From assembly GCA_022072615.1 (NCBI GenBank), contig JAJVHS010000052.1:1-64000 (forward strand): 64,000 nucleotides of DNA, written 5' to 3'. Below, in pieces: positions 1 through 64,000 of the stretch (position 1 is the stretch's first letter; each line of letters opens with the position of its first letter). Made by a program: the position numbers and the translations under genes. The DNA comes from Phycisphaerales bacterium (GTDB lineage: Bacteria > Planctomycetota > Phycisphaerae > Phycisphaerales > UBA1924). The notes beneath the pieces are model-generated. The model did no database searches and was not told where the DNA came from. It worked only from the letters and a program-made list of their open reading frames with translations.

Positions 1-1072
1 GCGGCGTCGTGACCGTCACCAGCTTCAGGTTGCCGTTGGCCCCGTCGGTGTTGTCGCCCGTCTGGTAATAGGCGTACTCCACCTTGCCCACCTCGACCAG
101 CCCCGACGGGCTCGACCACGAGCCGCTCGCCTTGGTCTCGGCCTTCACCTGCGTCAGCCGGCTCACCGAGTCGATGGTCGAGTAGGTGTACGTGTACCGC
201 CGGCCGCCCCCGCCCGCCTGCGTGGACCCGTCATACGCCACCGCGATCGTCTGGTCCGCGTTGTACCCGCTGCTGGCGGCGGTGCTCGCCGTGGTCGCGT
301 CGCCCACGTAGCACACGTTCCCCGCCGGGTCGGTCATCTTCCAGATCTGCCAGTCGGCCCGCCCGCTCGAGGTGTTGCCACCGAAGAACACCGTCTTGTT
401 GCCGTGCTGGTCGGTGTAGGTCCAGGTGTCGGGGCTGCCCGAGGCGTACTGCACCACGCCCGCCGCCCCGTTCTTGGCCTTGTACTCGGTCGCCGTGCTG
501 TCGGCACGCTGGAACTCGATGTACCGGTCCGCGCCGTAGATGATGTACACCGCGTCCTTGTCGTCGCTGGCCCCGTTGACGAACACCATCTCCGGCTGGC
601 TGATCTGGAACCAGTTCTTGCCCTGCGGGCCGTCGCTGTCGCGGTGCGCCGACATCGCGTCCACCTGCACGCCGTTGTACGTGCGGCCCACGATCCACCG
701 GAAGCCGTTCGATGGCAGCGACAGGTCCACCTCGGTTGGCGCGTACGACCCAAGGTCCACGCGCATGTCGCCGAGCTTGAGGTGCGAGTTCCACGACTCG
801 GCCCCCGAGACGTTCAGCGTGTTGCCCGCCAAGGCCCAGCCCAGCGCGCTCCACGTCCGGCTCGAACCATCGATGTTCACGCCGCGCTGCGTGTGCAGCG
901 GCCACACGTCCTGCCCCGAAGACGCCGCCCCGGGCAGGTACGTCGTCAACGAATCCTGCCACAGCTGCAGGATCTGCTCGCCCCGCGCCGCCGCATGAGC
1001 CGATGTCAGTACCGCCGCCGCGACGGCGACGCAGTTCATACGCGCACAGACGTTCGTGAACATCGATCGCAT
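1..1072 (-). CDS. RHS/YD-repeat-like secreted protein, N-terminal part (runs off the window edge)
   Basis: Manual reverse translation from ATG at 1072: MRSMFTNVCARMNCVAVAAAVLTSAHAAARGEQILQLWQDSL...; then GSPDTWTYTDQHGNKTVFFGG...RRYTYTYSTIDSVSRLTQV typical of YD/RHS repeats. Open to position 1 and absent from the ORF track because no stop lies inside the window. Confidence 0.65.
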   Translation of the reverse strand, partial: MRSMFTNVCARMNCVAVAAAVLTSAHAAARGEQILQLWQDSLTTYLPGAASSGQDVWPLHTQRGVNIDGSSRTWSALGWALAGNTLNVSGAESWNSHLKLGDMRVDLGSYAPTEVDLSLPSNGFRWIVGRTYNGVQVDAMSAHRDSDGPQGKNWFQISQPEMVFVNGASDDKDAVYIIYGADRYIEFQRADSTATEYKAKNGAAGVVQYASGSPDTWTYTDQHGNKTVFFGGNTSSGRADWQIWKMTDPAGNVCYVGDATTASTAASSGYNADQTIAVAYDGSTQAGGGGRRYTYTYSTIDSVSRLTQVKAETKASGSWSSPSGLVEVGKVEYAYYQTGDNTDGANGNLKLVTVTTP

Positions 1073-1552
1073 GACTTCGCCCCCTGACCGGCGCGATCAA
1101 CGCAGCGCTGCCTTCATTCAGTTGTCTCGTCCCCGCACGCCACCCCAGGCCCACTCAAGCGTTGCTCATCACGCTTCCGTTCCGCGTACCGCCGCTGGGA
1201 ACCTCCCGAGTGCTGGTGGTTTACCGGGGACGATCGCCCCGCGTCAACCCCAAGGCGGATATCCACATCGATATGCACATGCGAACGGGTTGCGAATTAC
1301 TCGTGTGCGCACGAGGGTTTATTACGTGCAGCCCTCTTCTCTCATCCTTATGGCGTCCCTCTCAACACACTCTTCATGATGTCATACTCGCCCTACACTG
1401 CATATGTACTCCTCGGCGGCTCGCCAGATGGAATACCCGGGCGCGAGCTTGTTTAATCCAATCCGGCGCGGCACACTGTGCGCTCGGCGTCCATCACGCG
1501 TGCGTCGTGGGCGCACCGGCGTCGAACGGGGGACCTGCAAGAAGGGGTTGCT

Positions 1553-2728
1553 ATGAAGCACGTCAATCACCGCTTTGCGCACGCGCTGGTGTGGACGCTG
1601 ATCGCCGTCGCCGGCGCCGCCGTCGGCACCCGCATCGTCTGGGTGCACGCGTTCCACGGGGCGTTCGTGCCGCTCTCGGTGGCCGTCAACTCCGACACCG
1701 ATGCCGCGACGATGCTCACGCGCGCGGGGCTCGATCCGCGGGCGCTGGCCGCCGCCGGCGTGGGCGTGCCGAGCGTCGCGGGCGTGGTCGAAGCGGCGAT
1801 GGAAGAAGCGTCCTCGCGCGCCGCGTCACTGGCCGCGGCCGATGAGGCCGCCCGCGGTGCACGTCAGTCCGTCGACCGACTGGCCCGGATCGTCCAGTCC
1901 GGTACCGCGAGCCAGGAGCAGATCGCGCAGCTGTCGTCGGCGAGGAGCATGCTCGCGGCCGCTCACGCCAACCAGCATGCGGCGCTCGACGCGGTGTTCG
2001 CCGCCGGCGCCGCCCAGATGGGCGAAGCCCAGCGCCGCATCGCCAACCGCACCGTGCCCGACCAGGCGGGCTTCACGGGCGCGGTGCTCAACGCCGGCGA
2101 GTTCGCCGTGGTGGTGCGCGCGCTCGAATCCATCAACAAGGGCAACTCGATCTCCAACCCCAAGCTCCTGGTGACCAACAACCAGCGCGCGGTGTTCTCC
2201 TCCACGCTCCAGCAGCCCATCACCCAGCAGACCAGGACCGGCAGCAACGACACCACCTTCAGCTACGGCGGCAGCGAGAGCGCCGGCACCACCATCTCGG
2301 TCCAGCCGCAGATCGCCCAGGGCGACCACCTGGCGCTGACCTACAGCATCAAGCTGAGCAACTTTGTGGGGACGAGCACGACGGCGGGCCTGCCCCCGCC
2401 CAAGCAGGAGAACTCGGTCGATTCCTCGGCCACCATCCCCGACGGGTACACGGTGGTGGTGGGCGGGATGGAGCTCATCACCGACTCGGAGGCCGTGGCG
2501 CAGGTGCCGATCCTGGGCTCGATCCCCATCATCGGCGAGCTGTTCAAGAGCCGCGACACCGGCAACGGCAGAACCCGCTTCTACGTGTTCATCCGCGCCA
2601 ACGTGCTCCGCAGCGGCATGCTCGAGGACCTCAAGTACCTCTCGGCCCAGGACCTGCGGAAGGTGGGAGAACTGGGCGTCAAGGTCAGCGATGGGTTCCC
2701 CGAGGTGCGGGCACGGGTCATCCGGTGA
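1553..2728 (+). CDS. Secretin (GspD/PilQ)-like C-terminal domain behind an unrelated TM/helical N-terminus
   Basis: GAAGGGG RBS then MKHVNHRFAHALVWTLIAVAG TM; C-terminal half ISNPKLLVTNNQRAVF...TISVQPQI...PDGYTVVVGGM...VPILGSIPIIGELFKSRDTGNGRTRFYVFIRANVLR is canonical secretin. Confidence 0.85.
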   Translation: MKHVNHRFAHALVWTLIAVAGAAVGTRIVWVHAFHGAFVPLSVAVNSDTDAATMLTRAGLDPRALAAAGVGVPSVAGVVEAAMEEASSRAASLAAADEAARGARQSVDRLARIVQSGTASQEQIAQLSSARSMLAAAHANQHAALDAVFAAGAAQMGEAQRRIANRTVPDQAGFTGAVLNAGEFAVVVRALESINKGNSISNPKLLVTNNQRAVFSSTLQQPITQQTRTGSNDTTFSYGGSESAGTTISVQPQIAQGDHLALTYSIKLSNFVGTSTTAGLPPPKQENSVDSSATIPDGYTVVVGGMELITDSEAVAQVPILGSIPIIGELFKSRDTGNGRTRFYVFIRANVLRSGMLEDLKYLSAQDLRKVGELGVKVSDGFPEVRARVIR

Positions 2729-2854
2729 AGAGGGAATTGGAACACTGAGGACGCAGAGGGAACGGAGGATCACGGAGAGGGAAGTCGAATTGGTGAAAGA
2801 GCGTGCGTTGGTGACCGGTTGACCGAGGCGAGGTCGGTGGGTGGATAGAACGCG

Positions 2855-4537
2855 ATGACAATGGCGGTGGTGCCAACTCCTGATCCCTTGGCCGGACCAG
2901 ATCCGGCCGTGGCTCCGCCCTCGTCGGTCGACGACCCGGTGCCCTCGCCGGAGTTCCTGTCTCGCATCCCGCACGAGTTCGCCCGCCGGCACCTGGTCCT
3001 GAGCCTGGGAGCCACGGCAGAGGGCGAGCACCTGGCCGTCAGCCAGACGACCAGCCCCGCCGCCCTCTTCAACGTGGGCGTGGCGCTCGAGCGGCCCGTC
3101 TCAACCTCGCTCGCCCCGCCCGAGCAGCTCGCGACCGCCATCGACCGCGTGTACCTCAGGGCCCTGGACGACAAGAACGCCGACAGCCACGGCCAGGGGG
3201 CCGACCTGGTCCCCAAGGTCACGGTGGCGGGCTCGGAGAACGTCGAGCGGGATCTCGCGGCGGCGGTGCGGGAGTCGCAGGAGGCCGCCGACTCGGACCT
3301 CCTAAGCATCCACGGCAAAGCCCCCACGATCCGGCTGGTCGACCTCCTGATCTTCGAGGCCCTCCAGCGCAGCGCCAGCGACGTGCACATCCAGCCCCTG
3401 CGGGGCAAGACGCTGGTGCGCTACCGGCTCGACGGCGTGCTGCACACGGTGCGCGAGCTGCCGGGTTCTCTCGCCGCGGGCGTGGTCAGCCGCGTCAAGG
3501 TCATGGGCCACATGGACGTCGCCGAGAAGCGGGCACCCCAGGACGGCCGCGCGGGCGTGACCATTGGCGGTGACGGCGGCGGTGACGGCAGGAGCGAGGG
3601 CGGAAGCGGCGGCGGGGCGGGAACCAGTTCCGTCCGGCGCGCCGGCGTCGGTCGGCGCATCGACCTTCGCATCAGCACGCTGCCGAGCACCTACGGCGAG
3701 CGGGTCGTCATCCGCCTCCTGGACCCGCGCGGCTCCTCCCACCTGCTCACCTTCGCGGCCCTGGGCATGCCCGAGAAGGTGGAGAAGCTCTACAAGGCCA
3801 ACGTCGCCAAGACCAGCGGCATCGTGCTCTCGACCGGCCCGACCGGCAGCGGCAAGACCACCACGCTCTACACCACGCTGGCGTGGGTCACGACCACCAA
3901 CGCCGGCGGCTCGTCGCGCGGGTGCGAGCTCAACATCATGACGGTGGAAGACCCGGTCGAGTACGACCTCAGTGTCTCGGGCCTTGCGGTGAGCCAGACC
4001 CAGGTCGACCCCAAGAAGGGTTTAAACTTCGCCTCGGGGCTGCGGCACATCCTCCGCCAGGACCCCGACGTCATCATGGTGGGCGAGGTGCGGGACGAGG
4101 AGACCGCCCGCATCGCGGTCCAGGCCAGCCTCACCGGGCACCTGGTGCTCTCCACCCTGCACACCAACGACGCCCCCAGCGCGGTCGCGCGTCTCATCGA
4201 CCTGGGCGTCGAGCCCTTCCTGGTGAGCTCGTCCTTGTCGGCGGTGCTCGCCCAGCGCCTGGTCCGCCGCCTTCACGCCGCCTGCGACGGCAAGGGCTGC
4301 GGCGGCTGCCTGTCGACGGGGTTCAAGGGCAGGACCGGCGTGTTCGAGCTGCTGACGCTCGATGCGGAACTCCGCGAACTCATCGGGCGGCGGGTCTCGG
4401 CCACGGACATCAAGTCCGCCGCCCAGCGCAAGGGCATGCAGTCGCTCAAGGAGGCCGGCGAGGAACTGGTCAGGGGTCGCGTGACGTCGAGGGAAGAAGT
4501 CGGCCGCGTGATCGAGGCGATCGATGAGCAGGATTGA
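2855..4537 (+). CDS. gspE: Type II secretion / type IV pilus assembly ATPase (GspE/PilB family)
   Basis: Walker A GPTGSGKTTTLYTTL, MTVEDPVEY, LRQDPDVIMVGEVRDEETARIAVQASLTGHLVLSTLHTNDAPSA. Confidence 0.95.
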   Translation: MTMAVVPTPDPLAGPDPAVAPPSSVDDPVPSPEFLSRIPHEFARRHLVLSLGATAEGEHLAVSQTTSPAALFNVGVALERPVSTSLAPPEQLATAIDRVYLRALDDKNADSHGQGADLVPKVTVAGSENVERDLAAAVRESQEAADSDLLSIHGKAPTIRLVDLLIFEALQRSASDVHIQPLRGKTLVRYRLDGVLHTVRELPGSLAAGVVSRVKVMGHMDVAEKRAPQDGRAGVTIGGDGGGDGRSEGGSGGGAGTSSVRRAGVGRRIDLRISTLPSTYGERVVIRLLDPRGSSHLLTFAALGMPEKVEKLYKANVAKTSGIVLSTGPTGSGKTTTLYTTLAWVTTTNAGGSSRGCELNIMTVEDPVEYDLSVSGLAVSQTQVDPKKGLNFASGLRHILRQDPDVIMVGEVRDEETARIAVQASLTGHLVLSTLHTNDAPSAVARLIDLGVEPFLVSSSLSAVLAQRLVRRLHAACDGKGCGGCLSTGFKGRTGVFELLTLDAELRELIGRRVSATDIKSAAQRKGMQSLKEAGEELVRGRVTSREEVGRVIEAIDEQD

Positions 4538-5075
4538 CCACGCCACCACCAGCCCGGTCGCGGTGGACCCGCTCGTGACGCTCCGGAAGCGCACGCGGGT
4601 GCCCGTGCTGGCGGGGACGGCGGCGACCGTGCTCGCGGGGGTTTACGCGCTGTGGCCCGTCTCGATCGAGCCTTTGCCCGCGCCCGTCGAGGTCACGGCA
4701 CAAGGCCCGCAAGAGACGGATCCTCCCCCGGCACCGCCGCTTGATCTTGCGGTCTTCGATGGGCCGATCTGGCTCGCACCCCCACAATCACCAGCACAGA
4801 CAGAAGTCGCCGCCAAGCCCGCGCCACCGCCGCCCCCGCTCAAGCTCGAGCTCTTGGGCATCCTGCGCGAGGGCGACTCGTTCAAGGCCGTGGTGTACGA
4901 CCCCGACACCGACAAGGTCGCGGTGCTCAGCGCCGGAGACACGCTCGCGGGCCGCACCATCAACGCCGTCACCGCCGACACCGTCGCCATCAAGGACGGA
5001 GCGGGCACGCGAACCCTCACCCTCAAGCAGGCCGGCGGGGCTGGGGGTGCTGGGGGTGCTGGGGGTGACGGATGA
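4524..5075 (+). CDS. Hypothetical GspC/PilP-like inner-membrane protein
   Basis: Overlaps gspE by 14 nt; single TM (VLAGTAATVLAGVYALWPV), Pro-rich linker, small beta domain LELLGILREGDSFKAVVYDPDTDKVAVLSAGDTLAGRTI. Confidence 0.55.
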   Translation: MSRIDHATTSPVAVDPLVTLRKRTRVPVLAGTAATVLAGVYALWPVSIEPLPAPVEVTAQGPQETDPPPAPPLDLAVFDGPIWLAPPQSPAQTEVAAKPAPPPPPLKLELLGILREGDSFKAVVYDPDTDKVAVLSAGDTLAGRTINAVTADTVAIKDGAGTRTLTLKQAGGAGGAGGAGGDG

Positions 5076-6061
5076 CCACCCCCACGACTACCCCCACGAC
5101 TACCTCCACCCCCACGACCACCCCCACGATCACCCCCGCGAGTACGACCTCCACGATCGCAACCGCCGGCAGTCACCCCTCGGCGGTCGCTGGGTTCAAC
5201 GGCGTCCACGCCTGCTGGCCGGTCGAGCGCTTCTACTGGGCGCTGCTCGACGTCCCCGTCGTGGCGCCCGGGCCGCTGCCGCAGGCGCTCGAGGATGAAC
5301 TCGCCGATCTTGTGCCCGTCGCGGTCGAGGACCTGCACGCGGTCGTGACGCCCGTTGCTTCCGGCTCGGCCCGGGGCATCGGGCAGGCCGCGGTCTGCGC
5401 CGTGCCGCGTGCCATGCTCGACCAGGTACCTTCCTCCGCTCGCTCGCTCGCGCCAAGCGGCGTGCCCGGGTTCCTCGTGGGGGTGTGCGAGGCCGGTCAG
5501 TTCAACCTCCTGGTGGGGGCGTACGAGCCCCGGGCGATGCGGGCCCAGCGCCGGCGGGCGCTCCTCGTGGGGGTCGCGGCGATGGTCGCGATGAGCGGCC
5601 TGGCGTGCATCGGGCTCGTGCGCCGGGCGATCGCGTGGGACGCCGCGGCCCGTGACGCCAGCCTCGCCCACGAACAGCTCCTGGCCTCGTCGTCGATCAC
5701 CGTGAAGTCGGACGATCCCTTTGCTCTGGCCCGGGAGATCGACCGCCTGCGCCGGGCGACCGACGCCCGGGCGGTCCCCACCCTGCCGCGCGACGCGGCC
5801 CTCTCGCTCGCCGATCTCCTGCGCGCCTGGCCCGCCAGCATCGAGGCCGAGCCCAAGAGCATCACCGTCCGGCCCGAGGGGGTCTGGCTCACCGTCGAGA
5901 TCCAGGGCAGCCCCGACGCGTTCCTAAGCGCCTTTACGGCACCAGACGGCTGGAGCCTCGACGAGCCCCGGGTCAGCAGCGTGCGGGGGGTGGCGACGCT
6001 CAACCTCCAGCTGCGGCCGGTCACGCCGTTACGCCCCCTGGCGCAGGGAGGTGGGCGATGA
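5072..6061 (+). CDS. Hypothetical GspL/PilN-like protein with Thr/Pro repeat N-terminus
   Basis: ATGA overlap with previous ORF; central TM (ALLVGVAAMVAMSGLACIGLV) followed by a PilN-like periplasmic region; position in T2SS cluster. Confidence 0.5.
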   Translation: MTTPTTTPTTTSTPTTTPTITPASTTSTIATAGSHPSAVAGFNGVHACWPVERFYWALLDVPVVAPGPLPQALEDELADLVPVAVEDLHAVVTPVASGSARGIGQAAVCAVPRAMLDQVPSSARSLAPSGVPGFLVGVCEAGQFNLLVGAYEPRAMRAQRRRALLVGVAAMVAMSGLACIGLVRRAIAWDAAARDASLAHEQLLASSSITVKSDDPFALAREIDRLRRATDARAVPTLPRDAALSLADLLRAWPASIEAEPKSITVRPEGVWLTVEIQGSPDAFLSAFTAPDGWSLDEPRVSSVRGVATLNLQLRPVTPLRPLAQGGGR

Positions 6062-6795
6062 AGCTGTCCACCGTCGTGCTGCCCGTGCTGGTCGGGGTCG
6101 GTGCCGTGATCGCGATCTCCTGGTCGTACCAATACGCCTCCCAGCAGCGCCGGGCCCACGCGGCGGCCCGCGACCTGTACCTGGCGACCTCGGGCCAGCT
6201 TGGCGAGCTCGCCTCGCTCAAGGCCCGGTATCCCGCGTTCGCGGCGTCTGATGCCCCCACGGAGGACCTGACCCGGCGGGTCTCCAGGGTGATCTCGGCG
6301 GCGGGGCTGGCATCGTCCGTGCTGAGCAACGTCTCGCCCGACTCTGACCAGCCCGCGAGTTCGGCCACGTCCGCGGGCGGCACGCCGCTGTACCTGCGGC
6401 GCTCGGCGCGTCTGACGCTGGAGGGGGTGACGATGCCGCAGCTGGGGAGGTTCCTCGAGGCGTGGCGAACGGCAGAGCCGGGCTGGGTGGTCACCAGCAT
6501 CGACCTGGCCGCGACCTCGGGCTCAAGCGGCGGCTCGCGGATCAAGACCCCCGAGGGCGGGGCCGCCCCCGGGCGTGACCGGCCGCTGCGGGCCCTGCTC
6601 GCGGTCGAGGCGATCGTGGCCGCGGGCACGGGCGCGGAGGCAGAGGCGCCCGGCACGGGCTTGCCCACGAGCCAAGGGACGCTTGAGCCGCGGGAGAGCG
6701 ACGCCGGCGGGCGAGCAGCCCGCCGCCAACCTGATACCTTGCCCGACGACCCGGGGGTCAACGGGCGGGCCGAACTGATCGAGGAGCCGCGCTGA
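6058..6795 (+). CDS. Hypothetical GspM/PilO-like protein
   Basis: ATGA overlap; N-terminal TM, coiled region, small C-terminal domain; operon position. Confidence 0.5.
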   Translation: MKLSTVVLPVLVGVGAVIAISWSYQYASQQRRAHAAARDLYLATSGQLGELASLKARYPAFAASDAPTEDLTRRVSRVISAAGLASSVLSNVSPDSDQPASSATSAGGTPLYLRRSARLTLEGVTMPQLGRFLEAWRTAEPGWVVTSIDLAATSGSSGGSRIKTPEGGAAPGRDRPLRALLAVEAIVAAGTGAEAEAPGTGLPTSQGTLEPRESDAGGRAARRQPDTLPDDPGVNGRAELIEEPR

Positions 6796-7403
6796 TGGAT
6801 CGAGGGCATCGGGAAACGTCATCCCCCATCACGCTCCTGGCCATCCTGGTCGGCGCGTGCGTGGCGGTGAGCATCGGCGGGTGCGGCTCGCCCCGCGCCA
6901 GCGGGCCCTACAGCACCCAGTCGGCCGAAGCCCGCGACCCGCGCAAGGCCGACGAACTGAACGCCCGGGCAGCGGACGTGATCGACCGGGACCCACAGCA
7001 GGCCGAGGCGCTCCTGAGGGAGGCGCTGACCGCCGACATCTACCACGGGCCGGCCCACAACAACCTCGGCACGCTCTACCTGGCCCAGGGCAAGCTCTAC
7101 GAGGCGGCGAGCGAGTTCGAGTGGGCCCGCAAGCTGCTGCCCGGGCATCCCGACCCGCGCATGAACCTGGCCCTCACGCTCGAGTCCGCCGGCCGCACCG
7201 ACGAGGCCCTGGCGACCTACGAGACCGCGCTCGAGGTCTATCCCCAGCATCTGCCCAGCATGCAGGCGCTCGCGCGGCTGCGCGTGCGGTCGGGCATGAC
7301 CGGCGACCGGACCAGGGAGCTCCTGCAGCAGGTTGCCTTCAAGAGCGAAGACGCCCAGTGGCGCGACTGGGCGAGAGTGCAGCTCGCGAAGGAAGATCTT
7401 TGA
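6795..7403 (+). CDS. TPR-repeat lipoprotein
   Basis: Lipobox-like SIGGC; TPR repeats (AHNNLGTLYLAQGKLYEAASEFEWARKLLPGHPDPRMNLALTLESAGRTDEALATYETAL). Confidence 0.8.
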   Translation: MDRGHRETSSPITLLAILVGACVAVSIGGCGSPRASGPYSTQSAEARDPRKADELNARAADVIDRDPQQAEALLREALTADIYHGPAHNNLGTLYLAQGKLYEAASEFEWARKLLPGHPDPRMNLALTLESAGRTDEALATYETALEVYPQHLPSMQALARLRVRSGMTGDRTRELLQQVAFKSEDAQWRDWARVQLAKEDL

Positions 7404-7494
7404 TCTAGCGACAAAGGCTATCCAGAGTCGGTTCTCTGGCGTCAATCACAACGGGTGAAACAGCACTGGTTTTCAAGAGTTTCGAGGAGGGTCA

Positions 7495-9273
7495 ATGCAG
7501 TCCCTATCAATGATCTCGATCTACAATTTCAAGTCCTGTAAAATGCTAGACAACGTTGAATTCGACGACTTCACACCATTGGTCGGGTACAACAACGCCG
7601 GAAAGTCGAACGTCCTAGCCGCAGTTTTCTGGCTTTTGCGTAAGTCGGTCCTTCAAGACACGGCTTTCTTTGACCCGAAAGTTCCGGTCCGCGTCGAAGC
7701 TCGCATCACGGGTCTGACGCAACCCGTCATTGAGAATCTGGGCGCTGCACATAAACCGAAGATCGATCCGTTCATCAAGGATGGCGTGCTCACAATCCAG
7801 CGGGAGCAGCCCAGGCCAGGGGGGGCGGTCAGTGACATCAAGCTCAGAGTGAGGGACCCACAAAAGCCCGCATCGGACGCTATGGCGTGGAAAGAGAATC
7901 CGTCAGGGATCGACAACGCCATTGCGGCACTTTTTCCGGAACCGATCTCCATTGGAGCGATGGAGGATGCGACCAAAGATATCGGCAAGTTTGAGACCGG
8001 TTCGACCATCGGGAAACTCATCGCCAAATTAATGGCGGCGGTCAAGGACACACAGGGCAAACAGATCGCCAGTCGCCTGGACGAACTGCGAAAACTACTG
8101 GAAGCAGAGGGAGTCGAGCGAGCGCCGGAACTCTCGGCGTTCGATGCCCGCGCAAACAGCATCGTCGCGGAGTTTTTTCCAGGTATCGAGGTCAAGGTCC
8201 ACGTGCCCGCTCCAGAAATCGCATCCGTGTTCAAGGCCGGAACCATCCGCGTGTATGAACGAGTCGGACAAGGGAAGGTCGATGCTGTCGGGCGTGACGT
8301 CTCATCGTTGGGCCATGGGGCTCAGCGTGCGATCCAGATGGCGCTCATCCGTCAGCTTGCCGAGACTGACGAGGCAAGTAAAGGGGGCAGGACGCTCTTG
8401 CTCATTGATGAGCCGGAGCTTTACATGCACCCTCAGGCGGTCGCCAAGGTCCGAAGCGCGCTGCGCAAGTTGTCGCATGGACCATACCAAGTGCTGTTCA
8501 CGACCCACTCGCCCTTGATGATCGGCAGGGATGAACTCGGCGCAGTTCTCGTTCTCTGCAAACGAGACGGCAGCGGCACCACAAAGCGGAAACGCCTATC
8601 TCAAGCGATCTCGGCACTCAGGCAAGATGCACAAGCTCAGCTTGACGAGTTGTTTAGCGTCGAAGGCGCGGGGCAAGTGCTTTTCTCCGATCGCGTCATA
8701 TTGGCCGAGGGCAAGACCGAGCGGGAGTTGATCCCCGACCTTTTCCAGTCCTTGTTTGGCGTGGAGCCGGCCGATCGCCGAATCGGTTTCATTCCGGTTG
8801 AGGGCGCGGGCAACGTCGCCAAGTGTCTCATGGTCCTCGCGCAAATGGACATTCCCGCTCGAGCGCTTGTTGATTTCGACTATGCGTTCCGATCAGCGGT
8901 GGCGGCGGGCTTCCTTTCTGATGCCGATCCAGATATCGCGGCGTGCAGAAGCATCTGCCAAGAGATCGCTGTTCAGGTGGGGGGAGCGATCGCACCGGAT
9001 GGCTTTTTTCAGCGCGACAAGAAGCGAGAGTGCTTCGAGGCACTGGCCTCGCATTCGCGTGCCACGAACGCGATCATGTCGCTGCATGCGAAACTAAAGG
9101 GGCGCGGGATCTGGCTGTGGACAAGAGGATCAATCGAGTCACATCTTGGGCTTCGCTCGAAGGATTACCAGGCCTGGAACACGCTTCGTCAAGATCTGCG
9201 AAAACGCAAACTTGCGGCGGTCGCCGACAGCACGGGCGTGAGCGACTGCCTCTCCTGGCTTGCCGGGGATTGA
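7495..9273 (+). CDS. OLD-family ATP-dependent endonuclease (AAA ATPase + TOPRIM)
   Basis: N-terminus ISIYNFKSCKMLDNVEFDDFTPLVGYNNAGKSNVLAAV; Walker B-like LLLIDEPELYMHPQ; TOPRIM start DRVILAEGKTERELIPDL. Confidence 0.88.
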   Translation: MQSLSMISIYNFKSCKMLDNVEFDDFTPLVGYNNAGKSNVLAAVFWLLRKSVLQDTAFFDPKVPVRVEARITGLTQPVIENLGAAHKPKIDPFIKDGVLTIQREQPRPGGAVSDIKLRVRDPQKPASDAMAWKENPSGIDNAIAALFPEPISIGAMEDATKDIGKFETGSTIGKLIAKLMAAVKDTQGKQIASRLDELRKLLEAEGVERAPELSAFDARANSIVAEFFPGIEVKVHVPAPEIASVFKAGTIRVYERVGQGKVDAVGRDVSSLGHGAQRAIQMALIRQLAETDEASKGGRTLLLIDEPELYMHPQAVAKVRSALRKLSHGPYQVLFTTHSPLMIGRDELGAVLVLCKRDGSGTTKRKRLSQAISALRQDAQAQLDELFSVEGAGQVLFSDRVILAEGKTERELIPDLFQSLFGVEPADRRIGFIPVEGAGNVAKCLMVLAQMDIPARALVDFDYAFRSAVAAGFLSDADPDIAACRSICQEIAVQVGGAIAPDGFFQRDKKRECFEALASHSRATNAIMSLHAKLKGRGIWLWTRGSIESHLGLRSKDYQAWNTLRQDLRKRKLAAVADSTGVSDCLSWLAGD

Positions 9274-9450
9274 TCCCTCAGGGTCTCAGGTGACCGTTCG
9301 GCGCAGTGGTCTCCATCGCAATCCTCGTGTGCGCACTAGGTTTGTGTCGCACGCGCGCGAGTGGAGTCCGTCCAGCCGAGCCGGCCAGCTGACCGAGATC
9401 CGCGACGCGAGCATCGGTCCGCAGCCCCTGCTCAAGCACGTGTTTGCCGG

Positions 9451-10181
9451 TTAGGCCCGCCTGTCCAGCAACCGCTTGCCCTCGTATTTGATCTCGTCGC
9501 TCCGCTGCGGGATGACCTGCACGATGGCGCGGCGTTCGAGCCAGGCACGCACCTTCGGGTAGCTGTACCCCTTGTCGCCGGCGACCTTCAGCGGCCAGCC
9601 CGTCCACCGGGGCGGACGCACCTTCTCCATCAGCTCGACGAACGCCTTGCTCTCGTGGGCCTGGCCCGCGGTGACGACGGCGGCCAAGGGAAGGGCGTTG
9701 CCGTCAACGACCAGGTGGAACTTTGATCCCCACCCGCCTCGGCTGCGACCCAGCGCGTGGTCATGGTGTTTCCCTGCGAGTTCTTCGCTTTTTTCGAAGC
9801 ACCGGCGGCCGCGCGGGAGGCACGCACGCTGCTGCCATCCACGCACCACAGGTCCCAGTCGATGTACCCGTCCTTGTCTAGGCGGATCCGCAGCGCCTTG
9901 AGCACGCGGTCGAACGTGCCGTCCTTGCGCCAGCGGTTGAAGCGGTGGTACACGCTGCCCCACTTGCCGTAACGCTCGGGCAGGTCACGCCACGGCGAGC
10001 CGGTGCGCAGGACCCACAGGATCCCGTCGAACATCAGCCGGTGGTCGTTCCACTTCCCGCCGCGTTTCTGCGTCGGGAGCAGGGGCTCGATCAACCGCCA
10101 CTGCGCCTCGTTGAGATCACCACGACCCTGCTTGCGTCCGGCTGCCGGCATCGCTGGCCTCCTTGCCCGATGCCAGATCAT
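9451..10181 (-). mobile_element. IS5-family (IS427-like) transposase in two overlapping frames joined by a -1 frameshift; C-terminus missing
   Basis: Frame 1 (10181->): LNEAQWRLIEPLLPTQKRGGKWNDHRLMFDGILWVLRTGSPWRDLPERYGKWGSVYHRFNRWRKDG; frame 2: KFHLVVDGNALPLAAVVTAGQAHESKAF...KVAGDKGYSYPKVRAWL. Frames switch at the A6 run (T6 on + strand, 9789-9794). ORF stops at ...YEGKRLLDRRA, before the usual NVxERxxGWLKE region. Confidence 0.85.
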
Positions 10182-10447
10182 CCCACGCAGACAGCCCCCG
10201 CGCCACTCTCACGCCATACACGATCTCATCCCGCCCGCGCCGAACGTGCGCCGTACAAAGGATCCGTCAGACAGAGCCTAGTAGTTCATAACTCTCGGAA
10301 CCTCCCCTCGATCGATATCGCGCTGGAAGGTGGCGTTACCTGAATCATCGGCGAGAACAACACCGGCAACGGGGCGTACCCAATGTGCTAAATCGGTGCA
10401 AATTGCAGGGGCGACCTCCGAGATGAAACGATGCCTATCGTGTGGCT

Positions 10448-10654
10448 ATGGCTAAGAAACCAAGCAATCACGGAAAGCCCATCACGCGTGCGGTCGTCAA
10501 GCAGGTACGTCAGCTCGCAAACGAGAATACGCCTACTCGAGTGATTGGCTTGAAGACCGGTCGGACGGAAGCCTCAGTGAGAGCGATCGCTACTACGAAC
10601 GACATCTCGTTGAAACCAACGAATCAGCGACCATACAACCGTCGTGCAAAGTGA
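10448..10654 (+). CDS. Small conserved hypothetical protein (~68 aa)
   Basis: MAKKPSNHGKPITRAVVKQVRQLANENTPTRVIGLKTGRTEASVRAIATTNDISLKPTNQRPYNRRAK; reminiscent of short SLKPTNQxPYNRR bacterial proteins. Confidence 0.6.
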   Translation: MAKKPSNHGKPITRAVVKQVRQLANENTPTRVIGLKTGRTEASVRAIATTNDISLKPTNQRPYNRRAK

Positions 10655-10659
10655 CTTGA

Positions 10660-10965
10660 CGACGGGGGGGCTTCATCCACCCTCACGCTCATCACCAGCC
10701 CGTGGCGGTTCTCGGTGACCGCGTGCCCGCTGTGGCACAGGAACGCGCCGACGCCGTCGCCCTTCCTGTACAGCTTCGCCTCGGGGTCGGTGGTGCTGCG
10801 GTGCGTGGCGTTGGTGCGACGCTCGCCCCTTGAAGTCGACGCTCGGGGTGCCGCCTCCACCCGATGCGTCGTCATCGCGTTCGTTCTTCGACGCTTTCTT
10901 CTCAATCTTCTTCAGGCTCTTGAGGTTGGTGAAGCAGGCCATCGAGGCGGGCGAGGAGCACTTCA
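10660..10965 (-). pseudogene. Decayed IS5-type transposase fragment
   Basis: Minus-strand SLKKIEKKASKNERDDDASGGGGTPSVDFKG in one frame continues as ERRTNATHRSTTDPEAKLYRKGDGVGAFLCHSGHAVTENRHGLVMSV in another, matching the common transposase core (DFKGxxRxNxTHxSTTDPEAxLYRKG...MENRxGLV). Confidence 0.7.
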
Positions 10966-11186
10966 CGCGGCAACGGCGGAGACCAGCTGCTCAGCCACGA
11001 CGTCGTTCTTGCGTCGGCCGCGTCGACGTCACGGTCGTGACGCAGAGTGTCCCCCAGGTCGTTGTGCGGGTCGTGGCCGCCCGTGTCGATGAGCAGGTCC
11101 TGGTCCTGGAGGTGGTCCCGGTCTGACGAAGGGAGGTGCCAAGAGAGCTCGGGAGCGGGCATCAATGGGTGGTCAAACTCGGTGTC

Positions 11187-11227
11187 GCACACACGGCCCG
11201 GGGGCCCGTGGGTCCCCGGGGCGGTGT
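11187..11227. terminator. Strong imperfect stem-loop just downstream of the minus-strand nucleotide operon
   Basis: GCACACGGCCCGGGGGCCC-GTG-GGTCCCCGGGGCGGTGTGC; no clear U-tract. Confidence 0.4.
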
Positions 11228-11238
11228 GCTTCGGGGGT

Positions 11239-12369
11239 TCAAGAGCCCTGTACATCGGTGGAGACGCGATTGCGGGTATCGGCTGGAATTTGATCTGCTT
11301 CGAGCGAGTTCCGCGTAGTGGCGTCGGACCGCCATGTCGACTGCGCCTGCTGCCCACCCTCCCGTCCGGGCCGCTGTCGGCCAACGCGGGCGAACCATCT
11401 GTTCCAAAGAAACGCCAGGAGCCGGTCCTCACACTGTGCAGCGTGGACGGCGGCCTCCTCGGCCCAGCCATGACGCCGGGCATCTTCGGCAGCAAGTACC
11501 CAGTAGATTGCTTCCAGAGGTGGCGGCAGTGATGGGCTCCGGGTGGTGCGAGGCTTGCGCTGGTTCACTCCGCGTACGAGATCGCTCGCGGCTTTGGCCA
11601 ACGCGTTCCAGCCTGTCTGACTCTCTCGCCAGGATAAACGAATATCCATCCCGCGCGGCGGCTTCGGTGCCTTGTTTGCAACATTCAGTTTCGCAAGATC
11701 GTGTCCGTAGGCGTGGAGGCTGTTGACCACATGAACATACCGCCCGACATCCACGCCCATCCATCCTGCTAACACTTCCTGGAGGTACGTAAACTGCACT
11801 GCGTTGTGCGGGAACCCCAAGAAGATATCGTTGCTGCGGCAGATCTGCATCCACTCCAGACGCCCATTGATCATTCGAAGACATGACAGGACGTTACAGG
11901 GGATGTCTCCCGCGCGGGGCCTGCCCGTTGCGAACGGGAGGTCGGTGGTGGGAGACCAGATCGAGAGCACTACTTGCCGCGAGCTGGGATTCCGATCCAA
12001 TACACGCCTAGCGCGGTCAAGCTGGTCCACACCGAACTGCCCGCGAAGCCTCTTGCCGTAAGCCCCGTGCGCATCGCCGCTCGTGCCCACGAACTTGGGG
12101 TACTGTCGGTTCCAGTGCCGGAGGAACGCAACGTCATTGCGGCCGGCCAGAATCCACACGACCTCGGCCAGAGCAAACGCCACGTTCAGAGCAGGGATGC
12201 GAGAGATCACCCAACGCTGTCGTGGGTCCTTTAGCTCAAGAGCACAGTGGAGCAGCTCGCGAGTACGTCCACCGCGCGACTCGGTTTCGACGGATTCGTC
12301 AACGCAAAGCAAAGCGGTTGTCGCCTTCCTCCATGCACCATCCGCGGATGTTGACGAGAAGACCCTCAT
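11239..12369 (-). CDS. Thymidylate synthase-superfamily protein (TS-like 2; candidate dUMP hydroxymethylase-type)
   Basis: DQLDRARRVLDRNPSSRQVVLSIWSPTTD...GDIPCNVLSCLRMINGRLEWMQICRSNDIFLGFPHNAVQFTYLQEVLAGWMGVDVGRYVHVVNSLHAYGHDL: TS fold with PC active-site motif. ATG at 12369 overlaps the upstream stop (ATGA). Confidence 0.8.
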   Translation of the reverse strand: MRVFSSTSADGAWRKATTALLCVDESVETESRGGRTRELLHCALELKDPRQRWVISRIPALNVAFALAEVVWILAGRNDVAFLRHWNRQYPKFVGTSGDAHGAYGKRLRGQFGVDQLDRARRVLDRNPSSRQVVLSIWSPTTDLPFATGRPRAGDIPCNVLSCLRMINGRLEWMQICRSNDIFLGFPHNAVQFTYLQEVLAGWMGVDVGRYVHVVNSLHAYGHDLAKLNVANKAPKPPRGMDIRLSWRESQTGWNALAKAASDLVRGVNQRKPRTTRSPSLPPPLEAIYWVLAAEDARRHGWAEEAAVHAAQCEDRLLAFLWNRWFARVGRQRPGREGGQQAQSTWRSDATTRNSLEADQIPADTRNRVSTDVQGS

Positions 12370-13469
12370 TGTGCGATTGCGGCAACCTGCGCTGCAACTC
12401 TGTCGTTGATACCCCACTTAGGTGGAAACCAGAGCGTGATCGACTGCGGCCTAGCCTTGAAGATCTGCTTGATCCGAGTGCGTCCGCTGTGGCCGCTCAC
12501 CTCTGGATGTCGGACGCGGGCGTACTTATCAACCTCGCAGAAGAGGTTCTGACAGTCGATCAGTTTGAGGGGACGCCCTCCGAGCGGTTCGAAGACAAGC
12601 CCGCGCTCCTCGAATTCCTGCTGCTGGCGATCAGCCATTACCTTGATAATTTCGGCCTCTGATAGACCACCGCGATCGACAAAACACTTCGCGATGCCAT
12701 CCCGCGCTCCAGGCCCAGGCACGACGAAGGACCCCTCGTCGAAGTCGATTATCGTGGAGTAGTTCAGATCGATCGCGAGCTGGAATGCGAGGAATGGACC
12801 GAGCGTGGGATACGAGCGGAGAAGCTCGTACACGGCCGCGAGGGACCTTGCCCGGTCGAGATGGGTAGTCAGGCGATCTCGCATCATGTATTCAATCAGG
12901 GCTAAATGGTTCCGGTGTTTCTCCGAAGCTCCGAAAGCCGAGCTCCCCGAGGGCATGATGTATGCGGCCGAGTAGATCACCACCCCCAATCCTCGTGCCT
13001 TCGACAGTACGTCCGCATAGCGTCGCGCATTGAATCGAGCCCAAGTCGGAACACCGAGCTTGGCTACAAGCAATTCCCAGGTCTCGATCTTGTTGAACAG
13101 CTTGAAGAGCAAGATGCGGAAGGCGACCTCCTCCGCAATCTGGCTGCCGTCGTAGATGACATTTCGAATGAGATATTGGCTTACACGATCAGCTGCCCGG
13201 TAGGCGTTGGTGAACCGATGTTTCCTCAGGATCCAGTCTGTCGTCCAGGGCGCGGAAAGGCCTCGGACGCGTCGCAGCAGCATTGCCTGACGTTCGGTAG
13301 CGAAACGCCAGTACGTGTCGTATACGGCGGACGGCTTCGCCGGGTCGAGTCGAGAGAAAACAAGGAGTCTGCGTGAACTGGGCGATGGTCCGGCACTGCG
13401 TGTGCGCGGAGAGCGTACGGTGCCGCCGCGAGAAAAGGACGAGTGGGGAAATGGGATGGCCATTGTCAT
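12366..13469 (-). CDS. 5-hmdU DNA kinase helical-domain (HMUDK_hel-like; formerly 'alpha-glutamyl/putrescinyl thymine pyrophosphorylase') protein
   Basis: VYDTYWRFATERQAMLLRRVRG...PWTTDWILRKHRFTNAYRAADRVSQYLIRNVIYDG...EEVAFRILLFKLFNKIETWELL. ATGA overlap with the preceding kinase gene. Confidence 0.75.
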   Translation of the reverse strand: MTMAIPFPHSSFSRGGTVRSPRTRSAGPSPSSRRLLVFSRLDPAKPSAVYDTYWRFATERQAMLLRRVRGLSAPWTTDWILRKHRFTNAYRAADRVSQYLIRNVIYDGSQIAEEVAFRILLFKLFNKIETWELLVAKLGVPTWARFNARRYADVLSKARGLGVVIYSAAYIMPSGSSAFGASEKHRNHLALIEYMMRDRLTTHLDRARSLAAVYELLRSYPTLGPFLAFQLAIDLNYSTIIDFDEGSFVVPGPGARDGIAKCFVDRGGLSEAEIIKVMADRQQQEFEERGLVFEPLGGRPLKLIDCQNLFCEVDKYARVRHPEVSGHSGRTRIKQIFKARPQSITLWFPPKWGINDRVAAQVAAIAQ

Positions 13470-14083
13470 GCCTCAATACGTCGGCGCTGTTGCCGCCAGG
13501 CGTTGACAATCTGCGCCGCCCGATCTTGGGGACTAACGTGTTGATCCAGAAACTGAATAATCCTGAACGTCTCGCGCAATGACGCGAGAAACCCGTCGTA
13601 TTGTGCTCGGACCAGTTGGAACTCTGCATTGGGCTCACCCACCGGTGGCGACAGGAAGACACAGGCCAGCGCTGGCGTCGTGAATGACCAGTGCTGTCTG
13701 GCTAGTTGCTCCAACAGGCCAAGCGTTGCCTCATCTACCCCCGTCACGCGTCCGTACACGATGGTCGACCACCAGAAACGGTCCATCACGACGGTCTCAC
13801 CAGCGTCGACTGCAGGGCGGATGTCTCGACTAATAGCATCGACATGCGCCGCCGCGTGGAGCAGCTGCAGACTCGTGGGGTGAAATCCGCTTAGAGCGTA
13901 GGAAGATGGTTCGTGGTGCAGTCTGTGCACGAGGTGGCCAAGAGTACCCGGCTTCGTCCCGGGAAAAGAGACGAGGCGCGCTCGCACGCCGGTGCGCTGA
14001 AGCTGGGTTAGCAGCGCCGAAGCGACGGTACTCTTGCCCGCTCCGTCGGGTCCTTCTAGTACAATGACGCGTCCGTCGCTCAT
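13466..14083 (-). CDS. Thymidylate kinase-like dNMP kinase
   Basis: MSDGRVIVLEGPDGAGKSTVASALLTQLQ P-loop; VVMDRFWWSTIVYG DRF/W motif; ATGA overlap at 14080-14083. Confidence 0.85.
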   Translation of the reverse strand: MSDGRVIVLEGPDGAGKSTVASALLTQLQRTGVRARLVSFPGTKPGTLGHLVHRLHHEPSSYALSGFHPTSLQLLHAAAHVDAISRDIRPAVDAGETVVMDRFWWSTIVYGRVTGVDEATLGLLEQLARQHWSFTTPALACVFLSPPVGEPNAEFQLVRAQYDGFLASLRETFRIIQFLDQHVSPQDRAAQIVNAWRQQRRRIEA

Positions 14084-14937
14084 CGCATACTTCCTGGCGC
14101 CGGGAGTTGAGTATCCCCTTCAGAAACTCCCGGGACCGCCATCAGGGCTTCGGCCAAACCAGCTACACGACCCTTGGGGATCCCGAGTCGTGCGAGCGCA
14201 ACGATAACCGTTACCCGGTGCAATTTCAGTCTCATCTCGTGAGCCATGAAGCCTGCCAGGTGGCACAATCCGAGGTAGTTGCCGTATCCACGATCAAAGA
14301 TGTATTCCGTGGGATAAAAGGCCGTCAGGCTGAAGCCCTCATCCGAATACCCGCAACTCACCTGCTGCAGGCAGGGGAAGCCGGCCCGTGAGGAACCTGT
14401 GTGGTCCTTGGCAGGGTCATAGATCCCCACCTGCAGGGCGCTTCGGCGCGTCGAGCCATCATCGCGCTCCCACCAACGGAGAATCTCCTCCAACTGATTG
14501 ACGCGACGGAATTCGAGTTCGGCGCCGTGCACACCGGTCGCATCGATCATGCGAGCGAAGTACGTTCCCTGCCTGTTGAGCCGCGACAGTTTCTTCAGCC
14601 GCGGCAGCACCTTGTTCAGATAGCGTTCGAACAGCTCGGAAGCCGGTCGCGGATTAGCTGGCGACCAACTGCCTCTGGGGAAGATCGTTCGGGCGGTATC
14701 TGCAACTGCCTGAACCTTTCGTTTCTGTTGGTTCCGATTGATCGTCTCAATCGCCGCGTCCAGAGCTATCCGAATTTGAGAGACCTCCATGGGATCGCCG
14801 GATTCATCGAAGTCGGTGATTGAGATCAGCTGCGGGCAGCTGAGCGCCGCCCCGGCCGCCGCCCGCACACGCAGGAATGCCTGCGCCCAAGCTGTGGATA
14901 GGTTCCCGCTTGGGACCACAAGAGAGCTACTCGTCAT
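14080..14937 (-). CDS. Thymidylate synthase-superfamily-like protein (TS-like 1, divergent)
   Basis: NQLEEILRWWERDDGSTRRSALQVGIYDPAKD...GFPCLQQVSCGYSDEGFSLTAFYPTEYIFDRGYGNYLGLCHLAGFMAHEM aligns by eye to TS RR/PC/GN..GL motifs. Start at MTSSSLVV (14937). Confidence 0.65.
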   Translation of the reverse strand: MTSSSLVVPSGNLSTAWAQAFLRVRAAAGAALSCPQLISITDFDESGDPMEVSQIRIALDAAIETINRNQQKRKVQAVADTARTIFPRGSWSPANPRPASELFERYLNKVLPRLKKLSRLNRQGTYFARMIDATGVHGAELEFRRVNQLEEILRWWERDDGSTRRSALQVGIYDPAKDHTGSSRAGFPCLQQVSCGYSDEGFSLTAFYPTEYIFDRGYGNYLGLCHLAGFMAHEMRLKLHRVTVIVALARLGIPKGRVAGLAEALMAVPGVSEGDTQLPAPGSMR

Positions 14938-15790
14938 CAGGATCCTCCAGATGGCGGTAGACGGCAGCACCCTCGTACTGCCGAGGCATCACGCGAAGAA
15001 ATGCACTCCAGTCATCACGCCACCGATCTGCCCGCGCCAAGCCGCGGCGCACCGCCTGCACGAGGACATGGGAATGCTCTCTGGCAATGACCCGAACGGC
15101 TCGCCCCTCTACCAAACATTCGGCCGGCAGGATGGCAAGGTCGCCAACGACAAGGTCAATCGCGCGATCGGACCAAAACCTGTCGGCTACAACCAGATCC
15201 TCAGCCACAGGTCTCCCGAGGATCCTCGCCCTGATATCCCTTGGCGCGACTCCGATGAGTCGGTCAAACACTTCGGGGGTGATGGCGCGGATCGTCCAGC
15301 GCAAGTGATGCACAAGAGCGCTGTAACCCACGCCAAGCTGGCCCGCCGCAATGAGGATCTGATCGGCATCGGGGCTCGAGATGTCCCAACTGCGAGCCCG
15401 GAAAGCCCTGGTCACAGCCGCCTGCGGCATCAGCAGGTGCGCAGCAAACATGTCCGCCAGGGTTTCATCCGGATCAGTGTCCATGCCGCTCCGACTCTCG
15501 ACATACTCATCAACGCGAGAGCCGTGCCCAAATATGTGATGGCCGAGCTCGTGTGCGCCGGTAGAATTTTGAAAGCCAGAAGGCCTGTCCGAGCCAATCA
15601 CGATCATCGGAGTAGGTGGACCCGAGTACATTCCGGCGAGACTGGGCAACGGCATGAACCAGACTTCCACATCCAGTAGCGCCGCCAAATCGAGCACGCT
15701 CAGCGCGTGATCCATCGGAATGCCGGCACGCTTACGTACTTCCATCGCGCGACGCAGCGCGAGCCGTGCTGAGTCGAGTGCGAGCTTCAT
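14927..15790 (-). CDS. ImmA/IrrE-family metallo-endopeptidase
   Basis: Zn motif HELGHHIFGHG; DETLADMFAAHLLMPQAAV typical of the family; ATGA overlap with the XRE gene. Confidence 0.92.
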   Translation of the reverse strand: MKLALDSARLALRRAMEVRKRAGIPMDHALSVLDLAALLDVEVWFMPLPSLAGMYSGPPTPMIVIGSDRPSGFQNSTGAHELGHHIFGHGSRVDEYVESRSGMDTDPDETLADMFAAHLLMPQAAVTRAFRARSWDISSPDADQILIAAGQLGVGYSALVHHLRWTIRAITPEVFDRLIGVAPRDIRARILGRPVAEDLVVADRFWSDRAIDLVVGDLAILPAECLVEGRAVRVIAREHSHVLVQAVRRGLARADRWRDDWSAFLRVMPRQYEGAAVYRHLEDPDDE

Positions 15791-16131
15791 CGCACGGCGT
15801 CCTTCTTCTTAACAATGTTCAAGAGCCGGATGACACGTTGGAGATCATCGGGCGCGAGCTTCGAAAGTTCTTTGGCCGCCAACTCGATCTGTGGGTCGAC
15901 AGAAGTGGACTCGGTGGACTTCGTCAACCATGCGATCGAGACTCGATAGTGACCGGCCAACAAAGACAGCTCTTCCGCCGACACGCGCCGTTGGCCTGCC
16001 TCGATCTGGCTTACTGTGGGCCGGTGCCAGTGCATGAGCTTGGCCACCTGACCTTGACTCAGCCCCGCCTGTTCCCGCGCAGCCCTGAGGCGCTTCGCGA
16101 TCTGATCTCGAATGGACTCGGCATCATTCAT
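15787..16131 (-). CDS. XRE-family HTH transcriptional regulator
   Basis: RLRAAREQAGLSQGQVAKLMHWHRPTVSQIEAGQRRVSAEELSLLAGHYRVSIAWL. Start MNDAESIRDQ (16131). Confidence 0.92.
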   Translation of the reverse strand: MNDAESIRDQIAKRLRAAREQAGLSQGQVAKLMHWHRPTVSQIEAGQRRVSAEELSLLAGHYRVSIAWLTKSTESTSVDPQIELAAKELSKLAPDDLQRVIRLLNIVKKKDAVR

Positions 16132-16420
16132 GGGCGACCCCCAAGTTGGCGCCTGCCTGCACGCGCTCCTGAACCCACCTTTGGAGTTCAGCCAGAGTGC
16201 GCATGCGCTTCCCCGTGTCGTGAAGAATGGGATTGAACTCGGGCTCCACTGTGATTCCCAGCCGGGCCTCCAGGTCGCATGCCAGCTCGACCCCGTCCTG
16301 GCTGCACAACCCAGCGGCGTGGAGGTTTGTATCAGCTCCGATCTTCCCATGCATGTTGGCCCGAACCAGTAGTTCGTGAACGATCTGCTCCACGACGGTG
16401 TCCACTTTTCTTGGCGTCAT
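16124..16420 (-). CDS. Acyl/peptidyl carrier protein-like small protein
   Basis: GLCSQDGVELACDLEARLGITV aligns without gaps to the ACP core GADSLDxVELxxxLEexFgi; flanking helices VEQIVHELLV and TLAELQRWVQ. Start MTPRKVD (16420). Confidence 0.55.
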   Translation of the reverse strand: MTPRKVDTVVEQIVHELLVRANMHGKIGADTNLHAAGLCSQDGVELACDLEARLGITVEPEFNPILHDTGKRMRTLAELQRWVQERVQAGANLGVAHE

Positions 16421-16429
16421 CGCAGTTCC

Positions 16430-16446
16430 TTTCGTACGGTACAAAA
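16430..16446 (-). promoter_or_regulatory. 17-bp near-perfect palindrome TTTTGTACCGTACGAAA (candidate XRE operator)
   Basis: Arms TTTTGTAC / GTACGAAA (7 of 8 symmetric) around a central C, between the -10 element and the carrier-protein start. Confidence 0.6.
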
Positions 16447-16474
16447 ATCTTACCGCACCGATCGGACGGGTCAA
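16447..16474 (-). promoter_or_regulatory. sigma70-like promoter TTGACC-N16-TAAGAT
   Basis: Minus strand: TTGACC (16474-16469), 16 nt, TAAGAT (16452-16447). -35 overlaps the stop codon of the upstream dCTP-deaminase-like gene. Confidence 0.5.
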
Positions 16475-17337
16475 CCCCCCGAGGGGTTCGGCACCGTGGA
16501 CGCAGGAGACGTTCCCGGCGGAGGAACGGGAGGCGGCGAACCGGCAGATGTCGCTGCCGGCTGCGGAGTCCCGATGGTGGGGCCGGGAGGCAGGGAGCCG
16601 GTTTGACCTGGACTTGGTGTCGACCCGGCTGAAGTTGGTTCCTTCGAGGGAACAACCCAGTCACCTAAGCGCTGACCGAGCCTGCTCCACGGGAAGCCCT
16701 CCAAAATCAGAGTCACCGCCGCAACCAAGAGGGCTGCAAGCAAACCGATGACCACCATCTTCAGTTCCTTGACCTTGTCGATCTCGTGCTTGATGTGTTG
16801 CTGCACATCGTCGATTTTCTTCTGCAGGTCCGCTGGTGAGACACCGGGCGTTGTGAGCTTGCCAATCAGGTCGGCGGGAATGGAACTCATTCGAGCACGT
16901 GGACCGGAATAGGGGTCCGGGACCTCGTCCATGTCCGCCAGCCACAGGAGGAAGAGCGCGTCACCGCTTTGAAGCGGTTGTGGGACTACGCCGGCGTTGA
17001 ACACCGTGAAGACCAGCCGACCCGTGAAACCCGGATCAACATGAAAACCAGAGACATTCACTAGGCCCGGTAGCTTGACTGAAGACTTCAAGGAAATCAG
17101 CCCTACGGCATTGTGTGGGATCGAGACGAACTCCTTGGTCAGGAGCAGGGCGGTGGCGCCAGGTGGAATCGTTACCAGCTCACCATCGTTGAGCCGTTGC
17201 TTCTGCCTCTCGCCCGACAGGTATGCTTCATGTCCGAGCGAGAGCTCATACGATCCCTGCTTCACACGCGCGGGATCTCCGTCCGGCACGATCTGGGAGA
17301 GCGTTTTGCGAAATCGTTCGGTTCCCCAGAATGACAT
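16471..17337 (-). CDS. dCTP deaminase/dUTPase-fold domain protein with C-terminal TM helix and Pro-rich tail
   Basis: VGLISLKSSVKLPGLVNVSGFHVDPGFTGRLVFTVFNAGVVPQPLQSGDALFLLWL; TM MVVIGLLAALLVAAVTLIL. Confidence 0.8.
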   Translation of the reverse strand: MSFWGTERFRKTLSQIVPDGDPARVKQGSYELSLGHEAYLSGERQKQRLNDGELVTIPPGATALLLTKEFVSIPHNAVGLISLKSSVKLPGLVNVSGFHVDPGFTGRLVFTVFNAGVVPQPLQSGDALFLLWLADMDEVPDPYSGPRARMSSIPADLIGKLTTPGVSPADLQKKIDDVQQHIKHEIDKVKELKMVVIGLLAALLVAAVTLILEGFPWSRLGQRLGDWVVPSKEPTSAGSTPSPGQTGSLPPGPTIGTPQPAATSAGSPPPVPPPGTSPASTVPNPSGG

Positions 17338-17438
17338 GACGATCCCTCTTGGTTAGGACGAGGCGAGGCGCTACGGACATACTCGGAGAAGCTTACCGGG
17401 TGCAGGCAGGCCGTGGGCACATAGTGATGCCGAAGAGA

Positions 17439-17460
17439 AACCCCGGCCTTGGCCGGGGTT
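17439..17460 (-). terminator. Rho-independent-like terminator of the HARE-HTH gene
   Basis: Minus strand AACCCCGGCCAAGGCCGGGGTTTCTCTT hairpin. Confidence 0.65.
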
Positions 17461-17489
17461 GATTTCGATCGCAGGATGGTGACCGTCGA

Positions 17490-17861
17490 TCAGCGGCCCG
17501 CGGCCGCGAACTGCCCGCGCTCGACCTTGCGGAACCGGGCGTCCTTGCCCTTGTCGCGGATCTCGCGGATGAGGGCTGCGTAGAGCGTCGCCTGCGGCGT
17601 CTTGCCGCCCGGGCTCTTCCACAGCCCGGCCGCCGCCATGGCGTCGATCAGGTCCTTGGCGTTCATGGGCTTGCCGACCTTCGCCAGGACGATGGCAGCG
17701 GCGTCCAACGCGCTTCGGCGCTTGGGCTTGTCCGGGCTGACCGGCTTGCCCGGGCTCGCCTTGGAAGCGGCCGGTTTCGCAGCGGCTTTGGCCGGCTTGG
17801 TCGAGGCGGGTTTGCGGGTAGGGCTGGCCTGGGCTTTCTTCGGCGTCGTCTTCTTCGACAT
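17490..17861 (-). CDS. HARE-HTH (HB1/ASXL/restriction-endonuclease HTH) domain protein with basic Lys/Ala/Pro tail
   Basis: MSKKTTPKKAQASPTRKPASTKPAKAAAKPAAS... then RRSALDAAAIVLAKVGKPMNAKDLIDAMAAAGLWKSPGGKTPQATLYAALIREIRDKGKDARFRKVERGQFAA. Confidence 0.85.
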   Translation of the reverse strand: MSKKTTPKKAQASPTRKPASTKPAKAAAKPAASKASPGKPVSPDKPKRRSALDAAAIVLAKVGKPMNAKDLIDAMAAAGLWKSPGGKTPQATLYAALIREIRDKGKDARFRKVERGQFAAAGR

Positions 17862-18307
17862 GGCGTTCTCCTTCGAAGGGTGCGTGCCCGCCGCACAGCG
17901 CGGCGGGTGACACATGACGCCCAGCCACCGGCGGGATTGGAAGGCGGCGTGCCAGGAAATCTGTCCCGTGCCCGGGTCCAAGGGAGTTGCCTTGGTCGCC
18001 CCGGGGTTTGCCCACGACCGCCGCGCCCCGCCGGACCCCGGCGCAAGGCCACCCAACCTGCCGCTCGCGAACACGGGCCAACGTGGGCCAACTGGGGGCG
18101 AAGAGGCGCGGGTTCGGGAAGCCCGGGTTCCGGGCTTGCCCGCCCAGCCAAGGTTGATCCCTTGGTGTCGGCGCGGGGGTGCGCCGCGGGGGCGTGACAC
18201 CCGCGCCGTGACACCACCACGCGGCGCTTCCGGGGCGCTTTGGGAAGTCTGACACCCGCCCGCGGGATCGCCGGATCCGTCGAAGAACGTCGGAGTTTTT
18301 CGGGATT

Positions 18308-18376
18308 TGGCGAGCGGGAGCGAACGTGCCGAGTCCGCTTTACGAAAGCATCGCTCTACCGCTGAGCTAAGGTGGC
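18308..18376 (-). tRNA. Truncated/degenerate tRNA-Thr(CGU)-like sequence
   Basis: Minus strand GCCACCTTAGCTCAGCGGTAGAGCGATGCTTTCGTAAAGCGGACTCGGCACGTTCGCTC: good acceptor 5' half, D-arm and anticodon arm with CGT, but no matching 3' acceptor (AGGTGGC) or clean T-stem. Confidence 0.5.
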
Positions 18377-18596
18377 ACGCCGGCTCGGGCGTGCCCGAGC
18401 GGGACCACAAGTATCGGAGGGGTCGGGCCGAGAATCCACCTCCGATCGCCAAGTGGCCGTTGGACCCGGCTCGGTCGGCCGGCCCGTCGCCCTGCGGGGG
18501 GGGGGGTATGACCAGCGCTCGGGCGCGAGCGGACGGGGGTGAGCGTGCGGGCGTTCGCGCGGGGTCACGAGCACGCGAACGGGCCCGGTCACGGGG

Positions 18597-18900
18597 TTGC
18601 TCGGATCACGGGTCGCCGGGCAGAACGCCCGGTGGCTCGACCGCGACGCCAAGCGGATGTGGAACAAGGTGGTCGAGCACATCGTCGCCTGCGAACTTGC
18701 CGCCAACATCGACGCCCCCTTGGTGGCGAGGTACGGCGGAGCGTGGTCGAGCTCGAAGCGGGCCGAGGAGTTTTTGAACGCCCACGGTGAGACGTCCACC
18801 GTCAGGTCGCTGGTCTCAGGCCGGTCCGTGGTGGTGCAGTGGCCGCACGCGGCCCACGCGCTGCGGCTGGCTCATACAGCGATCCAGGACACCACCTTCT
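18597..18900 (+). pseudogene. Possible P27-like phage terminase small-subunit remnant
   Basis: NARWLDRDAKRMWNKVVEHIVACELAANIDAPLVARYGGAWSSSKRAEEFLNAHGE resembles P27 small terminase architecture; no convincing start and runs into repeats. Confidence 0.3.
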
Positions 18901-18928
18901 CAGGGCAGAAGGTGGTGGCACGGCACGG

Positions 18929-19128
18929 GATGCGGCCTCGGCTGGCTGGGAGGTGGTCTGCCGTGCACGGAGACCGCTCGTCGGTTCGCACGGGCAGAGG
19001 GGCTGGCCGCCCCTCTGCAACTCCCCGCTCGAAGGCAAGAGTCAGGGCATCACCTTTCTCAAAGCAGAAAGGTGATGGCACGGCACGGGACTGGCCTGCA
19101 AATCGCTGTGAACGTGATGCCACCTGCC
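18929..19128. repeat. Repeat A copy 1 (~200 bp, several stem-loops)
   Basis: Near-identical to 20081-20286; contains CACGGAGACCGCTCGTCGGTTCGCACGGGCAGAGGGGCTGGCCGCCCCTCTGCAACTCCCCGCTCGAAGGCAAGAGTCAG. Confidence 0.9.
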
Positions 19129-19233
19129 TCCTCGTCCGGCAGCTGGTCAGGGCCTGCTCCACCGTGCTTCGCACCACCTCGTCGAGGTGGCTCCTCACCT
19201 GCTTCGTGTCCACCGGAGATCGGCAGGCTTACA

Positions 19234-19533
19234 TCACGTTATCTCGTCGAGTTCAGCCGAAGACAAATCCCGTACGTGCTCAGCGCTCCGCACAAAGCCT
19301 GCGACGTTCGTCCAACCCAAGCCGGCCAATCTGCTACGGTAAAGTTGAACAAAAACACGAACCGAACCATCTTTGCAGGGTTCAACCCAAGTTGATAGAG
19401 CGCATTGTCCGTCAGAGGTAATTACGATTTGTTCGGTGTGAGACGCATGATTTTGCAGATCACAAAAGGCGAGTAGTTTAAGACCAGCAATAGTATCAGA
19501 AATCAACCCAGCAGCGGACGGTACATCGCTCAT
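19234..19533 (-). CDS. Hypothetical small protein (99 aa)
   Basis: MSDVPSAAGLISDTIAGLKLLAFCDLQNHASHTEQIVITSDGQCALSTWVEPCKDGSVRVFVQLYRSRLAGLGWTNVAGFVRSAEHVRDLSSAELDEIT; sits between repeat A copy 1 and the REP block. Confidence 0.5.
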   Translation of the reverse strand: MSDVPSAAGLISDTIAGLKLLAFCDLQNHASHTEQIVITSDGQCALSTWVEPCKDGSVRVFVQLYRSRLAGLGWTNVAGFVRSAEHVRDLSSAELDEIT

Positions 19534-19611
19534 ATTACTCCCACCGTGTTCTGAGATCGATATGTGGATTGGGCTTTCCAGGACGCTGCGGACCGATGGA
19601 AATGCGAGGCG

Positions 19612-19873
19612 GCAGGTGGCACCGGGGTTCGTCCATCGCGTGGGGGTTTTCCCGCGCCGTGCCACCGAGGTCGCTTCGACCTCGGTGTTCTGGTGCTCGT
19701 ACGCGTCGGCACGGCAGGTGGCACCGGGGTCCGTCCATCGCATGGGGTCTTCCCGCGCCGTGCCACCGGATCGCTTTGATCCCGGTGTCCTGGGTGCTCG
19801 TGCGCGTCGGCACGCTCTTGTTCACACGAACTCCTTCCACCGTGTGCACACCTTCTCATCACCGAGCGGACGG
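19612..19873. repeat. REP/BIME-like block: two units with GGTGGCAC...GTGCCACC palindromes plus a RAYT 3' end
   Basis: Units at 19612-19712 and 19713-19873, related to 20997-21154; minus strand 19873-19822 encodes GNRPLGDEKVCTRWKEFV*. Confidence 0.8.
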
Positions 19874-20080
19874 TTGCCTTCGGATTCCTGCTCGCGACGA
19901 CCCACTCGAACCGAATCCCCGCTCGACCCGCGCCAGTTTACAGAAAGTCGGACCCGCACGGAACAGAATCCGCAGCCGGCCTGGCCGCCCGGGCATGATG
20001 GAATCACTGTTCGAATCGCCGAGCACCCCCTGAGCCGCCGAGCCCGGGTCGCACAGGGCCGATGGACGGCATCCCGACAC

Positions 20081-20286
20081 GGATGCGGCTTCGGCTGGCT
20101 GGAAGTTGGTGCCACCTGCCGTACACGGAGACCGCTCGTCGGTTCGCACGGGCAGAGGGGCTGGCCGCCCCTCTGCAACTCCCCGCTCGAAGGCAAGAGT
20201 CAGGACATCAGCTTTCTCAAAGCGGAAAGGTGATGGCACGGCACGGGACTGTTCTGCAAATCGCTGTGAACGTGATGCCACCTGCC
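20081..20286. repeat. Repeat A copy 2
   Basis: See 18929-19128. Confidence 0.9.
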
Positions 20287-20347
20287 GCGGCTTCAACAGG
20301 AGATATAGTTCGCGGCGTTGAGTGCCACCTGCCACTTGGAATGTGAT

Positions 20348-20977
20348 TCAATCAGAAGCGCTCGCGACGTTGCATGCCGCCCGGCCCTGCTTCTGGGAAT
20401 AGCCTCTACTCCACCATCTGGCCACAGCTCTTGCGGTCAGAACCGCGCACGTAGATACGAGCAACACACGACACCAATGAACTTCATAACTGATACTTTG
20501 ATACGCAGAGATATCGTCGTGAACTGCCCATGATCGCTTCTCGACTAGGTGCCAGCCTCTAGGCATAGCGGATTGGCTGGCGATCTCCGAATTCCTCGCC
20601 ACCGCGTTGTCCAAGAGTGGTCGCATCGATTCCGGTATCGGCCCGATTACGACATCTGCAAAGTTAAGCCATGCTCGCTCCAACTCGGTCTCACTGGTGG
20701 TGCGAAACTTGCCATAAGATCCTCCAAAGTACTGTCGGTTTATACTACAACCTTCTCTAATCATATCGGCATTTCTACACCAAAGGACACGCGACGAAGG
20801 GTCTAGCATTACGAGTCCCGACTTCGGGAGCTCAATATAAGTAGTGTCTAACATAATGAACAATAGTGCCACTGCAGCCAACGCAAAGCAGATGATCCAT
20901 ATGCTCGTGCGAAATAATTGTGTGACCCGCTCCCTAGCCATCCCCATGTCGATCTCCGTCTTCTTCATCATTTGCAT
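20348..20977 (-). CDS. Hypothetical membrane protein (209 aa, two TM helices)
   Basis: MQMMKKTEIDMGMARERVTQLFRTSIWIICFALAAVALLFIMLDTTYIEL...VHWCRVLLVSTCAVLTARAVARWW; AT-richer than its surroundings by eye. Confidence 0.6.
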   Translation of the reverse strand: MQMMKKTEIDMGMARERVTQLFRTSIWIICFALAAVALLFIMLDTTYIELPKSGLVMLDPSSRVLWCRNADMIREGCSINRQYFGGSYGKFRTTSETELERAWLNFADVVIGPIPESMRPLLDNAVARNSEIASQSAMPRGWHLVEKRSWAVHDDISAYQSISYEVHWCRVLLVSTCAVLTARAVARWWSRGYSQKQGRAACNVASASD

Positions 20978-20996
20978 CTTCGTCCCACTTAAAGGG

Positions 20997-21154
20997 CAGG
21001 TGGCACCGGGTTCGTCCGTCGCGTGGGGAGTCTTCCTGCGCCGTGCCACCGGGATCGCTTCGATTCCGGTGTCCTGGTGCTCGTGCGCGTCGGCATGCTC
21101 TTGTTCACACGAACTCCTTCCACCGTGTGCACACCTTCTCATCACCGAGCGGAA
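20997..21154. repeat. REP/BIME-like unit, third copy
   Basis: Matches 19713-19873 over about 155 bp. Confidence 0.8.
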
Positions 21155-21283
21155 GGTTGCGCTCGACCTTCTGCTGGCGCACGCCCATCCACCACCGCAC
21201 GCTCGACCATCTCCAAGCCTCGGGACGCTCGACCAGGCCGCGTTCCAGCGGTTCTTGATGAGTGTACCGGATCTCGCGGTATG
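21105..21283 (-). pseudogene. C-terminal fragment of a REP-associated tyrosine transposase (RAYT, Y1 family)
   Basis: Minus-strand YREIRYTHQEPLERGLVERPEAWRWSSVRWWMGVRQQKVERNLPLGDEKVCTRWKEFV*; (I/Y)xxNPxxxGLVxxPExWxWSS is the classic RAYT tail. Confidence 0.75.
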
Positions 21284-21470
21284 GCTCGGCGGTGCTCGGT
21301 CGATGGGGGAGGAGGGGGCCCGATTCCCTGGGGCTGGCGCCCCAGGCTTCAGTCTGTGGCCGCTTCGCGGCCGAGGATGGAGGATGCGGCAGGTGACGCC
21401 TGAGGGGGTGTGGAGCGGGAGGAAAAGTTCAAAGTTCAAATGGCAAAGTTCAAATAGAAGAACGAGTAGG

Positions 21471-21589
21471 CACTGACCTCGTCGCCGAGCCTCCGAGGTC
21501 AGTGGCACGGGAGGAAAAGTTCAAATGGAGGCAGGCGGGCTGGCGGCACTGACCTCGTCGCCGAGCCTCCGAGGTCAGTGGCACGGGGA
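21471..21589. repeat. Two copies of a palindromic unit CACTGACCTCGTCGCCGAGCCTCCGAGGTCAGTGGCACGG
   Basis: Copies at 21471-21510 and 21547-21586; each folds CACTGACCTCG/CGAGGTCAGTG. Confidence 0.85.
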
Positions 21590-21596
21590 GCGGCGT

Positions 21597-23339
21597 TCAG
21601 CGGTTCGACAGGAGGCGCGAGATTTTGGTGGTGATGACCGGCGAGCCCTGGTCGTTGAGCACGCGGTTGATGCCGCTGTTGGGTTTCCCGTTGAGGCGGA
21701 CGGCGATCATGTTGCGGAGGCGCACGCCCGGCGCGTCGGGGGCTTCGATGGCTCGGTCGGCGATGATGGGCGCGTCCCAGAAGACGCAGTAGACGCCGAG
21801 GCCGGCGGCGTCGTGTTCCTTCACGTGGTCGGCGACCTTGTACGAGGCGTAGCCGCGGACCGGGCCGTTCATCCAGGCGTCCTGCGACGGCGGGTCGTAG
21901 GGCATTTCCGACTGGTAGAAGTAGACGCGACCGCGTTCGCCGAGCCAGAGTGTCTGGTACTCGTGGCAGTGCTCGACGAAGAGCCCGTACATGGTGACGT
22001 CGTCGCCGTGGACGATGAGGCCGTTCTCGTTGCGATTGGAGTCCCACTCGGCGCCGGCGCCGTGGTCGGCTCGCCAGAGCCAGAGGTTGTCGCCGACGAC
22101 GTGGGAGGAGTGGATGGTGACGAAGGCTCGGCAGCGGCCGTTGGCGGCGCCGCCGGCTCGGCAGAAGAGGTCGTGCAGGAAGGTCGGGTCCTTCGAGTGG
22201 TCGTTGCGGGAGCCGGGCTGACCGACTTCGACGAGCGTGGGCGATACCTCGTCGCGGGCCTCGATCAGCAGGCCGCCGACCTTGAGCCCGTCGACGTCGG
22301 CGAGGCTGAGCACGACGTTGCCCGCGGCGGCGACAAGTGTCGGGTAGCCGAGCCCGAGGACCACGGTCTGCGGCCGCGTCACGCGCAGGGGCGCGTCGAT
22401 CGAGTAGATCCCGGGGGTGAAGAGCAGGTGCCGGCCGGCGTCGAGCGCGGCGTTGATGGTGGCGGCGCTGTCGCGGTCGGGGCGCGCGATGTGGAAGCGG
22501 TCGATCGGGATGCGGTCGCCGGATGCGGGGCCGCCCTGCCAGGAAACGCCGGCTCGGTCGGTCGCCAGGTCGGGCACCATGACGAAGTAGCGGTCGTTAT
22601 CGAGCACGAGGAAGGGTTTCTCTCGCACCAGCGGCGTGCGGTCGATGACGGTGTAGGGATGGTCGGGCCAGTGTCCCTGCGGCGGGCTGCTGGTCCCGAC
22701 AAAGACCATGTTCCAGTTGCCGCCCTGCCAGCGGCCCCAGTCGGCGTTGCGCGAGAACCACTGCTGCTGCGAGCCGGAGTTGATGGTGCCGTCGATGACG
22801 GAATCGGCGAGGAAGCCGCCGCTCGACCAGCCGCCGTCCCAGAGGTTGACGCTGCCCTTGACATGAACGCGGCGCAGGGCGGAGGCCTGCGAGACCGCCC
22901 AGGTGATCGGTTCATCGGCCCGGGCGGGGGCGATGGCGAGGTTCTCGACGCACCGCCAGAAGTTGCACGTCGCGTTGCGGTTGCGCATCCAGGCGGCGCG
23001 TGACTCGAGCACGCCGTCGATCTGCGTGTCATCGGGATGGAGGCCCAGCCCCGCGACCTGGGTGTAGAAGCCGACAGGGATGGTGAGCGAGTGGCGACCG
23101 GGCCTGAGCAGGATGGCGTGCCGTCCGGGCCCGAACTGGGCTTTTTCCTGCTGGGCGAAGATCGCGTCGATCTGTGCCTGGGCGGTGGGGGAGCCGGGTT
23201 CGATGACGAGGACGTTTGGCCCGAAATCGGGCTGGGCGGCGAGGGCGGAGGTTGCCGCGGCGACGATCGCGGACGCGACCAGCGGGGCGGTCGCGCGGTG
23301 GGGTCTGTTGTGGTCTGAATGTCCGCGTGGCGTCTGCAT
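21597..23339 (-). CDS. Secreted right-handed beta-helix (pectate-lyase-fold/GH55-like) protein
   Basis: Signal peptide then parallel-helix-like repeats (LRPGRHSLTIPVGFYTQVAGLGLHPDDTQIDG, GRHLLFTPGIYSIDAPLRVTRPQTVVLGLGYPTLVAA). Confidence 0.65.
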   Translation of the reverse strand: MQTPRGHSDHNRPHRATAPLVASAIVAAATSALAAQPDFGPNVLVIEPGSPTAQAQIDAIFAQQEKAQFGPGRHAILLRPGRHSLTIPVGFYTQVAGLGLHPDDTQIDGVLESRAAWMRNRNATCNFWRCVENLAIAPARADEPITWAVSQASALRRVHVKGSVNLWDGGWSSGGFLADSVIDGTINSGSQQQWFSRNADWGRWQGGNWNMVFVGTSSPPQGHWPDHPYTVIDRTPLVREKPFLVLDNDRYFVMVPDLATDRAGVSWQGGPASGDRIPIDRFHIARPDRDSAATINAALDAGRHLLFTPGIYSIDAPLRVTRPQTVVLGLGYPTLVAAAGNVVLSLADVDGLKVGGLLIEARDEVSPTLVEVGQPGSRNDHSKDPTFLHDLFCRAGGAANGRCRAFVTIHSSHVVGDNLWLWRADHGAGAEWDSNRNENGLIVHGDDVTMYGLFVEHCHEYQTLWLGERGRVYFYQSEMPYDPPSQDAWMNGPVRGYASYKVADHVKEHDAAGLGVYCVFWDAPIIADRAIEAPDAPGVRLRNMIAVRLNGKPNSGINRVLNDQGSPVITTKISRLLSNR

Positions 23340-23662
23340 GCGCAGGCGAGTGTACTCCCGGCGGTCGAGCGGGAATGTGCGGGCGCGATGGCACCGCGCC
23401 CGCGCGGCTTGCGCACGGCGGCGAGGCGATTCTCCGAGCGAGCGCCCCGGAAGCGCACGCCGCGGAGCACGGTTGTTTCCGGTCCTGTTCGCGACCCCTC
23501 ACAAGACCCGGCGAAGCTCGAAACGGCGTGGACGCGCTGGATCGCGCGGGCACGTCAATCGCTTCATGCGAACATCGCGTGCGTCGGGGCCAGCAAAACC
23601 CGAAATTTCCGGCTGGTCGGGGGAAAGGTCGCGGAGGGGCGCTGAGTTGAACACCGCGACCG

Positions 23663-24331
23663 TCAGGGCTTGCCTGGCTCGGGTTTGCTTGGCTCGGTTT
23701 TGGCGGGCTCGGATTTGGCTGGCTCGGGCGTGGTCGTGGGCGGGGGGGACTTGAGCCTCCCGAGCAGTTCATCGAGCCGCCGGGCGACGAGGGTCGAGGT
23801 CGCGTCGTCCTTGGGAGCTTCGATGGAGCCGGAGAGCTCGGCGGGGCCGAGGCGGTCGGCGAAGCCCGGGGTCGATCCGAGGAAACGCAGCGTGGCGCCG
23901 CGCATGTCGCCCGCGAAGGTGGCGTCGCCGGGGTCGGAATCGGGAAGCAGGAACCCGCCGCCGCCGTACATGCCGATCTGCCCGCGGGAGATGATGACGA
24001 GCCTCACCGCCACCGAGCAGGCGGTGTGATCGATCGGGGTCTCGCCGGCTTCGGGCGAGATGAACAGGTGAACGTGCAGGATCTGCCCGGACGAGTCGTT
24101 GAGGGGGGCGCCGAGCGCGAGCACTTCCCTCGGGAGGTCGGTGAGGTAGATGTCGGCGGTGTTCTTGTCGAGGGACGAGTAGGCCCGGAGCGTGGGGAGC
24201 AGTTGCAGGTCGAACTGGTTGTTGACCGATCGGGCGGTGATGGGACCGGCTCCGGTCAGGCCGCACCCGCCGAGGGCGAGGCCGAGCACCGCCATCCCGC
24301 ACCACGCCGCAAGGCAAAGGAGAGTCTTCAT
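23663..24331 (-). CDS. Hypothetical lipoprotein with Pro/Glu/Lys-repeat C-terminus
   Basis: Lipobox LALGGC; tail TTTPEPAKSEPAKTEPSKPEPGKP. Confidence 0.7.
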   Translation of the reverse strand: MKTLLCLAAWCGMAVLGLALGGCGLTGAGPITARSVNNQFDLQLLPTLRAYSSLDKNTADIYLTDLPREVLALGAPLNDSSGQILHVHLFISPEAGETPIDHTACSVAVRLVIISRGQIGMYGGGGFLLPDSDPGDATFAGDMRGATLRFLGSTPGFADRLGPAELSGSIEAPKDDATSTLVARRLDELLGRLKSPPPTTTPEPAKSEPAKTEPSKPEPGKP

Positions 24332-24583
24332 CGTGGATCTAGCAACGGTCCAGAACAGCAGGAATGCCAGCGAACGCCACGGTCGAGCATACCGCGGTTG
24401 TGCGGGCGGGGCGACCCGGGGCGTTCATATCCCGTTCGTGGGGGTCAGGAGGCCCGAGAACACGAGCGGAACGCGGCGCGGGGTTTCGCGTACCATGAAT
24501 GAGACCGTCGGGGGTTTCGCCGGTATAGATCGTGCTGCCACCGCTGGAACAGCGGGCCCGCGCGGCGCGAGGAGGCGGTTTGC

Positions 24584-25993
24584 ATGAACGCTGATCGTGC
24601 GATGTTCGGACGCCTGGGTCTTGTCGTTGCCGCGGTGTGCGGAACGTCCTCGACGCTGCTGGCGCAGGGGCCGCAGGCCCAGGTGATCCCGATGCCCGGT
24701 CGGACGGCTCAACCGGCGGTGCATCCGCCGACGATTCCGACGCGTCCGCAGCCGAGGCTGATCCTGGAGCCGGGCAAGCCGTGGGTGTACACGACGGTGC
24801 CGCAGCCGCTGGGGACGGTGCCGGTGGTGATCACCAGGGCGCCGCGACAGCACTCCCCGCAGTATCCCGGCTCTCCGTCTGGGTACCCGGCCTTTGAGCG
24901 GCCGTTCCGGACGGGCGGCGGCCTCGGCGGCGTTCCCGCCAAGTTTCCCAACGTGCTGAGCCGGTCGCCGTCGTACGTGAAGGAGACCTTCGGGCCGGTG
25001 CTGCCCAACCGCGGTCATCACGGCGGCGGGCCGTGGAGTTCGCCGGTCGAGACGCGTCCGCACTGGAACCGGGTCGGCGACACGCGGTCGATGATCGGTC
25101 CGTCGGGCGTGGTGTATTCGACGAACGGATCGTCGGTGACGGCGGGGGGCGCGGCGGTCTCGTCGGGACGGACGTACAGCGAGGGCAGTTCGTTCTCGGC
25201 GGACATCGACCTGGGGAACGTGCAGGTGCACATCGGGTCGCGGCCGCCGATCTGGCCCGCGTCGGGATCGTCGATCTGGGGGACGTACTGCTTTGACAGG
25301 CCCGACTGGAACGGCGGCGGTGGAGGCGGGACGGGCTGGTGCGGCACCAAGCCGCCGTGCTGGGACCCGTGCCGGCCGGTGTGCCCGCCGACGTGGGACA
25401 ACGGCTGGTGGACGTGGTACGACTCGGTGGGGTACTACGGGCCGGTGTACGGCACCAGCTGGATCAACTACGACCCGGCGCTGTTCTACCCGCCGTCGGT
25501 GACGGACCCCGCGCCGGCGGCCGATGCGTCGGCGGCGCAGCCCAGCGAACTCGACCAGCTCGTCGGCTTCGCGACGGCGCTGATGGTGGATGGCCGTTAC
25601 GGCGACGCGGCCAAGGCGCTGCGTGATTACATGCGCCGGGAGCCGACCGATGCGGGCGCGGGCCGGTGGCTCGCGATGGCGCTGCTGGCCCAGCGGAAGA
25701 CCAAGGACGCGGTGTACGAGTTCCTGCGCGCGTACGAATCGAGCGGCGCGCTGTCGGACCTGCCCCTCGAGTACGAGGCGATGGGGTTCGACCGGTCGGA
25801 TCTGCGCCGGATGTCGGGCCCGTTGATCACGTACGCGCGGGTGACGAAGTCGGCGGGCGCGTACCTGATGGCGTCTGTGATCATGGACGCCCGGGGGATG
25901 CAGGACCAGGCGAAGAAGCTGCTGACGGAAGCCCGGACGGCGGGGCTGGATGCGGGGCTTGCGGGCCGGGTTGAAGCGGGCTTCGCGAAGTAA
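24584..25993 (+). CDS. Secreted hypothetical protein with C-terminal TPR-like helices
   Basis: Signal peptide, Gly/Trp/Tyr-rich middle, then MVDGRYGDAAKALRDYMRREPTDAGAGRWLAMALLAQRKTKDAVYEFLRAYE. Confidence 0.7.
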   Translation: MNADRAMFGRLGLVVAAVCGTSSTLLAQGPQAQVIPMPGRTAQPAVHPPTIPTRPQPRLILEPGKPWVYTTVPQPLGTVPVVITRAPRQHSPQYPGSPSGYPAFERPFRTGGGLGGVPAKFPNVLSRSPSYVKETFGPVLPNRGHHGGGPWSSPVETRPHWNRVGDTRSMIGPSGVVYSTNGSSVTAGGAAVSSGRTYSEGSSFSADIDLGNVQVHIGSRPPIWPASGSSIWGTYCFDRPDWNGGGGGGTGWCGTKPPCWDPCRPVCPPTWDNGWWTWYDSVGYYGPVYGTSWINYDPALFYPPSVTDPAPAADASAAQPSELDQLVGFATALMVDGRYGDAAKALRDYMRREPTDAGAGRWLAMALLAQRKTKDAVYEFLRAYESSGALSDLPLEYEAMGFDRSDLRRMSGPLITYARVTKSAGAYLMASVIMDARGMQDQAKKLLTEARTAGLDAGLAGRVEAGFAK

Positions 25994-26041
25994 GCGGCGA
26001 GTGCGTCGCGTGTCCTCGGGACGTGGCGCCGCGCCTCAATC

Positions 26042-27685
26042 TCAATCGACGTACGGCGTGATGGCGTGGCGACCGTCGCGCGAGAGGACGGCCACGGGCT
26101 CGCGGAGCAGGCGATCGCGCATTTCCGTTGTGATCGGGATCGAGGCCGTCACCTGCGACGGAGCGGCGGCGGTGCCGGTTCGGGCGGTGACTTCGAGCCG
26201 GTCCTTTGCGATACAGATGGTCAGGCCGATTTCCATCCGCGGCGCGGAGGCGAGCACGAACTCATCGCTGAACGCGAGTTCCGTTTTCTCGCCGCCGAGG
26301 GCGGTGGCGTCGATGATGAGCTTCTTCTGCTCGTGGATGAGGACCTTGACGAAGGATCGATCCCGCACGCCCAGCCCCATTCCCGCGACGCCGGCGTGGG
26401 GGGTTCTGGAGAACCCGACGAGGCAGCCGATGACGGGCTCGTCGGCGCCGCGCTGCGAGGGTTCGACGAGCGGCGAGCGAGGACGCCGGGGATAGTCCAT
26501 GACGAGCGGACCGGGATTGGCGGGCTCGCCGGGCGGCGTGCGGATGTCCGTCTGCGAGTATTCGCCCGTTTGCGGCCAGCCGTACGAGATGAGTGTGTCG
26601 GCGTCCTGCTCCCAACCCCAGTCGACATAGTGGAAGGTGGACGTCCGTCCGTCGAGCCACTGCTTGAAGTCGGCATCGAGGCGTTCGCGGCCGAACAGTT
26701 CGTCGATCAGCCGGTCTGATTCCGCCTGGTGGGCGCCGTACAGGTTGAGACGGAACAGTTCGTCGCGCCAGAGGCGGAAGCGGCGGAGCCGGTCGGGGTC
26801 GGCGCTGAGGTAGGTGACGAGGAGGAAGCCCAGGTCGCGGCCGCCGCGCCGCCCGGCGAGGATGTCGGAGGCCGTGAACGGGCTTGCGCGGTACTGCTCG
26901 AGGCCCTGGTCGTACCAGTTGTTGACGGTGGGCTTGTCGACGACCGACATGGTGAGGCGGCGGTCCGTTTCGTCCCAGACGTGGTGCGCGACGGTGTCGG
27001 CGACGCCTTCGTAGTACCACCACGGGGTGGTCATGGTGGTGCCCTTGAGGCATATCTGGTAGAGGTGTGCGGCCTCGTGGAGCATGATGTACCGCTGGTG
27101 GTACTGGAGGCTCCCGCTTGGGTAGTTGAAGGCCGCGTTGAAGCGTTCGTAGGTGATGCCGCCGCCGCCGAAGTTCCACTCGATGCCGTCGGCGAGGAGC
27201 ACGGTTCTCAGCGAATCGATCGACGACGCGTAGATGACCGCCATGCGCCTGGATTCGATGCCGGGGAGCTCGCTGCCGAAGAGCTCGACGTAGTGCGGGT
27301 AGGCGAGTTCGAGGAGCACGAGCAGGTGCTCGGCTCGGGCGGCGTCGTAGTCGGTCTGCAGCGCGTAGTGCCGGCTGACGTACCACGAGAAGCCCGGCGC
27401 GTTCCTGAGAAGATCGCCGGAGTAGGTCGGCGGGATGCTCTGGCCGACGGGAATGACATCAACGGAGCGCGGCGTGGAGGATCGGCCGGAGGTGAGGATC
27501 TCGGCTCGGGTTTCGCTCGGCGCGGGGACGTTCGGGAGCGCGGGGACGTTCGGAAGCGCGGGCGTGTCCGGGAGCGCGGGCGAGGCGGGCGCGGGCTGGG
27601 CGTTGACCGGCACCGGCGCCTGGGCGATCAGGGTCACCGCGAGCGCAAACACGGCGGCTTGCCCGTTGCGGGCTGAGTGCATCAT
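26042..27685 (-). CDS. Secreted gluzincin-like (DUF1570-type) putative peptidase
   Basis: YIMLHEAAHLYQICLKGTTMTTPWWYYEGVADTVAHHVWDE (HEAAH + downstream Glu). Start MMHSARNGQ (27685). Confidence 0.65.
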   Translation of the reverse strand: MMHSARNGQAAVFALAVTLIAQAPVPVNAQPAPASPALPDTPALPNVPALPNVPAPSETRAEILTSGRSSTPRSVDVIPVGQSIPPTYSGDLLRNAPGFSWYVSRHYALQTDYDAARAEHLLVLLELAYPHYVELFGSELPGIESRRMAVIYASSIDSLRTVLLADGIEWNFGGGGITYERFNAAFNYPSGSLQYHQRYIMLHEAAHLYQICLKGTTMTTPWWYYEGVADTVAHHVWDETDRRLTMSVVDKPTVNNWYDQGLEQYRASPFTASDILAGRRGGRDLGFLLVTYLSADPDRLRRFRLWRDELFRLNLYGAHQAESDRLIDELFGRERLDADFKQWLDGRTSTFHYVDWGWEQDADTLISYGWPQTGEYSQTDIRTPPGEPANPGPLVMDYPRRPRSPLVEPSQRGADEPVIGCLVGFSRTPHAGVAGMGLGVRDRSFVKVLIHEQKKLIIDATALGGEKTELAFSDEFVLASAPRMEIGLTICIAKDRLEVTARTGTAAAPSQVTASIPITTEMRDRLLREPVAVLSRDGRHAITPYVD

Positions 27686-27852
27686 CTGGCGGCGGCGCTC
27701 CGTGGGGTGCTTGTCCAGTCTGCAAGCGTACAGCGCCGCGACGGATCGGGGGTGGGGCGGCGGTGCGTGCGCGGGTGATGGCCGGCGACGGGGGTCCAGG
27801 AGCGCGAGCGATCTGGTAGAATGCGTCCGTCGGATCAACAAGGGGGTTTCGC

Positions 27853-28602
27853 ATGACACGGGTGACGGTCACCGTCTGTTCGGCGCTGTGCCTTCTGTGG
27901 TGCTCGTCGTGCAGGAGTTCCGAATCGACCGGGCCGACACCGCCGCCGGCGGAACCGCCCGCGGCGCAGCCGGGCCAGCCGCCCGCGGGCACGACGGACG
28001 CGGACGGCTGGATTGAGACGTACACGGTGGACCGATCGCGGCTGTCGCCGACGGGGGATGGCCGGTACTTCTCGCTGCGTCCGGGAAGGGTGCACCACTA
28101 CGCGGGCGAGAACTTCGTGCTCACGATCACGGTGCTGGATCAGACGCGAGTGGTCGATGGCGTGACCACGAGGATCGTCGAGGAGCGCGAGGAGGAGGAC
28201 GGGGATCTCTCCGAGATTTCTCGGAACTTCATGGCGATCGACCCGGCGACGGGGGATCTGTACTACTTCGGCGAGGAGGTCGACATCTACCGGCACGGGC
28301 AGGTTGTCGGCCACGAGGGCGCGTGGCTGTCGGGAAGCAACGGGGCTCGGTTCGGGATGCTCGTGCCGGGCCGGCCGCTGGCCGGGATGAAGTTCTACCA
28401 GGAGATCGCGCCGGGCGTGGCGATGGACCGGGCGACGGTGGTCGGGATCGATGAGCGCGTCGAAACCCCCGCGGGCGTGTTCGAGCACTGCCTGCACCTT
28501 GTGGAGACGTCGCCGCTCGAACCAGGCGAGAGCCACAAGTGGTTCGCGCCGGGCGTCGGCCTTGTCAAGGACGAGGATGCGGAGCTGACGGGCCGCACCT
28601 GA
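27853..28602 (+). CDS. Hypothetical lipoprotein
   Basis: MTRVTVTVCSALCLLWCSSCRSS signal/lipobox. Confidence 0.65.
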   Translation: MTRVTVTVCSALCLLWCSSCRSSESTGPTPPPAEPPAAQPGQPPAGTTDADGWIETYTVDRSRLSPTGDGRYFSLRPGRVHHYAGENFVLTITVLDQTRVVDGVTTRIVEEREEEDGDLSEISRNFMAIDPATGDLYYFGEEVDIYRHGQVVGHEGAWLSGSNGARFGMLVPGRPLAGMKFYQEIAPGVAMDRATVVGIDERVETPAGVFEHCLHLVETSPLEPGESHKWFAPGVGLVKDEDAELTGRT

Positions 28603-28803
28603 GCGGCAGTTGGGATTCTGCAGAACCGCGCCGCGCGTCGAGTGCGGCGGGCGGATGCCGCGCGGGTGGTCTGCGGGCCGCGAGCGCGATCTTGAGCACG
28701 CGCGGGACCGCTGGAACCGCGCCCACGTGCCAACATGAGCGATGTTTCATGGCGCCTTGGGTCAACCTACACCCCCGGTCGTTCCGGGGAAGGCGGGCTC
28801 GAC

Positions 28804-29340
28804 ATGCCAGCACGTGCCGATTCCAGCCGGGACCTGATCAGCGAGGACGGGGCTCTCGACCGAGCGACCTGGGTCGTTCAACGCGTCGCGTGGGCCGTCG
28901 CCGCGGTGCTCCTGGCGGCCGCGCTCGCGGGGCTTTTGGGCCGCGGGCCGCTGGGCGGCAGGGCCGTCACCAGTGCCGACGGGTCGATCAGCGTCGAGTA
29001 CGACCGGTATTTCCGAGCCGACGCGGTCAGCGACGTGCGCGTGACTCGGCTCGACCCGGTCGGCGAGAACACGACATCGCCGGTCACGCTGTACCTCCGC
29101 GGCGACGGGCTGATTCACTCGCTGCAATCCGCGTTCCTGGCTCCGTCGCCGATCGCCTCGCGCGCGGTTGGCGACGCGGTCGAGCTCGACTTTGCGCCGG
29201 GCACCCGGCCTTCGCCAACGGTCCCGCTGTTGCTGAGGCTGAAAGTGGAGGATCCGCGGGTCGCGACCCTGCTGTTCAGCTCGTCGCCGGATTTCGCACC
29301 GGCGAGCACCGCGGAGGTCAACCTCGTCGTGTACCCGTAG
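28804..29340 (+). CDS. Hypothetical membrane-anchored protein
   Basis: MPARADSSRDLISEDG... TM AWAVAAVLLAAALAGLL; upstream of a YetF-like gene. Confidence 0.55.
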   Translation: MPARADSSRDLISEDGALDRATWVVQRVAWAVAAVLLAAALAGLLGRGPLGGRAVTSADGSISVEYDRYFRADAVSDVRVTRLDPVGENTTSPVTLYLRGDGLIHSLQSAFLAPSPIASRAVGDAVELDFAPGTRPSPTVPLLLRLKVEDPRVATLLFSSSPDFAPASTAEVNLVVYP

Positions 29341-29349
29341 GAGGCGTCG

Positions 29350-29817
29350 ATGGACGCGGTGATCAAGGCGGCTTTCATCTACCTGTTCCTCCTGGTGGTG
29401 TTCCGCCTGGCGGGACGGCGCTCGCTGAGCGAGATGACGACGTTCGACCTGCTGCTGCTGCTGATCGTCTCGGAAACGACGCAGCAGGCGATGGTGGGGG
29501 ACGATCACTCGGTCACGCGGGCCGTCGTCCTGATCGTGACGTTCGTCATGATCGACGTGGGGCTGTCGCTGCTCAAGCAGCGGTCGGACACGCTCGAGAA
29601 GTTCATGGAGGGGACGCCGGTGGTGCTCGTCGAGAACGGCCGGCCGATCAAGCGGACCATGGACAAGGAGCGGGTGGGGGAGGAGGACATCCTCGAGGTG
29701 GCCCGCGTGACGCGCGGGGTCATGAGCCTGGACCAGATCAAGTTCGCGGTGCTCGAGCGGTCCGGGAAGATCTCGATCATCACCGCCAAGAGCGTGAACA
29801 CCGGCGAAACGTCGTGA
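29350..29817 (+). CDS. DUF421 (YetF-like) membrane protein
   Basis: [42 protein letters not shown] ... [32 protein letters not shown]. Confidence 0.85.
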
Positions 29818-29932
29818 GCCGCGGGTGTTTCATGCGGATAACCGGGCGTTCCATCGTTGTGCCCGATCGGAGCTACCTGTAGACTCACCGACGGGCCGCG
29901 TGCCCGTCTCGTCGGGACTGGGAGGGTGGTTC

Positions 29933-32929
29933 ATGCATCGATGCGGCGGGTGGGCGTCGGGGCGGTCGGTGTTGGCGCGCCTCTGCGCCTCGTTGGCGGC
30001 CATGGTGGGCGCGGCGGCGTCGACGGCGCGAGGGGACTTCTCGTACGCGAACTTCGCATCGACGAGCGGGTTGACGCTCGTGGGCAGCGCCGGACCCGAC
30101 CAGAACGTGCTGCGGATCAACCCGTCGGCGCAGTTCCAGTCGGGGGCGGCGTGGCACCAGGCCAAGCAGTCGGTGGCGGACGGGTTCGTCTCCTCGTTCA
30201 CCTTCCGTGTGAGCGCCCTGACGGGCGGCGGCGCGGACGGATTTGCGTTCGTCATCCAGAATTCATCCGTGACGAGCCTGGGGGGAAACGGCTGCCGCAA
30301 CGGCTACGACGGCATCGCGAACTCGATCGCGGTCGAGTTCGACACGTGGCTGAGCTCGAGCTGCGAGGCCGGGAACGTCAACGATCCCTCGGACAATCAC
30401 GTGTCGATCCACACGCGGGGAACGGCGGCCAACAGCGCGGCCGAGCAGTACTCGATCGGGGCTTCGTCGGCGATTCCCAATCTTTCCGACGGCGGCGTGC
30501 ACCTGGCGGTGATCCATTACGAGAACGGCGTGCTCAGCGTGTTCATCGACAACGTGACCAGCCCGGTGGTCTCGGTCGCCATCGACCTTTCCGCGACGCT
30601 GAGCTTGGACGCCGGGCGAGCCTGGGTCGGCTTCACGGGAGCGACGGGCGGGAGCACGGAGCATCACGACGTGCTCGCGTGGTCGTTCGACGAGGGGTCC
30701 GGGTCGAGCGGCCCGCCGTACCGGCCGGATCCGCCGGTCATCACCGAGCCGGTTTCCGATGGAAAGGTGCTGAGCGCGGCCGACGTGCACATGGAAACCG
30801 GCCCGTTCCATGATCAGGACGGGGACGGCCATCGGTGCACGGACTGGGAAATCTGGACCGTGTCGCCCTCGGCTCGGGTGTGGCACGCGACCTGCCAGAC
30901 CGACGAGGCGCTCAAGGTGCACATCCACCTGGGCGACGGGGTATTCGAGGGGTCTCACGCGGGCCAGACGAGCCTGAAGAACTCGACGAGCTACAGCCTG
31001 CGCGTGCGATTCCGAGATGCGAGCAACGACCCGGCGACGGAGTACAGCCACTGGTCGTACCGGTCGTTCTCGACCGGGGGCGTGTCACAGCTCTTCGGGA
31101 TGCAGCTCCAGGATGTGCTGTTCCCGCCCGGTGTTGATTGGACGGGGCCCTCTGGTGAGCCGGTCATCCTGCCGGGCGGCGCATCGCCGCCGTCGCTGAC
31201 GATCGGGTCGGGCACGGGCCTGACCGCGCTTCGGATCGCCGGCGCCGACGGGTCGAGCAACGCCGTGAGCGATTTCGCGGCCCTGGGGGCGCATGTGCTG
31301 GTGCGGGCGGTGGTTGCGGGCGGGTCAACGGGCGTGATGCTCGCCGCCTCGGAGCTTTCGTTCGTCAACGAGGATTGCGTGCGGGAGACGATCTACCTGC
31401 CCGCGGTCACGGTGCCCGCCAACCTGTCGCGGTACTACTGGGTGTCGACCAACGGGAGCACGTACGTCGGGGCGGCGAACCAGACGACGCCGGTGTTCGA
31501 TCAGCTCGCCCGGGGGTCGGCAGTGCCGTGGGGGACGTTTGATCCCGATCTTGAAATCGACCGGTTCGCGACCGGTTTCCAGCTCCCGGTCAGCATCGCC
31601 ATGGCGGGGGGCGCCCCGATTCCTGGCAGGCCGTACCTGTACGTCGCGGAGCTGTACGGGTCGATCAGGACTGTCATGGCCGACGGGACATGGTCGACGT
31701 ACGCCTCAGGCCTGCTCAACTTCAATCCGACGGGGCAGTTCCCGGGGTCGGGCGAGATGGGGCTGGCGAGCATCTGCCGCGAGCCTGTGACCGGTGACCT
31801 GTTCGCGACGCTCATCTACGCCAACAACGGCGACACCGGGCAGCTCTACCCGCGCGTGGTGCGGCTCACGTCGACCGACGGCGGGATGACGGCCTCGCAG
31901 ATCACTTCGGTGCTGAGCATGCCGGGCGAGAACATGAGCGCCTCGCACCAGATCTCGAGCATCTCGATCGGGCCCGACGGCAAGCTGTACGTTCACGTCG
32001 GAGACGGTTTCAACACGGGGACGGCGCTCAACCTCAACTCGTTCCGCGGGAAGATCCTCCGGATGGAGCTCTCGGGCGCGGCGTGCTCGGATAACCCGCT
32101 CTACAACGCGGGCAACGGCATCAGCGCGACCGACTACGTCTTCAGCTACGGCCACCGCAACCCGTTCGGCGGCGCGTGGCGGCTGAGTGACGGCCGGCAT
32201 TTCGTGGTCGAGAACGGCCCGAGCGTGGACCGGTTCCTGGCGGCGGCGAGGGGGACGAGTTACGGCTGGAACGGGTCGGACGCTTCGATGGCTACGGGAG
32301 CGATCTACCTGTGGAACCCGGCGCACGCGCCGGTGACCCTCGCGGTGATCCAGCCGCAGGTGTTCGGGGCGAGCGGGTTCCCGGCGTTGTGGCACGACTC
32401 GTTGATCATCACCGAATCGGGCCCGACGTGGGCGCAGGGCCCGCAGGCCAACGGGAAGCGGCTGGTGCGCATGCGGGTGAACGCGGCGGGGGCGCTGACC
32501 GAAGGCCCGACGACGCTGGTTGAGTACAACGGGTCGGGACGCGGGAGCGCGGTCGCGATCGCGGCCGGGCCCGACGGTCTGTACTTCAGCGACCTGTACA
32601 AGGACGTTGACTACTCGTCGCCGATCGATCCGGGGTCGAGCATCTTCCGCGTGCGGCACCGGCCGGCGGCGGACTGCAACGCCAACGGCACCGACGATCG
32701 CTGCGACATCAACCTTGGAACATCCGTGGACGAGGACGGCGACGGCGTGCCCGACGAGTGCGAGTGCGTCGCGGACTTCGACGGGTCGGGGTTCATCGAT
32801 ACCGACGACTTCGACGCGTTCGTGGTGGCCTTCGAGGCGGGCGCGGCGGGGGCGGACGTCAACGGATCGGGGTTTGTCGATACCGATGACTACGACGCGT
32901 TCGTGGTCGCGTACGAAGCGGGATGCTGA
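29933..32929 (+). CDS. Secreted L-type-lectin-like + glucose/sorbosone-dehydrogenase-like protein with C-terminal GC-type dockerin-like tail
   Basis: N-term VADGFVSSFTFRVSALTGGGADGFAFVIQN; middle QISSISIGPDGKLYVHVGDGFN...GKILRMEL...FSYGHRNPFGGAWR; C-term DFDGSGFIDTDDFDAFVVAFEAGAAGADVNGSGFVDTDDYDAFVVAYEAGC*. Confidence 0.8.
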   Translation: MHRCGGWASGRSVLARLCASLAAMVGAAASTARGDFSYANFASTSGLTLVGSAGPDQNVLRINPSAQFQSGAAWHQAKQSVADGFVSSFTFRVSALTGGGADGFAFVIQNSSVTSLGGNGCRNGYDGIANSIAVEFDTWLSSSCEAGNVNDPSDNHVSIHTRGTAANSAAEQYSIGASSAIPNLSDGGVHLAVIHYENGVLSVFIDNVTSPVVSVAIDLSATLSLDAGRAWVGFTGATGGSTEHHDVLAWSFDEGSGSSGPPYRPDPPVITEPVSDGKVLSAADVHMETGPFHDQDGDGHRCTDWEIWTVSPSARVWHATCQTDEALKVHIHLGDGVFEGSHAGQTSLKNSTSYSLRVRFRDASNDPATEYSHWSYRSFSTGGVSQLFGMQLQDVLFPPGVDWTGPSGEPVILPGGASPPSLTIGSGTGLTALRIAGADGSSNAVSDFAALGAHVLVRAVVAGGSTGVMLAASELSFVNEDCVRETIYLPAVTVPANLSRYYWVSTNGSTYVGAANQTTPVFDQLARGSAVPWGTFDPDLEIDRFATGFQLPVSIAMAGGAPIPGRPYLYVAELYGSIRTVMADGTWSTYASGLLNFNPTGQFPGSGEMGLASICREPVTGDLFATLIYANNGDTGQLYPRVVRLTSTDGGMTASQITSVLSMPGENMSASHQISSISIGPDGKLYVHVGDGFNTGTALNLNSFRGKILRMELSGAACSDNPLYNAGNGISATDYVFSYGHRNPFGGAWRLSDGRHFVVENGPSVDRFLAAARGTSYGWNGSDASMATGAIYLWNPAHAPVTLAVIQPQVFGASGFPALWHDSLIITESGPTWAQGPQANGKRLVRMRVNAAGALTEGPTTLVEYNGSGRGSAVAIAAGPDGLYFSDLYKDVDYSSPIDPGSSIFRVRHRPAADCNANGTDDRCDINLGTSVDEDGDGVPDECECVADFDGSGFIDTDDFDAFVVAFEAGAAGADVNGSGFVDTDDYDAFVVAYEAGC

Positions 32930-32977
32930 GGCGCGGCGGGGGCGTGAGCCGCGGAGCGTGAACGACAGGCGGCGTTC

Positions 32978-33907
32978 TCAGCGGGCGCGCCTGGTCATCG
33001 CATCGATCCACACAGGCACGTATGGCGGCGTGCATCCCTTTGACACCGGCCAGTCGCGGTAGAGCCCGATCTTCTCGCCGATGGTGACGGCTCGGGCCCT
33101 CAGTTCCGGGTGCCTGATGCCGATCGCGGCGAGCGTGTTGTTCATGGTCCACTGCACCTCGGGCAGGGCCGAGGCCAGTTCCTTCTCGATGCGGTCGAGC
33201 AGCGCGGCGGGGTCGAGTTCATCGGCGGGACCGGCGGCGCTGGGCGTCGTGCCGGCGCCCTTGTTGATGCGGCTCGCGGTGAGGTGCCAGCCCGCGCGGG
33301 CGGCCCAGCGGTCGCGGTCCTTCATCCACTTCCTGCGCAGCGATTCCTTCTCCGGGTGCTGCGAGACGACGTACGAGTTGAGCCATTCGGCCACCTGCGA
33401 ACAGGTGGTGGAGCGGGTCATCGCGTCGAGCTGTTCGGCGCTGAGCAACGCGGGCGTGAGGATGAGCGTCGCCAGGAGCTGCGCTTCGACGTTGGCGGTG
33501 TCCCAGAGGCAAAGGGCCAGCGCATGGTCGGACTTGACGGCGTTCGCGATCACCCGGATGTCGCCGAGCTTCACCCCGAACTGGTTGTCCGGGGCGCCGG
33601 CCTTGGTGTTGTGCCTGCGCCGGGCGTCGTTGCCGAGCGATTCGAGGCGGGCGAGGATCCGGTCGACCGGCGACGAGCCGGGCGGGGTGGGCGTAGTCGG
33701 CCCGGCTCGCCGGGGTTTGGCGATGACCTTGGTACTCGGGGCCCTCGTGCTCGGGGCACGCTTGCTCGCGGGCTTTTTGCGCGCGGTCTTCGCGCCCGCG
33801 GTCTTCCTGGTCGCGGATTTCCTGCTCGGGGCTTTCCTGCTCGCGGCCCTTGTAGCGCCGGCGGAGGTGCCTGCTCGTTGGCGTGTCTTTCTGCGCTTTG
33901 CTGGCAT
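32978..33907 (-). CDS. DNA alkylation repair (AlkD-like HEAT) protein with histone-like basic N-terminus
   Basis: FGVKLGDIRVIANAVKSDHALALCLWDTANVEAQLLATLILTP...WMKDRDRWAARAGWHL; N-term RKAPSRKSATRKTAGAKTARKKPASKRAPSTRAPST. Confidence 0.75.
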   Translation of the reverse strand: MPAKRRKTRQRAGTSAGATRAASRKAPSRKSATRKTAGAKTARKKPASKRAPSTRAPSTKVIAKPRRAGPTTPTPPGSSPVDRILARLESLGNDARRRHNTKAGAPDNQFGVKLGDIRVIANAVKSDHALALCLWDTANVEAQLLATLILTPALLSAEQLDAMTRSTTCSQVAEWLNSYVVSQHPEKESLRRKWMKDRDRWAARAGWHLTASRINKGAGTTPSAAGPADELDPAALLDRIEKELASALPEVQWTMNNTLAAIGIRHPELRARAVTIGEKIGLYRDWPVSKGCTPPYVPVWIDAMTRRAR

Positions 33908-33985
33908 GGCGGGCAGTGTACTGGGATAGATCGAGGCCGGGCGAGCGAAGAGCGCTGGTTGCCCCGGTGGTCCCGCGAGACGCTG

Positions 33986-36900
33986 CTACTTTGGCGGCGG
34001 CGCGGCTGCCGGCTGCGCGATGGCCTCGAGCTCGGTCTTCCACGGAGCCGCCCTGGCGTCGTGTCCGCCGGCAGGATCCTCGGCGTGCATGGCGGCGGCG
34101 AGATCGATCAGCGCCTGGAGGCACTCGCGCATCGCCCGCCGCGGCAGCGGCTTGATGGCCGCGAGCATGTCGCGGGCTTCGAGCAGGGCGGTCTGGGCCG
34201 TCGCGTACTGCCTGGCGGCGGCATCGCACTTACCCAGGCCCACGAGCACGCCGGCGAGCGTGAGGTCGGGGCCCTTGGCTGCCCCTCGGATGCCGGGCTC
34301 GATCTTCCGGTACACGGTCGCGGCCTCGTTGAACTTGCTTTCGAGCAGGAGCGTGTCCGCGTAGTTCTTCCCGGCGGCGTGCGTGTAGGGATGATCGGCG
34401 CCGAGCACGCGGGCGCAGCGATCGGCGGCGTCGTGGAGCGCGTCCTCGGCTGGCTCGAGGCGGCCGAGGTCTTTCAGCAGCGACCCATAGTTGATGAGGA
34501 ACACCATCCGCTCGGGATGGTCTTCGCCCAGGACGGTGCGGCTGACCTCGACGGCCTGACGCAGGAAGGGTTCGGCCTGGTCGGGTTTCTCCTGCTTGCG
34601 GAGCAGGAACGACATGACGTTGTAGGCGATGAGCGTGCGCGGATGGTTGGGCCCGAAGACCCTGAGCTGGCGCTCGAGCATTTCCCGGCAGAGCGGCTCG
34701 GCCTCCGCGAACTTGCCGACGCCGATCAGCCCGGTGCCGAGGTTGTTGAGCGCGAGGATGGCGAAGGGATGATCCGGGCCGACGACCTTGCGCGTCCGTT
34801 CGAAGGTCTCGCGCTGGAGCGTGAGCGCTTCCTCGTGCCGTTCGAGCCGCTGGAGCACGCTCGCGAGGTTGTTCGCCGTTCCCATCGTCCGCGGGTGCGC
34901 TTCGCCGAGCGAGCGCCGCCGCTTCTCCAGCACATCGCGGAAGGTCACCTCCGCCAGGTCGTACCTGCCCTGGGCGAGGTGCAGCACGCCGATGTTGTGG
35001 AGCGAACCGATGGTGGCGGGATCGTTCTCGCCGAGCAGGCGGCGCTTGCGATCCAGGACGTCCTCCTGGAGAGTCTGGGCCTCGACGAACTTGCCGAGGA
35101 CCTGGAGGCAGTCGCCCAGGCTCGTCGCCGTCACCAGCGAGTTGGCGCCGTCGGGCCCCTGCCGCTGGCGGAACAGATCGAGCGCCTCGCGGTACAGGAG
35201 CTCGGCGTCCGCGGGCCGGCCGAGCGAGACGAGGGCGTCGGCGCGACTATCCAGCGCGAGCGGGAGAAACGCCGGGTCAGGGGGTGGACGCTCGCGCAGG
35301 CGCTCGATGACCGCGCGCATGCTCTCCTCGGCGTCGGCGTGCCGGCCCGCGACGTTCAGGGCCTTGGCTCGGTCGATGAGCGCGCCGGCCACCTGTGGAT
35401 CGTCCTCGCCGACGGACTTTCGGAGGATGGCGAGCGTCTGCTCGGACGTGGCGAGGGCGTCTGCCTGGAGCCCGAGCTGTGTGAAGCGAGCGGCGAGGGC
35501 GGCTCGGAGCTTCACGTCGATCATCGGCTGGTCGGCGAACTGCCTGTCGATGGCGGCCAGCGACGGCTTGAGCAGCGTGGAATTGATGAGTTCGAGCGCG
35601 GCGTCGGTGGCGTTGACCCGGCCGAGCTCGTCGGTGAAGGCCAGGACCTGCTCGGCCCGCTGATCTTCGGGGACGCCCGCGGCGGCGAGCTGTTCTTCGT
35701 AGCGTTTTCTCAGATCCGTGATGAGCCGGATGCCGGCCGCCTCGGCGTCGATCTGGGCGAGCATTTCGGACTGGAAGTCGGAGACTTTTTGGAGCTCGTC
35801 TGCTCGGAGCTTGGCGCGGGCCTCGGCCTCGACCGCGCGGTCGCGCTGGCCGCGGGCGACCTTTGCCTGCCACGCGAACGCGGCGACACCGACGACCAGC
35901 GCCGCGGCGACCATCGCGGCGGAGGTCACCCCGCCCTTGTGCCGCCGGGCAAAGGTCCTGAGCCGGTAGACCGCGCTGGGCGGGGCCGCAATGACGGCCT
36001 CGCCGCTGAGGAACCGGCGGATGTCGGCGCCCAGGCTGCTGGCGGTCTCGTATCGGCGGGACCGGTCCTTGGACATCGCCTTCATGACGATCCAGTCGAG
36101 CTCGCCGCGGATCAGCGAGTTGAGCCGGCGTGGCTCGGTGCGGCGGCGGCTGGCGATCGTCGCGATGGTGGCGGTGCTGCGCGAGAGGCGTGTGCTGGGC
36201 GCGGGCGGATCGACCTCGCGGATGATGCGCTGGATCTCGCCGTAGGCGGCCGACCGCAGGTCGTTCACGCTGAAGGGCGTCGTCCCGGTGAGCAATTCGT
36301 ACAGCAGCACGCCCAGCGAATACACATCGGTCCGGGTGTCGATGTCGAGCGAGCCCTCGGCCTGCTCGGGGCTCATGTACTCGGGCGTTCCGATGAGCTG
36401 GCGCTGCTCGGTGAAGACGGTCTTTTCAGTCAGGCGGGCGACGGTCGCCTTGGCGATGCCGAAGTCGATGACCTTCGGGCTGGGTTTGCCGTCCTGCGTG
36501 GAGACGAGCACGTTGGAGGGCTTGATATCGCGGTGGATGATGCCCTTGGTGTGGGCGTGCTGGATGGCGCTGCACACCTGCGCGAAAAGATCGAGCCGTT
36601 CCTGGACGCTGAGGTTGTCCTTGTCGCAGAAGTCGACGATGGGGTCGCCCTTGACGAGCTCCATCACGAAGAAGGGACGGCCCGATTGGGTCGCGCCGGC
36701 GTCGAAGACGCGAGCGATGTTGGGATGGTCCATCACCGCCAGGGCCTGGCGCTCCTGCTCGAAGCGGGCCACCACCTGCCGCGTATCCATCCCGAGCTTG
36801 ATGATCTTGAGCGCGACCAGCCGCTGGACCGGCTGCTCCTGCTGGGCCATGAAGACCGACCCGAACCCGCCTTCGCCGATGAGCTGGAGGAGCCGGTACG

Positions 36901-37036
36901 GGCCGATGCAGACGCCCGGGCCTTCGAGGCTCGCGGACGCGTGGTCGTTGCCGGCGGTGGAAATGGTGGGGGGTGAGGATCCGCTCGGTGCGGGGGTGTG
37001 GAAGGTGGGGAGGTTGGAATCGTCGACGGGGGGCAT
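33986..37036 (-). CDS. Ser/Thr protein kinase with TPR repeats
   Basis: YRLLQLIGEGGFGSVFMAQQ, IIHRDIKPSNVLV, VIDFGIAK, TPEYMSPEQAEGSLDIDTRTDVYSLGVLLYELLTG, then many TPRs. Confidence 0.93.
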   Translation of the reverse strand: MPPVDDSNLPTFHTPAPSGSSPPTISTAGNDHASASLEGPGVCIGPYRLLQLIGEGGFGSVFMAQQEQPVQRLVALKIIKLGMDTRQVVARFEQERQALAVMDHPNIARVFDAGATQSGRPFFVMELVKGDPIVDFCDKDNLSVQERLDLFAQVCSAIQHAHTKGIIHRDIKPSNVLVSTQDGKPSPKVIDFGIAKATVARLTEKTVFTEQRQLIGTPEYMSPEQAEGSLDIDTRTDVYSLGVLLYELLTGTTPFSVNDLRSAAYGEIQRIIREVDPPAPSTRLSRSTATIATIASRRRTEPRRLNSLIRGELDWIVMKAMSKDRSRRYETASSLGADIRRFLSGEAVIAAPPSAVYRLRTFARRHKGGVTSAAMVAAALVVGVAAFAWQAKVARGQRDRAVEAEARAKLRADELQKVSDFQSEMLAQIDAEAAGIRLITDLRKRYEEQLAAAGVPEDQRAEQVLAFTDELGRVNATDAALELINSTLLKPSLAAIDRQFADQPMIDVKLRAALAARFTQLGLQADALATSEQTLAILRKSVGEDDPQVAGALIDRAKALNVAGRHADAEESMRAVIERLRERPPPDPAFLPLALDSRADALVSLGRPADAELLYREALDLFRQRQGPDGANSLVTATSLGDCLQVLGKFVEAQTLQEDVLDRKRRLLGENDPATIGSLHNIGVLHLAQGRYDLAEVTFRDVLEKRRRSLGEAHPRTMGTANNLASVLQRLERHEEALTLQRETFERTRKVVGPDHPFAILALNNLGTGLIGVGKFAEAEPLCREMLERQLRVFGPNHPRTLIAYNVMSFLLRKQEKPDQAEPFLRQAVEVSRTVLGEDHPERMVFLINYGSLLKDLGRLEPAEDALHDAADRCARVLGADHPYTHAAGKNYADTLLLESKFNEAATVYRKIEPGIRGAAKGPDLTLAGVLVGLGKCDAAARQYATAQTALLEARDMLAAIKPLPRRAMRECLQALIDLAAAMHAEDPAGGHDARAAPWKTELEAIAQPAAAPPPK

Positions 37037-37443
37037 ACGAGCGGCCGCTGGAGACGCGGTGCACAGCGTACTGACATTGGGTATTGCGTGAGGGGCGAGA
37101 CAGCGTCGCGAACGGAGCGGAGAGAGGCGATGGACGCTTCGCGGAGTAGCATCCGATGCCTTCGCTCGCTGGCGGCCGGCGGTCACTCGTTTCTCCGGCG
37201 AGGGTGCGAGCGGAGCGGGTCCGGACCGGGCGACTTGTCCGGACCGGTGGATGGTCTAAACTTCCCTCCCAACTTCCCGCCCGGGCTGGCGCTCTGGCGG
37301 GGTCACAAGTCAAACCGTCAGCACCACCCGCTCGCTGAGCCGTGCCCGGCTCGGCCTTGCCGCGGGGCGCGGGCCGGATTCACAGTGGAGTGTCCACTCG
37401 GATCGGTTCGGGCTCTGTGGGGGCAGGTGGGAGGTGGAGAACA

Positions 37444-37872
37444 ATGGGCAAACGCGAAGTCACCAACATCTTCAAGATCATGGCCCCTGGCGGGCAGGCC
37501 ACGCCAGCCCCGCCGCTGGGTCCCGTTCTGGGTTCCAAGGGCGTCAACCCCGGGCAGTTCATCCAGAAGTTCAACGCCGCGACCCAGCACGTCAAGGGCA
37601 AGGTCGTCGGCTGCATCGTCACGGTCTACAGCGACCGGACGTTCGACCTGGAGATCAAGAGCTCGCCGGCGTCGGTCATGATCAAGGACGCCGCCAAGGT
37701 TGAGAAGGGCTCGGGCGTCCCCAACAAGAACAAGGTCGGCAAGATCACCAAGGCGCAGGTGCGGGCGATCGCCGAGCAGAAGATGCAGGACCTCAACAGC
37801 GCATCGGTTGAAGCGGCGATGCGGGTGATCGAAGGCACGGCCCGGTCGATGGGCGTCGTGGTGGAGGGCTGA
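37444..37872 (+). CDS. rplK: 50S ribosomal protein L11
   Basis: KIMAPGGQATPAPPLGPVLGSKGVNPGQFIQKFNAAT. Confidence 0.98.
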   Translation: MGKREVTNIFKIMAPGGQATPAPPLGPVLGSKGVNPGQFIQKFNAATQHVKGKVVGCIVTVYSDRTFDLEIKSSPASVMIKDAAKVEKGSGVPNKNKVGKITKAQVRAIAEQKMQDLNSASVEAAMRVIEGTARSMGVVVEG

Positions 37873-37877
37873 TCCAG

Positions 37878-38579
37878 ATGCCGAAGCGAATCACCAAGCG
37901 TGCCAAGGCCAACGGCGCTCTCAAGGCGACCGGCGCCCTGGTGCCGATGGAAGCCGTCGCGACCCTGAAGAAGTTCAAGGGTCCCAAGTTCGACCAGACC
38001 GTCAACATCGTGATGCACCTGGGCGTTGATCCGGCGATGGCCGATCAGTCGCTCCGCGGGTCGATCAGCCTGCCCAAGGGCATCGGCAAGTCCAAGCGCG
38101 TGGTCGCGTTCTGCCAGAGCGACGTGGCCCCGCAGGCTCTCGCGGCCGGCGCGGTCAAGGCGGGCGCGGAAGAGCTGGTCGCCGAGATCGAGAAGGGCTG
38201 GATGGACTTCGACGTCGCGGTGGCCTCGCCGGACATGATGAGGATCGTGTCCAAGCTGGGCAAGGTGCTCGGCCCCAAGGGGCTGATGCCCTCTCCCAAG
38301 GCGGGGACGGTGACGACCAACATCCCGCAGGCGGTGAAGGAATACTCGGCCGGCAAGGTCGAGTACCGCACCGACAAGGGCGGCAACATCCACGCCGTCA
38401 TCGGCAAGATGAGCTTCCCCGACGGGGACCTGGCCGCGAACCTCGAGCACTTCGTCGCGGCGATCGAGAAGGCTCGCCCGGCGACGGCCAAGGGCCAGTA
38501 CGTGAAGAAGATCGTGGTGAGCGGGGCGATGACGCCCGGCGTCCAGGTGAAGTACACCTCTGTGGCGGAGGCTGAATAA
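37878..38579 (+). CDS. rplA: 50S ribosomal protein L1
   Basis: SKLGKVLGPKGLMPSPKAGTVTTNI. Confidence 0.98.
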   Translation: MPKRITKRAKANGALKATGALVPMEAVATLKKFKGPKFDQTVNIVMHLGVDPAMADQSLRGSISLPKGIGKSKRVVAFCQSDVAPQALAAGAVKAGAEELVAEIEKGWMDFDVAVASPDMMRIVSKLGKVLGPKGLMPSPKAGTVTTNIPQAVKEYSAGKVEYRTDKGGNIHAVIGKMSFPDGDLAANLEHFVAAIEKARPATAKGQYVKKIVVSGAMTPGVQVKYTSVAEAE

Positions 38580-39124
38580 TGTCAAAGCCCGTCAAAGAAC
38601 TGATCATGCAGCAGTACGGCGAGCGTTTTGGTGAATACCAGGACGCCGTGCTGATCTCGATCCGCGGCGTGAAGGCGGTGGACAACAACCGCATCCGCCA
38701 CGGCCTGTCGAAGAAGAACATCCGCATCACCATGGTTCGCAACGCCCTGGCTCGCAAGTCGTTCGAGGGCAAGTCGCTCTCGGCGCTCAACGAGCTGATG
38801 GTGGGTTCCAGCGCGCTGGTGTACGGCGGGGCGTCGGTGGTCGAGGTGGCCCGGGAGCTGGTGGCGCTGGTGAGCAAGTACCCGGCGCTGGAGTTCAAGG
38901 GCGCGCTGCTCGACGGCGTCGTCTTCAAGGGCAAGTCGGGCGTGGAGGAGCTCTCGAAGTTCCCGACGCGCGAGGAGGCCATCGGCAGGGCGATCACGCT
39001 GATCCTGTCGCCCGCCCAGAAGGTGGTGGGGCAGATCGCGGGGCCCGGCAGCACGGTGGCGGGGCTCGTCAAGGCGATCGAGACCAAGCTCGAGAAGGGC
39101 GAGGCGATCGCGAAGGTGGCGTGA
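38579..39124 (+). CDS. rplJ: 50S ribosomal protein L10
   Basis: L10-like sequence and operon position; TAATG overlap with rplA. Confidence 0.93.
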   Translation: MSKPVKELIMQQYGERFGEYQDAVLISIRGVKAVDNNRIRHGLSKKNIRITMVRNALARKSFEGKSLSALNELMVGSSALVYGGASVVEVARELVALVSKYPALEFKGALLDGVVFKGKSGVEELSKFPTREEAIGRAITLILSPAQKVVGQIAGPGSTVAGLVKAIETKLEKGEAIAKVA

Positions 39125-39293
39125 GCAGGAAACGAAGGCATCGAGGCATCAAGGCATCGAGGCATTCAGGAAGTGACACATTCTCTTCGACTGGCCCGCA
39201 AGGGATAAAGGCCGAGCGTTCGGCCCCTCTCGAAGTCATGTTCGGCCCGGCCAGGCGATGCCCGGCGGGCCCGGCAAGTAAAGGCAGAAGACC

Positions 39294-39695
39294 ATGTCCG
39301 ACACCACGTTTGACGCGAAAGTGAAAGATCTCGGCGACAAGCTCGCGGCCCTGACCCTCAAGGAAGCCGTGGACCTGGGCAAGTACATGAAGGAGGCCTA
39401 CGGCATCGAGGCCGCGGCGGGCGGCGCGGTGATGATGGCCGCCCCGGCCGGCGGCGCTGCGGCTCCCAAGGCCGAGGAGAAGACCAGCTTCGACGTGGTT
39501 CTCAAGGCCGTCGATGCGGCCAAGAAGATCCCGATCATCAAGGTCGTCCGCGAGGCGACCGGCCTGGGCCTGGCCGAGGCGAAGGCGTTCGTCGACAATC
39601 CGGGCAAGCCCGTCAAGCAGGGCCTGGACAAGGCGGAAGCCGAGAAGCTCAAGAAGACGCTCGAGGAAGCCGGCGCGACCATCGAACTCGCCTGA
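39294..39695 (+). CDS. rplL: 50S ribosomal protein L7/L12
   Basis: [73 protein letters not shown]. Confidence 0.98.
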
Positions 39696-39735
39696 GTTCG
39701 GGGCCCGGTTCCGAGCCACGTTCCATTGCCCATCG

Positions 39736-39770
39736 AGGGGGCCGGTTCCTTGGAGCCGGCCCCTTTCTTG
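39736..39770 (+). terminator. Hairpin between rplL and rpoB (attenuator/terminator)
   Basis: GGGGCCGGTTCCTTGGAGCCGGCCCCTTTCTT. Confidence 0.7.
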
Positions 39771-40026
39771 TTGGTGCGGGGGGCCCTCACCCTGCCCAAA
39801 CCCGATCAAAGCGGCGGGTTGATTGCGGCCGGTGGTCAATAAGGAATATTCCTCAAAGATTGGTTCAAGTTCTTGATCGGCCCGTCCGGGGGTTTACACT
39901 CCCGGGTTGCGGGCTGCGGTGTCAATGCGGCGACGAATCAGCTAACACGAAGCGGTGCGAGACCTCGTGCACGCCCTCCGGCATGCGCGAGGACATTATC
40001 CATCGATCGCGAGGGACTCCGACACG

Positions 40027-43953
<3,927 letters not shown>

Positions 43954-44050
43954 GCCCGTCCGTCGCCCCTGAGTGTTCGGTGTCCGGCGTGGTGCACGAG
44001 ATCGATATTTGACTGGCTTTGCGGCACGACGCCGCGGGAGCACAGAAGAC

Positions 44051-48439
<4,389 letters not shown>

Positions 48440-48463
48440 TCACCGCACCCCGATAGAACCCTC

Positions 48464-48490
48464 AACCCCGGCCGAAAAGCCGGGGTTTTT
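48464..48490 (+). terminator. Rho-independent terminator after rpoC
   Basis: AACCCCGGCCGAAAAGCCGGGGTTTTT. Confidence 0.9.
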
Positions 48491-48569
48491 CGTGCGCTTG
48501 CGCCCGCTCCGCCCGTGCCTGTCGTACACTCGGGCCGGACTACCGGTCCGACCGACGGGAGCCTCACCG

Positions 48570-49634
48570 ATGGCCAGCAGGACCTCCTTCCACACCGCTC
48601 GCGGGCGTCTCATGACCGTGATCAACCGCTTCGGCGGCTGGTACAGCCCGGCGAGCGCGCCGCACTTTGACGTCAACGCCCCGCAGCACCGCTTCGTGCA
48701 GTTCCTGGCGCGGATGTACGCCAAGGCCGAGCTGCCACGGCACGTCCAGATCCTCGAGGTCATCCAGGTCGGCCGCGAGCCCCTGTGGCTGAAGGAGGGC
48801 TGGCGGACCTGCCGCGGGTCGTGGCACGGCTACACGATGCGGCTCAACATCCCCGACTTCTACCAGCGCTGGGCGTGGTTCCTCAGCCGCTACCACGAGG
48901 TGTACGTCCAGGTGCTGATGCGCAATGCGCTGCGCAAGGGCGACATCTTCATCGACGGCGGCGCCAACAACGGCCTGGTCACCATGGTCGGCGCGTGGCT
49001 GGTTGGAAAAACCGGCGCCGTCCACGCCTTCGAGCCCAACGCGACCGTCCACGACCAGCTCCTGTGGCACATCAACACCAACCACCTCTCGCAGGTGACG
49101 CCGCACCGGGCCGGCCTCTCCGACCGCGAGGAGACGCTCACGCTCCGCGTGCCAGGGTCGGGCAACTGGGGCGCGGGCACCTTCTCGTCGATCCCCGATC
49201 GCTACGGCGGGGTGGTCTCCGAATCGTGCACCGCGCCGCTGATCCCCGGCGACACGCTGCTGCCGTCGCTGCCGACCCGCCCGGGCTGCGAGATGGTCAT
49301 CAAGCTCGACATCGAGGGCTTCGAGCTCCGGGCCCTGCTGGGAATGGAGAAGATCCTGCGCGAGCGTCGGCCGATGGTGATCATGGAGATGAACTCGGAG
49401 ATGCTCGGGATGAACGGCGTGACCTTCGATCACGTGTTCAACCACATGACGGCCCGGGGGTACCGGTGCTTCGGCTTCAGCGACCGCCGGAAGATCATCC
49501 GCCGTCACGGCGTGGTGCTGACGCCCATCCCCGGCGCCAACTCCCCGATGCCCCCCGACGTCGCGTGGATCCATCCGTACAGCGGCATCTGGCAGCGGCT
49601 CGCGCGGTGGATGGTCGAACCCGCGGCGACGTGA
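48570..49634 (+). CDS. FkbM-family methyltransferase
   Basis: GDIFIDGGANNGLVTMVGAWLVGKTGAVHAFEPNATVHDQLLWHI ... MVIKLDIEGFELRALLGMEKIL. Confidence 0.9.
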   Translation: MASRTSFHTARGRLMTVINRFGGWYSPASAPHFDVNAPQHRFVQFLARMYAKAELPRHVQILEVIQVGREPLWLKEGWRTCRGSWHGYTMRLNIPDFYQRWAWFLSRYHEVYVQVLMRNALRKGDIFIDGGANNGLVTMVGAWLVGKTGAVHAFEPNATVHDQLLWHINTNHLSQVTPHRAGLSDREETLTLRVPGSGNWGAGTFSSIPDRYGGVVSESCTAPLIPGDTLLPSLPTRPGCEMVIKLDIEGFELRALLGMEKILRERRPMVIMEMNSEMLGMNGVTFDHVFNHMTARGYRCFGFSDRRKIIRRHGVVLTPIPGANSPMPPDVAWIHPYSGIWQRLARWMVEPAAT

Positions 49635-49727
49635 GCGACTGGACCGCTGAGAGCGACCCGTTCATCCTCGCTGCCGCTGTCTCCTCCGTGGAACCGGCAT
49701 ACAAGGCGCCGTCTACGATGTGTTCGT

Positions 49728-51635
49728 ATGCGGAGGGGCCCGCGAGTCTTGCTGATCCTGATGATGGGCGCTGTGCTTGCCGCCGGGGCGATTTGGCTCG
49801 CGTCGCTCCCCGACCAGGCCGACAAGGCCGACGGCTACACCATCGAGGAAATGGCCGCCGACATCGCCGCAGCCGATGAATCCGGCCGCGTCGTTCGAAT
49901 CGGGTGCGACTGTGATGGCTACACGGGCGCCGGCCTGGCGAGCTACGTCAAAGACCCGGACTCCGGAGCGTGCACGCTCGTCACGTGCTTGCACGTCACC
50001 GCGAAGGGCGTGTGTTTCCTGCCGGGGTCCAATGGCACTTGGACCACGCTTGACCGGACCCTCAAAGCCGCGGTCAGGCCCGACGTAGTCATCTTCGAAG
50101 CACCCGCGCCACCCGGCCTCGATGCGGCGTTCACGTGGGCCGACCGCGAGCCCATCGTCGGTGAACACGTCACGATCTTCAGGTACGACGAAGCAACCGA
50201 AGGGATCACGCGGAGCCGCACGCGTGTACGCCCGCCCGAAACAATGCCCACCGGAAACGTCCTGTGGGGGCTGGACGCCGCGAGCGAGCCCGGGATGAGC
50301 GGCGGACCGGTCGTCGCTGAGGATGGCCGACTTCTGGGCATCATCACCGGCGGCGCCGAAGATGCCGATCACAACGGATTGTTCCTCTCGGTCGGCGGGA
50401 TTTCCGGGGTACCTATTCGGCATCGTACGCTCGCGCAGGTCCGAACCGAGTATGAAGAGTCGTTTGAATCGAAGAGACGGTACGACCTTGCGAGGGAGCT
50501 CGAGAGGGACGGAAAGCTCGAGCACGCGCTCGATGAGCTTCGACCTGTCATCGAAGCCGATCCTGATGATCCGCTCGCTCCCGCGAAAGCGGCGCACATT
50601 CTCCTTCGACTCGGACGCACCGACGAGGCGATCGACCTGTTGACAGTGCCTGCGGAACGTCATCGGTCGAATCCGGCAGTCGGTCAGATGCTCGTCCTCG
50701 CGTATCGCCAGGCGGGCCGCCACGACCTCGCCGGTAAAGTCACCGATCGGCTCTTGGATGCCGGCGTTGCGGACCAGGCAACCGCCACGGTTCGGTTTGT
50801 CGAACTGGTTCAGGCGGGCGATCGCACACGAGCACTCGCCGTCCTCAACCGGTTCATCGAAATCCATCCCTACGAGTGCGACCTTTACCCACTCCAGGAC
50901 TTGCGGTGGATCTCTCAAGTCGAACGTACGATCCCGCCCGACTGGTGCATCGAGCGAGACAGCCGCTGCAAGTCAATCGCGATAGATCTCCTGTACGCAC
51001 GCAGCGACTTCGCCGGAGTCGCGAGAATTCATGATGAATTCGGCTGCGACGGCCTCGCCGAACGGTATCGCCGAGCCGTAGCTTCGGCGCTGCTGAACCT
51101 GGGTCGCGTTCAGGACGGACTGCGAGCCGCGGAACGCGCCGGGCAGGAACTCGGGTTGAACGCTTCGCTCGCGTTGGCGATCGGCGAGCTGTACAGGGAC
51201 CTGACCGACGATGATGGTCGAGCCGAAGCTTATCTGAGTATGGCCAGCCAACTGGCTCCCCCCGGCCACAAGGCGCACATCGCAGCCGCAATCTTCGCGG
51301 GCTCGGCGGGATGCGGCGCGGCAACCGTGGACTTGATGCTCGATCGCACCGAGCTCCTCGGAGGCGATAGAGACGACGTCAGCCTGTGGAACGTCGCGAC
51401 GTGCTTTGGGTCTACCGGCCGGGACGGCCGTGCACTCGAGCTCATCGCGAGCCGCCCGTTCATGGAACTCGGTGAACTGGCGGAACTTGCCGCCGTATCG
51501 GCCTGGCGGCTGGGCTGGTACGACCTCGCCGTGGGTTACGGGCGCCTCGCACTGGAGTTCAATCCTGACCAGAGCGAGCTGCGCAGCTGGATCGAAAGTC
51601 TCGATGCCCAGATAAAAACCCGCGTCGACGAATGA
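49728..51635 (+). CDS. Membrane-anchored trypsin-like protease domain + TPR protein
   Basis: TM; TLVTCLHVT (His), MSGGPVVAEDGRLLGIITGG (Ser motif), then TPR-like repeats. Confidence 0.7.
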   Translation: MRRGPRVLLILMMGAVLAAGAIWLASLPDQADKADGYTIEEMAADIAAADESGRVVRIGCDCDGYTGAGLASYVKDPDSGACTLVTCLHVTAKGVCFLPGSNGTWTTLDRTLKAAVRPDVVIFEAPAPPGLDAAFTWADREPIVGEHVTIFRYDEATEGITRSRTRVRPPETMPTGNVLWGLDAASEPGMSGGPVVAEDGRLLGIITGGAEDADHNGLFLSVGGISGVPIRHRTLAQVRTEYEESFESKRRYDLARELERDGKLEHALDELRPVIEADPDDPLAPAKAAHILLRLGRTDEAIDLLTVPAERHRSNPAVGQMLVLAYRQAGRHDLAGKVTDRLLDAGVADQATATVRFVELVQAGDRTRALAVLNRFIEIHPYECDLYPLQDLRWISQVERTIPPDWCIERDSRCKSIAIDLLYARSDFAGVARIHDEFGCDGLAERYRRAVASALLNLGRVQDGLRAAERAGQELGLNASLALAIGELYRDLTDDDGRAEAYLSMASQLAPPGHKAHIAAAIFAGSAGCGAATVDLMLDRTELLGGDRDDVSLWNVATCFGSTGRDGRALELIASRPFMELGELAELAAVSAWRLGWYDLAVGYGRLALEFNPDQSELRSWIESLDAQIKTRVDE

Positions 51636-51654
51636 ACCGCGAACGCGGCATGGA

Positions 51655-51713
51655 TGCGAGCCAAGAGCACCGGGATCGAAGCGATCCGGGTGCCGGGGCG
51701 ATGCAAAGGCACT
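51655..51713. repeat. Isolated partial copy of the 19.6-21.1 kb REP-like element
   Basis: GAGCACCGGGATCGAAGCGATCCGGGTGCC; reverse complement resembles GCCACCGGGATCGCTTCGATTCCGGTGTCC in the island. Confidence 0.55.
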
Positions 51714-51963
51714 CACGCGAGCGGCCACACACACGTAGCTAAGTCGTCGCCAGGTTCCCTCAGGCCGGAACGAAAGGGCAAGCCTTGATTGAACCGCTCA
51801 ACAGCGAGCGGTAGTCTCGTTGATGCCCGAAACTACACAAAAAAGGTGGCCGCCAACCACTCATGTTTCTGTATACTCAAACGGGGTCACTCGTGGTCGC
51901 ATATCCAAAAACGTTTCCGCCCGTTTGCGACTGCCAGAATACTGACCGCTCAAGGAGGTTGGC

Positions 51964-52632
51964 ATGGACAGGAACAAGCGTGCGTCGGTGCTGGGTATTG
52001 TTGCGTGGTGCGCCCTCGCGAGTGCGGCGCACGGTGGCATCACACTTACCTCCGGATACATGTCGCTCGCGGCGTCATGGACGGGGGGCGACCCCGTGTT
52101 GCCCGATCCGGACGTGGTCTACAGCGGATCGAAAACCGTCACGTGGACTGCGGGGGAGGGCTACGCCTTTGTCGATTTGCCCTTGATTACTGCGGGCGGG
52201 AACGACATCTTCCCGGGCGAAGACAAGATCGTCGCGAAGAGCGGCATCGGCGGCGGCTTCAATGATGTCCGAGTTCACGCCTTCACGTTCACGGCCATCC
52301 ACACGATCCGGTTTGAGGTGACCGAGGACATGACTTTCTGGCGCGGGCTTTATCCCGCCGGAGAGCTGCTCGGGCCGTTCGATGTTGCGACGCTCCAGAA
52401 CCTCGACACGGGCGCAGCGCCGATTGATCTGCTGACCAACGAGACCGGCTTTGCACCCGCCGGCAGCTATGAACTCCAGTTGCTTGTGACGCAGGAATGG
52501 GAATCCGACACCCCCAATCCGAGCTTCCACATGGACTTGTTCATTGCATTCTCCGCCGTGCCCGCCCCCGGCACGGCCGGGCTCCTGGGAGTGTCGGCCG
52601 TCGCCGCTGTACGGCGTCGCCGTCGGTCGTAA
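51964..52632 (+). CDS. Secreted protein with PEP-CTERM-like sorting tail
   Basis: Signal peptide; C-term AVPAPGTAGLLGVSAVAAVRRRRRS*. Confidence 0.75.
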   Translation: MDRNKRASVLGIVAWCALASAAHGGITLTSGYMSLAASWTGGDPVLPDPDVVYSGSKTVTWTAGEGYAFVDLPLITAGGNDIFPGEDKIVAKSGIGGGFNDVRVHAFTFTAIHTIRFEVTEDMTFWRGLYPAGELLGPFDVATLQNLDTGAAPIDLLTNETGFAPAGSYELQLLVTQEWESDTPNPSFHMDLFIAFSAVPAPGTAGLLGVSAVAAVRRRRRS

Positions 52633-52904
52633 CGATTGACGGCTGCGCGACAACCTCAACGATCCTTCGTCGGAAAGGACTACCAGACCGCGAGCGCCGC
52701 GGACCGGCCCTCGCCGTGTTGTCTTCGCTGGCGCAGGCGCGTTTCCTCCTGCAACTCGAGGGCGGCGTGGCACCCGGATTGTGCAGGATTGTGAAGTTTT
52801 TCCCGTGCGGTGTCACCGTGGATCGGCGATGCGATGCGGTGTCGTTGATGACGACCCCTCGGGCTCGGAAGGTGTTCCGCACCGCACGCCTCGCGTGAAA
52901 TAAA

Positions 52905-52940
52905 GCAGGCCCGGCATTCACGCCGGACCTGCTCGGAGAA
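52905..52940 (-). terminator. Terminator of the following minus-strand PEP-CTERM-like gene
   Basis: Minus strand GCAGGTCCGGCGTGAATGCCGGGCCTGCTTTATTT; arms at about 52905-52932. Confidence 0.6.
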
Positions 52941-53011
52941 GAGATCAAGAGAAGAGATCAACGCAGGAGATCAGGAGATCGAGTGCCTTGCACCATCCGA
53001 TCGACGCGGGC

Positions 53012-53770
53012 TTATCGCCGGCGACGAGCCGCCACCAGGCCCGCGAGGCCGACCAGCGCACCAGCGCCCGGTGCGGGCACCGTCGTTCCCAGGCTGATGC
53101 CGATCCCGTCGCCCGAAGTCTGATCGATCCGCACGGTCAGCGTGCTTACCGCGTCGTTGATCTGCACCAGTGCGAGGCCGGTGTTCCACCAGGGGTCGTT
53201 GCCGCCCGGGCCGGTCAGCGAGTTCTGCATCTCGAACATCCCCGCCGACGACGTGAACTGCGTCGGGCCCACGTTCATCGCGCCCGTCCAGTCGCCCAGG
53301 TGCGTGCCGTTCTGCAGCACCGTCACCCGCGTCGTGGTGTCGAGGGCGTTCTCGCCGGGGTTGGGATCGCGCCGGCCCAGCCCCTGCACGCCCAGGATCA
53401 GCGAGTTGGCGGGGATCGTGCCCGAGAACGTGTAGGTCACCGTCCACGACGAGTTGATGACGCCCGACCAGCCCCAGTTGGTCCTGGCCAGGCACTCGTG
53501 GTTGTTCCACGAGTACGTGTCGGGCCCGGAAGTCACCGACCCGGTCGCGAGCGGACCGACCTGCAGACGGGCCTCGGTGAAGTCGGGGTTCGGGCTGTAG
53601 GACATCTGCACCGGGCCGATGCCGGGCAGGTTGTACGTCCCGGAGAAGGGCGGGGGGTTCCCGAAGAGCGTCGGCCCGTGGTCGAGCCACGCGACGTTGT
53701 AATTGGCGGCGTTGGCGGCGGCGGCGGCGAGCAGCACGCCCGTGACGGTCATCATCTTCGCAAGGTTCAT
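53012..53770 (-). CDS. Secreted protein with PEP-CTERM-like sorting tail
   Basis: MNLAKMMTVTGVLLAAAAANAANYNVAW; C-term TTVPAPGAGALVGLAGLVAARRRR*. Confidence 0.8.
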   Translation of the reverse strand: MNLAKMMTVTGVLLAAAAANAANYNVAWLDHGPTLFGNPPPFSGTYNLPGIGPVQMSYSPNPDFTEARLQVGPLATGSVTSGPDTYSWNNHECLARTNWGWSGVINSSWTVTYTFSGTIPANSLILGVQGLGRRDPNPGENALDTTTRVTVLQNGTHLGDWTGAMNVGPTQFTSSAGMFEMQNSLTGPGGNDPWWNTGLALVQINDAVSTLTVRIDQTSGDGIGISLGTTVPAPGAGALVGLAGLVAARRRR

Positions 53771-53904
53771 GTCCGGCTCCTCTATGGCATCCGGGTGGGA
53801 TGCGGTGGTTCGTTCCCGTGCCGGCCCGGGCTCCTCCTATGAAGCCCCGGCCGGCTCGCACCCAGATTTGCACGCCGCCCACCGAACCTTGCACCCCATG
53901 CAAA

Positions 53905-53935
53905 AAGAAAAAAGGCCGGGCACCGGCCCGGCCTT
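53905..53935 (-). terminator. Terminator of the following minus-strand PEP-CTERM-like gene
   Basis: Minus strand AAGGCCGGGCCGGTGCCCGGCCTTTTTTCTTTTTG. Confidence 0.75.
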
Positions 53936-53967
53936 GGTCATTCACGCACGCACCACCCCGGGGGGGC

Positions 53968-54825
53968 CTACCGCCGCCGGCGGAAGACGCCCGCCATCCC
54001 CAGCAGTCCCAGCGCAGCGCCGCCCGGCGCCGGCACCAGCGACCTCACCAGGTCCGGGCGGTCAAACTCGCCCTGGAACGTGCCCAGAGCGTCGGCGTAG
54101 CTCTCGCCGTACATCGCCACGGCGCCCGACTTCACGAGCACGTGGAAGATATCGCCCGGGTTCACGTAGAAGACGACCAGCGCCGACCGCGTGGTGTACC
54201 CGTTGGTGGTCTCGTTGAACGTGATGGATCTCGATGCACTGATCATCGTGCCGCCGAGGATCTCGAGTTCTTCACCGTCGACCGAGTACCTCGTCATGCC
54301 GTCGTCCCACACGGAGACCTGCGCGTACGCTCGGGTGCGCCACATCGTGTCCAGGGGGCTGATGGAGACGTCCGCGGTGAACTCGTAGTACAGCTCGAGT
54401 TCCCTCGGGCTGTCCCCGATGTACTGGAACGCGGCCAGGGCGGCGCCGCTCGCGAACACGCTCGCCGCGATCGGCATGCTGCCGTTGAAATCGAGCGTCG
54501 AGCACTTGCCGGTCAGTTCGGCCCCGACGCCGATGGTGGGGGGCACCGCCAGCTCGGACAGGGTGACCGACACGGCGCCGACGCCTCGATCCCACGGGCC
54601 GGTCCCGTCGGAATCGACCACGACGCCGTCGTTGACATGGACGCTGCTCGCGGCCAGGCCCTCGCCCCCGCCGAACGCGTACGCCCCGTTGCGGATACCG
54701 CCGCCGGGGTAGATGTCACCCGTCGAGGCGCTCGTCTGAGCACCGAAGTAAGCGCCGGCCATCGCCTGGCCGCAGGTGCACAGCAAAGCTGCGATGACGC
54801 CGCTCGTGATCGCTCCAAGTTTCAT
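53968..54825 (-). CDS. Secreted protein with PEP-CTERM-like sorting tail
   Basis: Start MKLGAITSGVIAALLCTCGQAMAGAYF (54825); C-term LVPAPGGAALGLLGMAGVFRRRR*. Confidence 0.8.
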   Translation of the reverse strand: MKLGAITSGVIAALLCTCGQAMAGAYFGAQTSASTGDIYPGGGIRNGAYAFGGGEGLAASSVHVNDGVVVDSDGTGPWDRGVGAVSVTLSELAVPPTIGVGAELTGKCSTLDFNGSMPIAASVFASGAALAAFQYIGDSPRELELYYEFTADVSISPLDTMWRTRAYAQVSVWDDGMTRYSVDGEELEILGGTMISASRSITFNETTNGYTTRSALVVFYVNPGDIFHVLVKSGAVAMYGESYADALGTFQGEFDRPDLVRSLVPAPGGAALGLLGMAGVFRRRR

Positions 54826-55064
54826 GTTGCCGCTCCCAAGTCTCCTGTCGGCGCCGAGAACGCCAGCGCCTCCACGTTTGCCGCGTGGATGAGGCCAGAC
54901 CGGCCTCGTGGGAATATTCGGATAAAAAACTCCGGTGGTTCCGGAGCGGCTCCTCAAAGCGTTTCCGCTGCGACCGAGGATCATCACGCGCGGGGCCTTG
55001 AATACGGATCGTTATGTCCTAAAACTGAAGCACCGCGTGGAGGCGGCTATTCAGGAGCGGTCCG

Positions 55065-55892
55065 ATGAATCACACCCTGTGTGCTGTGCTGGTCTTAGCG
55101 TGCCCGGGCGTCGCGGTGGCGAGCGTTCCGTTGGCGTCGTGCGGGTTCGAGCCGCCCGCGTACCACCTGGGCGTGCTCGACCAGCAGGGATCGTGGTTGG
55201 CCTTCCCTGGGGACATGGCGGGGGCCGTGGACGTCGTGACCACGCCGCGCAAGTCGGGCGTGCAGGGGATGCTGATGAACCAGTCGGTGACGTTCGACTC
55301 GCTCGAAGCGGTGTGGCTCTGCAACGCCACGCTGAGCAGCGGGACGGACCTGCTGAGCGTCGAGTGGGACATGCGGATCGAACTAGGGAACGGCTCCGGG
55401 TGGACGATCACGCTGACCGCCGCCAACGGGGCGCCGCTGGGAATGCTCTGGGTCGACGGCGGCAACCTCTGGTACAAGGTGTGGAGCTTTGATCCGCAGG
55501 CCGGCAATGGATTCCTGAACGCGGGCACGTGGGGCCGCTTCCGCGTGGACCTGGACTGGTCGGCTCGGACGACCACGTTCATGCTGGGCTCAACGGTGAT
55601 CGGGACGCAGGGCTGGCACCACACGCCGTCGCGCGGCGTGGCCCAGGTCGCGCTGCGTTCGCTCATCGGCGGCACGACCGACACGGCCGCGTTCGACAAC
55701 TTCCTCGTGAGCGAGACGCCGCCCCCGTGCCCGGCCGACTTCGACGGGTCGGGGTTCGTCGACACCGACGATTTCGACGCGTTCGTGGTCGCCTTCGAGC
55801 AGGGATTCATCGAGGCGGACTTTGACGCCTCCGGCTTTGTCGACACCGACGATTTCGATGCATTCGTGCGAGCGTTCGAGGCCGGCTGCTGA
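55065..55892 (+). CDS. Secreted protein with GC-type dockerin-like C-terminus
   Basis: Signal peptide; C-term CPADFDGSGFVDTDDFDAFVVAFEQGFIEADFDASGFVDTDDFDAFVRAFEAGC*. Confidence 0.8.
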   Translation: MNHTLCAVLVLACPGVAVASVPLASCGFEPPAYHLGVLDQQGSWLAFPGDMAGAVDVVTTPRKSGVQGMLMNQSVTFDSLEAVWLCNATLSSGTDLLSVEWDMRIELGNGSGWTITLTAANGAPLGMLWVDGGNLWYKVWSFDPQAGNGFLNAGTWGRFRVDLDWSARTTTFMLGSTVIGTQGWHHTPSRGVAQVALRSLIGGTTDTAAFDNFLVSETPPPCPADFDGSGFVDTDDFDAFVVAFEQGFIEADFDASGFVDTDDFDAFVRAFEAGC

Positions 55893-55897
55893 GCGCA

Positions 55898-55930
55898 TGA
55901 AAAAGGGCGCACGCGTTCGTGAGTGCGCCC
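55898..55930 (-). terminator. Terminator for minus-strand transcription
   Basis: Minus strand GGGCGCACTCACGAACGCGTGCGCCCTTTTTTC. Confidence 0.7.
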
Positions 55931-56034
55931 GAGGGGATCGTGGTCAACGCGGGTTCACGACCGGCGGCGGCGGAGCCCGGCGGCCGCGGCGAGCAGTCCC
56001 AGCGCCGTCTTGCCGGAGAAGCTCGATCGGCGAG

Positions 56035-56799
56035 TCAATCCGGCTGCGGGAGATGGCAGGTGTTCTCGAGCCCGTTCTTGGCGTAGTACTGCTGGTGGTA
56101 CTCCTCGGCCCGGTAGAAGGTCTGGGCCGGTTCGACGACGGTGACGATCGGCCGCTTGTGCTTGCCGCTCGCGGACCGGCGTGCCTTGACGGCTTCCGCG
56201 ACCTGCTTCTGTTCAGGGGAGTGGTAGAAGATCACGGACCGGTACTGGGTGCCGTAGTCCGGGCCTTGGCGGTTGAGCTGGGTCGGATCATGGAGCCGGA
56301 AGAAGAGGTCGACGAGCTGCTCGTAGCTGACCTTGGTCGGGTCGAAGGTGAGCTGGACGACTTCGGCGTGCCCGGTGGTGTCGGTGCAGACCTGCTTGTA
56401 GGTCGGGTTCTCGAGGTGGCCGCCGGAGTAGCCCACGGCCGCGCCGACCACGCCGGGCTGAAGGCGGAAGGTCGCTTCCACGCCCCAGAAGCATCCGGCG
56501 CCGAAGGTGGCCAACTGCGTCTGCATGGTCGAGCTCTCCTGGGCGGGGCTGGTTGAAACGGGGGCCTGGTGCGATGCCGCGGTGACCTCCGTCGCCGGAG
56601 CGGCCCCCTGCGTCGTCGCGCTTGCGGGTGTATGTGTCTGGGCGGCGGCCCGAGTCGGCGACCCCTGACCGCCGGGTGCGGTTCCGGCGTTGACGGGCGC
56701 CCGCGTGCAACCGGTCAGCACGAGCATGAATGCCGCCACCGCCCCCAAGCATCCCTGATGCATCCTCATCCTCGCTTTCCGGTGCTTTCCTCTCGACAT
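56035..56799 (-). CDS. msrA: Peptide-methionine (S)-S-oxide reductase, lipoprotein-type signal
   Basis: [58 protein letters not shown]...[17 protein letters not shown]. Confidence 0.95.
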
Positions 56800-56833
56800 T
56801 TGATGCCGATCCCGGGACAGTGTCTCCGCCCGG

Positions 56834-58390
56834 TTGGATCATTCGTGTCCGACGCAACTCTGGAGTCGCCGCGTGGCCTGGACGGCTGTGAATCGTACGA
56901 ACGCTCGGGGCGTGCTCGGCCTGATTGGGGCCATGGCGGTCGTCTTTGGGTCGGGTTGCGCGACCCCGGCGAGGCCCGAGCTGTCGCACCTGACCGATCA
57001 GGCCGTTCCCGAGCCGTACAACGGCGAGTACGTCGCGACCTTTCACACCCGATGGTTCGGCCCGGTGTACGCCAGGCTCACCGCGCAGCGCACCGGCGAC
57101 GGCTTCAAGGCGAACACGGCGCCGGGGGTCGCATGGTCGCTGGTGGGCGGCGTCGAGCAGGTGCTGGGCCAGGTGTTCGCTCCGTTCCTGTTCCCTAGCG
57201 GGATGCTGCTGGTCTGGACCTCGGAGGACCCCGAAGCCAAGGCCGGCGCGCCGGCGGAGGGTTGGATCGGTCCGGCGACGATCGATCCGTGGCGGCTTCC
57301 GACCACCATGAGCCGTCCCGAAGGCCCGGTCGTGATCCGCTACCGGGACGGCCGAGCCCTGGGGGTGATGACGCTCGCGCGACCCGCGGCGCAGCCGCTG
57401 CCGCGCACGGACTATTCGCTGCTCAATCAGCGGCTGGGCGACATCATGCGAGCGTCCTACTACGACCCCGACGCGCTCGACGCTGCCGCGATGAAATCCT
57501 TCCTGACCGACATCAGGGCCGCTGAGCCGGCCGTGCGCGATGACCTGACGTACCTCGCCTCGCTCGCGCTCGCGTGGCGGAAGCACTCGGGTGTCGCGAT
57601 GCCGCTGCCTTCGCGCCGGCAGGAGGCGCTGAGCCGCGAACTGCTGTCGGCCGTGCAGAACCCCGTGGAATCGCTCTCGGCCAAGGTGAGCGAGAAATCG
57701 CGCATCGCCACGATCGACGCGGTCGTGTTCGAGGACGCCCAGGCGGTCGACCGCGTGATGGAGCAGTTGATCTCGCAGGACCCCGCCGGGATCCTGCTGG
57801 ACCTTCGCAACTGCACCGGCCTGGACCTCTCGGCGCTGCGACTGGTCTCGTGGCTGGTGCGCGAACCGGTTGACGCGGGCATGTTCGTGGCGGGTTCGAA
57901 GCGAGCGCTGGTGAAGTCCGGGGATGCCGACCGGATCGAGGCCGAAGCGGTGGCGATCGACGGCCCGGCGCGGGTCGCCAGCGCGACCAGCACGCTGGAA
58001 CGCGAGGGCTCGGTGTTGCTGTCGGTGCATCCGGCCGACCGGGTGTACGCCGGGCCGGTGGTCGTGCTGACCTCGTCCAGAACCCGTTCGACCGGCGAGT
58101 TGCTGGCCTGGCTGCTCCAATCGACCGGACGGGCCCGGGTTGTCGGCGAGAAGACGGCCCAGCGCCCCCGGCTGTCGCGCGAGCACGATCTTGGCCAGGG
58201 GTTTGTCGTCCGCATCGACGAGTTCGACTGGGTGCCACCGCTCGAGGCATCAGGGGGGAAGGCGGATCCGGCGGTCGTCCCGGATGTCGCCGCGTCGCGT
58301 CAACGGGCGCCGGCTCGGGGATCCCGCCTGCTGGCCGACCTCATCGCCGAAGGCGACGCCGGGCAGGCACGCCCGGGCACGAAAAAGTAG
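56834..58390 (+). CDS. S41-like (tail-specific protease family) lipoprotein; start uncertain
   Basis: [22 protein letters not shown] lipobox; [69 protein letters not shown]. Confidence 0.65.
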
Positions 58391-58539
58391 AATCCACGGG
58401 TGTTTGGTGCATCTGGTCGGGCCGGCGGTGCATACGTGGGGTTATTGGGCCGTGGGGAGCGCCGCCGCGAGTTGCGGTACCATCCTCACGCCGCTGGTTC
58501 GGCCCATTTCCGGGGCATTCTCCTTGGCACAGGTCTGCA

Positions 58540-59202
58540 ATGTCCATGCCTCCTGAGGACATTCATCCTCCGAACACCCCCGCCCGGGGTGCCACGCTCG
58601 GGGCCGCAAGCGGGCCTCCCTCCGCCAGGTTGACGGGCGAGGAGTTCGCCCGCCGGTACCGGGAGTCGTGGCGGGTTCTCTGGTGCATCGCGGCGGGCGA
58701 GACGGGCGACCGGTCCGCCGCGGACGATATTGTGCAGCAGGCGGCGCTCGTCGCCCTGGCTCGGCTCGCTGACTTCGATCCGTCAACCAGCTTCCTTGCA
58801 TGGATGGCCCAGATCGTGCGTTACACCGCCAAGAACGAGAGCCAGAAGACCCGCCGGCGCAGGACGTCCGCCACGGACCCTGCGTCGATGGATTCGACGG
58901 CCCCCGGGCGGAAGACCGACGACGAACCGGCCCCGCCCATCAGCCGCTTCGGCCACCTGGTGCCGGGCCAGAATTCGTTCGACGACCGCTTGATGAAGGC
59001 CCTGGAAACACTCGATACTGTCGCTCGGTCGTGCCTGCTGATGCGCGTCGTGCTCGACACGCCGTACAAGGAGATTTCGCTCATCCTCGGAATCCCGCAG
59101 GGCACCGCCATGAGCCACGTCGACCGAGCCAGGCGAGCGCTGCGGACCCACCTCACGGCCGGGAGCGCCGGGCAAGCCCGCCCGGGAGGAGGTCACTCAT
59201 GA
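58540..59202 (+). CDS. ECF-type RNA polymerase sigma factor
   Basis: sigma2-like DIVQQAALVALARLADFDPSTSFLAWMAQIVRYTAKNE; sigma4-like PYKEISLILGIPQGTAMSHVDRARRALRTHL. Confidence 0.88.
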   Translation: MSMPPEDIHPPNTPARGATLGAASGPPSARLTGEEFARRYRESWRVLWCIAAGETGDRSAADDIVQQAALVALARLADFDPSTSFLAWMAQIVRYTAKNESQKTRRRRTSATDPASMDSTAPGRKTDDEPAPPISRFGHLVPGQNSFDDRLMKALETLDTVARSCLLMRVVLDTPYKEISLILGIPQGTAMSHVDRARRALRTHLTAGSAGQARPGGGHS

Positions 59203-60065
59203 CGCTGCCTCCCGAAGAACTTGCCCAGATGCTCGACGCGTACCTCGACGGGCGTCTCAACGAGGAACAGTCCCGTCGTCTGGAAGCCCTGGCCGCGCAG
59301 GACCCCGCGCTGGCCGCCGAGCTCGAGGCGGCGACGGCCGCGGACCAGTCGATCAGGCGGCTGTTTGCGCCCCCCGAACCGGCCGCGCTCACGCCCGAAC
59401 ACCAGGCATTCACCGCGCCGGCGCCGATCGTCTTCCCCGGCCACGCGGGTTCGGCGCATTCAGCGCCGACCATTCCGGCCCAGGCTCCGCTCGCGGCGGG
59501 AAGCACGGCGCGCCCGGATCAATCGGGGACCGGCACGAAGACCAGGTCGCGCACGCCGCTGTGGCTGGCGATCGCGGCGGTGCTCGTCATCGCCGTCGGC
59601 GGGGCGATCTACTTCAACCTGTCCTCGCCGCCGGAATCATCCGGTCGCCAGCCCAAGGCCGCGCTCACGCCGTCCCAGCTCTACGCGAACCTGATGGCCA
59701 AGAAGTTCCGGCCGGCGTTCGTCTGCGAGAACGACGAACAGTTCGCCAAGTTCCTGGGCGATCGTTTCGGGTCGGGCGCGGTGCTCGCGCAGGCGCCGAC
59801 GGTCGAGATCCTCGGATGGGACTACGCCGACGGCATGATCGGCGAGGCGACGGCGGTCATCATGACGAAGGTCGACGACCAGCCCGTCGTGCTGGTGGTG
59901 GATGAGAAGAAGTACGACCGCACCCTCGAACCGCCCGCGGGCGGGCTCAAGATGTTCCGCGACGTGTGCAACGGCCTGGTGTTCTACGAGATCACCCCGC
60001 TCGCCGAGCCGCGGCTGCTCCAGCTCCTCAAGGCCGCCCCGCCGCTGGTCCTGCGCACCGACTGA
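59199..60065 (+). CDS. Anti-sigma factor-like single-TM protein
   Basis: ATGA overlap with the sigma gene; MTLPPEELAQMLDAYLDGRLNEEQSRRLEALAAQDPALAAELEA; TM LWLAIAAVLVIAVGGAIYF. Confidence 0.8.
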   Translation: MTLPPEELAQMLDAYLDGRLNEEQSRRLEALAAQDPALAAELEAATAADQSIRRLFAPPEPAALTPEHQAFTAPAPIVFPGHAGSAHSAPTIPAQAPLAAGSTARPDQSGTGTKTRSRTPLWLAIAAVLVIAVGGAIYFNLSSPPESSGRQPKAALTPSQLYANLMAKKFRPAFVCENDEQFAKFLGDRFGSGAVLAQAPTVEILGWDYADGMIGEATAVIMTKVDDQPVVLVVDEKKYDRTLEPPAGGLKMFRDVCNGLVFYEITPLAEPRLLQLLKAAPPLVLRTD

Positions 60066-60139
60066 ACGGGCCTTGCGATCCGTACCATGTGGCCTCTGGT
60101 CGCCGGCACCGGTCCGAGCGGCGCGGGAAGGAGGTCGGC

Positions 60140-61540
60140 GTGCGGATCACGTTTTGGGGCGCGGCGGGCGAGGTGACCGGGTCGTGCTACCTGGTCGAGA
60201 CCGACAAGGCCCGGGTGATGGTCGACTGCGGCATTCACCAGGGCTACCCGGAGGCCGAGGCCCGGAACCGCCGCGTTCCGTGGAAGCGCGATCTGCGGCT
60301 CGACGCGGTCGTGCTCACGCACGCGCACCTGGATCACAGCGGACGCCTGCCCCTGATCAACCGACTTCCGGGCGAATGGCGGACGTTCGCGACGCCGGCG
60401 ACCGCCGCCCTGACCGACATCCTGCTCGAGGACTCCGCCCGCCTCCAGGAGCAGGACACGATGCTCGCCAACCGCCGCCGAGCCCGGGCCGGAAAGCCGC
60501 TGCTGACGCCGCTCTACACGCCGCGCGACGCCGCGGAATCGCTCTCGCGGCTCAAGTCGGTCGCGTACCAGACCCCGACGCAGATCGCGCCGGGCATCAC
60601 CATCCGCTTCGTCGATGCCGGGCACATCCTCGGGTCCACGAGCGTCGAGATGATCGCCGAGGACGCGGGCCGCACGCGCACCATCGCGTTCAGCGCTGAC
60701 ATCGGCGTGCCCGGGTCGCCGCTGCTCGCCGATCCAACGCCGCTCGATCGAGCCGACGTCGTCATGCTCGAATCCACCTACGGCGACCGCGACCACCGGC
60801 CGATGGAGCAGACCCTCGACGAGCTGACGGCGATCCTCCGCGAAGCCGAGCGCGACGGCGAGAAGGTCCTGATCCCCGCGTTCGCGGTCGGCCGGACGCA
60901 GAACCTGATCTACCACATGGCCCAGCTCCACCGCGAGGGCCGGATCAACAACCTGCCGGTGTACATCGACAGCCCGATGGCGATCGCCGCGACGCGGCTG
61001 TACCTCGACCACGTCGACATTCTTGATGCCGATGCCCGCCGGCTGGCCGAGTACAAGAGCTCCCTTCTCAGGTTCCCGACCCTGCGGTATTCGCAGAGCG
61101 CCGACGATTCGCGGAGACTCAACGACCTCCGCGGGGCGGCGGTGATCATCGCGGGGTCGGGGATGTGCAACGGCGGGCGGATCGTCCACCACCTGCGGCA
61201 CAACCTGTGGAAGCCGGGTGTTCACGTCGTGTTCACCGGATTCCAGGGCCAGGGCACGCTCGGACGCGAGCTTGTGCAGCGCCCGTCGAGTGTCCGGATC
61301 TTTGGCGAGACGGTCGCGGTCAAGGCCCGGATCCACACGCTGGGCGGGCTTTCGGCCCACGGGGGGCAATCGACGCTGGTGGATTGGGCGAGCCACCTGG
61401 TCGGCCCGGGCAAGCCCACGCCGCGGTTCTTCCTGACGCACGGCGAAGACGGCCCGCGCGCGGCGCTGGCGGGCGTGCTCCGCAACCGGCTGAAGATCGA
61501 AGCGGAGCGGCCGGTGCTCGGTCAGACGGTGGACGTGTAA
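60140..61540 (+). CDS. Metallo-beta-lactamase/beta-CASP RNA exonuclease family
   Basis: GTG start; LTHAHLDHSG, MLESTYGDRDHR, FAVGRTQNLIY, GSGMCNGGRIVHHLRHNL, LSAHGGQSTLVDW. Confidence 0.92.
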   Translation: MRITFWGAAGEVTGSCYLVETDKARVMVDCGIHQGYPEAEARNRRVPWKRDLRLDAVVLTHAHLDHSGRLPLINRLPGEWRTFATPATAALTDILLEDSARLQEQDTMLANRRRARAGKPLLTPLYTPRDAAESLSRLKSVAYQTPTQIAPGITIRFVDAGHILGSTSVEMIAEDAGRTRTIAFSADIGVPGSPLLADPTPLDRADVVMLESTYGDRDHRPMEQTLDELTAILREAERDGEKVLIPAFAVGRTQNLIYHMAQLHREGRINNLPVYIDSPMAIAATRLYLDHVDILDADARRLAEYKSSLLRFPTLRYSQSADDSRRLNDLRGAAVIIAGSGMCNGGRIVHHLRHNLWKPGVHVVFTGFQGQGTLGRELVQRPSSVRIFGETVAVKARIHTLGGLSAHGGQSTLVDWASHLVGPGKPTPRFFLTHGEDGPRAALAGVLRNRLKIEAERPVLGQTVDV

Positions 61541-61656
61541 ATAACAGTCTTGATGATGCGAATATGTGTTGATAGCATCCTCGCGGTTTGCCGCGGGTCT
61601 GGGAGCCGCACGCGCGAGGGCGCCTGCGCCGGTCGCCGCGGCGAGGGAGCTTCATC

Positions 61657-62826
61657 ATGTGCCTTCGGTGGATGATCGTCGCGTCGAGCCTCGTGCTCGT
61701 GAACGCCGCGGGGTCGGGCTCGCCGGCCCTGGGAGCGGCGGCTCTCCAGCCGGCGTCGACGGCGCCGATATCGCCCGATGCGCTCGACACGCTGCTGGGG
61801 CCGATCGCGCTGTACCCCGATCCGCTGATCCTGCAGATCATCCAGTGCTCGCAGAGCCCCTTCGAGGTGAAGCAGGTCTCTGAGTGGTTGACGCAGAACT
61901 CGACGCTCAAGGGCACGGCGCTCCAGGACGCGGCCTCGAAGCAGGGCTTTGACGCGAGCTTCGTCGCGCTGGTGCTGTTCCCGCAGGTCGTGCACATGAT
62001 GGCGGATCAGCCCGATTGGACGCGACGGGTCGGCGAGGCGTTCGCGAATGACAAGAACGCGGTCTTCGCCTCGATCCAGCGTCTGCGCACGCAGGCGCAG
62101 GTGATGGGGAACCTGCAGTCCAACCAGCAGCAGAACGTGCAGACGGTGTCGACGTCGACCGGCCAGCAGGTGATCGTCGTCCAGCCCGCCAACCCGCAGG
62201 TGGTGTACGTCCCGCAGTACAACCCGCAGGTGGTGTACACCCAGCCGGCGCCGACGACCGTCGTGCAGGACAACTCGGGCACCGCGGCCGCCGCAGGCCT
62301 GGTGGGCTTTGCCGCGGGCGTCATCGTCGGGGCCGCCGCCGATAACGATAACGATCATTACTACTACGCGTGCGGGGGCTGGGGCTACCACGGCGCGGCG
62401 CTGTGCAGCGAGGGCTGGGACAGCTACTACCAGAACCGCCAGAACATGGCGGGCCAGCGCGGCGACAACCAGCAGCAGCGCCAGGAATGGTCCTCGCAGA
62501 ACCAGCAGCAGCGCCAGGAGTGGGCGGCGCAGAACCAGCAGCAGTGGGCCGCGTCGTCGGCGCAGAACCAGTACGCCCGTTCCCAGTCCGCGTCCGCGAT
62601 GGAGAACACCGCCCAGTCGCGGGGGTACTTCCAGGACCGGTCCGAGAGCACCGCGTCTCAGAACAGCGCGTTCTCGAACTACCAGCGCGGCGACAGCGAA
62701 CGAGCATCGAGTGAGCGCGGGTACGGCAGCCTGAACAGCAGCGGATCGGGCGGCGAGAACCGCGGCGGCGGCGAAGGCCGAAGCTGGAGCGGTGGTGGAA
62801 GTCGCGGCGGCGGGCGGCGCCGGTGA
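61657..62826 (+). CDS. DUF3300-like secreted protein with Gln/Gly-rich C-terminus
   Basis: LLGPIALYPDPLILQIIQCSQSPFEVKQVSEWL...FDASFVALVLFPQVVHMMADQPDWTRRVGEAFANDKNAVFASIQRLR. Confidence 0.85.
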   Translation: MCLRWMIVASSLVLVNAAGSGSPALGAAALQPASTAPISPDALDTLLGPIALYPDPLILQIIQCSQSPFEVKQVSEWLTQNSTLKGTALQDAASKQGFDASFVALVLFPQVVHMMADQPDWTRRVGEAFANDKNAVFASIQRLRTQAQVMGNLQSNQQQNVQTVSTSTGQQVIVVQPANPQVVYVPQYNPQVVYTQPAPTTVVQDNSGTAAAAGLVGFAAGVIVGAAADNDNDHYYYACGGWGYHGAALCSEGWDSYYQNRQNMAGQRGDNQQQRQEWSSQNQQQRQEWAAQNQQQWAASSAQNQYARSQSASAMENTAQSRGYFQDRSESTASQNSAFSNYQRGDSERASSERGYGSLNSSGSGGENRGGGEGRSWSGGGSRGGGRRR

Positions 62827-62883
62827 TGCACAAGACACGGCCCGTCGCTCGACGCGAGCGACCGGGCTTCAGGGAGCCATGTG

Positions 62884-63834
62884 ATGGATGCTCGTCCTCT
62901 GCGGCGCGGGTGGAAGGTGTGGATCCTGGGCGCGGTTGCCGCCGTCATTTCGGGGTGCGTCGCCACCAACTCCCCGGACTATGAGAACCAGCGGACGTTC
63001 ACCAGCCCCGACGAAGCGGTCCATGCGCTGGCCGAGGCCGCCCAGGCCGGCGACACCGGCACCCTCACATCGATCTTCGGTACGCAGGCCGACGCGATCC
63101 TCTCCTCGGGCGATGCCGTCGCCGATCTCCGCAACCGGGAAACATTCTCGGTGGCGATGAACGACCGCTGGTCGCTCCGTCGCATCGATTCGGAGACGCG
63201 CGAGCTGCTCATCGGCCACGACGAATGGCCCTTCCCGGTCCCGGTCGTGAAGGATGCCCGGGGCTGGTGGTTCAACACGCTCGCGGGGCGCGACGAGGTG
63301 CTGGCGCGGCGCATCGGCCGCAACGAGCTGGCGGCCATCGGCGCGCTGCACACGTACGTCGAGGCGCAGCACGAGTACGCGGCCCAGCCGCATGACGGTC
63401 TGCCCGCCGGCGTCTACGCGCAGCAGTTCCGCAGCGATCCGGGCCGTCACAACGGCCTGTTCTGGGAGACCTCGCCGGGCCAGCCGCCCAGCCCGCTCGC
63501 CACGTTTGCCGCGTCCGCGCAGAAGCAGGGGTACGCGGGCGGGTCGGCGTCGGCGCCGGGCCCGCGCACGTACCACGGGCACAACTTCCGCATCCTGACG
63601 CGCCAGGGCGCCGCGGCGCCAGGGGGCGCCAGGGACTACATCTCCAGCGGCGCCATGACCGGCGGCTTCGCGTTGGTCGCGTGGCCCGTCACCTACCGCA
63701 ATACCGGCGTGATGACGTTCATGGTGGGCCCGGATGGGACGGTCTACGAAAAGGACCTCGGTCCCCAGACGGCCGCGGCCGCGGCGGCGATCGCGGAGTT
63801 CAACCCCGGTGAGGGGTGGATCAAGTCGCCCTGA
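62884..63834 (+). CDS. DUF2950-like lipoprotein
   Basis: AVISGCVATNS lipobox; FTSPDEAVHALAEAAQAGDTGTLTSIFG...GWWFNTLAGRDEVLARRIGRNELAAIGALHTYVEAQHEYA. Confidence 0.85.
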   Translation: MDARPLRRGWKVWILGAVAAVISGCVATNSPDYENQRTFTSPDEAVHALAEAAQAGDTGTLTSIFGTQADAILSSGDAVADLRNRETFSVAMNDRWSLRRIDSETRELLIGHDEWPFPVPVVKDARGWWFNTLAGRDEVLARRIGRNELAAIGALHTYVEAQHEYAAQPHDGLPAGVYAQQFRSDPGRHNGLFWETSPGQPPSPLATFAASAQKQGYAGGSASAPGPRTYHGHNFRILTRQGAAAPGGARDYISSGAMTGGFALVAWPVTYRNTGVMTFMVGPDGTVYEKDLGPQTAAAAAAIAEFNPGEGWIKSP

Positions 63835-63861
63835 GCTTCCGCCGGCGCATCGCGATCGCGG

Positions 63862-64000
63862 TCATTGACCGCCGGGGTGTTGTACAGCGGCCTGATCCAT
63901 GCCCGCGTCGGCGGCGATGTAACCGGGTGGCGTGTGGGTCCAGGGGTCGCCGGTGAGCGCCTGCTGGTAACCGACATCAAAGAGCGCCGACATGTACACC
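63862..64000 (-). CDS. C-terminal end of a minus-strand CDS (runs off the window)
   Basis: Reverse translation ...VYMSALFDVGYQQALTGDPWTHTPPGYIAADAGMDQAAVQHPGGQ*. Confidence 0.5.
   Translation of the reverse strand, partial: VYMSALFDVGYQQALTGDPWTHTPPGYIAADAGMDQAAVQHPGGQ

What the first reader, a model, noticed from the sequence alone, without database searches (positions are those of the whole stretch)
11239..17337. Candidate thymidine-modification / nucleotide-defence operon with tightly overlapping genes
Seen: from 16420 down to 11239 on the minus strand, seven ORFs overlap successively (16124/16131, 15787/15790, 14927/14937, 14080/14083, 13466/13469, 12366/12369), with a dCTP-deaminase-fold gene 50 bp upstream. 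Family knowledge: TS homologues making 5-hmdUMP, a dNMP kinase, and a 5-hmdU DNA kinase are the committed steps of thymidine hypermodification in some phages. Inference: this is a bacterial chromosomal system using related chemistry, joined to a carrier protein and an XRE/ImmA switch. No dedicated DNA polymerase, methylase or restriction gene is visible, so the substrate (free nucleotide, DNA or a small molecule) is open.
Basis: partly seen in the sequence, partly recalled or inferred. Interest (0 to 1): 0.93.

Follow-up and report, generated by a model that had tools for sequence, protein, structure and literature searches.

The report
Carrier-linked thymidine-modification operon, probably phage defence
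Eight tightly packed bacterial genes combine phage-style enzymes for altering the DNA base thymine with a protein-arm carrier and a damage-sensing switch; the same gene set recurs in many bacterial phyla and on plasmids, so it is a real, mobile and chemically uncharacterised system, most likely an inducible defence against phages.

Summary
In detail: eight minus-strand genes (17337-11239), six successive overlaps. Profile and fold searches support two thymidylate-synthase-fold proteins, a TMPK-like kinase, a 5-hmdU-kinase helical protein (PF18723, E 1.6e-109), an ImmA/XRE pair and a phosphopantetheine carrier. Corrections: the PF18723 protein has no P-loop; the kinase beside it is fused to it in 11 other loci. 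The 'dCTP deaminase' lacks the catalytic Glu and looks membrane-anchored. Among 80 relatives from many phyla, 66 carry ImmA plus the second TS; of these 65 have XRE, 64 the carrier, 44 a holo-ACP synthase, nearly always in the same order. The locus is patchy, differs in position between same-genus genomes, and occurs on conjugative plasmids. The PF18723 model matches phage thymidine-hypermodification proteins, including amino acid:DNA transferases. Gene order kinase-PF18723-TS equals that of phage PaMx11. A 2026 paper validated E. coli anti-phage systems containing TS and 5-hmdU-kinase domains. Best reading: a DNA-damage-inducible base-modification system, probably defensive, with an unexplained carrier step. 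Substrate, modification and defence activity are untested; a PADLOC scan of flanking genes showed no defence-island enrichment.

The parts
16471..17337 (-). DCD/dUTPase-fold protein, 288 aa, with C-terminal hydrophobic (TM-like) segment and Pro-rich tail; deaminase catalytic Glu absent; predicted nucleotide-binding membrane protein
   Evidence: PF22769 E 2.5e-13; PDB dCTP deaminases E 5e-13; Glu position is S/A/R/T in all 38 sequences and all have a hydrophobic segment
16124..16420 (-). Acyl/peptidyl-carrier-like protein, 98 aa; attachment Ser40 in GLCSQDGVEL
   Evidence: PF00550 weak, E 0.003; Ser conserved in about 98% of aligned carriers; carrier in 64/66 core loci, AcpS neighbour in 44/66
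15787..16131 (-). XRE/Cro-type HTH repressor, 114 aa (CapH-like)
   Evidence: PF01381 E 5e-16; PADLOC capH E 1.2e-12
14927..15790 (-). ImmA/IrrE metallopeptidase, 287 aa (CapP-like), HExxH intact (H80 E81 H84)
   Evidence: PF06114 E 5.9e-10; PADLOC capP E 5.5e-14; H80, E81, H84, E109 invariant in relatives
14080..14937 (-). TS2: divergent thymidylate-synthase-fold protein, 285 aa; keeps Cys189 and Asn220, lacks the RSxD motif of TS
   Evidence: AlphaFold model pLDDT 91; Foldseek to TS/MilA E 5e-8 to 1e-7, prob 1.0; hhalign to the TS family E 1.6e-4; present in 68/80 loci
13466..14083 (-). TMPK-like P-loop kinase, 205 aa; separate here, fused N-terminally to the PF18723 protein in 11 other loci
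   Evidence: PF02223 E 7e-15; fused/split states
12366..13469 (-). 5-hmdU DNA kinase helical-domain protein (PF18723), 367 aa, no P-loop; transferase-like fold
   Evidence: PF18723 E 1.6e-109; model pLDDT 88, core mostly 90-98; Foldseek hits to HMUDK_hel, aGPT-PPlase1 and amino acid:DNA transferase proteins
11239..12369 (-). Thymidylate-synthase-family enzyme, 376 aa, probable dUMP hydroxymethylase; catalytic Cys158 and uracil-type Asn189 kept
   Evidence: PF00303 E 8e-23; phrog_5131 E 4e-55; MilA CMP 5-hydroxymethylase E 6e-20; 39% identical to PaMx11 gp51

Best explanation
This is a mobile, inducible uracil/thymine base-modification system of bacteria, most likely an anti-phage (or anti-mobile-element) defence. 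Shown: gene content, co-conservation, folds, intact peptidase motif, catalytic Cys in both TS proteins, Ser in the carrier, patchy mobile distribution. Inferred, step by step: (1) the XRE protein represses the operon; ssDNA from phage replication or DNA damage activates the ImmA peptidase, which cuts XRE, as CapP cuts CapH. (2) The TS protein P0001 makes 5-hydroxymethyl-dUMP, and the kinase P0003 phosphorylates the nucleotide (or, with P0002, the hydroxymethyl group of the base). (3) The modified nucleotide enters newly made DNA. (4) The PF18723 protein, related in fold to amino acid:DNA transferases, acts on the base in DNA, helped by TS2 and with a group supplied or held by the phosphopantetheine carrier. 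(5) Replicating invader DNA becomes non-functional, or the cell arrests. The membrane DCD-like protein would bind, not deaminate, a nucleotide and act as sensor or effector.
For: Core ACP-XRE-ImmA-TS2-PF18723 collinear in 63/65 loci across many phyla. Kinase-PF18723-TS gene order equals gp49-gp50-gp51 of phage PaMx11, a phage whose gp46 is a solved 5-PmdU glycinyltransferase. The confident viral fold matches are thymidine-hypermodification proteins, apart from a few unnamed or uncharacterised phage proteins. XRE/ImmA match capH/capP, whose ssDNA-triggered cleavage is described in PMC13373217 and PMC10904395. TS is not the housekeeping enzyme, since the genome has ThyX. Patchy presence, 5/101 relatives and 4/369 in another class; different position in one same-genus genome, no match in another; conjugative plasmids, with ABC-3C, SIR2, caspase and pYEATS neighbours in rhizobia. 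DefensePredictor (PMC13092281) validated defence systems with TS and 5-hmdU kinase domains.
Against: No assay of DNA, nucleotide or phage resistance. Flanking genes are not richer in PADLOC families than control regions of the same contigs. No enzyme that loads a carrier (adenylation or acyltransferase) is among the recurrent neighbours. TS is present in only 14/80 loci and kinase in 19/80, so step 2 as written cannot be universal. The window carrier has Cys instead of the usual Asp before the Ser, and no AcpS lies beside it. The sequence link between PF18723 and the amino acid:DNA transferase of PaMx11 is not significant alone. No inverted-repeat operator was found near 16420.
Confidence: 0.5

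Rival explanations
1. Self-modification rather than defence: the operon hypermodifies thymine in the DNA of the mobile element or host (protection from restriction, or an epigenetic mark), as phages do, and is switched on when the element moves.
For: Same enzyme families as phage self-protection pathways; presence on conjugative plasmids; ImmA/XRE switches are typical of mobile elements (established knowledge).
Against: No replication or transfer genes in the conserved core; an inducible, repressed operon would not mark DNA continuously; the core lacks the usual phage end-step enzymes.
Confidence: 0.2
2. Free-nucleotide defence: the enzymes make a modified or depleted dNTP or a nucleotide signal (not DNA) that stops phage replication or triggers the membrane DCD-like protein as effector; MazG/MazG_C in most relatives points the same way.
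For: DCD-like membrane protein without deaminase Glu; MazG-MazG_C in 60/80 loci, nearly exclusive with TS; a second PF18723 context with TIR and SLOG nucleotide-sensing domains; MazG, MazG-C and dUTPase domains predicted defensive in PMC13092281.
Against: The PF18723 fold points to DNA-acting transferases; the DCD-like gene is in only 38/80 loci.
Confidence: 0.2
3. Small-molecule biosynthesis: a nucleoside antibiotic or related product built on the carrier, as in mildiomycin (MilA) clusters.
For: Nearest solved homologue of P0001 is MilA; carrier plus AcpS.
Against: No adenylation, condensation, export or resistance gene among recurrent neighbours; ImmA/XRE regulation and phage homology fit poorly.
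Confidence: 0.07

Closest known systems
Phage thymidine hypermodification pathways (PaMx11; also M6, ViI, SP10, phiW-14)
   Same: TS-family hydroxymethylase, P-loop kinase and PF18723 helical protein; same gene order as PaMx11 gp49-gp51
   Different: Bacterial/plasmid locus with XRE/ImmA, carrier, second TS, DCD-like membrane protein; kinase is TMPK-like, not like gp49; no amino acid:DNA transferase, PLP enzyme or glycosyltransferase in the operon
DefensePredictor-validated E. coli anti-phage system(s) with TS, dNMP kinase, 5-hmdU kinase and NMAD domains (PMC13092281)
   Same: TS, dNMP kinase and 5-hmdU kinase domains
   Different: No NMAD domain in the window; the paper's main text mentions no carrier protein; the E. 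coli sequences could not be found or compared here
CapH/CapP (CBASS-associated) and PprI/DdrO regulation
   Same: Adjacent XRE repressor and ImmA-type metallopeptidase with intact HExxH; profile matches
   Different: Operon controlled is a base-modification set; ssDNA response untested
SLOG/TIR nucleotide-centric conflict systems (Burroughs et al. 2015, cited in PMC13092281; not readable here)
   Same: PF18723 and MazG_C occur with TIR, LD_cluster2 and Nmad2 in a second context
   Different: Window type has XRE/ImmA/carrier/TS2 instead

Membership tests
Phage-type thymidine hypermodification pathway | TS-family enzyme making 5-hmdUMP | tested here: inconclusive
   P0001 is TS-family with catalytic Cys and uracil-type Asn, 39% identical to PaMx11 gp51; product not assayed
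Phage-type thymidine hypermodification pathway | 5-hmdU DNA kinase: P-loop kinase with PF18723 helical domain | tested here: met
   Helical protein at E 1.6e-109 and adjacent P-loop kinase, fused in 11 relatives; kinase subtype differs from PaMx11 gp49; activity untested
Phage-type thymidine hypermodification pathway | End-step transferase (amino acid:DNA transferase, aGPT-PPlase, glycosyltransferase) | tested here: not met
   None of the eight proteins matches these Pfam families; the PF18723 protein only resembles them in fold
Phage-type thymidine hypermodification pathway | Modified thymine in DNA | not testable with these tools
   Needs LC-MS
TS/dNMPk/5hmdUk/NMAD defence system of PMC13092281 | TS, dNMP kinase and 5-hmdU kinase domains together | tested here: met
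   that these share one E. coli unit is inferred from the legend and system counts
TS/dNMPk/5hmdUk/NMAD defence system of PMC13092281 | NMAD domain | tested here: not met
   No Nmad family in the eight proteins; Nmad2 was seen only in the other PF18723 context
TS/dNMPk/5hmdUk/NMAD defence system of PMC13092281 | Protects against phage | not testable with these tools
   Needs plating assays
CapH/CapP-type ssDNA-responsive switch | XRE repressor next to M78/ImmA peptidase with HExxH | tested here: met
CapH/CapP-type ssDNA-responsive switch | ssDNA-triggered cleavage of the repressor | not testable with these tools
   Needs biochemistry
Phosphopantetheine carrier protein | Conserved attachment Ser | tested here: met
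   Ser conserved in about 98% of aligned carriers incl. window Ser40
Phosphopantetheine carrier protein | Asp before the Ser (DSL) | tested here: not met
   Window has Cys39; 84% of the main carrier cluster have Asp
Phosphopantetheine carrier protein | Dedicated AcpS nearby | tested here: not met
   Present in 44/66 relatives, not in the window; the one ACPS match in the genome is on another contig
dCTP deaminase | Catalytic Glu (E138 of E. coli Dcd) | tested here: not met
   Thr in window; S/A/R/T in all 38

The most novel reading that the evidence does not exclude
A carrier-dependent nucleobase modification: TS2, which keeps the catalytic Cys and uracil-binding Asn but lacks the RSxD motif that helps hold free dUMP, joins a uracil base through a folate-derived methylene to the phosphopantetheine arm of the carrier (or to an amino acid on it), and the PF18723 transferase places the product on DNA. 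A thiol-templated route from TS chemistry to DNA, possibly a transient DNA-carrier conjugate, would be new.
Probability: 0.13. Interest if true: 0.95.

Novelty: new variant of a known kind. Interest (0 to 1): 0.76.

Why it matters
It links three worlds not usually seen together: phage thymidine hypermodification, DNA-damage-switched bacterial immunity, and carrier-protein (acyl/peptidyl) biochemistry, in one compact cassette spread over many phyla. It gives a clear set of genes in which to look for a new base modification or modified nucleotide, suggests what the TS and 5-hmdU-kinase domains in a newly validated defence system might do, and makes a precise testable prediction about the role of the carrier.

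Tried and rejected
Defence-island enrichment: 80 flanking ORFs versus 80 control ORFs from the same 20 contigs, scanned with PADLOC at 1e-20, gave similar numbers of hits in both (by eye, roughly eight members each), so enrichment is not claimed; adjacency on plasmids is anecdotal. The E. coli relative of the validated system: three distant DNA searches, no match. Housekeeping role for P0001: rejected because the genome has ThyX. Sequence proof that the PF18723 protein is an amino acid:DNA transferase: not significant; only the fold comparison supports it. An operator palindrome near the carrier start: none found; one promoter-like match at 16474-16447 is at chance level. PF18723 and TS2 against PDB by sequence profile: no meaningful match. 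Papers that would show how much was described before (Iyer 2013, Lee 2022, Burroughs 2015) are not held, so novelty is judged on a partial library.
Full report
Observation. All eight genes and all six overlaps are exactly as described. The set runs 17337 to 11239 on the minus strand: DCD-like, carrier, XRE, ImmA, TS2, kinase, PF18723, TS.

Identity of the parts. P0001 is TS-family (PF00303 E 8e-23; phrog_5131 E 4e-55), nearest in PDB to the CMP 5-hydroxymethylase MilA (E 6e-20) and 39% identical to PaMx11 gp51. It keeps Cys158, the R-S-N-D motif, Asn189, His219 and Tyr221, all but the Ser invariant in 14 aligned members; by established TS knowledge Asn at that place means uracil rather than cytosine. 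The genome has ThyX elsewhere and only this PF00303 match, so P0001 is not the ordinary thymidylate source. P0004 (TS2) has no Pfam match, but its AlphaFold model (pLDDT 91) is TS-fold (Foldseek E 5e-8, probability 1.0) and a profile comparison aligns its invariant Cys189 and Asn220 with the TS catalytic Cys and Asn, while the RSxD motif is missing. P0003 is a TMPK-like P-loop kinase. P0002 is a very strong PF18723 member (E 1.6e-109) without a P-loop; 28 relatives from many phyla are 55-68% identical to it, with dozens of invariant residues. In 11 loci kinase and PF18723 protein are one fused chain, in 8 they are separate nearby genes, so the window shows a split form of the HMUDK architecture. 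P0005/P0006 are an ImmA/XRE pair that match capP/capH. P0007 is a carrier with the attachment Ser. P0008 has the dCTP deaminase fold but not the catalytic Glu, and has a hydrophobic C-terminal segment, as do its relatives (38 sequences in all; hydropathy only).

Fold of PF18723. The model (pLDDT mostly above 90 from residue 50 on) has as best PDB match the 5-phosphomethyl-dU glycinyltransferase of PaMx11 (8z2m, E 0.1, probability 0.77); HhH DNA glycosylases and a queuine-salvage enzyme are among the next, weaker matches. Against viral models the matches with probability 0.99-1.00 are 5-hmdU DNA kinases, PF18723 proteins, aGPT-PPlase1 proteins and amino acid:DNA transferases, plus a few unnamed or uncharacterised phage proteins. 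Sequence comparison with PaMx11 gp46 alone is not significant. I take it as probable, not proven, that PF18723 is a DNA-base-acting transferase relative.

Conservation. 80 loci from genome contigs were scanned with profiles of the window proteins and with unbiased ORF clustering. Of 66 loci with ImmA and TS2, 65 have XRE, 64 the carrier, 44 a holo-ACP synthase, 49 MazG-MazG_C, 32 the DCD-like protein, 17 the kinase, 11 the TS; the core order is kept in 63 of 65. TS and MazG nearly exclude one another (MazG in 2 of 14 loci with TS versus 58 of 66 without; Fisher p 1.5e-7), TS goes with the kinase (p 1.9e-6), carrier with AcpS (p 1e-4); these p values ignore relatedness. Pfam confirms MazG_C (PF18722), ACPS (PF01648), Nmad2, TIR and radical SAM among neighbours. 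A second, different context (TIR, SLOG LD_cluster2, Nmad2, MazG_C) also contains PF18723.

Mobility. PF18723 is in 5 of 101 relatives and 4 of 369 genomes of another class. The window host shares a genus with Phycisphaeraceae isolate ACE_PLA10 (L002 = G002; same coordinates). A third congener, G001, has no PF18723 match; it is syntenic with the window from about 23.6 to 48 kb but matches stop before the operon, and G002 carries the operon some 250 kb from that site. Plasmid copies in Sinorhizobium, Rhizobium and Allocoleopsis lie on conjugative plasmids, with ABC-3C, SIR2/AAA, DNA methylase, caspase and pYEATS neighbours in the rhizobial ones. A controlled PADLOC scan, however, showed no enrichment.

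Mechanism. Shown versus inferred steps are listed in the best explanation. The switch is inferred from CapH/CapP and PprI/DdrO, where ssDNA triggers cleavage of the repressor (PMC13373217; PMC10904395). The defence role is inferred from PMC13092281, which reports validated E. coli defence systems containing a 5-hydroxymethyluracil kinase and a thymidylate synthase domain; by its system counts and legend these probably lie in one unit with a dNMP kinase and NMAD. The carrier is the least understood and most interesting part: it is as conserved as the repressor, has its own AcpS in two thirds of core loci, and yet no loading enzyme recurs beside it.

Limits. The 80 loci are the closest to the query by design; ORFs are stop-to-stop; membrane prediction is by hydropathy; many loci are MAGs. 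No biochemical function was tested. The literature library is partial, so earlier description of the carrier-containing operon cannot be excluded.

Noticed in passing
window 18958-21587: Dispersed direct repeats (171 nt x2, 104 nt x2, 70 nt x3, 43 nt x2) between a HARE-HTH gene (17490-18452) and the conserved backbone; looks like a variable junction.
   Followed up: partly
window 17490-18452: HARE-HTH gene upstream of the operon; a homologue also lies beside the operon in G002 but at the other end.
   Followed up: no
window 7495-10181: OLD-family ATPase with TOPRIM domain followed by an IS4/5-type transposase remnant in two frames.
   Followed up: no
window 1478-7403: Type II secretion-like genes (secretin, T2SSE, T2SSC); the T2SSE is 69% identical over its length to one in a family member (G004) but only distantly matched in the two same-genus genomes.
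   Followed up: partly
L024, L028, L029, L032, L035, L036, L040, L071, L077: Second PF18723 context without carrier or ImmA, mostly with TIR+SLOG (LD_cluster2), TIR, Nmad2 and MazG_C proteins: a separate conflict-type operon.
   Followed up: partly
L007, L025, L037, L043, L051: Variants with a radical SAM gene downstream of PF18723 in place of the MazG/TS modules.
   Followed up: no
L111 (Rhizobium ruizarguesonis pRlX4) 4851-10993: Variant with AcpS, a small protein in the carrier position, XRE, ImmA, C1 peptidase, DCD and PF18723 but no annotated TS, next to caspase and pYEATS genes.
   Followed up: no
L108 (Brevibacterium phage LuckyBarnes) 1846-5861: Phage PF18723 gene beside TS and two glycosyltransferases without an annotated kinase nearby, arguing that PF18723 is not strictly a kinase part.
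   Followed up: no
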